Virus record (IMG/VR): IMGVR_UViG_3300047312_000054
Coordinates: 1 to 41,661 of that record
Length of the DNA: 41,661 nucleotides
Direction: 5' to 3' (one strand)
DNA from: a virus
Within the stretch, counting starts at the first letter, position 1. Each line of letters begins with the position of its first letter. Positions 1-41,661 of the stretch are shown one piece after another. The notes below the pieces were generated by a model, which was not told where the DNA came from, did no database searches, and worked only from the letters and a program-made list of their open reading frames with translations. Position numbers and translations under genes: made by a program.

Positions 1-18
1 GTCGCGGCGGCGAGCTAG
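1..18 (+). CDS. 3' end of the lipoprotein gene (partial)
   Basis: The first 18 bases encode the last residues VAAAS and a TAG stop. They equal the end of the lipoprotein gene at 38946-39293. The gene is cut only by the window edge. Confidence 0.85.
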   Translation, partial: VAAAS

Positions 19-41
19 CCGACGCGCCATTCCACTCAATT

Positions 42-1580
42 ATGAAACGTACATTTTTTTGGTTATTTTTCGTACCAGCGGTAATCGCGGCGGCGTCTAG
101 GGCGCACGCCGCTCCGGTTCCTGGCGTGAACCTCCGCGCTGGGCAATCGGTCACGGTTAGTTGCAAATCCGGCCCCGCTACGCCCACCCCGATCGCCACG
201 CCGACGCCGACTGTTACGCCTTCGCCCATTCCCAGCCCCACCCCGACCCCTGTCGCCACGCCGACGCCAGTACCCTTGGGTGCGCCGATGAAGGCCAACG
301 ATTTCTTGAACACGATGGGCGCCGACACCCACATCATCCAGGGGCATGAGACCACGAACGCGGTCATCAACGGATTGGCCTACACGGGACTGCGCAATAT
401 CCGCGATGACGCCACGCATAACACCTCGGGCGCTGGCTCTGTAGCCAGTCTGTGCGCGGTCCACGCTGCCACGGGCGCGATGGTGGATGAGTTGCCGATC
501 GTTGACGCCGACCCGAACAATATCGCGGATACCAAGGCGATGTACGAGCAGCTCGCGATCTGTGGCGCGATGCTCGCGGCCGAGGGTCCGAACGAGCCCA
601 ACAATTTCAGCTTTCACTACCTCGGCAACCAATGCGGACCCTTTGGCGGTTCGTGGTTCGCCTGCGCTCAGTATCAGCGCGATCTCTACCAACTGGTGCA
701 TACCGACCCGTTGCTGGCGGGTAAGCAGGTTTGGGGTCAGACCAACGTGGGCGCGCAGACCGAGAACGAGGACCTGCAATGGCTGACGATACCGCCCGGT
801 GCGAACGTCCCGCTCCCTGTCGGAACGCAGTTCGCCGACGTCGCCAACACGCACAATTATCTAAGCGGCAATGGCGCGTCCAGCAACACGCCAATCGATA
901 ATCATGTGTGGTATGCAGAGTCCGTCGCGCGCAGCGGCCCCTACGCGGGGCTGTGGGACTTGTGCAACGAATACACTGGCGCGACCTGGGCGCACGGGTT
1001 TCCCGCCGCGGTTCCATGCGAGGCGGCCAATTCGCAGAACTTCATGCCGAAGGTCACCACCGAGACTAACTTCTTCCCGAGCCCCACACAGACTACGCTG
1101 CAAGGGAAGATGATCGTCGATCTGTACCTGCAGGCGGCGCGGATGGGATTCGCCAACACGTTCGTCTATTTGCTCTTCAACGAGGGGTCGCAGGGTGGCG
1201 CATTCTTCAACACCAATGGCGACGAGGGCGACGCGGGCAATGCGACCGCGCTAGGCATCTACACCCATAATATGACGACGATTCTCGCCGATACATCGTC
1301 GGCTTTTACGCTAGTGCCGGTGTCTTACTCCATCACCGGCTTGCCGGCGACCGGCTACAGCCTGCTCTTGCAAAAGAGCAATGGCACTTACGAGTTGGCG
1401 GTTTGGGGCGAAGCATTCGCCAGTCAGACCTCGACGCCAGTTACGGTGAATCTGGGTTCGGTACGCCCGAACGTGCGCATCTACGATCCGACGATTGGGG
1501 CGGCCCCGATAACGACGCTGGCGAACGTGAGCTCGGTGCCAGTGACGCTGGTAGATCACCCGCTAATCGTGGAGTTCTGA
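42..1580 (+). CDS. Secreted glycoside hydrolase-like protein, clan GH-A type (left copy)
   Basis: The 512-aa product begins with a Sec signal peptide (cleavage likely after Ala-His-Ala, about residue 23). A Thr-Pro-rich linker follows at about 45-80. The domain from about 83 to 410 looks like a TIM-barrel glycosidase, then comes a C-terminal beta-rich domain. The Asn184-Glu185-Pro186 motif resembles the acid/base site of clan GH-A enzymes. Glu341, in a Thr-Glu-Thr-Asn context, is a candidate nucleophile. I infer export and cleavage of a surface or capsular polysaccharide; the substrate is unknown. No clear Shine-Dalgarno precedes the start, and the first 40 bases are AT-rich, unlike neighbouring genes. 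Together with the flanking repeats this suggests an acquired cassette. It could be a depolymerase acting in trans or a lysogenic-conversion gene. Confidence 0.7.
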   Translation: MKRTFFWLFFVPAVIAAASRAHAAPVPGVNLRAGQSVTVSCKSGPATPTPIATPTPTVTPSPIPSPTPTPVATPTPVPLGAPMKANDFLNTMGADTHIIQGHETTNAVINGLAYTGLRNIRDDATHNTSGAGSVASLCAVHAATGAMVDELPIVDADPNNIADTKAMYEQLAICGAMLAAEGPNEPNNFSFHYLGNQCGPFGGSWFACAQYQRDLYQLVHTDPLLAGKQVWGQTNVGAQTENEDLQWLTIPPGANVPLPVGTQFADVANTHNYLSGNGASSNTPIDNHVWYAESVARSGPYAGLWDLCNEYTGATWAHGFPAAVPCEAANSQNFMPKVTTETNFFPSPTQTTLQGKMIVDLYLQAARMGFANTFVYLLFNEGSQGGAFFNTNGDEGDAGNATALGIYTHNMTTILADTSSAFTLVPVSYSITGLPATGYSLLLQKSNGTYELAVWGEAFASQTSTPVTVNLGSVRPNVRIYDPTIGAAPITTLANVSSVPVTLVDHPLIVEF

Positions 1581-1590
1581 TGAAAAGAGG

Positions 1591-1615
1591 TCGCCGACAA
1601 AGGTTGCGGCGGCGA
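1591..1615. terminator. Possible hairpin between convergent genes
   Basis: TCGCCG at 1591-1596 can pair with CGGCGA at 1610-1615 (or CGCCG with CGGCG at 1607-1611). It lies in the 36-bp gap between the glycosidase stop and the opposing exonuclease stop. There is no T-run, so at best it is a weak bidirectional terminator. Confidence 0.25.
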
Positions 1616-1616
1616 G

Positions 1617-2483
1617 CTAATCCTTCGCTTCCTTGATCGTCCAGTAATCTTCGCCGCGCTTCCGGTATGGCGCAAGGTTCACGCCAGCGGCCTCCAGCGC
1701 CTTCTGATCCAGCGTCATGCGGCCGCGCGTGCGCGTGATAGTCAGCGGCCCGATCTGGTTTGTCGCGCCGGTGCAGACCGCCAGCAGCTTCGCCTTGAGC
1801 TTCTTTGTCTCGCGCTCGATGCGGCCGGCCTCCAGCGTCAGCGCGGCATACTCGGCCGCGATCGCCAGCAGCGCGGGCTCAACGATCTCGACGCTACCCT
1901 GATAGGTAGGAATTTCGGGTGGCGTGCGGTTGACGACATTCCACCAGAACGCGCGCTCCTTCTCGAATAGCTCAGCCTGGTACGCCGCGTCGGGCTCGAC
2001 CGGCACCAGCACTCCATCTTCGCCGTCGAAGCTCCAGTAGTGGAGCACCTTGGCCCCGAGCACCATCAGGATATGCTGCGCTTGAGCCCAATATTCGAAT
2101 GGAACGGTCCCTTCCTTGGCCTCGTTGTGCATCGCGCGACCAACCCATTTGATTTCGACGGGCGTCTCGGTGTCGAGGTCGTAGCCATCGAGGGACGCGC
2201 GGAGCCATTCGTGCTCGTGATGGACGGCCAGCGTCGGGACCGGCGCAAGGCCGGTTTCCATCGTGTAGGCGATGCGCGCGACGGCCTCGAGGTCCTTGCC
2301 GCGCTGCTGCGCCCAGTTGGACGGATCCTCGGCGACGAGGCCGGTCTTGATCTGCCATAGCTCGGTGAGCGTCGTGTACGGGGACGCGCCCATGACGACC
2401 GGCGCGTCGCTGCCACCGATGCCGCCGCGGCGCCACTCCAACCATTCCGGCGAGCCTTGGGCGAACGCTGGCGCGGGATTCAC
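1617..2483 (-). CDS. YqaJ-family viral recombinase / lambda-type exonuclease
   Basis: The product is a DNA exonuclease of the PD-(D/E)XK superfamily. In phages these resect double-strand ends and hand single strands to an annealing protein. Visible motifs are the N-terminal GGSDAPVVMG segment, with Asp99 followed by Glu110-Ile-Lys112, which fits the D...ExK metal site. I chose the GTG start at 2483, giving 288 aa. It overlaps the TGA of the upstream gene (GTGA) and has AAGGAG six bases ahead; a longer in-frame extension to 2564 lacks this. It is last in the leftward early operon and probably partners the protein at 3452-4720. The copy at the right end differs at six residues. Confidence 0.85.
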   Translation of the reverse strand: MNPAPAFAQGSPEWLEWRRGGIGGSDAPVVMGASPYTTLTELWQIKTGLVAEDPSNWAQQRGKDLEAVARIAYTMETGLAPVPTLAVHHEHEWLRASLDGYDLDTETPVEIKWVGRAMHNEAKEGTVPFEYWAQAQHILMVLGAKVLHYWSFDGEDGVLVPVEPDAAYQAELFEKERAFWWNVVNRTPPEIPTYQGSVEIVEPALLAIAAEYAALTLEAGRIERETKKLKAKLLAVCTGATNQIGPLTITRTRGRMTLDQKALEAAGVNLAPYRKRGEDYWTIKEAKD

Positions 2484-2869
2484 GGCGTCTCCTTCGGCGC
2501 GGGGTGGGCGGCGTCGTAAACTTTCACCCACGTTTGCGCCCGCATGTACTGATTCGGCGTGCATGGGGTCAGCGTAGCCGTTAGCTCGACGAACTCCCGC
2601 GCCTTGGCCAGCGTTGCCTCCTGCTCGCGCACGCGGTCGTTGAGGAAGCGCACCGTCTCGCGGAGACTGGTTAGCTCGGCCCCGCGTTCGATGCAGTGAT
2701 CGAAATGTTCAGCGGCTTGCTCGCGGAGGCTGGTTAGCTCGGCGTCCTGTCCACGAATGTGGGCGATGAGTTGACGTACCACACCCGCTCCGATGGTTGC
2801 GGTGCGATCGTCCGCGACAAACTCAGCAAGTTCGCGGTATTCTTCGATTTCTTCCTTCGTCAACATCAC
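2480..2869 (-). CDS. Coiled-coil early phage protein, function unknown
   Basis: The 129-aa acidic protein has a helical heptad-like middle (about residues 40-100) in which an Asp/Gly-Ala-Glu-Leu-Thr-Ser-Leu-Arg-Glu phrase occurs twice. No enzyme motif is visible. Its start overlaps the stop of the upstream gene and its stop overlaps the GTG of the exonuclease, so it is probably translationally coupled. Either of two adjacent ATG codons could be used. A structural or accessory role to recombination is possible, but only the position suggests it. Confidence 0.6.
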   Translation of the reverse strand: MMLTKEEIEEYRELAEFVADDRTATIGAGVVRQLIAHIRGQDAELTSLREQAAEHFDHCIERGAELTSLRETVRFLNDRVREQEATLAKAREFVELTATLTPCTPNQYMRAQTWVKVYDAAHPAPKETP

Positions 2870-3081
2870 TTCACCTTCCGGTCACGGTATGGTTTCCAGC
2901 CGACCCATTTGCCGATGTACACTACCCTCCCCGGATGCACGACAAACTCAGCGCCGCATTCGTCGCATAAGAACATTTGTGACGCTCCACCTTCGGGTCC
3001 GGGACGCCATAGACTATTACCATGACAAGGATGGGCCTTATCTAGCAACGCGCGGTCCGACGCTTCCACGAACGCCATCAC
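2866..3081 (-). CDS. Small zinc-binding protein
   Basis: The 71-aa product contains a CDEC knuckle in the middle (about residues 39-42) and a single Cys-His pair near residue 20, consistent with a small zinc site. The C-terminus is basic and aromatic. It overlaps both neighbours by four bases within the early operon. I recognise no family. Confidence 0.6.
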   Translation of the reverse strand: MMAFVEASDRALLDKAHPCHGNSLWRPGPEGGASQMFLCDECGAEFVVHPGRVVYIGKWVGWKPYRDRKVK

Positions 3082-3455
3082 TTCACCTCCAGGCTGGCCG
3101 TCGCGCGGATGACGGCGGCGGCGAGCAGCCCCCGAAAACCACCAACACCATCTAATTCAATGCATCCATCCGAGAACAACTCGACGCTCATGTCGCATTG
3201 TTCCACCAGGTTGACGAGCATCTGCCAGAGTAGTTCGTCGGTGACGACGGGCATGGGGATGTCGTGCGGTTTGTATACGGTTGTGCTTCGATTTTCCGTA
3301 AAGTCAAATCCGCAGATTTTGCATAACGTATGCCGCTCAACATTATAGGTGAGGGGGTTACTAGACCGTTCGCATCGCTGCCCCGGCTTCCACAGACCTG
3401 CGTTAACCAGCGCTTGCTGCCACTGGGCCTCGGTGACTCCGGCGGGTAGGTTCAT
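3078..3455 (-). CDS. Early phage protein with one CxxC pair, function unknown
   Basis: The 125-aa protein has an N-terminal helix resembling small helical phage proteins, then Cys-Lys-Ile-Cys at about residues 45-48. The C-terminal half is more conserved-looking, acidic and hydrophobic. It may bind zinc or nucleic acid. Four-base overlaps with both neighbours indicate coupled translation. Confidence 0.6.
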   Translation of the reverse strand: MNLPAGVTEAQWQQALVNAGLWKPGQRCERSSNPLTYNVERHTLCKICGFDFTENRSTTVYKPHDIPMPVVTDELLWQMLVNLVEQCDMSVELFSDGCIELDGVGGFRGLLAAAVIRATASLEVK

Positions 3456-4720
3456 TGCCCCACCGCCTTCTGCACTTCGGCGACGATCTGATCGTAGCGC
3501 GCCTTCGGAATATCGCGGCTGTGTTCGAAGCCGAATTGCCCGAGTATTTCCTTGAGCAAGGGACCGTCGCCCTTCGCGATCGCATAGAGCCGCTTGCCTT
3601 GCGCATCGCTGATGAGGGCCGCGTTGGCATTCTGCTCGCGGATGCGCTGCTCGGTTCCGTTGATGATGGTCTCGGCGCGCTTGATCGATTCGTCCGAAGC
3701 TGGCGCGGGATCGGCATTCTCCGGGAAGTCGATATCGCCGGCGTGAAGGTCGGCTTCGGGCGCCGGTTGATCCTGCGGGCCTTCGGTGCGGACATACTCC
3801 GCGAGCCGCGTCATCATTAGCTGGAAATCGGCGACGGTGACTTCACCCCATTTCTTACGATTGAGTGCGTGGAGCTGCTCGCCCAGCCACTTATCGCCAG
3901 CCTCGGCGCTGCCGGCCGCCTTGTGCGCGGCGTCCACGAGGGCCTTGCGCTGCTGCGAAGTAGCCGGGTCGGTGGGCTTCTGGCGCGAGCCCATGTCGAT
4001 AACATCGAGGCTGTTCGGATCGACGCCGTTAGCGGGTGGCTTCCGCGCGCGAAGGTTCTCTTCCAAATCTTCGAGGTCCTGTGTGAAGATGTCCGACGCG
4101 GCGGTTCCGTTGAGCACTGCGGCGACCAGCGCGCGCTTATCGGCCATCTTGAGGACGGTGTTCCACTGGTCAGCGAGATCATCGTTAGCCTTACGGCCTA
4201 CTTCCTGACTCTCGATCGAGGCGATCTCCTCGGGCGTCTGGAATTGCGCGCCGCACCCGTCTTTTTTTGCCCAACAGTAATAGCCCGCGTCCTTTTTGCT
4301 CTTGAACACGGCGGCGACTCCACACTTCGGGCAGGCGCGCTCCGCGCGGCGATAGGCGTACTTGCTCTCGTGCGTCGAGCCCATGCCGGAGCCAGTGGCA
4401 ACCAACGTTCCGCTGGGTGAGTGGATCAGCCGACAGGTGGAAGTCACCGTGAGATGCCCACCAGGCTCGCGATCGGTCTGATGAGAGTATTCGGGCGAGA
4501 AGCGGAACATCAGGCAGAGCTTTTCCGCGCCCGGCTTGAGCAGGGTTTTCTTCTGGCCGGTGCCGGGGATGACGCCGTAGTGCTCGCCGTCGATCAGGGC
4601 GACCTTCATCAACTCCTGAATCTTCTTGGTCTGGGCGAGCACCATTTCGACGCTCATCTCCTGAGCCATCGCCACGGCTTGCTCGTCGCGGACTGCTACT
4701 GCGGTTGTCTCGGTGGTCAT
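3452..4720 (-). CDS. Probable recombination / ssDNA-annealing partner protein with a zinc knuckle
   Basis: The 422-aa protein has an N-terminal domain with the phrases DGEHYGVIPGTG (about 44-55) and KKTLLKPGAEKL (about 57-68). This domain is widespread in phages next to exonuclease genes. A zinc knuckle with Cys130-x2-Cys133 and Cys149/Cys156 follows, then a helix with an ADKRALVAAVL phrase and a long polar C-terminal part. Pairing with a YqaJ exonuclease in one operon suggests a two-component annealing system. The assignment as an annealing protein is inference; it could instead be a DNA-binding accessory protein. The start is the ATG at 4720, next to the stop of the upstream gene. Confidence 0.55.
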   Translation of the reverse strand: MTTETTAVAVRDEQAVAMAQEMSVEMVLAQTKKIQELMKVALIDGEHYGVIPGTGQKKTLLKPGAEKLCLMFRFSPEYSHQTDREPGGHLTVTSTCRLIHSPSGTLVATGSGMGSTHESKYAYRRAERACPKCGVAAVFKSKKDAGYYCWAKKDGCGAQFQTPEEIASIESQEVGRKANDDLADQWNTVLKMADKRALVAAVLNGTAASDIFTQDLEDLEENLRARKPPANGVDPNSLDVIDMGSRQKPTDPATSQQRKALVDAAHKAAGSAEAGDKWLGEQLHALNRKKWGEVTVADFQLMMTRLAEYVRTEGPQDQPAPEADLHAGDIDFPENADPAPASDESIKRAETIINGTEQRIREQNANAALISDAQGKRLYAIAKGDGPLLKEILGQFGFEHSRDIPKARYDQIVAEVQKAVGQ

Positions 4721-4722
4721 TG

Positions 4723-4992
4723 CTAAGGCTCCATCCAGTGAGTTTCGGGGTTGTGGTTTAGCGCGTAATGCTGATCGTAATGGGTCTGGCAGAACGCCTT
4801 GTGATGCGCGGAGCAGCTAAAGCCGCAGGTGTAGTAGGAGAACAGGCGCTCGCCGCAGGTAGAGCACGGCACAGAGCGGCTCATGCTGCCCGACACGCGT
4901 GCCACGCCCTCGCGCCACCTGACGTAGTGCGGGTTAAGCTGCTTGCCGAATAGGAGATCGAGGGCGTCTAGGACTGGTGCAGCGCTCATCAC
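4723..4992 (-). CDS. Cys/His-rich zinc-binding protein
   Basis: The 89-aa protein carries CSTC, a Cys-x-Phe-x-Cys run and several His residues between about residues 42 and 75, a pattern of a treble-clef or double zinc finger. The N-terminus is a hydrophobic helix without a signal sequence. It begins at one of two adjacent ATG codons (4992 or 4989) that overlap the upstream stop. A role in nucleic-acid or host-protein binding is plausible but unproven. Confidence 0.6.
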   Translation of the reverse strand: MMSAAPVLDALDLLFGKQLNPHYVRWREGVARVSGSMSRSVPCSTCGERLFSYYTCGFSCSAHHKAFCQTHYDQHYALNHNPETHWMEP

Positions 4993-5195
4993 TTCACTCC
5001 CAGATAGCTGGCGAGATGGCCCAGCATCGGCTGAAACGTGACATAGAGGCCGAAGGCGACCGCCGCCAGTATGAACAGGCCGTAGGCCACGGCGGTCACG
5101 GCGGTCAGGTCATATTCGCGCTTCGACTCGCGGAGCCAATCGCGCGTCGGGCTGCTCTGCTCGAACGGGCCGTGCTTGGTTGCTTCCGAGTTCAT
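4989..5195 (-). CDS. Single-pass membrane protein
   Basis: The 68-aa protein has a polar, charged N-terminus and one transmembrane helix at about residues 31-54. The N-terminus should lie in the cytoplasm. It sits among early genes rather than in the lysis block, so superinfection exclusion or membrane modification is a possible role. GGAGG-like sequence precedes the ATG. Confidence 0.55.
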   Translation of the reverse strand: MNSEATKHGPFEQSSPTRDWLRESKREYDLTAVTAVAYGLFILAAVAFGLYVTFQPMLGHLASYLGVK

Positions 5196-5207
5196 TGGCG
5201 GTCCTCC

Positions 5208-5423
5208 CTAGTCGAAATCGTCAGGTTCATCGCGGTCATCGCCGTGGGCCATCCACTTAAAAAACAGCGGAACGGTACAGCCGCACAGGTGGCAGAGCGC
5301 CCCATCCTCGTGATCCTCGATTGAGTGGCCGCAGTCGCATACACGAACGTCGCTATCGTCCGGACCGCCAGGGCCTTGCTGTAGCCACGTGTCGTAATCG
5401 AGGCTCTCGCGCGGGCGGCTCAT
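5208..5423 (-). CDS. Acidic zinc-ribbon-like protein
   Basis: The 71-aa protein has Cys-Asp-Cys-Gly-His and Cys-His-Leu-Cys-Gly-Cys clusters in the middle and a very acidic C-terminus rich in Asp. The spacing fits a small zinc ribbon. The start overlaps the TGA of the gene at 5420-5587 (ATGA). Function unknown. Confidence 0.6.
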   Translation of the reverse strand: MSRPRESLDYDTWLQQGPGGPDDSDVRVCDCGHSIEDHEDGALCHLCGCTVPLFFKWMAHGDDRDEPDDFD

Positions 5424-5587
5424 CGCGGCCCATCCTTACGCGCAAAGCCCTCGACGATGTAGCTAGTTTCGCAGGCGAGACGCACTTCATCGGGATCGGC
5501 GGAATGTGCGACCACCATTGCCAATCCTTTGATGATCAGCGCCCGTTCAGCGCTGCTCAGTTCGATTGCTCGCAGAGACCCGGTCAC
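5420..5587 (-). CDS. Small early protein (55 aa), GTG start
   Basis: The short reading frame starts with GTG at 5587. The start overlaps the previous TGA by GTGA, and its own TGA overlaps the next ATG. Perfect coupling on both sides is the main evidence that it is translated. The product is helical, ends in a charged Lys-Asp-Gly-Pro-Arg tail and has one Cys. No family is recognised. Confidence 0.55.
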   Translation of the reverse strand: MTGSLRAIELSSAERALIIKGLAMVVAHSADPDEVRLACETSYIVEGFARKDGPR

Positions 5588-5838
5588 AGGCCCTCTCCTT
5601 TAATTCGCCGCACCTTGGCGTGCCGGTCTGCGATCAGCGCCTCCAGCGGCGCGGCTGAGGCCTCACGGAAGCTCCGATGCGCGACGGCCAGCGCATGGAC
5701 CTCGCGCGAAGTCTGCGGGCGCTCATAGAGCGGGATGGCGTCGAAGAACTCCTGCGAGTCATTGCCGTTGCGGGCGAGTTCGGCGACCAGAATCATGCCG
5801 TGGCGCACGGCGCGGTACTTCTCTCTCGATAACCCCAT
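5584..5838 (-). CDS. First gene of the leftward early operon, function unknown
   Basis: I chose the ATG at 5838, giving 84 aa, because GGGAGG lies about eight bases upstream. In-frame ATGs further up lack a ribosome site and run into the promoter. The protein is small, helical and rich in Arg and Glu. Being first after the promoter suggests an early regulatory or host-directed protein; that is inference only. Confidence 0.6.
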   Translation of the reverse strand: MGLSREKYRAVRHGMILVAELARNGNDSQEFFDAIPLYERPQTSREVHALAVAHRSFREASAAPLEALIADRHAKVRRIKGEGL

Positions 5839-5871
5839 TGACCGTTCCTCCCTTTGTGCGTTCATGCTTAG

Positions 5872-5901
5872 TATGTAGCGCAGGCTATATAGTTCTGTCA
5901 A
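5872..5901 (-). promoter_or_regulatory. Leftward early promoter
   Basis: On the minus strand a perfect TTGACA (-35, 5896-5901) is followed after 18 bp by TACATA (-10, 5872-5877). The AT-rich spacer stands out from the surrounding GC-rich sequence. It would start the mRNA about 20-30 bases ahead of the ribosome site of the gene at 5584-5838. Confidence 0.6.
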
Positions 5902-5944
5902 TAGGGTTGCGCCGATATATTTCGTATGATAGAAATTCTGGTAA

Positions 5945-6145
5945 ATGATGAGCGTGGGAAAAAAGAAAATCGTCGCGTGGGAGTACCGTTGCGAGCGCTG
6001 CACCTATGAGTGGAAGTCCTTCGCCGACCGCCCGCCGCGCAACTGCCCCGCGTGCAATTCGCCCTACTGGGATCGGCCTCGTCGCGATGGCGAGGCTCCC
6101 GTCGCGAAGCCCAGACCGCGCAAAAGTCCCGCAAAGCGCAAATAA
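5945..6145 (+). CDS. Small zinc-ribbon protein, FmdB-like
   Basis: The 66-aa protein has a Cys-Glu-Arg-Cys knuckle near the N-terminus and a second Cys-Pro-Ala-Cys knuckle about 20 residues later, followed by a Lys/Arg/Pro-rich tail. This is the usual zinc ribbon of small regulatory phage proteins. It lies between the divergent early promoters, so a regulatory role is likely. A second ATG three bases downstream could be the true start, and no strong ribosome site is seen. Confidence 0.6.
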   Translation: MMSVGKKKIVAWEYRCERCTYEWKSFADRPPRNCPACNSPYWDRPRRDGEAPVAKPRPRKSPAKRK

Positions 6146-6299
6146 GTACGGTCGCATCGCGCTTCCATTTGACGCCTCGCGGTAGATGCGATTATCGTCA
6201 GCGCTGGCTCTGTTCACACTTTGCCCACTTGCGGTCACTACGGCTTGGCTCGTAGTTCAATCCGAAACATAGCTCGGAGGATTTATGCCTGATGGTTGA

Positions 6300-6329
6300 A
6301 GAATAGTCGCACGCTGGACATTTTGTCAA
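6300..6329 (-). promoter_or_regulatory. Second leftward promoter overlapping operator 1
   Basis: On the minus strand a perfect TTGACA (6324-6329) is followed after 18 bp by TATTCT (6300-6305; four of six match TATAAT). Its -35 overlaps operator copy 1. Transcripts would run antisense to the zinc-ribbon gene and could enter the early operon. Confidence 0.45.
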
Positions 6330-6348
6330 CTCAGATGAACATTTTGTC
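6317..6348. promoter_or_regulatory. Twin operator-like palindromes
   Basis: ACATTTTGTC occurs at 6318-6327 and again at 6339-6348, exactly 21 bp (two helical turns) apart. The first copy is part of GACA-TTT-TGTC, an 11-bp palindrome at 6317-6327. The whole block is bounded by TGGACA and TGTCCA. It sits between the -35 elements of the two divergent promoters. The likely ligand is the regulator encoded just downstream. Confidence 0.6.
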
Positions 6349-6358
6349 CAAAAATCTA

Positions 6359-6387
6359 TTGACATTGGGTTTGAGTGCCAGTATCGT
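6359..6387 (+). promoter_or_regulatory. Rightward promoter for the regulator-integrase operon
   Basis: TTGACA (6359-6364), 17-bp spacer and TATCGT (6382-6387; four of six match). Transcription would start at about 6394, some 14 bases ahead of the ATG at 6408. This rules out a longer reading frame from 6375. Confidence 0.6.
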
Positions 6388-6407
6388 TGCGAATATGCTT
6401 CCGTCCT

Positions 6408-6764
6408 ATGAAAAAGCGGAAGCGTCGTTCAAAAAGAGCTAGTGGCGAAAATAAGTGGGTAAAGTTTGCGTTCAGGCAGTGGGAACGCCAACAAAGGTAT
6501 CTCGAGGATATGAAAGCAAAAGGCAGCACACCGCCGAATCATCCGCCCGATGCGCCGTGGGACTGGCTGGGCTTCGCCATTCACCAGATGGGCGGCCCCG
6601 GACAGGCCGCACAGAGGCTCGGCGTATCCCGACAGACGCTCTACACGTACCTTGAGGAAGGGCTCGGGAGCGCCAAGTTCAGCACCGTATTGAAGATTGC
6701 GAAGGAAACGCGCATCCCGCTTGAGTATCTACGGGAAGGCGCGCCTGATCCGGCGCACGTCTAA
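6408..6764 (+). CDS. Helix-turn-helix regulator (candidate repressor or Cro-like protein)
   Basis: The 118-aa product starts with a Lys/Arg-rich segment. Its C-terminal half holds a helix-turn-helix of the Cro/CI or YdaS kind: the phrase GQAAQRLGVSRQTLYTYLEE near residues 68-87 has the typical Ala-x3-Gly-Val-Ser turn. The ATG at 6408 was chosen because the promoter overlaps the upstream extension. There is no self-cleavage domain, so SOS induction would need another route. It is transcribed with the integrase. Which state it enforces cannot be told from sequence. Confidence 0.65.
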   Translation: MKKRKRRSKRASGENKWVKFAFRQWERQQRYLEDMKAKGSTPPNHPPDAPWDWLGFAIHQMGGPGQAAQRLGVSRQTLYTYLEEGLGSAKFSTVLKIAKETRIPLEYLREGAPDPAHV

Positions 6765-6769
6765 AGGGA

Positions 6770-7819
6770 ATGACCGGCCTCGGGCGCATATACAAGCAGA
6801 AGCGCAGCCGTTTCTGGTGGTATCAGATTCACGTCCACGGCCACGTGGTACGCAAATCGACCGGCCAGACCGACCAGCGCAAGGCGCGCGACGTGCTCCG
6901 CACGGTCATCGAGCGCATCGGCGCGGGCTCGTACCTGCCGACCGAGAGCGAAATCACCTTCGCGGAAATCGCGGCCGGCTACCTGCACGACTTCGAGGTC
7001 AACGGGAACCGCTCTCTGGTTGATGCGAAGCGCAACGTAAAGGCGCTGTCCGTGCATTTCGGCGGCCTGCGCGCGCTCGATATTCGCCAGACGAAGATTC
7101 GGGCATATGTGGCGGCGCGACGCGCGCACGGGCTTGCAAACGCGAGCATCAACCGGGAATTGGCGGCGCTGCGAAGGATGTTCTCGCTGGCGATCGAGCA
7201 CGAGGTATTGAGCCGTGGCCCGAAAATCAAGCTCCTCAAGGAAGACAACGTCCGGCGCAACTTTCTCCAACCCGCAGATTTTGACGCTATCCGAGGGCAT
7301 CTACCGGATTATCTTCAAGACGCGCTCAGTTGGCTTTATCTATGCGGTGGGCGAAAAAACGAAATGGTGTCCCTCAAGTGGCGCGACGTTGGAGAGGGTG
7401 AAGTAACGATCCGCGGCGAGAATACCAAGAACGGCAGGTCGCGGACGATTCCGCTGGTGGGGGAACTCCATGAAATCATCGAAAGAGCCCGAGCAAATCG
7501 GCGGCTTGATTGTCCTTTCGTATTCCACCGGAACGGTAAAACGCTGGGAGATTTTAAAAAAGCGTGGGCAAAAGCTCGTGTGGCTAGCGGATATCAGGGT
7601 GTCTGGGTCCACGACCTTAGACGAAGTGCAGCTCGTAACCTCGTTAGGACTCCTGGAGTGAGCATGCACGCGGCGATGGCGGTGACGGGGCACGTCACGG
7701 CATCGATGTTCCGGCGCTACGACATTCAGGATACGGCGGACGTGGCCGACGCCCTGACGCGGACGCAGGAGCGCATCGCGGAGTCCAAGGGCGCGGCGAA
7801 GGTGAAGGCGATCCGATGA
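6770..7819 (+). CDS. int: Tyrosine integrase
   Basis: The 349-aa site-specific recombinase would insert the phage genome into the host chromosome. The N-terminal part (about 1-55) looks like an arm-binding domain and the core-binding domain follows at about 60-145. Catalytic residues can be placed: Arg195 (CGGRKNE), Lys220, His281-x2-Arg284 (HDLRR), His308 (TGH) and Tyr317 in a FRRYDI context. Length and motif order are normal for phage integrases. It is followed at four-base overlaps by small genes and then by the putative attP at about 8521-8568. Its own ribosome site is weak. Confidence 0.93.
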   Translation: MTGLGRIYKQKRSRFWWYQIHVHGHVVRKSTGQTDQRKARDVLRTVIERIGAGSYLPTESEITFAEIAAGYLHDFEVNGNRSLVDAKRNVKALSVHFGGLRALDIRQTKIRAYVAARRAHGLANASINRELAALRRMFSLAIEHEVLSRGPKIKLLKEDNVRRNFLQPADFDAIRGHLPDYLQDALSWLYLCGGRKNEMVSLKWRDVGEGEVTIRGENTKNGRSRTIPLVGELHEIIERARANRRLDCPFVFHRNGKTLGDFKKAWAKARVASGYQGVWVHDLRRSAARNLVRTPGVSMHAAMAVTGHVTASMFRRYDIQDTADVADALTRTQERIAESKGAAKVKAIR

Positions 7820-8019
7820 GCGACTGGCAGCCGATCGAAACCGCGCCGCGCGAGATGGGAGCGCAGATACTCGCGTATGTGCCGAAGACTGGCGATTGGG
7901 GATATCCGTTCGGGGTCGTCGTGGCGAAGTGGACCGGCGAATATACCGAATGGGCAATGCCCGGAATCTGCGGTCTCAGCCCGACTCACTGGATGCCGCT
8001 TCCCGAGGAGCCGCGATGA
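7816..8019 (+). CDS. DUF551-like small phage protein
   Basis: The 67-aa protein matches the usual DUF551 outline: Trp-Gln-Pro-Ile-Glu-Thr-Ala-Pro at the N-terminus, an ILAYVP strand, and a C-terminal Thr-His-Trp-Met-Pro-Leu-Pro. The family is common in phages; its function is unknown. It overlaps the integrase stop by four bases (ATGA). A relative lies at 10421-10636. Confidence 0.75.
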   Translation: MSDWQPIETAPREMGAQILAYVPKTGDWGYPFGVVVAKWTGEYTEWAMPGICGLSPTHWMPLPEEPR

Positions 8020-8216
8020 ACGAAGCACCGACCCAGCCTGACGAGGGGCGCCTGCTGACGGCGGCGGAGCTGGCCGCGCTGATGCGGGTCAGCCTTAGCT
8101 GGGTGCGCCACGACGGCGCGAAGCTACCCTTCGCGGTGCGACTGCCGGGGCGGTCGAAGGTACACGGCTACAGCTACACCGGCTATCTGCGGTGGAAGGA
8201 GCGGCAGGCGGGATGA
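8016..8216 (+). CDS. Excisionase / AlpA-like winged-helix protein (candidate)
   Basis: The 66-aa product carries LLTAAELAALMRVSLSWV, the helix-turn-helix opening of MerR/excisionase-type small DNA-binding proteins. It ends with a basic Trp-Lys-Glu-Arg segment. Its place directly after the integrase and before attP suits a recombination directionality factor. The ATG at 8016 overlaps the previous TGA, so longer in-frame extensions are unlikely. Confidence 0.6.
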   Translation: MNEAPTQPDEGRLLTAAELAALMRVSLSWVRHDGAKLPFAVRLPGRSKVHGYSYTGYLRWKERQAG

Positions 8217-8404
8217 CGTTATCCGACCGCATCCTCGAGCATCGGCGCGCCGCAATCGCCGCTAATCGCGAAGTCGAGCCATTCGAGGTGACGCCGGAGG
8301 AGTTGATCCTACTACTTAAGCGCGCGGTCTCGCAGGGCTCGCTGTCCGACCTGCGTGGCAAATCGATGCGCGTGTTGGGCGTAGAGATTAAGCTCAAGCG
8401 ATGA
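8213..8404 (+). CDS. Small helical protein of unknown function
   Basis: The 63-aa, highly charged protein starts at the ATG overlapping the previous stop (8213). It shows a Leu-rich helix (ELILLLKRAV) and a basic C-terminus. No family recognised. It is the last gene before attP and may accompany the integration module. Confidence 0.55.
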   Translation: MTLSDRILEHRRAAIAANREVEPFEVTPEELILLLKRAVSQGSLSDLRGKSMRVLGVEIKLKR

Positions 8405-8406
8405 CT

Positions 8407-8426
8407 GCTATGATCAAAGTATGCCT
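8407..8426 (+). repeat. Left 20-bp direct repeat of attP (probable integrase arm site)
   Basis: GCTATGATCAAAGTATGCCT is found here and, without a mismatch, at 8633-8652. The two copies are 226 bp apart and bracket the tRNA-like core. Integrases of this family bind short repeated arm sites on both sides of the core. Confidence 0.65.
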
Positions 8427-8520
8427 TACGACCCCGCACACGCCTGCACATTGCCGCATATCGTGGGGTAGCAAAGTGCGGGAAATGCTGGCGAAGTGCA
8501 GCCGTGGACCGCAGCCCTTC

Positions 8521-8568
8521 GGACTTTTAATCAGAGGGTCGCGGGTCCGAATCCCGCACGGCTCACCA
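8521..8568 (+). other. Putative attP core: 3' half of a tRNA-Lys gene
   Basis: The segment reads as an anticodon loop CTTTTAA (anticodon TTT, Lys; 8524-8530), a five-base variable region, a perfect T-arm with GCGGG/CCCGC stem (8541-8557), the acceptor 3' strand ACGGCTC, discriminator A and CCA (8566-8568). AGCCGT at 8500-8505 could complete the acceptor stem, but the space left for a D-arm is about six bases too short, and the outermost pair would be C-C. An attachment core that rebuilds the host tRNA gene is therefore more likely than a working phage tRNA. Integrases often use the tRNA 3' half as the core. Confidence 0.75.
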
Positions 8569-8586
8569 AAACCTCTTATATCTCTT

Positions 8587-8629
8587 GGCCTTTTCGGGGC
8601 CGGAAGTAAAAATCCGGCTCCGAAGGGCC
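8587..8629. terminator. Long imperfect inverted repeat next to attP
   Basis: GGCCTTTTCGGGGCCGG (8587-8603) can pair with CCGGCTCCGAAGGGCC (8614-8629) around a ten-base A-rich loop, with one bulge and few mismatches. No T-run follows on either side. It could end transcription from the integrase operon or serve as a structural element of attP. Confidence 0.45.
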
Positions 8630-8632
8630 TCA

Positions 8633-8652
8633 GCTATGATCAAAGTATGCCT
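8633..8652 (+). repeat. Right 20-bp direct repeat of attP
   Basis: Perfect second copy of the repeat at 8407-8426, in the same orientation, about 65 bp beyond the tRNA-like CCA end. Confidence 0.65.
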
Positions 8653-8672
8653 CAGCTTGTTTTGGGGGTCGC

Positions 8673-9179
8673 ATGAGAGACCTTCAACGGCTGCGGGAAT
8701 TTCAGCGCCAGTGGATGCGTCGGCGTCGCTCGGAATGGATCGCCGCTAACGGTCCTTGCGCGCAATGCGGGTCGCCGGATCGGCTTGAGGCTGACCATAG
8801 AGATCGCGAATCGAAGCGCTTCACCGCCAGCGCGATTTGGAGCATGTCACGCCGCAATCCCAACCGGGTCGCGGAACTGGCGAAGCTCCAAGTCCTCTGT
8901 TTCTCCTGCCACAAGGCCAAGACCCGCTCTGAATTCATCAAGCCGTTAGTTCACGGCACCTATAACGCTTACAAGAAAAAAGCCTGCCGCTGCGATCAAT
9001 GCCGCGCGTGGAACGCGCAGCGGGCGAGGATCTGGAATGCGCGGGCCTCCAGCGTTCGACAGACGATTGGGTCAATGCCCAGCCAAGATCGACCGGAGGT
9101 CCGCGATATTTTTTTACTCGCGAATGCCGAATTAGCGCCTATGGATGCGTGTTTGTCGAAAAGCGCAAACGAGGTTTAG
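8673..9179 (+). CDS. HNH endonuclease family protein
   Basis: The 168-aa protein has the Cys29-x2-Cys32 knuckle, the LEADH motif with Asp41-His42 and a second Cys-x2-Cys-His about 45 residues later: the zinc-supported HNH fold. A further Cys-Arg-Cys-x2-Cys cluster follows, then a low-complexity tail. Free-standing HNH genes in this position act as homing nucleases or assist packaging or replication; the exact role is open. It is the first gene to the right of attP. Confidence 0.75.
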   Translation: MRDLQRLREFQRQWMRRRRSEWIAANGPCAQCGSPDRLEADHRDRESKRFTASAIWSMSRRNPNRVAELAKLQVLCFSCHKAKTRSEFIKPLVHGTYNAYKKKACRCDQCRAWNAQRARIWNARASSVRQTIGSMPSQDRPEVRDIFLLANAELAPMDACLSKSANEV

Positions 9180-9207
9180 GCCCGCGTAGGCAGATCATCT
9201 CGCGGGC
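9180..9207. other. Stem-loop directly after the HNH gene
   Basis: GCCCGCG (9180-9186) pairs perfectly with CGCGGGC (9201-9207) around a 14-base loop, starting on the base after the HNH stop. No T-run follows. The 9208-9337 stretch beyond it is unusually purine- and G-rich on this strand and holds no gene I can support. Confidence 0.45.
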
Positions 9208-9337
9208 GCGGATCGGGAGTCAACGGGGGAACGGAGAATCGGTCTCGCAGGGAACAAGGGGAGCAATCGGTAACGAGCGGAGGCGGACGGGGCGGGAACA
9301 GAACGGAAGCGGACGTGAGTGGGGAGCATCAAAGGAA

Positions 9338-10099
9338 TTGCCGGACAGATTTATTCGTGAATCAGCGTTGACCAGCGAATCATTGGCCCAGCTCTCGGAC
9401 TTCGGCGAGCGCCTGTTCTGGCGCCTGACGACCATCGCCGATGACTTCGGGCGCTTCGCGGCCAATCCATCGGTGGTCGCCGGCCGCACGATGCCCCTCA
9501 TATCGGGCGCGACGGCCAAGAAAATCGATGCTGCGCTGGCCGAACTGGAGAGCGCGAACGCGGTCAGGCGGTACACCGTTGACGGCAAACATTACGCCTA
9601 TTTCGTCGGTTGGAAGAAGCACCAGATAACGCGAGCAAAATACAGCAAGTTTCCAGAGCCGCCAACATCTGCCGACATCTGTCAGCAAATGCCAACAGAT
9701 GAAAACGACTCCGACAAGGTCTGCGCCAGACCTAATTCGAATTCGGATTCGCATTCGCATTCGGATCTTAATTCTTCGGAAGGGGAGTCCGAGGGGAAAC
9801 CAGACAAGCCGCCGCCGCTCACGCCGGAGGACCTCGTCGAGGGCTGGAACGAAGTCTGCGCACCCGCAGGGCTGCCGAAAGTCGAGATGCTATCGGCGAC
9901 GCGGCGCCAGAAGGCGCTGTGCCGGCTTCGCGACCATCCCGACGACGCTTTCTGGAACGTGGCGATGGCGCGAGTGCGGGCATCTCCGTTCCTGACCGGC
10001 AAGAACGAGCGGAAGTGGAAGGCCAATTTCGATTGGCTGATCGACAACGACACGAATGCAGTCAAGGTCTATGAGGGCCGGTATGCCAAGGAGAATTAG
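9338..10099 (+). CDS. Replication initiator / replisome organiser-like protein
   Basis: The product (253 aa from a TTG at 9338) has an N-terminal domain opening with PDRFIRESALTSE, typical of phage replication proteins with a winged-helix DNA-binding domain (about 1-105). A Ser/Asn/His/Asp-rich linker (about 130-150) and a C-terminal WNEVC...WLID domain follow, probably for helicase or partner contact. The reading frame extends upstream to 8999, over the HNH gene, without an ATG or GTG near the domain. TTG directly before PDRFIRES, with GGGGAG 11 bases ahead, is the best start I see but is uncertain. The linker is encoded by hexamer repeats that may be an origin. Confidence 0.65.
   Translation: MPDRFIRESALTSESLAQLSDFGERLFWRLTTIADDFGRFAANPSVVAGRTMPLISGATAKKIDAALAELESANAVRRYTVDGKHYAYFVGWKKHQITRAKYSKFPEPPTSADICQQMPTDENDSDKVCARPNSNSDSHSHSDLNSSEGESEGKPDKPPPLTPEDLVEGWNEVCAPAGLPKVEMLSATRRQKALCRLRDHPDDAFWNVAMARVRASPFLTGKNERKWKANFDWLIDNDTNAVKVYEGRYAKEN
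9735..9764 (+). repeat. Five tandem ATTCG-N hexamers inside the replication gene (origin candidate)
   Basis: Five 6-bp units, ATTCGA, ATTCGG, ATTCGC, ATTCGC and ATTCGG, lie head to tail, and a sixth decayed unit follows. They encode the polar linker of the initiator. Lambda-type phages keep their origin iterons inside the initiator gene, so this is a reasonable origin candidate, though it may simply encode a flexible linker. Confidence 0.5.
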
Positions 10100-10424
10100 C
10101 GGCGCAGTAGCCGAAGAAGCGGGCGGCGCGCCGCCGTGCGAGGGCAAGTCCTGGGCCTTCGGCGCGAAGTTCCGCGGCGAGCCGCATGACTGCTACCAGG
10201 CGCATCCGCCGTGCATGAACTGCTTCGCGGACCTCGGCTGCCGCCGCTGCTCGGGGCTGATCGAGGAGCTGCTGTGCATGAAGTGCCACAACTGGGGCCA
10301 TCCGGCGGCGCTAGAAAAGCACGGCAAGCTCGGCAAGACGCCGACCGAAAAGCTGCGGATGCAACAGGGGCTGAAGATTATCGAGGGCTTGGTCGCCAAG
10401 ACCAAACCGGTGGAAGCGCTATGA
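10083..10424 (+). CDS. Cys-rich zinc-binding protein
   Basis: The protein (113 aa from the ATG at 10083, with GAGGG just upstream) has at least eight Cys in its middle: Cys-Met-Asn-Cys, Cys-Arg-Arg-Cys and Cys-Met-Lys-Cys pairs with nearby His. These would form two zinc sites. The C-terminus is helical and basic. It overlaps the replication gene end and the next start (ATGA). Role unknown. Confidence 0.6.
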   Translation: MPRRISGAVAEEAGGAPPCEGKSWAFGAKFRGEPHDCYQAHPPCMNCFADLGCRRCSGLIEELLCMKCHNWGHPAALEKHGKLGKTPTEKLRMQQGLKIIEGLVAKTKPVEAL

Positions 10425-10636
10425 TTTCCGTGACGATCGATTGGCAACCGATGGCGACCGCGCCAAAAGACGGCCGCACGATCCATCTGCGAATCCTGCA
10501 CGCGAACTATCACCACGCCCGCACGGACGAGGACCGCGCCCGCTGGGAGCAGCACGTCGAGGCTCACTGGATCGACCACAACGGCGGCGGTTGGACTTAC
10601 CACGGCATGATGGGTCAGCCGGTGGGTTGGCGATGA
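10421..10636 (+). CDS. DUF551-like small protein, second copy type
   Basis: The 71-aa protein begins with Trp-Gln-Pro-Met-Ala-Thr-Ala-Pro-Lys-Asp-Gly, the hallmark opening of DUF551-like phage proteins. Its C-terminus differs from the relative at 7816-8019, ending in Gly-Trp-Arg. Start and stop overlap both neighbours by four bases. Function unknown. Confidence 0.6.
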   Translation: MISVTIDWQPMATAPKDGRTIHLRILHANYHHARTDEDRARWEQHVEAHWIDHNGGGWTYHGMMGQPVGWR

Positions 10637-11013
10637 GTGCGACGCCAGCCCAGCGCGCGAAGCTCGCGCGACGCATCGCCACGGCTCCGCTGAAACGGGC
10701 GACGAAGTATCGCTCGCGCCCGACCACCTGCACTGCGGGCCATCGCCATCCGAGTGCCAAGGAATCCGACCGTTGCGGGATTCTTCGTCTGCTCGAAAAG
10801 GGCGGCGAGCTGGAAGACCTGAAGTTCCAGCCGCGCTACAAGCTGGCGGTCGATGGCTTCCCGGTGTGCACCTATGTGGCCGATTTTTCGTACATCGACG
10901 CGCGCACGCGCAAATTCGTCATCGAGGACTGCAAAGGCGTGCTGACGCCGGTCTATCGGCTCAAGAAAAAGCTGATGAAGGCCTGTCATGGGCTGGAGAT
11001 AACCGAGACGTGA
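10633..11013 (+). CDS. DUF1064 (PD-(D/E)XK-like) endonuclease / resolvase-like protein
   Basis: The 126-aa protein has the DUF1064 signature: an SAKESDR helix, YVADFSY, then IEDCKG and a Lys-rich C-terminal helix. Asp (in ADF), Glu-Asp and Lys (in EDCKG) form the expected metal-dependent nuclease site. Members occur in phage replication modules and are thought to process DNA branches or ends. The four-base overlap with the previous gene indicates coupling. Confidence 0.75.
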   Translation: MSATPAQRAKLARRIATAPLKRATKYRSRPTTCTAGHRHPSAKESDRCGILRLLEKGGELEDLKFQPRYKLAVDGFPVCTYVADFSYIDARTRKFVIEDCKGVLTPVYRLKKKLMKACHGLEITET

Positions 11014-11048
11014 TTAACGTCCGTAACCGTTCCCGTGGGGGGAGCAAA

Positions 11049-11627
11049 ATGAGCGACAGCGACCATTTCAGCGGCTCGATGGGCTTAGGCGGCCTCTTCG
11101 ACGCCATCAACATTCCCGACCTGATGACGCCGGGCCAATTCGCCGACATGGTCGGCAAAAGCAGCGAACTGGAGCCGGAGCAGCGGCTCAAGCTGGCGAT
11201 TCTCGAAGACGCCATCGCCTGCTACCTCAAAGTCGCGCCAATACCCGGCTATAGCGGAGAGGACCGCTTAGAGCAGGTGTCGAACCGCAAGCGCCGGATG
11301 CACGCCGAAGCGCTGGAGTGGATCGAGGGCGCCGATGCGCCGATCACCTTCGAGGATTGCTGCGAATCGCTGGGCATCAACCCGGAATGGATGCGCGCGG
11401 GCATTTTGCGCGGGCCGGTGAGCGCGCTACCAGGGCACGGACAAGCCGGGCGCGATTGCAAAATCGGCACACCGCGGCATCGTGGACGCCAGTTCCGGCG
11501 CTCGCCAGTCAGCGTGCACATGACGGTGGAAGTCGCCGAGCGCACGCCGCGCGCGACCAGCGCCTTTGCGCCGCTGAGCGGCCATCAGGTCGTGATGGAC
11601 GGGCTTTTCCAAGAGGTCGCGGAGTGA
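11049..11627 (+). CDS. Phage protein of unknown function before the terminase
   Basis: The 192-aa protein starts at the ATG at 11049, which has an excellent GGGGGAG site. The N-terminus is rich in Gly and Ser, a helical middle follows (about 35-75), then a segment like a small helix-turn-helix (FEDCCESLGINPEWMR), and a basic C-terminus. The helix-turn-helix-like part recalls late regulators, but this is weak. Confidence 0.6.
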   Translation: MSDSDHFSGSMGLGGLFDAINIPDLMTPGQFADMVGKSSELEPEQRLKLAILEDAIACYLKVAPIPGYSGEDRLEQVSNRKRRMHAEALEWIEGADAPITFEDCCESLGINPEWMRAGILRGPVSALPGHGQAGRDCKIGTPRHRGRQFRRSPVSVHMTVEVAERTPRATSAFAPLSGHQVVMDGLFQEVAE

Positions 11628-11863
11628 TTCCCGGCATAGCCGAAGCCGTCGCCCATTTCCTGCGCATCGATCCTGATATGCCGCGCAAGCGCTGTACGCG
11701 GTGCCACCGCAATAAGCCGGTGACGGCCTTCTACCAACGCCCGAAGTCGAAATCGCGCCGATTTCCGCAGATGCGCACCACGCGCGACGGTCTGCACAGC
11801 GCCTGCAAAGCGTGTCACGTCGATGGCGTCATGCGCTCGAAGCGCAAGCGGAGGGTTGCATAA
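11624..11863 (+). CDS. Small zinc-finger protein, GTG start
   Basis: The 79-aa protein starts with GTG at 11624 overlapping the previous TGA. It has Cys-Thr-Arg-Cys-His and Cys-Lys-Ala-Cys-His pairs about 35 residues apart around a Pro-Val-Thr-Ala-Phe-Tyr segment, the pattern of small HNH-like or RecR-like zinc fingers. It ends in a Lys/Arg tail. DNA binding is likely. Confidence 0.6.
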   Translation: MIPGIAEAVAHFLRIDPDMPRKRCTRCHRNKPVTAFYQRPKSKSRRFPQMRTTRDGLHSACKACHVDGVMRSKRKRRVA

Positions 11864-11864
11864 C

Positions 11865-12260
11865 ATGGGGCGTCCAACGAAACTGACTCCGCAAGTACAG
11901 AAGCGCATCTGCGATGCCATCTTGCGCGGCCACACCTACGAAATCGCCTGCCGTCTCGGCGGAATCAGCGATGAAACCCTCAGCACTTGGCGTGAGAAAG
12001 GTGAGAAAGGCATCGAGCCCTATGCTGGGTTCCTTGGAGCTTTTACGCGCGCGGTGGACGACCACGAGAACGAGATGCTGCAAATCGTGTATGACGCAGC
12101 GATGAAAGGACTCGACGATCGTGGACCCGACTGGCGGGCGGCGAGCTGGACGCTCGAGCGTCGCCATCCAGAACGCTGGGCGAAGCGTGAGAAGCACGAA
12201 GTGACCGGCGAAGGCGGCGGTCCGCTGGTGGTGAAGGTGATCAGCTACAAGGATTCGTGA
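11865..12260 (+). CDS. terS: Terminase small subunit
   Basis: The 131-aa protein opens with MGRPTKLTPQVQ and a helix-turn-helix (CDAILRGHTYEIACRLGGIS), the usual DNA-recognition domain of small terminase subunits. The C-terminal part contains the WTLERRHPERW phrase common in this family. It recognises phage DNA and loads the large subunit. The ATG at 11865 was chosen on homology of the opening residues. Confidence 0.8.
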   Translation: MGRPTKLTPQVQKRICDAILRGHTYEIACRLGGISDETLSTWREKGEKGIEPYAGFLGAFTRAVDDHENEMLQIVYDAAMKGLDDRGPDWRAASWTLERRHPERWAKREKHEVTGEGGGPLVVKVISYKDS

Positions 12261-12332
12261 GGGCTTCAGAGCGGTGGGGATTCGGAATGGACAAGTATCA
12301 CATCGAGGCGCTTGACACAATTCGATGATTAG

Positions 12333-12503
12333 ATGATTAGCTTCGAGGCATTCCGCGCGGAGTTCAAGACGGCACAAGCGGCCTTCGACAAGGCCTGCGA
12401 GATGGCGGAGATCGCCCAGCGCCTGGGCGACAAGCAGGGGCAGCGGGACTTCACGGCGTTCGCCCAGCGCATCTACGAGACGGAGCGAGTGCGGAGTGCC
12501 TGA
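12333..12503 (+). CDS. Small helical protein between the terminase genes
   Basis: The 56-aa reading frame runs from ATG 12333 and ends eight bases inside the terminase large-subunit gene. The product is an amphipathic, Ala/Glu/Gln-rich helix. Frame continuity with the next start and GC-rich third positions support it. Function unknown. A short 9-bp tandem repeat (GATGATTAG) lies over its start. Confidence 0.55.
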   Translation: MISFEAFRAEFKTAQAAFDKACEMAEIAQRLGDKQGQRDFTAFAQRIYETERVRSA

Positions 12504-13833
12504 AGTCGTCATCCCGCACCGCTTCTATCCGCGCAGCTACCAGCGCAAGGTATTCGCCGCGCGCGAGGATGGCGTGCGCTTTTTCGACCTCTGCTGGCAT
12601 CGGCGCTCCGGCAAGGACAAGACCCTCCTCAACCTGATGATTCGCGAGATGGCCCAGACTGTGGGCAATTATCTCTACCTGCTGCCGACTGCCGTGGGCG
12701 CGCGGCGTAACGTATGGGAGGCTATCGGTCATGACGGACTGCGCTGGACCGATCATTTTCCCCCAGAACTCATCGCTACGAAACGCGACGATCAGCTCTT
12801 CATAAGGCTCAAGAACGGAAGCACCTTCCAGCTTTCTGGTTCGGATGACCCCGATGCGCTTCGCGGAGCAAATCCTATCGGTGTCGTATTCTCCGAATAT
12901 TCACTTTGCCGAGAGTCCGCATGGGATACCGTGCGACCCATACTTGCTGAGAATGGCGGCTGGGCTGCCTTCTGTTATACCCCAAAAGGAACGAACCACG
13001 CCTACAAACTCCACCAAACCGCGAAAGCGCAGCAAATCTCCGCGCGGCGCGAATGGTTCTCGTCCACGCTCGACGTAAACCAGAGCCTTCGCGATGCGGT
13101 CAACGAGGCCGGCGGCGCGGTGGTGCAGCTCGACGAGATCGAGCGCGACAGGCGGGAGGGTGTCGATGAAGATTTCATTCAGCAGGAATACTATTGCTCG
13201 TTCAGCGGGTACATGGTCGGGAGTTACTATGGTCATCTCATGGCGGACGCGGACCGGCAAGGCCGTCTTACGCGAGTGGGATACGATGCGCGACTTCCGG
13301 TGGAAACTGCTTGGGATCTCGGTGTGGGTGACGCGACTGCGATATGGTTCGTGCAACGAATTAGTCGTGAGATTCGCCTCATCGACTACCACGAGGACTC
13401 GGGCGCGAGCCTGACCGATTACATCAAGGTCGTAAAGGAAAAACCGTATGTCTATTCCCGCCATTGGGCACCTCATGATATCCGGGTCCGCGAGTTTAGC
13501 TCTGGACGCTCCCGGCTCGAATCCGCTGAAAGTCTCGGCCTTCGGTTTGATATCGTGCCCAACCTGCCAGTCGATGACGGCATTGCCGCCGTTCGGTCCC
13601 TGCTTCCACGCTGCTACTTCGACGCCGACCGCTGCAAAGCCGGAATTAACGCCCTCCTGAACTACAAGCGCACCTTTAACGAGGAGCGCAAAGCCTTCGA
13701 GAAGCGCCCGTATCACGACTGGAGCTCCAACGGCGCTGACGCCTTTCGCTACCTCGCGGTCAGCGAGGACATCACCGAGCGCCCAGACCAGCGCCAGACA
13801 GTAGCGGAAACCGACTATAACCCGTTCGCCTAG
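12496..13833 (+). CDS. terL: Terminase large subunit
   Basis: The 445-aa packaging motor ATPase and nuclease. A Walker-A-like HRRSGKDK lies at 35-42 and a Walker-B-like GVVFSEY with Glu134 at 129-135. The C-terminal RNase H-like nuclease starts at AWDLGVGDAT with Asp274 and ends with HDWSSNGADAFRY. Length and motif order are normal. It starts with GTG at 12496, overlapping the small upstream gene. It follows the small subunit and precedes the portal module. Confidence 0.92.
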   Translation: MPEVVIPHRFYPRSYQRKVFAAREDGVRFFDLCWHRRSGKDKTLLNLMIREMAQTVGNYLYLLPTAVGARRNVWEAIGHDGLRWTDHFPPELIATKRDDQLFIRLKNGSTFQLSGSDDPDALRGANPIGVVFSEYSLCRESAWDTVRPILAENGGWAAFCYTPKGTNHAYKLHQTAKAQQISARREWFSSTLDVNQSLRDAVNEAGGAVVQLDEIERDRREGVDEDFIQQEYYCSFSGYMVGSYYGHLMADADRQGRLTRVGYDARLPVETAWDLGVGDATAIWFVQRISREIRLIDYHEDSGASLTDYIKVVKEKPYVYSRHWAPHDIRVREFSSGRSRLESAESLGLRFDIVPNLPVDDGIAAVRSLLPRCYFDADRCKAGINALLNYKRTFNEERKAFEKRPYHDWSSNGADAFRYLAVSEDITERPDQRQTVAETDYNPFA

Positions 13834-13850
13834 TTGACTCCGTCGCCCGT

Positions 13851-14051
13851 ATGAGATCGAGTAGTAGCAACGTGGCTAAGACGCACTGGATATCGGGAGC
13901 CATAAAGCACCCTGGGGCCTTGCATGAGGAGCTGGGCGTGCCGAAAGGTAAGAAGATTCCACGGACGCTGTTAGCCAAGGCGATGCACTCGAAGAATCCC
14001 ACCGAGCGTAAACGTGCACAACTCGCCAAGACCCTTATGGGAATGCACTGA
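13851..14051 (+). CDS. Conserved small basic phage protein
   Basis: The 66-aa, Lys-rich protein carries a recognisable phrase (GAIKHPGALHEELGVPKGKK) seen in small proteins near portal or terminase genes of many phages. It may bind DNA or the capsid interior. The function is not established. Confidence 0.7.
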   Translation: MRSSSSNVAKTHWISGAIKHPGALHEELGVPKGKKIPRTLLAKAMHSKNPTERKRAQLAKTLMGMH

Positions 14052-14093
14052 GTGTGGACCTTAACCGCAATTTTCCAATCACTGAGGACGATC

Positions 14094-14372
14094 ATGGCAG
14101 AAATCGACGATTTGAAGGCGGCCGTAGCGGCCAACACCCAAGCGGTAGCCGATAACGCAGCCGCACTCTCCAAGCTGGCGACTGACGTTGACGCTGGAGT
14201 GGCGAAACTGGTTGCCGTGGTACAGAGCGGCGGCGCGAGCGTGGCCGACATCGAGGCGGCTGCACAGGCAGTCACCGCGAACACTGCGGCGCTCAAGGCT
14301 GGCACCGATACGATGGTGGCCGAAGCCGGCAAGCTCGAAGGCGCACTGAATCCGCCCGCGCCCACGCCGTAA
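14094..14372 (+). CDS. Ala-rich coiled-coil protein
   Basis: The 92-aa protein from ATG 14094 has GAGGA six bases upstream. It is an Ala/Val/Asp-rich helix with heptad spacing over almost its full length and a Pro-rich end. Such proteins occur as minor structural or scaffold-like components. No firm family. Confidence 0.6.
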   Translation: MAEIDDLKAAVAANTQAVADNAAALSKLATDVDAGVAKLVAVVQSGGASVADIEAAAQAVTANTAALKAGTDTMVAEAGKLEGALNPPAPTP

Positions 14373-14374
14373 CA

Positions 14375-14578
14375 ATGCCGAGCATCGATGATTACATCGA
14401 TCGGCGGAACGAGATCCAGCTCCGCGCAGAAGCTAAAGGCAACGCGGCCGGCGCCGCTAAGTGGACTGAACTAGGCGTGGCTAATCGCCATATCGCGCGC
14501 GTGCTAGAGGGGACGCTACCTCTCACGCCCGAATTGGAGCAGGAGATAGAATCGTGCTTAAGGCGCGCAGATGCCTAG
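14375..14578 (+). CDS. Small helical protein of unknown function
   Basis: The 67-aa protein is charged and helical, with IDDYIDRRNEIQ near the start and Leu/Glu-rich C-terminus. It overlaps the next gene by eight bases. No family recognised. Confidence 0.55.
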   Translation: MPSIDDYIDRRNEIQLRAEAKGNAAGAAKWTELGVANRHIARVLEGTLPLTPELEQEIESCLRRADA

Positions 14579-14768
14579 CGTGTTCAGCGGACCGCCAAAG
14601 ATGCCCACGCCGCCGAAGCCGCCAGCGCCACCGCCCGATCCGACGCTGACCGAGCAGGCCTTGGAGAATCGGCGTCGTGCCGGGGCAAACAACACCATCT
14701 TGGCGGGCGACCTGACGCGGAGCGCGAGCGGCTCGTCGGCCGCAACGAAAAGTTTATTGGGAGGATAG
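14571..14768 (+). CDS. Pro-rich small structural-type protein
   Basis: The 65-aa protein has a Pro/Lys-rich first half (PPKMPTPPKPP) and a second half with Arg-Arg-Ala-Gly and a Thr-Lys-Ser-Leu-Leu-Gly end. This outline is typical of small proteins found just upstream of portal genes in podoviruses. Role unknown, probably virion-associated. Confidence 0.65.
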   Translation: MPSVFSGPPKMPTPPKPPAPPPDPTLTEQALENRRRAGANNTILAGDLTRSASGSSAATKSLLGG

Positions 14769-14772
14769 TTAA

Positions 14773-14973
14773 ATGAAACCCGAACACTATGGAATGGGAA
14801 CCTTTGGCGGGACGCCGCCTGCAAGCGTGGCGACGGCTCCGATGGCACAGACCGAGCGCGTTTCCCACGCGCAGCGCATCATGGAGCTTCTCGAGCGCGT
14901 AGGAAAGCTCGAACAGGCGTTGGGTGAAGCCTATTCGCGTATCGGCCACCTCGAAGCGGTCCTTGGGGAATAA
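14773..14973 (+). CDS. Small coiled-coil protein
   Basis: The 66-aa protein has a Gly/Pro-rich opening and a heptad-patterned helix at about 33-64 (IMELLERVGKLEQALGE). GGGAGG precedes the ATG. It may be an accessory structural protein. Confidence 0.6.
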   Translation: MKPEHYGMGTFGGTPPASVATAPMAQTERVSHAQRIMELLERVGKLEQALGEAYSRIGHLEAVLGE

Positions 14974-14976
14974 TCC

Positions 14977-15324
14977 ATGAGTATGCCTACTGACGGAACG
15001 GGCCAGCGCACGCCGATGCCCGCGCGTAGCACTGGCGGCGTAGGACAGATGTCGCGCCCGACCTCGGCGCCTTCGGGCGACACCGGCCAGCAATCGCGAC
15101 CGCGCGATATGGGTCGCGATGACCAGATGGACGGCCAGCACCGCACCTATGGTACTGGCGCTCCGGGTGAGCAGACCGGCCAGACCTCACATCATCGACC
15201 GGGCGCAAACGTCGGCCAGAAGACCGGCGCGGGCGGCTGGGATGTTCCCGCAGTTCCCGCCGACGCGGATATCCCGCGCGGCACTGTTATCGAGTCGGGC
15301 ACCCTCGGCAAGGATAAGAGCTAA
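14977..15324 (+). CDS. Disordered Gly/Gln/Ser-rich protein
   Basis: The 115-aa protein is low-complexity and hydrophilic, with repeated Gly-Gln and Thr-Gly-Gln phrases and a more ordered end (WDVPAVPADADIPRGTVIE). It fits a flexible virion or assembly protein. Its last base overlaps the next start. Confidence 0.55.
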   Translation: MSMPTDGTGQRTPMPARSTGGVGQMSRPTSAPSGDTGQQSRPRDMGRDDQMDGQHRTYGTGAPGEQTGQTSHHRPGANVGQKTGAGGWDVPAVPADADIPRGTVIESGTLGKDKS

Positions 15325-15542
15325 TGGCGATCCAACAGAGCGACCTCGAAAACTGGTTCACGTACCATTCGCCGACCCCTGAACAGCAGACGCACTACGT
15401 GGCAATTCGGGAGGCGGCTAAAGCATTTGCGGCCGTGCTCGTCGAACACTCTCCACCGAGCGCCGATCAGACGGCAGCCGTGCGATTTATTCGGCAGGCG
15501 GTAATGACGGCGAATCAGGCTATCGCCTGCGAGGGTAAATAA
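15324..15542 (+). CDS. acb2: Acb2/Tad1-hairpin-type protein (DUF7681-like), candidate anti-CBASS sponge
   Basis: The 72-aa protein has the outline of the Acb2 family: a Tyr-His-x-Pro near the N-terminus (Tyr14-His15), the helix IREAAKAFAAVL, a Pro-Pro-Ser turn (44-46), and a C-terminal helix ending Val-Met-Thr-Ala-Asn-Gln-Ala-Ile-Ala (60-68). Acb2 proteins form hexamers that sequester cyclic oligonucleotide signals and so block CBASS defence. The size is right and the gene stands in the small-gene cluster before the portal. The assignment rests on pattern recognition; binding residues cannot be confirmed here. Confidence 0.7.
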   Translation: MAIQQSDLENWFTYHSPTPEQQTHYVAIREAAKAFAAVLVEHSPPSADQTAAVRFIRQAVMTANQAIACEGK

Positions 15543-15826
15543 TGGCCGCGCCGGTTATCTGTGAATGGAATCGCTGCGGCCAGCGTTCCGAGGCTGACGG
15601 CTTCTGCATGGAGCATCGCTTCGGAACGTGCGAGACGCCCGGGTGCGGCAAGATAGCTGTCGGGCGCGTCGCGCTTTCCGAAGTTGAGACTGGCGATGAT
15701 GGCCGACTCTATCGCCGCTTCAAGGGGATGCCGCTGGCCTGCGCAGAGTGTACTGACCTGAAGAAGCGCGCCGCGAAGGTCGCCAAAGCAATTCCTCGTG
15801 GAGCCGTCGCCGAGCCTACTGCGTGA
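15542..15826 (+). CDS. Cys-rich zinc-binding protein
   Basis: The 94-aa protein has three Cys-rich groups: Cys8/Cys13/Cys22 region with His, Cys-Glu-Thr-Pro-Gly-Cys, and Cys-Ala-Glu-Cys. This suggests two zinc sites. The C-terminus is basic and Ala-rich. It overlaps the Acb2-like gene by one base and the next by four (GTGA). Unknown function. Confidence 0.6.
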   Translation: MAAPVICEWNRCGQRSEADGFCMEHRFGTCETPGCGKIAVGRVALSEVETGDDGRLYRRFKGMPLACAECTDLKKRAAKVAKAIPRGAVAEPTA

Positions 15827-15978
15827 GCGGGCGGATTTTACACACGCTGCGCTGCGACCACTGCAAACGGGAGTTCGCCAGCGAGTATTACGGGCCGCAA
15901 ACCTGTCCGCCGTGCAAAAGCGTCGGACACTATGATGGCCTAGCGGCTTATTGCCGCCTGTGTAAAGTTGCCAACTGA
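15823..15978 (+). CDS. Tiny zinc-ribbon protein (51 aa), GTG start
   Basis: The frame starts with GTG at 15823, overlapping the previous TGA. It holds Cys-Asp-His-Cys, Cys-Pro-Pro-Cys and a final Cys-Arg-Leu-Cys. Six Cys in 51 residues and the coupled start argue for a real gene. It ends ten bases inside the portal gene. Confidence 0.6.
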   Translation: MSGRILHTLRCDHCKREFASEYYGPQTCPPCKSVGHYDGLAAYCRLCKVAN

Positions 15979-17704
15979 CGCCCAGACAGTCATCCGCCGT
16001 TACGATCGGCTAGTCGCGGCGCAGCAGACCTATCGTATTCTGTGGCAAGACCTCGCGGACTTCATTCAGCCGCGCAAATCCTCGATCACCGTTCAGCGCG
16101 CGCCGGGTCAGAAGCAGACCGAGCGCCTTTACGACACCACCGCGATCCACGCCAACGAGCTACTCGCCGCGAGCCTTCACGGGGCGCTGACGCCTAGCGG
16201 CTCGCAGTGGTTTTCGTTCGAGATGCGCGACGAGGCGCTGAACGAGAATCAGCAGGTCAAGGAATGGCTCGAAGACTCGGCTGAACGCATGTATATGGCG
16301 CTGAATCAGTCGAACTTCTCGCAGGAAATCGACGAAGTTTACCTTGATATGGGCAACTTCGGGACGGCGGCCATCTTCGCCGACCAGAAGGAGCCGCGCA
16401 AGGACGCGAGCTTCGGCGGCTTTCGCTTCACCGCGATTCCGTTCGGCCGGTTTTTTGTCGATGAGAATGCAGACGGCCGCGTCGATGTGCTCTTTCGCAA
16501 CTTCACGATGAGTCCACGGGCGGCCGTGGGCAAGTGGGGCGACCAGGTTGGGCCTGCGGTCAAAGCAAAGGCCGAGAAGGGCGACGCTACGCCGGTCGAG
16601 ATCATTCACGGCGTTTATCCGAGCGAGTGGACGAATACCACCACCGGCGAGAAGTTCCCGTACTACTCGGCTTATGTGATGCGCGTCGGCGCCATCATGC
16701 TCGAAGAGGGCGGCTTTCGCGGCTTTCCGTTCATGGTACCGCGCTGGCGCAAGTCAGCCGGCGAGATTTACGGGCGCGGGCCGGGGCATACTGCGCTGCC
16801 GGATATCCGTTCGCTCAATAAGGCGAAGGAACTGGACTTGAAGGCGTGGGCCAAGGTGGTCGATCCGCCGATGGCCGCGCTCGACAACGGCGTGATCGGC
16901 TCGGTGAAGCTGTGGCCGGGCGCCATCAATATCGTCAAGTCGCCGACTGGCGACGTCCGGACGGCGCTCATGCCGCTCCAGATGGGTATCGACTTCAAGG
17001 CCAACGCCATGAAGGGCGAAGAGCTACGCCAGTCCATCCGGCAAATCTTCTTTACGGACCAACTGGAGCCGCTAGGCTCGGTCAATGACCGGCCCGACAT
17101 GACGGCGACCGAGGCGACCATCCGTAATGAGCTGATGCTGCGATTACTGGGGCCTACGGCGGGGCGGCTTGAGTCAGAATTGCTGGGTCCGGGCATCGAG
17201 TATTGTTTCGAGATTATGTTCAACGCCGGTCGCGACCCGGGAAATCCAAAGAGCGCCGGCGCGTTCATGGACCTGCCTGATGCGATCGTGCAGGGTGCGA
17301 ACGGCGGCCCCGCGGATATCGACGTGAAGTATCTCGGGATGCTCGCACGCGCGCAGCAAGCCGGTGACGTTACCGCGATTCAGCGGCTACTGCAATTCGT
17401 GCAGGCGATCGCGACGGCTAACCCGGCGGTGCTGGATCTGCTCGATGACGACAAGATGGTGCATCATCTCGCGGATATCATCGGCGTACCGGCTGACCTG
17501 TTCAAAGATCAGGAAGTGGTCGATCAGATGCGCCAGCAGCGCGCGGAAGCTCAGCAGCAGGCTCAGGCTCAGCAGCAGGCGGCTGGGGCAGCGCAGGCGG
17601 CTGGGCAGGTTGCGCCGCTGATTGATTCGGTGGGCAAGATCGCGGCGAATCCGCAGGCGCAATCGGCGCTGGGGCTAGGTGGTAATGGCGCGCCGCCGCA
17701 ATGA
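15968..17704 (+). CDS. Portal (head-tail connector) protein
   Basis: The 578-aa protein belongs to the podoviral head-to-tail connecting family. The N-terminal phrase RYDRLVAAQQTYRILWQDLADFIQPRK and the LLAASLHGALTPSGSQWF segment are characteristic. The dodecameric ring it forms sits at one vertex and is the DNA channel. The C-terminal 70 residues are rich in Gln and Ala, as usual for the crown. It starts with TTG at 15968, overlapping the small zinc gene. No truncation is seen. Confidence 0.92.
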   Translation: MPTDAQTVIRRYDRLVAAQQTYRILWQDLADFIQPRKSSITVQRAPGQKQTERLYDTTAIHANELLAASLHGALTPSGSQWFSFEMRDEALNENQQVKEWLEDSAERMYMALNQSNFSQEIDEVYLDMGNFGTAAIFADQKEPRKDASFGGFRFTAIPFGRFFVDENADGRVDVLFRNFTMSPRAAVGKWGDQVGPAVKAKAEKGDATPVEIIHGVYPSEWTNTTTGEKFPYYSAYVMRVGAIMLEEGGFRGFPFMVPRWRKSAGEIYGRGPGHTALPDIRSLNKAKELDLKAWAKVVDPPMAALDNGVIGSVKLWPGAINIVKSPTGDVRTALMPLQMGIDFKANAMKGEELRQSIRQIFFTDQLEPLGSVNDRPDMTATEATIRNELMLRLLGPTAGRLESELLGPGIEYCFEIMFNAGRDPGNPKSAGAFMDLPDAIVQGANGGPADIDVKYLGMLARAQQAGDVTAIQRLLQFVQAIATANPAVLDLLDDDKMVHHLADIIGVPADLFKDQEVVDQMRQQRAEAQQQAQAQQQAAGAAQAAGQVAPLIDSVGKIAANPQAQSALGLGGNGAPPQ

Positions 17705-17957
17705 ACCGACGCCCGAAGATCCGCGCGTGCGCGTGTTGGCGGCTTATCGCGGCATCTTCGAGACCGAGGATGGCGAACTCGTCTTGGCCGACATGGCTAA
17801 GAGCTACGATGTGGTGACATTCGCGGGCGAGCAGACCCATCTCGCCGCGTTCAAGGAAGGGCAGCGCAGCGTCTATCGGGCGCTGCTGGCGGTGGTGGAG
17901 GAGGCGAAGGGTGGACGACATCCAGACACAGCAGAATCAGACGAGCCAACCGAATAG
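17685..17957 (+). CDS. Bbp19-like small phage protein
   Basis: The 90-aa protein has the Bbp19-like outline: FETEDGELVLADMA near residue 27 and the EGQRSVYRALL helix later. Homologous genes stand directly after the portal in BPP-1-like phages. The function is not known. ATG 17685 was preferred to the GTG at 17679. It overlaps both the portal and the scaffold gene. Confidence 0.75.
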   Translation: MARRRNEPTPEDPRVRVLAAYRGIFETEDGELVLADMAKSYDVVTFAGEQTHLAAFKEGQRSVYRALLAVVEEAKGGRHPDTAESDEPTE

Positions 17958-18744
17958 CAACGGCGGCTCTCCTGCGCCGGACTGGCGCGCGGGCATCGAT
18001 CCCGAGTTGGCGAAAGACCCGAGCCTGGCCAACTTCAAGAGTCCGGCTGACCTCGCCAAGTCGTTTGTCGAGACCAAGCGCATGGTCGGCAACTCGGTGC
18101 GCATTCCTGCCGCCGACGCCAAGCCCGAGGAATGGGCCAAGTTCTACGAGAAGGTCGGACGCCCGGAGTCGCCGGAGAAGTACGAGCTGAAGGCGCCGGA
18201 GCTACCCGAAGGCGTCGAGCTTAACGAGAAGCTCCTGACCGACTTCAAGGGCGTAGCCCATAAGGTAGGAATCTCCACCGCGCAAGCTCAGCAGCTATTC
18301 GACTGGTACACCGCGACTCAGCTTGGACAGTCCAATGACCAGCTAGAAGCGGTCGGCCAAATGATCGAGGCGACCAAGGCCGCACTAGAGCAGGAGTGGG
18401 GCAATCGCTACGAGCCGAATATGGCGGCTGCCAAGAACGCGGTGATCCATCTCGGCGGGCAGGAGCTGATGGACGCGCTCGATCGCACGGGCGCGGGCAA
18501 CGATCCGGTCATCATCCGCGCGTTCGCCAAGTTCGGCAGCAACCTCAAGACGGCAGGCCTGATCAAGGGCGACCCGGCCAGCTCCGAGGGCGACGCGGAA
18601 AGCGCAGAGAGCGAGATTCGCGCCATCCTAGCCAACCCGGAACATCCGAAGAATCCGCGCAATCCAAATCTGTACGGCAAGGCCATCGATGAGGCGGTCG
18701 AGTACATGAGCCGACTCTACGCGCGCAAGAATCAGGGGAAGTGA
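17911..18744 (+). CDS. Capsid scaffolding-type protein
   Basis: The 277-aa acidic protein has a disordered Gln/Asn-rich start, a DPSLANFKSPADLAKSFVE phrase and EKVGRPESPEKYEL, both typical of podoviral scaffolding proteins, and a helical C-terminus ending in a basic segment that would contact the coat. It guides procapsid assembly and is then removed. It lies between the portal and the capsid gene as expected. The start is GTG at 17911. Confidence 0.8.
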   Translation: MDDIQTQQNQTSQPNSNGGSPAPDWRAGIDPELAKDPSLANFKSPADLAKSFVETKRMVGNSVRIPAADAKPEEWAKFYEKVGRPESPEKYELKAPELPEGVELNEKLLTDFKGVAHKVGISTAQAQQLFDWYTATQLGQSNDQLEAVGQMIEATKAALEQEWGNRYEPNMAAAKNAVIHLGGQELMDALDRTGAGNDPVIIRAFAKFGSNLKTAGLIKGDPASSEGDAESAESEIRAILANPEHPKNPRNPNLYGKAIDEAVEYMSRLYARKNQGK

Positions 18745-19154
18745 TGAAGAACCTATCGTTCGTCTTTAAGTGGCTATCGCGGGCGTTCCTCTTTGTCGTC
18801 GCGATGGCCGGCCTCGTCTTTGGTCTTACCGAGTTGGCGGCTCACGCTCAGGTCATCAACGCCAAGGGCGCGAGCAATGCGCCGCTCGCGGTTACGACTC
18901 AGGCGACCGTCCTTGACGCAGCCAAGCGCCGGACGTGGACGCTGAATTGGACTGACACCGGCGATCTGATGTGCGCGCCCATCGTCGGCACCAATACTTC
19001 GCCGACCTTCACGCCAGATTCGACGCACGGCTTTCGCATGGATCACAATCACGTGCCTTGGACGTGCAGCCAAATCACCGATAACTGCTCACTAGGATGG
19101 TCTTGCGTGTCCACAACCGGCACAGTAACCGTTTACAGTTACGAGGGCTTCTAG
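18744..19154 (+). CDS. Secreted small protein with signal peptide, in the capsid operon
   Basis: The 136-aa product has a clear Sec signal peptide (basic start, hydrophobic core about 14-30, Ala-His-Ala cut site near 35). The mature part is beta-rich, Thr-rich and has five Cys near its C-terminus, suiting oxidising periplasm conditions. Export from the middle of a head-gene operon is unexpected. I recognise no family; it may alter the host surface or be a moron. A GTG three bases upstream is an alternative start. Confidence 0.6.
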   Translation: MKNLSFVFKWLSRAFLFVVAMAGLVFGLTELAAHAQVINAKGASNAPLAVTTQATVLDAAKRRTWTLNWTDTGDLMCAPIVGTNTSPTFTPDSTHGFRMDHNHVPWTCSQITDNCSLGWSCVSTTGTVTVYSYEGF

Positions 19155-19315
19155 TAGCATAGGACTTAGCTGGGCTACCGCCTAAAGGCGATCCGGCAAG
19201 ACGCGCACGGTCTCTAAACGTGCCGACTAGCAGATCGTAAGCTGCAGGACGCCCCCACCTTTGGGCGGGACTAGCTCCGATGGATCGAAATTCATCAGGA
19301 GGCTAGCCGCCCAAA
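19155..19315 (+). other. Hairpin-rich leader of the major capsid gene
   Basis: This 161-bp gap is the longest within the structural operon. It contains three compact stem-loops: 19179-19190 (CGCC/GGCG), 19205-19223 (GCACG/CGTGC) and 19250-19267 (CGCCC/GGGCG). AGGAGG lies 13 bases before the capsid ATG, a long spacing. None of the stems is followed by a T-run, so they are not simple terminators; mRNA stabilisation or translational control of the most abundant protein is plausible. Confidence 0.5.
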
Positions 19316-20203
19316 ATGGCTCTCAGTTCAGTTGATCAATCTTTTGTCGAGCAGTTCGGCGACCAGGTTTACATCCTGGCTCAGCAGAAAGGCTCGCGAC
19401 TCCGCAACATCGTAACCCAGAAGCCCTTTACCAAGGGCGAATCGGCCTATTTCGAGCGCATCGGCACGGTGGCCTCGGTCCTGCGCACTTCGCGCCATCA
19501 GGACACCGCGATCGTGGAAGTGCCGCATAGCCGGCGCCGCTGCTTCTTCTCGGACTTCGAGCTGGCAACCCTGTTCGATTCCGAAGACGAGCTGCGCATG
19601 ATCATCGACCCGCGCGCACCCTATCAGCAGATGCACGCCTATGCGCTGGGCCGCTCGATGGACGACCTCATCATCTCCGCGGCGGGCGGCAACGCCTACA
19701 GCGGACAATCCGGTGCTACCACCGTAGCGCTGCCTTCAGCCCAGAAGATCGCGGCCTCGGCCACCGGCCTGACCTTGGCGAAGCTGCTCTCTGCGAAGCA
19801 GATCCTGGACGCGGCCGACGTTGACCCGGACGAGCCGCGCTACATGGTGGTCTCGGCCAAGCAGATCAACACCGACCTGCTGAACACCACGGAAATCAAG
19901 AACGCCGACTACAACACCGTCAAGGCGTTGGCGGAAGGCGCGATTGATACCTTCCTCGGCTTCAAGTTCATCCGCACCGAACTGGTTGTAACCGACTCGC
20001 AGGGCAATGACTTGACCTCGGGCGGATCGACCTTCTGCTACGCGTGGGCGCAAAGCGGCCTTGGGATGATCCTGCCGCGCGACGTCACCGCGAGCGTGGA
20101 TAAGCGGCCGGACAAGGGCAATTCGTGGCAGGTCATGTCGAAGGCCAACTTCGGCGCTACCCGAATCGAGGACGTGAAGGTCGTACAAATCGCCTGCGCA
20201 TAA
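19316..20203 (+). CDS. Major capsid protein
   Basis: The 295-aa protein fits the podoviral HK97-fold coat family (Phage_capsid_2 type). Recognisable parts are VEQFGDQVYILAQQKGSRLR at the start, a DPRAPYQQMHAYALGRSMDD spine-helix segment, and FLGFKFIRTELV in the second half. It follows scaffold and leader. An in-frame TAG just upstream confirms the ATG at 19316. Confidence 0.88.
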   Translation: MALSSVDQSFVEQFGDQVYILAQQKGSRLRNIVTQKPFTKGESAYFERIGTVASVLRTSRHQDTAIVEVPHSRRRCFFSDFELATLFDSEDELRMIIDPRAPYQQMHAYALGRSMDDLIISAAGGNAYSGQSGATTVALPSAQKIAASATGLTLAKLLSAKQILDAADVDPDEPRYMVVSAKQINTDLLNTTEIKNADYNTVKALAEGAIDTFLGFKFIRTELVVTDSQGNDLTSGGSTFCYAWAQSGLGMILPRDVTASVDKRPDKGNSWQVMSKANFGATRIEDVKVVQIACA

Positions 20204-20227
20204 GCGGGTTGAAGGAGATTTATTTTC

Positions 20228-20671
20228 ATGGCTGCTGAAGCAGGTTTTAACGAATACGCCCGCTATGTCTCGACTCCGGTCTCGATGCCCGGAGCGTTGG
20301 ACGAGTGGGGCGGTAGTCTTCACTTCTTTCGCTTCTCGGCGACTCAGGGCGTCGATATGGCGATGACCAGCGGTGACAACTCGCCGATGCTGCAGCTCCG
20401 CAAGGGCTGGCGCATCCTTGGCGGCAATCTGAAGTATGAGGCAGGCGGCGCGGGCGCGACCTTCCAGATCGGCATCACCGGCACGGTCGGGAAGTACAGC
20501 GGCGCGATCGACGTAAGCGCGGCAGGGACTTCTGACTTCGCCAACACGATCGCTCTGAACTACGGCGAATTGCTGACCGCCGACGAGATCATCATCGGCT
20601 CGTGGGCTGGTGCGAACTTCGCCTCGGGCAAGAAGATCGCCGGTCACATGCTTATCGGAATGGGCAGCTAA
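20228..20671 (+). CDS. Minor head / decoration-type structural protein
   Basis: The 147-aa beta-rich protein follows the capsid gene at 24 bp with AAGGAG before its ATG. It shows repeated Gly-rich strands and no cysteine. Position and composition suggest a head decoration or minor virion protein. No certain family. Confidence 0.65.
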   Translation: MAAEAGFNEYARYVSTPVSMPGALDEWGGSLHFFRFSATQGVDMAMTSGDNSPMLQLRKGWRILGGNLKYEAGGAGATFQIGITGTVGKYSGAIDVSAAGTSDFANTIALNYGELLTADEIIIGSWAGANFASGKKIAGHMLIGMGS

Positions 20672-20674
20672 GGA

Positions 20675-21283
20675 ATGCCATCCGACGCCGATATCGTTAG
20701 TGACGCGCTCGTCCTGCTGGGAGATTCTCCGATTCTCTCGCTGGATGACACGTCCGATCGGGCATCGGCGTGCAAGCAACTATATCCGCGGGTGCGTGAG
20801 GCTGTCTTGCGCGCGCACCCGTGGAAATTCGCCCAGAAGCGGGTGGCGTTGGCCCAGACGCTGACGCCGCCCGCCTTTGGCTACGCTTTCAGCTACCAAC
20901 TGCCCGTCGATTTTCTGCGCCTGGTGGAGTTCTGGGCCGAAGATTCGAGTGGGTCCATCGTGATGTCCAGCGATACGTGGGGATCGGTGCTGACCAATTT
21001 CCGCTTTACGCGCGAAGGGCAGCAGATCCTCACCGATTCGGCCTCGTGCTCGATTCGCTACGTGGCGAAAGTCACCGACCCTAACCTATTCGATTCGCTC
21101 TTTGTATCGGCGCTCAGCGCGCGGATGGCGGCCGAACTGGCTCAGCCGATCACCTCCAACGCCACGCTCATGCAGACGATGCTCAAGCTCTACGAGGCCA
21201 AGATTCAGGAGGCGCGCACCGTCGATTCGCAGGAGCAAACGCCCGACCAACTGGTTTCCGATGTCCTGACGCGGGTGCGCTGA
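20675..21283 (+). CDS. Tail tubular protein A-like head-tail adaptor
   Basis: The 202-aa protein has the gp11-like adaptor outline: IVSDALVLLGDSPI near the start, LYPRVREAVLRAHPWKFAQKR at about 36-56, and YQLPVDFLRL. This protein forms the ring between portal and tail nozzle. It is next to the nozzle gene, as in T7. Overlap of one base with the following gene. Confidence 0.88.
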   Translation: MPSDADIVSDALVLLGDSPILSLDDTSDRASACKQLYPRVREAVLRAHPWKFAQKRVALAQTLTPPAFGYAFSYQLPVDFLRLVEFWAEDSSGSIVMSSDTWGSVLTNFRFTREGQQILTDSASCSIRYVAKVTDPNLFDSLFVSALSARMAAELAQPITSNATLMQTMLKLYEAKIQEARTVDSQEQTPDQLVSDVLTRVR

Positions 21284-21480
21284 TGGACCCGGCGCGCAAC
21301 TTCAAGGTGCTGGATGGCGGCGGTCGCCGTGGCGTCCGCTGCAAGGTCTGCGATCGATTCGTTCCGAGCGGTGCGGGCCGATGGGTGCTCGATCTCGACT
21401 ATGGGACCCCCAACTCTGCGATCGTCTGCGCGTCCTGCGTTCAGCGCGTCGCGAAGATGGCGGATTCGGTGCCTGAGTAA
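21283..21480 (+). CDS. Small zinc-knuckle protein between tail genes
   Basis: The 65-aa protein contains Cys-Lys-Val-Cys (about 20-23) and Cys-Ala-Ser-Cys (about 49-52), a two-knuckle zinc ribbon. It overlaps both neighbours by one base. Its role in the tail module is unknown. Confidence 0.65.
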   Translation: MDPARNFKVLDGGGRRGVRCKVCDRFVPSGAGRWVLDLDYGTPNSAIVCASCVQRVAKMADSVPE

Positions 21481-24149
21481 TGCCGAAAATCCGCGTCATC
21501 TCGTCGAACTTCACCAAGGGTGAAATCTCGCCGCGGATACCGGGGCGCATCGACCTCGCGGCCTACTACAACGCCTGCGAGAAGATGGAGAACTTCTACG
21601 CCTACCTGCAGGGTGGCGCCACGCGGCGGCCGGGGACTCAGTACATCTGCGAGGCGATGGGGCCGGGCCGGCTGATCAAGTTCGAGTTTTCATCGACGAA
21701 TGCTTACATCCTCGAACTCGGCGACAAGCGGATGCGCTTCTACCGCAATGGGGCCCAGATCGCGACGGACACCATCCATCCTGCATGGAGCTCGATCGTC
21801 GGCGGAACGACTATCGATGGGGCTCTGACATGGACCAATCGCGGATTTCAGCACTGGTCACATAGCCGCGTCGATAATCTGAACGATGTAATCATCGATC
21901 CGAACGGTAATCTGCAAATCTGCACCACGCCGGGAACCTCTCTCGCGGCCCCGCCACCGGGCAGCGGTATCCGCGACACGATGCCGGCCTGGGCGACGGT
22001 GCTGAACGCGACCACCAGCGACGGAACGGCGGTATGGACATGCCTGCTTCTGCCGGACTGGCTGCCAGCGACGGCTTTCGCGGCGAATGCCGCAGTCTAT
22101 ACCAACGTCGGCGTGCAACAGGTCACGGCGGGCGGCGGCGGCCTCTCGGGCGGCGGAGTAACGCCGCCCATCTACGAGATTCCGACGCCGTGGGCGCTGG
22201 CTGACCTCGCGGCACTGAAGTTCGCGCAAAAGGGCGACGTCATGTACTTCGCCCATCAGAATTATCCGCCGTACAAGCTCCTACGCTTGGGCGAAGCCAA
22301 TTGGCAGATCCAGCTCGTCACCTTCACCTGCCCGGCAACCTATGAGCCGGACTTCGACATTTCGGGCGGCGCCTCGACGCTGACGCCGGGCGCTACGACC
22401 GGGACAGGAATCACCTTTACGGCGACCGGCACGCCCTTTCTGGCCGGCGACGTCAATCGCATCATCGTCTCGAATAACGGCGCGTCGACTGCAGCAATTA
22501 CCGCCGTCACCGACTCGTCGCACGTAGTCGCCGACATCCTGAGTCCCTTTCCGAGCACAAGCGCGATCGCGGCTGGAAGCTGGTTCCTGCGCGGCGCACC
22601 GTGGGGCTATCTGCGCTCATTGCCGAGCGATACCCCCGTCGATTCGGTTGGCGGCACGGCGCATTTCTTCGCCATCGAGAAGCGCGGCGCCGATGGTTCG
22701 CCCGCGTCCGGACAAAATTGTTTCAGGGCGGGCGACGTTGGGCTCTACATCAAGATTTTTAACGGCGTCACCAAGATAACCGCAGTCACCGATGCGCAGA
22801 ATGTGCGCGCGCGCGTGCTGGCGCAACTGACGCCCTCATTCAATCTAAATACGCCGCCGCAAGCGCTCGCCGCGGAGCCGGGGCTATGGACGCTCGAGAC
22901 GCCCGCATGGACGCCTGCGCGTGGCTATCCGGGCGCCGTGGTCTTCCATGAGGATCGTCTGTTCTTCGGCGGCAGTCCTGCGCAGCCGCAGACGATATGG
23001 GCGAGCGTAACCGGCGATTACGAGAATCTAGCGACGGGCAGCGCGGGCGACTCCGCGCTGGACTTCACCATCAACGCGGGCCTCTTTGACGCGATTCAAT
23101 GGCTGGCGTCGGGCAAGGATTTGATCGCGGGGACGCTATCCAGCGAGATCGTTGCGAACGGCGGCGTGCAGAATCCGTCGATTACGCCAAGCACGATCAA
23201 CGTCAAGCGCCAGAGCACTTACGGGTGCGCGCCGATTCAGCCGGTGCAGATCGTGAATTCCCTGCTGATCGTGCAGCGCGAGCAGCGCAAGCTCCGCGAG
23301 TTCACATTCAACTTTTACGTTGACCAGTACCAGGGCGTCGATCTGACCGTTCTTGCCGAGCACATCACGGCCAGCGGCATCAAGGAGATGGCCTACGCGC
23401 AGGAGCCGGACTCGATTATCTGGTTCGTGCTCAATAACGGCACTCTCATCGGCCTCAGCTACGACAAGGCGAACGAAGTCGCCGCGTGGCATCGCCACCC
23501 GAGCGCCGCGATCTGGCACAGCCTAGCGGTCATTCCCGACCCGCCGACCCTCAGCGATCAGGTCTGGATGCTCTCTGAGCGCACGGTCGTGTTCGGCATA
23601 CTCGAAATCACTAACTACTTCATCGAGATCATGCGCCCGGATTGCGGCGTGGACGCGGCGACGCGCTATAGCGGGCCGCCAGTCAATGCGATCGGCGGTC
23701 TGGGTTATCTCCGCGGGCAGACGGTGAGCGTGGTAGGCGATGGTGCGGCTTATCCTGACGCCGTGATCGACGGCAGCTTCACCTACACCTTTCCGCCCGG
23801 AGTGAATGTCAGCAAGGCAGACGTCGGGCTGAACTTCACTTCGACGCTGCTCACGATGCGCCCGGATTTGCAGCAGCCGACGCAGACCATTCAGGGGCTG
23901 AAGAAGCGCTTCACCAAGATTTACGCGCGGCTGCTCAGCACGGTCGGGCTGATCATCAACGGCCAACGGATTCCATTTCGTGAGCCGCAGATGCTGATGG
24001 ACGAGGGCGTTCCCGCGCAGACCATCGACGTGAAGGTCAGCAACCTCGGCGTCGATGCCGATGGGCGCATTACCGTGACGCAGGATTCGCCATTCCCCAC
24101 GACGTTGCTGGCGATCTACGGGCTGCTGGAGGTCGCTGACAGTGATTGA
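21480..24149 (+). CDS. Tail tubular protein B-like tail nozzle protein
   Basis: The 889-aa protein begins with the podoviral nozzle signature (FTKGEISPRIPGRIDLAAYYNACEKMEN, about 12-40, then GGATRRPGTQY). The rest is beta-propeller-like, with two small inserted beta modules in the middle (about 300-360 and 415-455) related to those in the beta-helix proteins. It forms the distal tail nozzle and attachment point for fibres. Confidence 0.88.
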   Translation: MPKIRVISSNFTKGEISPRIPGRIDLAAYYNACEKMENFYAYLQGGATRRPGTQYICEAMGPGRLIKFEFSSTNAYILELGDKRMRFYRNGAQIATDTIHPAWSSIVGGTTIDGALTWTNRGFQHWSHSRVDNLNDVIIDPNGNLQICTTPGTSLAAPPPGSGIRDTMPAWATVLNATTSDGTAVWTCLLLPDWLPATAFAANAAVYTNVGVQQVTAGGGGLSGGGVTPPIYEIPTPWALADLAALKFAQKGDVMYFAHQNYPPYKLLRLGEANWQIQLVTFTCPATYEPDFDISGGASTLTPGATTGTGITFTATGTPFLAGDVNRIIVSNNGASTAAITAVTDSSHVVADILSPFPSTSAIAAGSWFLRGAPWGYLRSLPSDTPVDSVGGTAHFFAIEKRGADGSPASGQNCFRAGDVGLYIKIFNGVTKITAVTDAQNVRARVLAQLTPSFNLNTPPQALAAEPGLWTLETPAWTPARGYPGAVVFHEDRLFFGGSPAQPQTIWASVTGDYENLATGSAGDSALDFTINAGLFDAIQWLASGKDLIAGTLSSEIVANGGVQNPSITPSTINVKRQSTYGCAPIQPVQIVNSLLIVQREQRKLREFTFNFYVDQYQGVDLTVLAEHITASGIKEMAYAQEPDSIIWFVLNNGTLIGLSYDKANEVAAWHRHPSAAIWHSLAVIPDPPTLSDQVWMLSERTVVFGILEITNYFIEIMRPDCGVDAATRYSGPPVNAIGGLGYLRGQTVSVVGDGAAYPDAVIDGSFTYTFPPGVNVSKADVGLNFTSTLLTMRPDLQQPTQTIQGLKKRFTKIYARLLSTVGLIINGQRIPFREPQMLMDEGVPAQTIDVKVSNLGVDADGRITVTQDSPFPTTLLAIYGLLEVADSD

Positions 24150-24606
24150 AGTGCGTCCATTCATCGCGGGCCATCGCGACCTGATCAAGCCGCGTCCCTT
24201 CGACGAGGGAATCCTGCTCGGCTTGGACGGCTGCGCCGATTACGCGCCGGCCTTCGAGCAGAATCCGGGCTGGACGATGTTTGTCGATGGCGTGCCCGCG
24301 GCCGCGGCCGGCTTCGTGATTCTCTGGCGCGGCGTCGCCGAATGCTGGGCGCTCACCAGTGCTCTGGTGGACAAGCATCCGGTGAGCTTTCAGCGCTTGG
24401 TGAAGCGGCTTCTCGCCGAGACCATCCAGCTTTACAAGCTCTGGCGCGTGCAGGCGGTGATCGAGCTGGAGCACAAGCAATCGTTGAAATGGGCGACGAA
24501 GCTGGGCTTCGCGCGTGAGGGGTCGATGCTGATGATGGGACCGAACGGTGAGGACTTCGTGCGATTGGCGAAGCTCATCCCGGAGATGCGCAAGTGCCAT
24601 TCCTAG
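24142..24606 (+). CDS. Gp13-family / GNAT-like internal protein
   Basis: The 154-aa protein starts with GTG at 24142 overlapping the nozzle stop. WTMFVDGVPAAAAGFVILW and the C-terminal LGFAREGSM outline match the T7 gp13-like proteins, which have a GNAT-like fold and help assemble the internal virion proteins. Acetyltransferase activity is not shown. It precedes the internal virion genes, as in T7. Confidence 0.75.
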   Translation: MIEVRPFIAGHRDLIKPRPFDEGILLGLDGCADYAPAFEQNPGWTMFVDGVPAAAAGFVILWRGVAECWALTSALVDKHPVSFQRLVKRLLAETIQLYKLWRVQAVIELEHKQSLKWATKLGFAREGSMLMMGPNGEDFVRLAKLIPEMRKCHS

Positions 24607-25187
24607 CCGCTCTCATACCGGCTGGAGCAGCCGCCGCAGGCGCAGCTGGCGCCGGAACCGCAGCGGCTGGGACGCTGCTTGGCTCGACCACGCTGGCCTC
24701 GGTCTTCGGGACCGGACTTGCCGGTTACGCGGGACTGGCCGGGACGGCTGGATCTCTGATCAGCGCGGGCGGCTCGATCCTCGGCGGCAACGACGCCAAC
24801 GCGGCGGCGCAGGCCAACGCCAAGATGCTCGACACGCAGGCGCAGCAGGAAATGGCGGCGGCCAAGTCGAAAGCGAATCAGGGGGCCATCTCTGACAGCC
24901 GCGCAATCGAGGGCGCGCGTGCGGACTACGGCTCCTCGGGCGTCGAAACGTCAGGCGGCTCGCCGCTGACGGTGCTGAACGAAAACATCCGCAACGCGCA
25001 ACTCAATTCGATGTACACGCGGCTGACGGGCAACGCGACCGCCTACAACTTGGAGCAGCAGGCGGACATCGAGCGCCAGCGCGGCAAGCAGGCGCAGGGT
25101 GCGGGATTCATCAACGCTGGCTCGGGGCTGCTGACCGGAATCGGCGGCGCGCTTAGTCGTGGCTCGCTGCTCTCGTCGTGGAGCTAA
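24594..25187 (+). CDS. Internal virion protein, gp14-like
   Basis: The 197-aa Ala/Gly-rich protein starts with GTG at 24594. It has long small-residue hydrophobic helices at about 5-60, a coiled-coil middle, and IRNAQLNSMYTRLTGNATAYNLEQQADIER, resembling the membrane-inserting ejection protein gp14. It would form the channel in the outer membrane during DNA entry. Confidence 0.75.
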   Translation: MPFLAALIPAGAAAAGAAGAGTAAAGTLLGSTTLASVFGTGLAGYAGLAGTAGSLISAGGSILGGNDANAAAQANAKMLDTQAQQEMAAAKSKANQGAISDSRAIEGARADYGSSGVETSGGSPLTVLNENIRNAQLNSMYTRLTGNATAYNLEQQADIERQRGKQAQGAGFINAGSGLLTGIGGALSRGSLLSSWS

Positions 25188-25351
25188 GCGACGGAATGCA
25201 CCAGCAAGAACGCATAGACCATGAACGCTACGAAGCTGCAAATTCGCAGTTCTTCGGCCCAGCGCGGAGCCTCGTAGCCGCTCAACCAATAGAACAAAGA
25301 CGGCGCGGCGGCGCTCACGGCGAAAATTATCGCAATCAATGGGTATCCCAT
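25184..25351 (-). CDS. Antisense small two-helix membrane protein (candidate)
   Basis: A 55-aa frame on the minus strand fits the otherwise 209-bp gap between two virion genes. Its product has two hydrophobic helices (about 4-23 and 36-54) separated by a charged loop (GYEAPRWAEELR). The plus-strand frame here looks random. It is the only minus-strand gene inside the late operon. No ribosome site is clear. If real it may be a prophage-expressed moron such as a superinfection-exclusion protein; a function cannot be read from the sequence. Confidence 0.5.
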   Translation of the reverse strand: MGYPLIAIIFAVSAAAPSLFYWLSGYEAPRWAEELRICSFVAFMVYAFLLVHSVA

Positions 25352-25396
25352 GGTCGCGTAATACCACTTCGGCCTGCGGGAGGGAAGCGCGCCTAA

Positions 25397-26788
25397 ATGC
25401 CGCAGATTCCCCAAATCATCGCCGAAGGACCGCAGCATCAGCGCTTGGGCGTGGCCGAAGCGCCGCAGATGCCGTTGTCCAACCCGGTTGACGAGGCGAC
25501 GCAGCAATTCGGCGACAAGCTGGCCGCGGTCGGCGACGCGCTCCAGAAGCAGCAGGACGCCGTACAGGCGACCAGCGTTATGGAGGGCTATCGCCAGCAA
25601 GTCACCAAGGCCAAGATCGACGCCTCGACGCTCCCGAGCGACCAGCAGGTCCCCGCGTTCCAGCAGTGGAGCGACCCGAGCGACCTCTACAAGAACAATC
25701 CGCACCTTCAGGCGCTTCTGCGTGCGCACCTTCCGGAGATTCAAGACTCCGGGATGCAGGACATCATGGTCCATTCGATGCGCACCAAGGAAAGCGAAGT
25801 CCGCGCGCAGGCGGAAAACTCGCTCAACCTGATGGCGCAGAACTGGATCGGCGCCGACAGCCAACATCGCGCGGCCATCGGCGGCGAGGCGAAGACTATC
25901 TTCGACGGGATGCAGGCGGCGGGAATGCCCGCCGACGAGCGCGCCAAGGCTGAACTGGCATGGCATCAGCAGATCGTCGGCAACGCCGCGCTGGCGCAGG
26001 CGCAGGCCGATCCGGGCGGCGTGCTGCGCGGCTCGCTCGACAAGAATCCGGACTTCGCGATGCTCCTGCCCGAACAGAAAGAGCGGGCGCTTTCGCTCGC
26101 CTATACCACGGCCAACGAGCCGGTGCGGCTGGCGACTCTCGCGCACAACCAGGCCAAGGCCGCGGTGGTCGCGAATCTCGATCAAATGGCGGCGAACAAA
26201 GACCCCGGCCTCGCGGATGCGGCGTTTCAGGCGGCCAAGGACGGGATGATCGATACCGGTCAGCAGTATCGCAACTACACCGGCAAGAAATTCCGCGAAG
26301 TCGGCGAGTCGGTTCCCGGCATCGTCGATACCTACACCCAGCGCATCGAGGCCGACCCCTATTCGGTGAGTCCCGCTGACATCCGCGCCCTGCCGGCCGA
26401 TCAGATCGCGCCCAATGATCGGGCGAAACTCTCGGCTTTTCTCTACGACTCGCAGAAGGCGCTCCAGAAGCCGATCAACGCCGAATACCAGCGCGGCATC
26501 GCGGCCATTCGCGACTCGATGACCAAGGGCCTCGTCGATATCAACCCGGCCAAGACGCAGCAGCGGGTGATGGACGCCCTGAGCGATTTCAAAGCGGCCA
26601 AGGACGAGGGCTTCAAATCCGTCACCGAAGTTCAGCAGATGCGCGACCAGATCATCAAGAATTACGGCAGGCCAGGGCGCAAACCCGTTCAGCACGTCAC
26701 GCCAATCACGGCGACACGCGCGGCGGCGATTGCGGCCGGCCGCGAAGCCGTCGCAGTCGGCTACGACCCGACCTCGGGGCCTGAATAA
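25397..26788 (+). CDS. Internal virion protein, gp15-like
   Basis: The 463-aa, helical Gln/Ala/Asp-rich protein sits between the gp14-like and gp16-like genes. A Pro-rich opening precedes helices with an ATQQFGDKLAAVGDALQKQQD phrase, typical of this protein group. It should be part of the ejected core that crosses the periplasm. It ends one base inside the next gene. Confidence 0.75.
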   Translation: MPQIPQIIAEGPQHQRLGVAEAPQMPLSNPVDEATQQFGDKLAAVGDALQKQQDAVQATSVMEGYRQQVTKAKIDASTLPSDQQVPAFQQWSDPSDLYKNNPHLQALLRAHLPEIQDSGMQDIMVHSMRTKESEVRAQAENSLNLMAQNWIGADSQHRAAIGGEAKTIFDGMQAAGMPADERAKAELAWHQQIVGNAALAQAQADPGGVLRGSLDKNPDFAMLLPEQKERALSLAYTTANEPVRLATLAHNQAKAAVVANLDQMAANKDPGLADAAFQAAKDGMIDTGQQYRNYTGKKFREVGESVPGIVDTYTQRIEADPYSVSPADIRALPADQIAPNDRAKLSAFLYDSQKALQKPINAEYQRGIAAIRDSMTKGLVDINPAKTQQRVMDALSDFKAAKDEGFKSVTEVQQMRDQIIKNYGRPGRKPVQHVTPITATRAAAIAAGREAVAVGYDPTSGPE

Positions 26789-29700
26789 TGGCGACGCCAC
26801 GGCCAGAACTCGTCGATTCGGTGATTCAGCAGGAATCGGGCGGCAATCCCAACGCGGTCAGCCCGAAAGGCGCGACGGGTCTCATGCAGATCATGCCGGA
26901 TACCGCGCGCGATTATGGCGTTGACCCGGCGCAACTCACCGATCCGAAGGTCAATCGCGATACCGGAACGAAGATTCTAGGCGACCTCATCGACAAATAT
27001 GGCGGCGACGAGCGCCAAGCCCTGATTGCGTATAACCAGGGGCAGGGCAAGCTCGACAGCGGGCGCGTCGTTCCCGGCGCGAGTGAGTACGCGAGCAACG
27101 TTCTAGCGGGCGCGGCTGGCCGCAATGACGACCCGGCGCAAGCCGAGCAGGCTTTCACCGCGCGCAAGAGCGATGACCAGCTCGCCGCGATCGGCATGCG
27201 CTACCTGCAAGACCATCCCGAGCGCGCGGCGGCGCTGGGCGCTGTCCCGGCCGCTCCGGCGGCCGATGCGACTGTCGGGATGAAACCGCCGACTTCGCCA
27301 GCCGAAGCGGAGAGCCAGCAGAAGGCGATCGAAGGCGTCGGCGGCTCCGAAGCGCAGAATCCGGCGATCGATCCAACCTTCGTGGCGGCCGATATTGCGA
27401 GCGGTGGTCTGACGGGCGGCATCGCTGCCGGCCTCAAGGCTGGCGCATCGTCGGCGGCGTATCAGGAAGCCTCGAATCTCGCGATGAAGGCGACCGGCTC
27501 CGCGCTGCCGAATCATCCCTATGTCCAAGCCATCGCCGGACTCGTGCTCCCGTTCATTTTGCAGAAGGGTCTCGCGGCGGGCGTCAAGGGCGGTGCCCAA
27601 GCCGCCGAAGGAGCCGCGCCAGCAGCCGAGGAAGCGGCGGCGGAAGCCGCGCCGGCCGCAGAAGCGGCCACACCAGCGGAACCAGCATCGGCGGCGGCGT
27701 CCTCCCCGACCGCTGAAGGGAACGGCGCGGCGGCTAATGTCGCCCCGCCTATGGCAGAACCCGCCGCGTCCGTTCCCGTACCACCCGAATCGGCCACGCC
27801 AGCGGCAGCCGCGCAAACCCTCGCGCAACGGCAGGCGGATCTCTTCAAGCAGCTTCAGGTCGGCGAAGGCGGCGCGGCGGAAGTCGGACGCCCTGACCTC
27901 GCGACCAGGATTCCCGAGGCCGACACGCTGGCGAAGGCCAAGTCCATGGGTCTCGACTTCGATCGGCTCAAAGCCGAAGCGATGAATGAGCCCGAGCAGG
28001 TCACGCGCATGGCGGCGCACGTGCAGGCCGTTTACGGCGAAGCGACCGACCTTCGCGCATCCGCGGCGGACATTCTCAAACGTCAGGCTGCGGGCGAGGA
28101 CGTGAGCACCGAGATGCAGGCGTGGCTCAACCGCGTCGATGCGCTGGCGCCGCAGGCGGCGCGTGTCGCTGGGGCCCGGAGTGCCGCAGGCCGCACGCTG
28201 CAAATCCTCGATCCGCTGAAATATCCCGAAACCCAGATGGCCAGCGCGGTCAACCGCTTCGCGCTCGAATCGAGCGACCCGCAGACGGCGCAAGACCTGA
28301 TGCAGATGTTCCTCTCGAAGACCGATCCCGGCGCGATCGCGCGGCAGCTCGGCGAGATGAGCAACACCATCGAGAAAGGCGGCTCAATCAAGGGCGCAGT
28401 CGGCGAATACTACATGAACGCGCTGCTCTCGAAGCCGCGCACGACCGTAAAGAAGGGGCTGGGCGACCTGACCTCGATGGCGCTCTCCGTGCCGACGCGC
28501 GCAATCGCGGCGCGGCTGCCCGGCGCGACCGTTCAACCAGGCGAAGCGACGGCGATGGTGCAGGGCGCAATCGGTGGCTTCGGCGACGCGCTCGGCGTGG
28601 CGGCAAAGACGTGGCGTGACGAGACTTCGGCCTTCGATCAGCTCACGGGCGCGGAAGGCGCCTTCGATCATCCGATGCCAAAGGGCATCACGTCCGAAGG
28701 GACGCGCTTCGAGGATACGCCGATCGGCAAAGGCATCGACGCGCTGGGCAGCGTGATCCGGCTGCCGTCGCGGGGCATCAGCGCCGTCCACGACTTCAGC
28801 CGCATGATCAATTACCGCATGGAGCTGCACGCGCTGGCCTTTCGGCAGGCGATGCGCGAGGCCGCCGAACAGGGCGCGTCAGGCGGCGCGGCCGGCGATT
28901 TCATCAGCCAGCGGATGTCCGACCTGATCGGCAATCCGACGAGCGAATTGACCGAGAACGCGCGCACCTTCGCCAATGCGCAGACCTATTCGGCGCCGCT
29001 GGGGCCGATCATGTCGAGCGTCAACGATACTCTCGACAAGCTCCCGCTGGGCCTCGGACGGCTGGCGTTCCCGTTCCGGCGCGTGCCGGTCAACCTTTTC
29101 AAGTACGCGGTCGGCCACTCGCCGCTGGCGCTGCTCAGCAAGACGTTTTGGGGCGCGATGCAAGCAGGCGGCGCCGAACGCGATATCGCGATGGCGAAGC
29201 TCGGGCTCGGCACGCTGGCGAGCCTGCAAATCGGCAAGTGGGCGGCAGATGGCCATATCACGGGTGGCGGCGAGTCCGATCCGACTTTGCGGCGCGACCG
29301 CATGGCGACCGGCTGGCAGCCGTACTCGATCCGCGTCGGCGACAAGTATTACAGCTACGAATCTTTGGAGCCGATTTCCACGCCGCTCGGCATCATCGCC
29401 GATTTCCATGATCTGATGGCGCAGGCGCCCGCGGGCGACGCGGAACATATCGCCACCGCGCTTTCGATGGCCCTGGGCCGCAACATGACGCGGCAGAGCT
29501 ACGTCCAGACCTTCGTTAACCTTGGCTCGCTGATGGACGACATCAGCCAGGGCAAGGACATGGCCGGGAACCTCTCGAACTTCGCCGGCAAGGAGATCAG
29601 CGGGCTGATTCCGTCGGCGCTTCAGGGCGAAGCGAAGCGCGAAGATCCGATCATGCGCGAGACCAAAGGGCTGATCGATCAGCTCAAGTCGCGCACGCCG

Positions 29701-30243
29701 GGTTACAGCGAGTCGCTACCGCCGCGGCGTGACCTTTACGGCCGGCCGATGGCCGTTCCGGGCGGCTTCATGGCGAACGAGGTCTATCCGTTCCGCCTCG
29801 GCAGCGAGCAGCACGATCCGATTGCCAACGAGATTTATTCGACCGGCGCCGATGTAACCAAAGTCCCGACTATCCTGCCGGGTACGGGCCGCGCGCCGAA
29901 GTGGGGCGACGCGCCCGACAATCCCGATGTCGGAGTGAATCTTACGCCGCAGGAGCGCGACCGCTGGCAGGTGCTTCGCGGCAGCTTCAAAGACCCGGAC
30001 TCGGGCACGCTGCACGATGCGCTGACCGAAGTTATCAACGATCCCGATTACAAGGACGCGCCGCAGGACGCCAAGAAGGCCGCGCTCGAGCGCGTCATCG
30101 CGGGCTATTCGCACGCGGCCAGTGGTCAGTTACTCGCGGAGAGCAAAGACCTCCAGCAGCGCTACGCCCAGCGGCTCAAGTACAAAGCGCTCGCCAAGGG
30201 CGGCGATCCCAATGACGTAGATGTTTCGATGGAGATGCCCTGA
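26788..30243 (+). CDS. Internal virion protein with lytic transglycosylase domain, gp16-like
   Basis: The 1151-aa protein begins with an SLT lytic transglycosylase domain (about 5-110): QQESGGNPNAVSPKGATGLMQIMP has the catalytic Glu16 and the GLMQIMP motif. An Ala/Pro-rich stretch (about 265-345) is likely flexible. The long C-terminal part is helical. It is ejected with the DNA and opens the cell wall locally. Together with the two previous proteins it forms the T7-like ejection core. Confidence 0.88.
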   Translation: MATPRPELVDSVIQQESGGNPNAVSPKGATGLMQIMPDTARDYGVDPAQLTDPKVNRDTGTKILGDLIDKYGGDERQALIAYNQGQGKLDSGRVVPGASEYASNVLAGAAGRNDDPAQAEQAFTARKSDDQLAAIGMRYLQDHPERAAALGAVPAAPAADATVGMKPPTSPAEAESQQKAIEGVGGSEAQNPAIDPTFVAADIASGGLTGGIAAGLKAGASSAAYQEASNLAMKATGSALPNHPYVQAIAGLVLPFILQKGLAAGVKGGAQAAEGAAPAAEEAAAEAAPAAEAATPAEPASAAASSPTAEGNGAAANVAPPMAEPAASVPVPPESATPAAAAQTLAQRQADLFKQLQVGEGGAAEVGRPDLATRIPEADTLAKAKSMGLDFDRLKAEAMNEPEQVTRMAAHVQAVYGEATDLRASAADILKRQAAGEDVSTEMQAWLNRVDALAPQAARVAGARSAAGRTLQILDPLKYPETQMASAVNRFALESSDPQTAQDLMQMFLSKTDPGAIARQLGEMSNTIEKGGSIKGAVGEYYMNALLSKPRTTVKKGLGDLTSMALSVPTRAIAARLPGATVQPGEATAMVQGAIGGFGDALGVAAKTWRDETSAFDQLTGAEGAFDHPMPKGITSEGTRFEDTPIGKGIDALGSVIRLPSRGISAVHDFSRMINYRMELHALAFRQAMREAAEQGASGGAAGDFISQRMSDLIGNPTSELTENARTFANAQTYSAPLGPIMSSVNDTLDKLPLGLGRLAFPFRRVPVNLFKYAVGHSPLALLSKTFWGAMQAGGAERDIAMAKLGLGTLASLQIGKWAADGHITGGGESDPTLRRDRMATGWQPYSIRVGDKYYSYESLEPISTPLGIIADFHDLMAQAPAGDAEHIATALSMALGRNMTRQSYVQTFVNLGSLMDDISQGKDMAGNLSNFAGKEISGLIPSALQGEAKREDPIMRETKGLIDQLKSRTPGYSESLPPRRDLYGRPMAVPGGFMANEVYPFRLGSEQHDPIANEIYSTGADVTKVPTILPGTGRAPKWGDAPDNPDVGVNLTPQERDRWQVLRGSFKDPDSGTLHDALTEVINDPDYKDAPQDAKKAALERVIAGYSHAASGQLLAESKDLQQRYAQRLKYKALAKGGDPNDVDVSMEMP

Positions 30244-30629
30244 TGGCAGTTGCAGACGAGCCGGTCAATTACTCGTACCTGGGCGACGGCGCGAATAAGA
30301 CTTTCGCCTTCCCCAGCTACTTCATGGACGCGCCTGACCTCTATGTCGAGATCACCGATCTCGCCGGGAACGTCACCACGCCGGTCTTCAACACCGACTA
30401 CACGGTGACGGGCGTGACCGATGAGGCTGGAAAGTTCAGCAGCGGCGGGAGCGTGGTTTTCACCGTAGCGCCCGGTAATGGCTTCACGGTTTATATCGAA
30501 CGGCGCACACCGCGCACCCAGCCTTATAGCTATCCGCCTCTCGGCGCATTTTCGACGCTCAGTCACGAACATGCGATCGATCGGCAAGCTCTAATAAATC
30601 AGGAGATATGGGCGGCACTAACCCGATGA
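30243..30629 (+). CDS. Tail-fibre N-terminal anchor domain protein, stand-alone
   Basis: The 128-aa protein matches the N-terminal virion-anchor domain of T7-like tail fibres: YSYLGDGANKTFAFPSYFMDAPDLYVE, then VTGVTDEAG and the Glu-Arg-Arg-Thr-Pro motif. Normally this domain is fused to a long fibre; here it ends after the anchor and the following genes are separate beta-helix proteins. It may be an adaptor on the nozzle to which spikes bind. Confidence 0.8.
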   Translation: MAVADEPVNYSYLGDGANKTFAFPSYFMDAPDLYVEITDLAGNVTTPVFNTDYTVTGVTDEAGKFSSGGSVVFTVAPGNGFTVYIERRTPRTQPYSYPPLGAFSTLSHEHAIDRQALINQEIWAALTR

Positions 30630-33385
30630 AAAAACTACTTACCCTGATCCTCCTTCTCGTTCCGGCACTGGCCTTCGCGCAGGGCTCGCCGGTCAATTCA
30701 GTCAGCCTCAAGCCGGTCTGCTTCGCGCAACTGACCATCAAGCCCTCACAAGCCGATGGGACGGTCGCCTTTTGCAAGAACTGCACGCAGACCACCACTT
30801 GCGCGAGCAGCGGGCCTTGCCTCGGCGGGAGCACCGGCGCGCTGGCGCTTCGTCTCAATGGCGCATGGAACTGCAATAGCGGCGCGGGCGGCTCTTCGAG
30901 CGTCACCGGCCTGACCAATCCGCTTATCGCGGACGTCGCGGGCAATACTCATGCCGTCGATAACGTCAGCCTGACCAACTCCAACATCACCAATTCGAGC
31001 GTCAATAACGTCATCAACGTGATGGCGAAGCCCTATCTCGCGAAGGGCGACGGCTCGACGGATGACTACAACGCGATCCAACAAGCTATCTGGGATGCGA
31101 CCACAGGAGGCGTGCCCTTCGGCACCTGCAATGTAACGCCGCCCGCCAATAAGAGCGTCTATTTGCCGAAACCTTCGGTCTGTTACGCGCATTCCAAGCC
31201 GATTCGGATCACTTGCGGCGGTCTCGTGTTTGGGGGCGACCAAGGGGCAGATCCGGCGCTCTGTAATCTCGACTACAACGGTATCGCGATGGTAGAGGCC
31301 CCCACCGGCACTGGCACCCTGACCTACGGTAGTTCGCTGGTCACGGGGCCGGGCAATTCACTGGTATCAGCGCCGGGGCCGATTCAGTCGTTTGATATGA
31401 ATTTCGTGCTCAACGGCACCAAAGGCGGGTTTAATCTCAACAGTTTAATAACGAGCACGACCGGCTTTAATATCGCGTTCTTTATGAAGGCGACCGGGAG
31501 TGGCGGCCAGATTCTAGGCTCGCATCAAGCGTATCCGGGAAGCGGCAATGGTGCCTTTTCCTTCAATTATGATGGCTCGAACCAAGTCACGGCAACCGTC
31601 AACACCGTCACTGGCGGACTGATCACTTTCGCTCATTGTCCAGCGCAGACGCTCAATAACGTGTACGAACTCGAGATGGATTGGGATAAGACCACCTATC
31701 GCGTGTGGCAAGGCGTGCCGGGGGGTACGGCGGTCCTGTGCGACTCGTCGGCATCCGCCCATCCAATGACGCAGGGCATCTTCGAGGAAGCGATCCTGCC
31801 AGACGGGGGTCCGCACCAATTTTGGCCGGACGGCAGCTCTAATACGCAAAACGCTTTCAACGGATTTCTCGACTCAGTACGTTTTAATATCGGTAGCGTT
31901 CACACTGCGGCCTACACCGTGCCGACAACTAAATGGCCCGAATGCGTTATCGGCGGTCCCGGCGGCTGTCTTGACCTTCTGCTATTAAATTTCGAGACGA
32001 CCGGAGTGGGCGTCGACAGCACGCAATATGGCCGAGCCGACGGATGGACGGCGGCCATTTACTTTCCGATCCTTGGCAGCAATGGGGCCCAGGTTGCCAA
32101 CGGATATGTCCACGACCTCAATCTTTGCTCCAATCAATCTAGTTCGACCGACCAACAGAAACTCGTGGACGGCCTCTACGCAGTGAATGCGGTAGGTTCT
32201 ACCTGGAGCAATGTCAGTTGCTTTAGCGTGACGGGCGCGAACTACCAGTCGGGGATGTTCACTGGAGATTTTTTCTCAAAGATTGACGGTTGGAACAGCA
32301 ACGCAGGCCACGTCGCGCTTAACCTCAATTCCGCGTGGAATGACTCGACCATAAACAATACTCGCGTCGACCAGACCGACGGCGCGTGTGTCGTGAATCA
32401 GGGCGGCGGTGGCGCCTACCATCACGACATCGATACTAAATGCACCGATCGCGGCGGCCTGCGCTACGGTCTCATCAGTAACCAGTCATCGGGCGTCTAT
32501 GACGATTTCTACATGGATCAGGAGGCCGCCAACACCGTGATGGTTGCGGCCGCTCTCCTCAACTCCCCGCAAAATACAACGGTCTTTAAGGGAGGTCTGC
32601 TCGCGCCCGGAACCAACGGCGTCCATATCCTCCAAGACAACGGCGGGCAGGGGTCGTTGTTCGAGGGGACCATCTTCCAGACCGTCGGCGCGATGCCGGA
32701 GATCATCGACTTCACCAATGGCGCGCCGGTGAGTCCGACGCTGCTCTCAGCGACGATCAACCCAACGGGCGTGGCCTTCGCGAATGCGGGCTTCCTTAAC
32801 TGGATCAAGCAGCCGGGAATCGACCCCGTTTATAAGTACACCGTAGCCGCTTCGACGGCGCTGATTCTGCCCGCGATCGGCGACTCGAAGCACATCGTCA
32901 CGCTCAACTCGAACGGCGCGACACCGAGCACGCCGCTGGTGCTGCCCGCGGGCATCGCGCAGAGCGGGCCGAACTACCAGAGCCAATTCCTCAAGGCCTA
33001 TGTCTGCTATACCGGCAGCCGCTCGGTCGCCGATGGTGTGACCAACACGACTACCACGATCACGAGTGCGACGGCGGCTTTCACGGCTGCTGATAAAGGG
33101 CGCCCGGTGACGGGCAGCGCGGACATTCCGGCGAATGACTACATCGCCTCGGTGACGAATGGCACCACGGCGGTGCTGAATGCGGCTGCTACCGGCTCTC
33201 ACAGCGGGCAGACCTTCAACCTGAACAATTTTCAGCCGGGTTGGGTCAACGGAGTGGGGAACGCGATCCACGGCTCGCTGCCGACTTCGACGGCGACCGG
33301 GAACGTCTGCGACGTTTACAACTGGGACTATCGCGATCCGGGAAACGTCTTCCTCGACAGCTACACGCTAGGACTGCCCGGATGA
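30626..33385 (+). CDS. Large beta-helix spike-like protein with Sec signal peptide
   Basis: The 919-aa protein from ATG 30626 starts with a textbook signal peptide (MKKLLTL, hydrophobic core, Ala-Phe-Ala cut at about 19). An N-terminal domain with Cys residues follows, then a pectate-lyase-type opening (YLAKGDGSTDDYNAIQQAI, about 137-155), an inserted lectin/LamG-like domain (about 220-420), and a right-handed beta-helix. A C-terminal module (about 800-866) recurs in the protein at 35481. It stands where tail spikes are encoded, after the anchor-domain gene. The fold suggests polysaccharide binding or cleavage; the signal peptide implies export. The ATG at 30608 is a less likely start. Confidence 0.7.
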   Translation: MKKLLTLILLLVPALAFAQGSPVNSVSLKPVCFAQLTIKPSQADGTVAFCKNCTQTTTCASSGPCLGGSTGALALRLNGAWNCNSGAGGSSSVTGLTNPLIADVAGNTHAVDNVSLTNSNITNSSVNNVINVMAKPYLAKGDGSTDDYNAIQQAIWDATTGGVPFGTCNVTPPANKSVYLPKPSVCYAHSKPIRITCGGLVFGGDQGADPALCNLDYNGIAMVEAPTGTGTLTYGSSLVTGPGNSLVSAPGPIQSFDMNFVLNGTKGGFNLNSLITSTTGFNIAFFMKATGSGGQILGSHQAYPGSGNGAFSFNYDGSNQVTATVNTVTGGLITFAHCPAQTLNNVYELEMDWDKTTYRVWQGVPGGTAVLCDSSASAHPMTQGIFEEAILPDGGPHQFWPDGSSNTQNAFNGFLDSVRFNIGSVHTAAYTVPTTKWPECVIGGPGGCLDLLLLNFETTGVGVDSTQYGRADGWTAAIYFPILGSNGAQVANGYVHDLNLCSNQSSSTDQQKLVDGLYAVNAVGSTWSNVSCFSVTGANYQSGMFTGDFFSKIDGWNSNAGHVALNLNSAWNDSTINNTRVDQTDGACVVNQGGGGAYHHDIDTKCTDRGGLRYGLISNQSSGVYDDFYMDQEAANTVMVAAALLNSPQNTTVFKGGLLAPGTNGVHILQDNGGQGSLFEGTIFQTVGAMPEIIDFTNGAPVSPTLLSATINPTGVAFANAGFLNWIKQPGIDPVYKYTVAASTALILPAIGDSKHIVTLNSNGATPSTPLVLPAGIAQSGPNYQSQFLKAYVCYTGSRSVADGVTNTTTTITSATAAFTAADKGRPVTGSADIPANDYIASVTNGTTAVLNAAATGSHSGQTFNLNNFQPGWVNGVGNAIHGSLPTSTATGNVCDVYNWDYRDPGNVFLDSYTLGLPG

Positions 33386-33480
33386 GCAAGCGCGAGGCCT
33401 TCGCGATCCTGATCGCCGTGTTGGTTGACCTGCCGATCCTCTGGCTGTTCCTACACGGCTATCTGGTGGTGACGCCGTGA
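33382..33480 (+). CDS. Very small single-helix membrane protein (32 aa)
   Basis: The frame is joined by ATGA overlap to the previous gene and by GTGA overlap to the next. After a charged Ser-Lys-Arg-Glu start comes one hydrophobic helix (about 5-30) with Pro and Asp in the middle. The double coupling supports translation. It could help export or act at the membrane; no family is known to me. Confidence 0.55.
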
Positions 33481-35480
33481 AGCACGTAGCCGTCTTCGCG
33501 GTCGCGCTGGCCTTCCTGCTGCTTTGTCTGCCGCACGCGCAGGCTGGCTTGTCCGGCTCGGGCGCGTGCCCGTGTCCGCGCACGGCGACGCCGACGCCTT
33601 CTCCGACTCCCACGGCGCCCACGCCTACCCCTACGCCAACTCCGACTCCTACTCCAAGCGTGACGCCCGCGGCGACCGTGACGCCGCCGACGCCGACTCC
33701 AACACCAACCCCGACGCCCACGCCCAGCCCCACGGCGACGCCAGCACCGACGCCGACCGCGCCGACGCCGACCCCGACGCCAACCCCGACGCCCACGGCT
33801 TCGCCCACTCCTACGGCGACGCCGACGCCCAATGTATCGCTGACGGCGCCAATCGCGGGGAGCACGGTCGCGGGCGCGACGAATATCACCGACACGATCA
33901 GTGGAACGGTCTCATGGGTCAACTGGTACATCGACGGCGGCTATCTCGCGTCATCGCCGCCGTACACCTATCTGTGGAATACGACCACGACTCCGAACGG
34001 CGCGCACACCGTTTCGACCAACGCTTACGCGGTCGGCGGCGCCCTGCTCGGCTCCGCTTCGGCCACGGTGACGGTCTCGAATACGCCGACGCCAACTCCG
34101 GCCCCGACCCCGACGCCGACTCCGACGCCGACCGCCACGCCGACCCCGGTAGCGCTGATTTACGTGGACTCCAATCAGGTCGGCTACAACCGCAACGCAA
34201 CGCCGACCGGCGCCTGCGGCACGGCGGACGGTGGCGCGGGCAGCATCGGCTCGCCGCTCTGCACCCTGACGGCGGCCATGAACAAGCAGGCCAGCCTCGC
34301 GGCGGATACGCAGATCCTGCTCAAGCGCGGCGATACCTGGTCGCAAGAGCAGTTCACGATCACCAAACTCCAAGGCACTTCCGGCCATCCGATCATCATC
34401 GGGAACTACAGCACGGGCGCGCTGCCGATCCTCGATGAGAACGGCGTGCAGCAATTCTGCATCGTCGCGCACGGAACGACCGCGAAATATATCACCATCG
34501 ACGGGATCGAGTGTCGCAACGCGACCTTGATGGGAATCAGCTTCCAGACCACGGCGGGCGGAATGCCGGGGATCATCGTCAGGAACTCGATCGTCCATAA
34601 CACCGGACCGGGCGCTTATATCGGCGCGACCCAAGGGCCGATCTCATCGAGCGATACGCATTGCACCAACACTCCGGTTAAGGCGGGACCGTGCGACGAT
34701 CGCGGCTACAATAACCAGCTCGACGGCGAGGACTTCTCCTCGGGCACGGGCGCGGACGGCTTCCAGTTCCTCAAGGACATGGTTTACAACTGCGGCGGTC
34801 ATAACTGCCTGCAGGTGCATTATGATGGCGGTGGTCCTGTGGTGCAGGGGAACGTGGTCGGCCCCGGCTGCGTCCACAACTGCATCGATATGAAGGGGCC
34901 AGTCGGCGGCCTCGTCGATTCAAACGTCATCACCACGGGCGCGACCTCCTGTCCGACCGGAGCTTGCTCTGCGGCCATCTATATCGCGAACAGCTTCAAC
35001 GCCAACTCCGACGCCACGGTAAGCCGGAATGTGACTTACGGGTCGGCGCTCGGGCTCCAGATCTCGTCCGACACGACCTGTACCCACGCGCACTGTTTCC
35101 AGACCACGCGCGTTTACAATGACACCCTGAACGCGGCGATCTATCCCTTCTTTGAGAGCGATTGCGAGGCGCCCGGCTCGGGCTGCGGGCTGAACGAGGA
35201 CTCTACCACGGCGGTTATCAATACCATCCTCGAAGGTCCGGGAGGCGCCAAGGTCAATTCGCTGGTGCATCTCTCCAGCAATCATAACGACTGCGGTGGC
35301 CACATCCCGCGCGGGACTTACTCGAACTTCTCATGCTCGAACACCGGCGATCTGATCAACATCGACCCGCTCTACGTGAACTACGGAGCAAATAATTTCA
35401 ATTTGACGGGCGGTAGTCCGCTACTGAGCGCCGGTGTGCCCAATCTGGTTGGTACAATGACTTCGATAGGAGCTTTCTAA
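33477..35480 (+). CDS. Secreted multidomain beta-helix protein with Thr-Pro linkers
   Basis: The 667-aa protein starts with GTG at 33477. It has a signal peptide (about 1-23), a first Thr-Pro linker (about 36-120), an Ig-like domain (about 120-200; [20 protein letters not shown]), a second shorter Thr-Pro linker (about 202-224) and a right-handed parallel beta-helix from about 230 to the end ([11 protein letters not shown] opening; many Asn/Gly/Cys turns). Cys pairs fit an extracytoplasmic location. The build is that of secreted adhesins or carbohydrate-active proteins, not of usual podoviral spikes. No virion anchor domain is present. Confidence 0.7.
33585..33835 (+). repeat. Low-complexity repeat coding for the first Thr-Pro linker
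   Basis: Short units of the ACN-CCN kind repeat over about 250 bp, and again at about 34085-34150 and in the glycosidase gene at about 180-275. The regular base pattern keeps other frames open too, so the alternative frames over it are not genes. Slippage could change linker length. Confidence 0.7.
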
Positions 35481-37427
35481 ATGCGCGCAAAGAGCCTTGC
35501 GATTCTGTTTCTGGGCCTGCTGGCCTTCGCCGCGCCGAGCTGGGCGCTCGACGGCAAGGGCGGCACGAATAACGCGGCGGGAATCAACAACCTCGTCAAC
35601 TATGTCCTGAACGTAAAGACCGACTATGGGGCCAAGGGCGACGGCACGACGGATGATACCGCCGCGCTGCAAGCGGCGCTCACGGCCTGCGTCGCGCCGT
35701 TCGGCGTGGTCTATCTGCCGACGCCTGCTTCGTCCTACAAGATCACGGCGACCGGCTCCGGCACGGGCGGCGCACTACTGATTCCGACCGGCTGCAAAGT
35801 TTACGGCAACGGCTACAGCACGGTCATCAAGCCGACCGGCACTTGGGTTACGAATAGTCAGTTCCTCCAGCCGGCCAATGGCGCGCAAGGCGTCACGATT
35901 CAAGACCTCGCGATCGACGTAAGCGCGGGGATCACAGTTACCGGCCGCACCTTCGCCGACGGTGTCGAAAACACCACCACGACCCTGACCAGCGCGACGG
36001 CGGCGTTCACTTCGGCGGACGTCGGGATCTCCGTCTCGGGAAATAACATTCCGGCGAACACCACGATCTCATCGGTGACGAATGGCACCACGGTCATCTT
36101 GAGTCAGGCGGAAACCGGCACGGCGAGCGGCGTGACGATCCAGCTAGGCGGCCGCGTCAATGGCGCGATCTTCGGATTTCAGGCGCAAAAGTACCAGGTC
36201 GAACACGTCAAAATTGTCGATAATCTCAATTGGGTAGCGGAAGGGATAGCCTGCGATGGCTGCCAGGATTCGAGCGTCGATGATTCCGAGATGGATAACG
36301 TCTGGGGCACCGGGGCGATCTTCCAGAGCGTCAGCGCGGCGACCAGCCGTGTGCGAATGCACCATAATATCGTGCGCGGAACTCAATTCGGCAACGGCCT
36401 CTACTGCCACGGCGCGGGCAACCAGCCCGTCACCGACTGCATCATCGACGACAACGAGGTTACGAATTTCGCCGATACCGGGATCGAGTGCGGCTCCGAC
36501 GTCGCCAGCTCGATCAATGTCGGCTGTGTCCTCTCGAACAATCGCGTCACCCAGACTGCGGCAGCGTCGGGCAAGGCGGGCGAACTGCTCAAGGACGCGA
36601 TCATCTCGAATATCACCGGCGGCGCGGTGTCGATGTGCGGCGCGGCGTCCGGCGCGATGCTTCTGGGCGTGTGGGCGGCCGACACCAGCGCGATCAACAA
36701 TACGATAACCGGCGTTATCGCGAATCAGACCTGCGCGTCTGGAAATGCGGCCGGGCCGGTTATCTGGCTCGAATCGGCCAGCAGCAGCACCAAGGTTACT
36801 CACACCAATATCGTCGGCGTGATCGCCTCGTCGGCGACGGGCACCACCATCCCGACGTTCTTCTGCTCGCCCTACTGCGAATTTACAAACATCGTCGGTG
36901 GCTCCTTCACTTCGATCGCGTCTGGCGGCGATTACGCGATCAACTTCGACTGCACTTCGGCGAACTGCCCCGGCAACACGGTTGACGGCGCGACCCTGAT
37001 CAGCGGCTTCAATAACGCCTTTTTCACTCACACCACGAACCTGTCTTTTCAAGGAAACCAGCTAAACGGCGCCTTTAACGCGGCGCTGAACGGATCGGGG
37101 AGCGTGTCGCAGCTTGCGGGCGACCTATTCTCGAACAATCTTTATTCGAGCGCGGGCGCGGTGGATTCCTTCTGGAAACCGAGCGTCGCGACGTGCGGCA
37201 CGGGAACCGTGGCGAACGGCTCGAACGATTGGAGCGGGACGGTGACGGCGACCGGCGCGACGGCCTGTACCGTGAACTTCAAATCGACGAAGAACAATGC
37301 GCCGACCTGCACGGTCGTTCCGCAGTCGGGCTCGATTCCAACCGTGGGCGCGCCTTCTACTTCGGGCTTTACCGTGACCGGCCTGACCTCGGGCGCGGCC
37401 TTTATGTATCACTGCGACGGCAACTGA
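35481..37427 (+). CDS. Secreted pectate-lyase-fold protein
   Basis: The 648-aa protein has AGGAG eight bases before its ATG and a clear signal peptide (about 1-23, Ser-Trp-Ala cut). The pectate-lyase-3 opening YGAKGDGTTDDTAALQAAL lies at about 50-68. A module at about 155-222 copies that of the protein at 30626. The rest is a right-handed beta-helix with Asn-ladder turns. Phage depolymerase spikes share this fold, but here export rather than virion anchoring is indicated. Confidence 0.7.
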   Translation: MRAKSLAILFLGLLAFAAPSWALDGKGGTNNAAGINNLVNYVLNVKTDYGAKGDGTTDDTAALQAALTACVAPFGVVYLPTPASSYKITATGSGTGGALLIPTGCKVYGNGYSTVIKPTGTWVTNSQFLQPANGAQGVTIQDLAIDVSAGITVTGRTFADGVENTTTTLTSATAAFTSADVGISVSGNNIPANTTISSVTNGTTVILSQAETGTASGVTIQLGGRVNGAIFGFQAQKYQVEHVKIVDNLNWVAEGIACDGCQDSSVDDSEMDNVWGTGAIFQSVSAATSRVRMHHNIVRGTQFGNGLYCHGAGNQPVTDCIIDDNEVTNFADTGIECGSDVASSINVGCVLSNNRVTQTAAASGKAGELLKDAIISNITGGAVSMCGAASGAMLLGVWAADTSAINNTITGVIANQTCASGNAAGPVIWLESASSSTKVTHTNIVGVIASSATGTTIPTFFCSPYCEFTNIVGGSFTSIASGGDYAINFDCTSANCPGNTVDGATLISGFNNAFFTHTTNLSFQGNQLNGAFNAALNGSGSVSQLAGDLFSNNLYSSAGAVDSFWKPSVATCGTGTVANGSNDWSGTVTATGATACTVNFKSTKNNAPTCTVVPQSGSIPTVGAPSTSGFTVTGLTSGAAFMYHCDGN

Positions 37428-37451
37428 TCTGCTGACTGGCAGTTAGCAGAT
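37427..37451. terminator. Hairpin after the spike-like genes
   Basis: ATCTGCTGAC can pair with GTTAGCAGAT around a five-base loop: ten base pairs including one G-T. It starts at the last base of the stop codon. Only a weak T-rich stretch follows, so it may act as an mRNA end or processing site before the lysis genes. Confidence 0.45.
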
Positions 37452-37481
37452 AGTGACACTTTATGAGCAAAAGGGTGTATA

Positions 37482-37835
37482 ATGACAAGCGGGATAATGA
37501 AGGTGCTGAATGACGCGCGAGTCGATTTGCAGCTAGGGCTAGTCGGCCTGCTCGTCATCATCGGCCTGGTAGCCGGGACGCTGTGGTTTGTCGTGCAGAA
37601 TGCGCCCTTCGAGTCCAAGGCGAGCGCCGAGACCGACCGCAAGCTGCAGGCGCAGCTCAATGTTCAGCTCACTGAAACCCTGAAGAACGTATCGGTCACT
37701 GAGCTTGACCTGCAGCAACGCATCTCGGACCTGCAGGACGACGAAATCCAGATCCAGCAATGGCTCATGGATAACCAGACGGCGACGCACCCTTATGTGC
37801 CGCGCGATCACAAGGGAATGCAGCAGCATCGATGA
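37482..37835 (+). CDS. Inner-membrane coiled-coil protein, spanin-like
   Basis: The 117-aa protein has an N-terminal transmembrane helix (about 17-38) followed by a periplasmic coiled coil (about 48-95). This is the topology of an inner-membrane spanin, which with an outer-membrane lipoprotein fuses the membranes at lysis. It precedes the endolysin, and a lipoprotein gene lies downstream at 38946. AAGGG stands about seven bases before the ATG. Assignment as a spanin is inference. Confidence 0.55.
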   Translation: MTSGIMKVLNDARVDLQLGLVGLLVIIGLVAGTLWFVVQNAPFESKASAETDRKLQAQLNVQLTETLKNVSVTELDLQQRISDLQDDEIQIQQWLMDNQTATHPYVPRDHKGMQQHR

Positions 37836-37921
37836 CGGCGGAGCGAGCGAGCGCGGCGACTTATATTCTCTGGTTGTGGACGTGGGGAGGCGGACTCAGA
37901 TGGGATTCAGTAAAGCGTTAG
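37832..37921 (+). CDS. Possible tiny Trp-rich membrane peptide (29 aa)
   Basis: An ATG overlapping the previous TGA opens a 29-codon frame ending inside the endolysin gene. The product has a hydrophobic Trp-rich middle (YILWLWTW) and basic end. It might be a lysis-related peptide or only serve to couple translation of the endolysin. The evidence is the ATGA overlap and composition. Confidence 0.35.
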   Translation: MTAERASAATYILWLWTWGGGLRWDSVKR

Positions 37922-38391
37922 TCCTGCTCAAGAAGCTCGAAGGCGGCTTCGTCAACAATCCGCACGATCCGGGCGGCGAAACCATGATGGGCGTGCGTAA
38001 GGATTTGTACCTCAAGGCGAATCCGGGCGCGCCGTGGCCCCCCAGCGAAGGCGACATCGCCAACTACTACAAGGCGCAGTATTGGGACGCCTTCCATTGC
38101 GGCGACCTGCCGGAGCCCGCCGATTCCATCTTCTTCCAATTCGTAGTGAGCAGCGAGCGCGGCTCCGTCGAAGCGCTGCAATGTATCGTGGGCGTGCTTC
38201 CTGATGGCGAGATAGGCCCCTCAACTCTGGCGGCGGTGAAGGCCTACGGGAGCAAAGACGTGGCAGATGCGCTGCTACTCGCCCAGCGAGTCTTTTATGT
38301 CGCGAAGCATTCCGCGGGCGATTACTACTTTCACGGCTTACAGGCGCGCGTTCAGCGAGTCGCGGATGCGTGGGGAGCGGGGCTGATATGA
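37900..38391 (+). CDS. Endolysin, GH108 N-acetylmuramidase
   Basis: The 163-aa protein starts at ATG 37900 with GGGGAGG nine bases upstream. The phrase LEGGFVNNPHDPGGETMMGV carries the GH108 catalytic Glu14 and the following Asp-Pro-Gly-Gly. A C-terminal part with DGEIGPSTLAAV is the peptidoglycan-binding segment common in this family. It cleaves the glycan strands of peptidoglycan. No signal peptide, so it needs a holin. Confidence 0.88.
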   Translation: MGFSKALVLLKKLEGGFVNNPHDPGGETMMGVRKDLYLKANPGAPWPPSEGDIANYYKAQYWDAFHCGDLPEPADSIFFQFVVSSERGSVEALQCIVGVLPDGEIGPSTLAAVKAYGSKDVADALLLAQRVFYVAKHSAGDYYFHGLQARVQRVADAWGAGLI

Positions 38392-38621
38392 ACGACGAAA
38401 AGCCGGAGAAGCGGCCTAGCTGCGGTTATCGCGAGCGGGTCAAGCCGGATGGCCCGAAGCAGCCGTGCGGCTCCGAGGAGCGCCTGTACCAGGTCTCAGG
38501 GCATGGCGTCTGGGGTCGCCCGAAAGAAACGCCCGTCTGCGCGAAGCACATCGAGAAGGCTTACAAGGAATGGAACGTCGATAGCTATCGGCCCTTGGAG
38601 CCGACGAGTCACAAGCCGTGA
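38388..38621 (+). CDS. Small hydrophilic protein in the lysis block
   Basis: The 77-aa protein from ATG 38388 overlaps the endolysin stop (ATGA). It is basic, with three or four Cys and a His near the middle (Cys-x3-Arg, Cys-Gly-Ser-Glu, Cys-Ala-Lys-His), so it may bind zinc. No family recognised. Confidence 0.55.
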   Translation: MNDEKPEKRPSCGYRERVKPDGPKQPCGSEERLYQVSGHGVWGRPKETPVCAKHIEKAYKEWNVDSYRPLEPTSHKP

Positions 38622-38803
38622 ACGAAGCGAAATCCATCTTCAGGTCCAAAACGTTCCTTTTCAACGCTGCGTCGATCGGACTCCTCTGGGCGCAGTGGGC
38701 GATGGGCCGTCAGATCATCGCGCCGGATACCCAGCTACTGGTAACGGGCGCGCTTAACCTCATGCTGCGCTATGTGACGACGCAGCCGGTAAAGGTGCCG
38801 TGA
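38618..38803 (+). CDS. Holin-like small membrane protein
   Basis: The 61-aa protein starts with GTG at 38618. Two hydrophobic segments (about 12-30 and 39-51) and an ending NLMLRYVTTQPV resemble small phage membrane proteins placed next to endolysins. It is the best holin candidate. The second helix is short. Confidence 0.6.
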   Translation: MNEAKSIFRSKTFLFNAASIGLLWAQWAMGRQIIAPDTQLLVTGALNLMLRYVTTQPVKVP

Positions 38804-38949
38804 TGACCGAAGAATCGGCCCGCAAACTGGAAGACGGTTACAAGCGCCTTGGTGTGGAGTTTTTCGAGCGCATGGCAGACCAGCGCCGTTACAACGGCGT
38901 GTTCGACTTGGACGAGATAATCGCAAAGGCCGCGGAGGAAAAAGAATGA
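38803..38949 (+). CDS. Small acidic protein (48 aa)
   Basis: The frame starts at ATG 38803 overlapping the previous TGA and ends four bases into the lipoprotein gene. The product is a charged helix (EESARKLEDGYKRLGVEFFERM) with a Glu-Lys-rich end. Coupling on both sides is the main evidence. Function unknown. Confidence 0.55.
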   Translation: MTEESARKLEDGYKRLGVEFFERMADQRRYNGVFDLDEIIAKAAEEKE

Positions 38950-39293
38950 AACGAATCGCAATCGCACTAATCGCGCTCGCGCTCGCAGGCTGCGCCAACA
39001 TGGGCGGGATGCAGCCGGGACTCCAAGGGCTCCCGAACGTCCCGAATGTAGGAATGTCGGAGCTGACGCTGACCGCGCCGTGCCCTGCCGTCCAAGGACA
39101 GGCGCCGGCCAGCGCGGTCTATCGCGCGCCGTTCGGCGGCTCTACCGGCTCGGTCTCGGCGACCTGCCAGCCGACGCAGGACGGCAAGGGCGTTACCGTG
39201 AGCGTGACGAACGGATGGGACCCGATCGCCGTGATGCAACAGATGACGGCGCTGGGCGTCGGCGTGGCAGGCAAGGTCGCGGCGGCGAGCTAG
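38946..39293 (+). CDS. Lipoprotein, possible outer-membrane spanin partner
   Basis: The 115-aa protein has a signal sequence ending in the lipobox Leu-Ala-Gly-Cys (Cys16) and a mature part without charged retention signal at +2 (Ala). Two further Cys occur later. The mature part is Gly/Pro/Val-rich. Lipoproteins at the end of a lysis block often are outer-membrane spanins; this one is longer than usual for that, so another surface role is possible. Confidence 0.6.
   Translation: MKRIAIALIALALAGCANMGGMQPGLQGLPNVPNVGMSELTLTAPCPAVQGQAPASAVYRAPFGGSTGSVSATCQPTQDGKGVTVSVTNGWDPIAVMQQMTALGVGVAGKVAAAS
39273..39292 (+). repeat. Left 20-bp direct repeat of the glycosidase cassette
   Basis: AAGGTCGCGGCGGCGAGCTA, matched with one mismatch at 40875-40894 and 1600-1619. 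It encodes the end of the lipoprotein. Confidence 0.6.
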
Positions 39294-39316
39294 CCGACGC
39301 GCCATTCCACTCAATT

Positions 39317-40855
39317 ATGAAACGTACATTTTTTTGGTTATTTTTCGTACCAGCGGTAATCGCGGCGGCGTCTAGGGCGCACGCCGCTCCGGTTCCTGGC
39401 GTGAACCTCCGCGCTGGGCAATCGGTCACGGTTAGTTGCAAATCCGGCCCCGCTACGCCCACCCCGATCGCCACGCCGACGCCGACTGTTACGCCTTCGC
39501 CCATTCCCAGCCCCACCCCGACCCCTGTCGCCACGCCGACGCCAGTACCCTTGGGTGCGCCGATGAAGGCCAACGATTTCTTGAACACGATGGGCGCCGA
39601 CACCCACATCATCCAGGGGCATGAGACCACGAACGCGGTCATCAACGGATTGGCCTACACGGGACTGCGCAATATCCGCGATGACGCCACGCATAACACC
39701 TCGGGCGCTGGCTCTGTAGCCAGTCTGTGCGCGGTCCACGCTGCCACGGGCGCGATGGTGGATGAGTTGCCGATCGTTGACGCCGACCCGAACAATATCG
39801 CGGATACCAAGGCGATGTACGAGCAGCTCGCGATCTGTGGCGCGATGCTCGCGGCCGAGGGTCCGAACGAGCCCAACAATTTCAGCTTTCACTACCTCGG
39901 CAACCAATGCGGACCCTTTGGCGGTTCGTGGTTCGCCTGCGCTCAGTATCAGCGCGATCTCTACCAACTGGTGCATACCGACCCGTTGCTGGCGGGTAAG
40001 CAGGTTTGGGGTCAGACCAACGTGGGCGCGCAGACCGAGAACGAGGACCTGCAATGGCTGACGATACCGCCCGGTGCGAACGTCCCGCTCCCTGTCGGAA
40101 CGCAGTTCGCCGACGTCGCCAACACGCACAATTATCTAAGCGGCAATGGCGCGTCCAGCAACACGCCAATCGATAATCATGTGTGGTATGCAGAGTCCGT
40201 CGCGCGCAGCGGCCCCTACGCGGGGCTGTGGGACTTGTGCAACGAATACACTGGCGCGACCTGGGCGCACGGGTTTCCCGCCGCGGTTCCATGCGAGGCG
40301 GCCAATTCGCAGAACTTCATGCCGAAGGTCACCACCGAGACTAACTTCTTCCCGAGCCCCACACAGACTACGCTGCAAGGGAAGATGATCGTCGATCTGT
40401 ACCTGCAGGCGGCGCGGATGGGATTCGCCAACACGTTCGTCTATTTGCTCTTCAACGAGGGGTCGCAGGGTGGCGCATTCTTCAACACCAATGGCGACGA
40501 GGGCGACGCGGGCAATGCGACCGCGCTAGGCATCTACACCCATAATATGACGACGATTCTCGCCGATACATCGTCGGCTTTTACGCTAGTGCCGGTGTCT
40601 TACTCCATCACCGGCTTGCCGGCGACCGGCTACAGCCTGCTCTTGCAAAAGAGCAATGGCACTTACGAGTTGGCGGTTTGGGGCGAAGCATTCGCCAGTC
40701 AGACCTCGACGCCAGTTACGGTGAATCTGGGTTCGGTACGCCCGAACGTGCGCATCTACGATCCGACGATTGGGGCGGCCCCGATAACGACGCTGGCGAA
40801 CGTGAGCTCGGTGCCAGTGACGCTGGTAGATCACCCGCTAATCGTGGAGTTCTGA
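39317..40855 (+). CDS. Secreted glycoside hydrolase-like protein (right copy)
   Basis: Identical to the gene at 42-1580; signal peptide, Thr-Pro linker, Asn-Glu-Pro acid/base motif and Glu341 as described there. This copy shows the full upstream context: it starts 24 bp after the lipoprotein stop, in the same direction. The ATG was chosen because the signal peptide begins there; a longer in-frame reading frame from 39080 overlaps the lipoprotein gene and is not credible. Confidence 0.7.
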   Translation: MKRTFFWLFFVPAVIAAASRAHAAPVPGVNLRAGQSVTVSCKSGPATPTPIATPTPTVTPSPIPSPTPTPVATPTPVPLGAPMKANDFLNTMGADTHIIQGHETTNAVINGLAYTGLRNIRDDATHNTSGAGSVASLCAVHAATGAMVDELPIVDADPNNIADTKAMYEQLAICGAMLAAEGPNEPNNFSFHYLGNQCGPFGGSWFACAQYQRDLYQLVHTDPLLAGKQVWGQTNVGAQTENEDLQWLTIPPGANVPLPVGTQFADVANTHNYLSGNGASSNTPIDNHVWYAESVARSGPYAGLWDLCNEYTGATWAHGFPAAVPCEAANSQNFMPKVTTETNFFPSPTQTTLQGKMIVDLYLQAARMGFANTFVYLLFNEGSQGGAFFNTNGDEGDAGNATALGIYTHNMTTILADTSSAFTLVPVSYSITGLPATGYSLLLQKSNGTYELAVWGEAFASQTSTPVTVNLGSVRPNVRIYDPTIGAAPITTLANVSSVPVTLVDHPLIVEF

Positions 40856-40874
40856 TGAAAAGAGGTCGCCGACA

Positions 40875-40894
40875 AAGGTTGCGGCGGCGAGCTA
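40875..40894 (+). repeat. Right 20-bp direct repeat of the glycosidase cassette
   Basis: AAGGTTGCGGCGGCGAGCTA, matched with one mismatch at 39273-39292. Its last three bases are the stop codon of the opposing exonuclease gene. Confidence 0.6.
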
Positions 40895-41661
40895 ATCCTT
40901 CGCTTCCTTGATCGTCCAGTAATCTTCGCCGCGCTTCCGGTATGGCGCAAGGTTCACGCCAGCGGCCTCCAGCGCCTTCTGATCCAGCGTCATGCGGCCG
41001 CGCGTGCGCGTGATAGTCAGCGGCCCGATCTGGTTTGTCGCGCCGGTGCATACCGCAAGCAGCTTCGCCTTGAGCTTCTTCGTCTCGCGCTCTATGCGGC
41101 CGGCCTCCAGCGTTAGCGTGGCATACTCAGCCGCGATCGCCAGCAGCGCGAGCTCGGAGATCTCGACACTGCCCTGATAGGTCGGGATTTCGGGCGGCGT
41201 GCGGTTAACGACATTCCACCAGAACGCGCGCTCCTTCTCGAATAACTCAGCCTGGTACGCGGCGTCGGGCTCAACCGGCACCAGCACGCCATCTTCGCCG
41301 TCGAAGCTCCAGTAATGGAGCACCTTGGACCCGAGGACCATCAGGATATGCTGCGCTTGAGCCCAATACTCGAATGGGACGGTCCCTTCCTTGGCCTCGT
41401 TGTGCATCGCGCGGCCAACCCATTTGATTTCGACGGGCGTCTTGGTGTCGAGGTCGTAGCCATCGAGGGATGCGCGGAGCCATTCGTGCTCCGAATGGAC
41501 GGCCAGCGTCGGGACTGGCGCAAGGCCGGTCTCCATCGTGTAGGCGATACGCGCGACTGCCTCGAGGTCCTTGCCGCGCTGCTGCGCCCAGTTGGACGGA
41601 TCCTCGGCGACGAGGCCGGTCTTGATCTGCCATAGCTCGGTGAGCGTCGTGTACGGGGACG
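40892..41661 (-). CDS. YqaJ-family exonuclease, second allele (partial, N-terminus cut by window)
   Basis: This is the same gene as 1617-2483 but with about 36 base differences. Six residues differ: His to Ser, Glu to Lys, Ala to Ser, Val to Ser, Pro to Leu and Ala to Thr. The metal-site motif Asp...Glu-Ile-Lys is kept. The frame runs off the right edge, so the N-terminus is missing. Confidence 0.85.
   Translation of the reverse strand, partial: SPYTTLTELWQIKTGLVAEDPSNWAQQRGKDLEAVARIAYTMETGLAPVPTLAVHSEHEWLRASLDGYDLDTKTPVEIKWVGRAMHNEAKEGTVPFEYWAQAQHILMVLGSKVLHYWSFDGEDGVLVPVEPDAAYQAELFEKERAFWWNVVNRTPPEIPTYQGSVEISELALLAIAAEYATLTLEAGRIERETKKLKAKLLAVCTGATNQIGPLTITRTRGRMTLDQKALEAAGVNLAPYRKRGEDYWTIKEAKD

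Follow-up and report, generated by a model that had tools for sequence, protein, structure and literature searches.

Temperate mycobacteriophages provide the closest described counterparts to the locus analysed here, with attP cores of 30–45 bp taken from the 3' half of a tRNA gene and arm sites arranged as paired direct repeats (PMC10865867, PMC3706429, PMC3203893). The Boilgate system (attP/attB-4) has a 43-bp core from the 3' half of tRNA-Lys-TTT flanked by putative arm-type sites, and it tolerates single-base core differences, five in all, while still permitting a rebuilt tRNA (PMC10865867). In Cluster J phages, attP lies 3' of int, and its 44-bp core stands between pairs of imperfect direct arm repeats (PMC3706429), whereas in the Cluster K phages CrimD and Pixie the core is flanked by pairs of 11-bp arm-type repeats whose specificity differs between close relatives, the target of Pixie being a tRNA-Lys (PMC3203893). 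The Fionnbharth-type phages, which practise tRNA-dependent lysogeny, also target tRNA-Lys(TTT) and use a lambda-like integrase and arm-site pairs, but their core is only 10 bp long and they carry a tRNA of their own (PMC10865867).

The window, by which we mean the whole stretch of 41,661 nucleotides forming the virus record under study, codes for a terminase, a head-tail adaptor, a major head protein, an internal virion protein, tail proteins, an endolysin and a RecE-like exonuclease; together with the integrase gene (int), these genes indicate a temperate phage, presumably podovirus-like in morphology. Positions 8405–8672 very probably constitute its attP, on which the integrase (Int) would act through arm doublets and a core, with a tRNA-Lys(TTT) gene as target and a host in the uncultivated deltaproteobacterial order that contains the MAG ‘Deltaproteobacteria bacterium isolate clean291’ (hereafter G001, and its order the host order). 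With a tyrosine integrase bearing the catalytic set nearby, a core that rebuilds a tRNA and arm repeats on both sides of that core, the design is that of a textbook lambda-type attP in a tRNA gene, and since tRNA 3'-half cores with paired arm repeats have already been described in mycobacteriophages, it belongs to a known kind. It shares with Boilgate the tRNA-Lys-TTT 3'-half core, the flanking putative arm sites and single-base core differences compatible with a rebuilt tRNA, with Cluster J the position 3' of int and the paired direct repeats on both sides, and with Cluster K the flanking pairs and, for Pixie, a tRNA-Lys target. The differences are equally clear: Boilgate has an actinobacterial host, another integrase and mismatches elsewhere (PMC10865867); the Cluster J core lies about 100 bp from int, in tRNA-Leu, and in another host phylum (PMC3706429); and in Cluster K some pairs are inverted and the hosts are others (PMC3203893). 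The Cluster J arm consensus TGCATAC (PMC3706429) is close to GGCATAC, the window half-site in reverse complement, a resemblance that may be due to chance. What is new in our case is the host order, the anatomy of the doublets at a constant position and the difference in isoacceptor between sister phages.

Table 1. Coordinates of attP and of the genes around it in the window
Feature	Position	Strand	Basis
Gene of a small HTH regulator (CI/MerR-like), preceding int	6375–6764	+	Weak Pfam HTH matches at about residues 70–120
int, tyrosine integrase, 349 aa	6770–7819	+	PHROG 1 integrase, E 1e-48; PF00589, E 3.6e-16; SAM-like core-binding domain
66-aa HTH-like ORF, candidate excisionase (RDF)	8016–8216	+	DNA conserved in the sister phage L003 at its start, there too just before attP
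Left arm site	8407–8426	+	Doublet CTATGAT (8408–8414) + GTATGCC (8419–8425), period 11 bp; exact repeat; doublet plan common to L003
attP core, 3' half of tRNA-Lys(TTT)	8522–8571	+	Anticodon loop 8524–8530, CCA 8566–8568; base-by-base alignment
Right arm site	8633–8652	+	Doublet CTATGAT (8634–8640) + GTATGCC (8645–8651), period 11 bp; exact repeat
HNH endonuclease gene, first gene right of attP	8673–9179	+	PHROG 4234, E 3.9e-30

The complete attP fills the gap that separates the HNH gene (Table 1) from the final small ORF of the int side, which ends at 8404. A 91-aa ORF that runs across it (8401–8676) was considered spurious because it is filled by tRNA sequence and repeats. The perfect flanking 20-bp repeats announced in the original prediction were borne out: GCTATGATCAAAGTATGCCT occurs exactly twice, on the same strand, as the direct repeats listed in Table 1, and is otherwise unique in the window at up to three mismatches (0 copies expected from 100 shuffles). 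The core CTTTTAATCAGAGGGTCGCGGGTCCGAATCCCGCACGGCTCACCA (8524–8568), which spans tRNA position 32 to the CCA, lies 64 bp left of the right repeat, in line with the predicted distance of about 65 bp, and 97 bp right of the left one, where 94 bp had been given. The proposal of an integrase core with arm sites is likewise supported, with the amendment that each 20-mer, then taken as one site, reads as a pair of 7-bp putative arm half-sites 11 bp apart. ARAGORN finds no tRNA gene in the whole window, nor in attP extended by 200 bp in both directions, so that the core is a 3' fragment without D-arm. Neither a folding tRNA with a D-arm nor related prophages inserted at another site came to light, and the core can indeed be read from the tRNA-Lys(TTT) anticodon loop to the CCA, although it is not a wild-type 3' half, as bases 8547 and 8551 differ from the best host tRNA.

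By inspection of its translation, Int possesses the complete R-K-H-R-H-Y catalytic set (R195, K220, H281, R284, H308 and Y317), and its gene lies 0.7 kb upstream of attP. The N-terminal domain of Int would bind both arm doublets while the core-binding and catalytic domains bind the core, thus bridging arms and core, and strands would be exchanged with the tRNA-Lys(TTT) gene of the host, at a putative crossover in or beside its anticodon loop. Upon such a putative integration, the host would retain the 5' half of its tRNA and gain the phage 3' half, so that a complete tRNA-Lys would be rebuilt at the HNH-side junction, with the HNH gene next to it in the prophage, whereas the int-side junction would end in a tRNA fragment. 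When the 3' half from the phage is attached in silico, at the predicted junction, to the 5' half of the G001 tRNA, ARAGORN recognises a full tRNA-Lys(ttt). Since the phage has no compensating tRNA gene, this rebuilding must work. Tyrosine-integrase systems of the tRNA-dependent lysogeny type, which combine a short non-rebuilding core with an isotype-matched phage tRNA, were considered and rejected, as the window has no tRNA gene and its long core rebuilds the tRNA in silico. Against our reading of the locus count the lack of an exact 45/45 host core and of any integrated copy of this phage in the genomes searched, the C at position 55, which the rebuilt tRNA would inherit, the reversed orientation of the tRNA relative to int in the host-genome relatives, and the N-terminus of Int, in which the roughly 60 residues ahead of the SAM-like domain have no match among arm-binding Pfam families.

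A relative of this phage is found in one viral contig (L003), whose integrase is 73% identical to that of the window. Its int is followed by an HTH ORF and then by a tRNA-Lys(CTT) 3' half with CTATGCCAGAACTATGCC and GTATGCCCCAGGTATGCC on its two sides, and each of these, like CTATGATCAAAGTATGCC of the window, consists of two STATGCC-like half-sites 11 bp apart. Measured from core C32, the doublets lie at -116/+110 in the window and at -125/+114 in L003. Motif, spacing and position have thus been kept while the sequence changed, as expected for arm-binding sites of related integrases, and the recurrence of the repeat layout around another tRNA-Lys 3' half supports the attP interpretation. The contrast between a Lys(TTT) core in the window and a Lys(CTT) core in L003 amounts to an isoacceptor switch with a conserved integrase.

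The protein that binds the doublets might also be another one, namely the excisionase (RDF) or a phage repressor, acting at what would still be attP. RDF sites too can be direct repeats one helical turn apart, as in the five 10–11 bp repeats bound by Apl at attP of phage 186 (PMC7498355), which makes the RDF the strongest competing candidate for the protein bound there. A putative RDF gene, the small HTH-like ORF, for which a Pfam search gave no match, adjoins attP. Nevertheless, the doublets stand on both sides of the core at a nearly constant distance in the window, in L003 and in elements of two host-order genomes (G005 and G016, described below), in the manner of Int arm-site pairs (PMC3706429, PMC3203893), which makes binding by RDF or repressor very unlikely and Int the preferred partner of the doublets.

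The core also points to the host. As a pattern with Y at position 55 and R at position 59, it has a single match among 84,980 species, the intact tRNA-Lys(TTT) of G001, to which it is identical at 43 of 45 positions (48 of 50 over 8522–8571). With up to three mismatches allowed, 21 of the 41 genomes of the host order contain it, as do 10 of the 107 remaining genomes of the class; across the phylum, sampled evenly with 395 genomes, the hits are 4 members of the order and 2 others (2 of ~387). The predicted attB, a tRNA-Lys(TTT) gene with an ACGGCTC acceptor, is therefore present in the host order and rare outside it. Relatives of Int at E ≤ 1e-70 are also concentrated in the order (15/41 of its genomes, 6/107 elsewhere in the class and 1 further in the phylum sample). 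When window positions 1–20000 were compared with the 148 genomes of the class, the best matches all fell, bar one, on 8519–8571; no integrated copy of the window phage was detected in these genomes, the matches being essentially the tRNA core and short conserved stretches. The 45-bp core of L003 is stricter host evidence than that of the window: it is identical over 45/45 positions to tRNA-Lys(CTT) in G001, G005, G006, G016 and G018, all of the host order, and is absent from the remaining 107 genomes of the class even at up to three mismatches.

These matches suggest that the host order of both phages, environmental viruses with no other host assignment, is probably that of G001. A host from a different lineage whose tRNA-Lys(TTT) is similar, attP being read correctly all the same, would agree with the lack of an exact 45/45 host core for the window and with the two genomes of other classes that match at up to three mismatches. 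We consider it unlikely, because the full 45/45 match of the L003 core is confined, among the genomes of the class, to G001's order, where the best match of the window core also lies and Int relatives are concentrated.

The exact window core matches nowhere in the viral or genome collections because the phage copy has a C at T-loop position 55 (base 8547), its T-loop reading TCCGAAT instead of TTCGAAT; base 8551 is the second difference from the best host tRNA. Position 55 of the tRNA T-loop is near-invariant and occupied by U/pseudouridine. Either the C stems from faulty assembly or sequencing, or the change is tolerated. In the latter case, the tRNA-Lys(TTT) of the host would on integration exchange its 3' half for a C55 copy, and it is conceivable, though hardly to be expected, that lysogeny alters a near-invariant position in this way, perhaps with an effect on translation. 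The two mismatches, one of them at such a position, might alternatively mean that tRNA fragment and repeats are the scar of an old recombination and no longer used. With an intact int frame, perfect repeats and the precedent of a Boilgate core that works with five differences (PMC10865867), such a dead remnant seems extremely improbable, and an attP in working order remains our reading.

Integrated elements of the host order exhibit the same doublet anatomy. Its relatives of the window Int sit near tRNA-Lys(CTT), Lys(TTT), Thr, Ala and Arg genes, and in these host genomes the tRNA is oriented opposite relative to int, unlike in the window. A doublet with a lag of 11 (at least 9 of 10 bases) occurs 40–115 nt beyond the 3' end in 17 of the 55 distinct tRNA genes of the fetched loci, some of which are orthologous and not all independent, against 0–2 for each of the other lags between 6 and 20 and likewise 0–2 for lag 11 further downstream. 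Among 23 distinct tRNA-Lys(TTT) contexts, five have the doublet (0.05 in shuffles; none at lags 9, 10, 12 and 13). In tRNA-Lys elements of the order the doublets lie at +108 to +114, a range that includes the +110 of the right arm doublet from core C32, despite their differing motifs (TTTGTACGAGA, TGTCCGTATTC, ATGTAGACGTT, GTGTCACTCTC and GGTAAGCAGTG). A doublet with 11-bp spacing about 70 bp past the tRNA 3' end may thus serve as a motif-independent signature for occupied tRNA sites in poorly known bacteria.

Two of these elements have both ends in sequence. In G005, 45-bp copies of tRNA-Lys(CTT) 4,576 bp apart enclose a distant integrase, with GGTAGCA doublets at both ends; this compact integrative element of 4.6 kb occupies positions 3012–7632 of locus L190 (G005:C157). 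In G016, perfect 45-bp copies of tRNA-Ala about 50 kb apart enclose a window-like integrase, with TGTCCGA doublets or triplets at both ends; the element (G016:C15:175317-225328, loci L146 and L050) lies in tRNA-Ala(GGC) and has three arm repeats at one end, against two at the opposite end. An arm doublet also lies downstream of G001's own tRNA-Lys(TTT) gene, and tRNA-Lys 3' fragments are present in G001 and G014 (L005 3272–3370, L089, L094 and L189), all of which we regard as signs of earlier or present occupation by other elements.

A search of other viral contigs for the window 20-mer was negative, as was one of viral contigs with canonical host-like tRNA-Lys(TTT) 3' halves, and the stretches fetched around 42 loci with portal relatives in viral contigs contained no recognisable tRNA-plus-doublet attP. 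A locus with a distant Int (28%) near an unrelated tRNA half (L004) was dropped; there, at 3265–4480, the integrase is followed by an apparent tRNA-Arg(TCG) gene 5' half, interrupted by other sequence.

Elsewhere in the phage genome, positions 1–2386 recur at 39276–41661, the first 1,775 bp being identical and the remainder differing by 36 mismatches (~94% identity), as if a circular or terminally redundant genome had been assembled from two strain variants. A stretch at 255–605 is 69% identical to one in G025:C117. Finally, two putative tail genes contain Pro/Thr-rich coding repeats with CCNACG-type units (169–268, 33565–34147 and 39444–39543).
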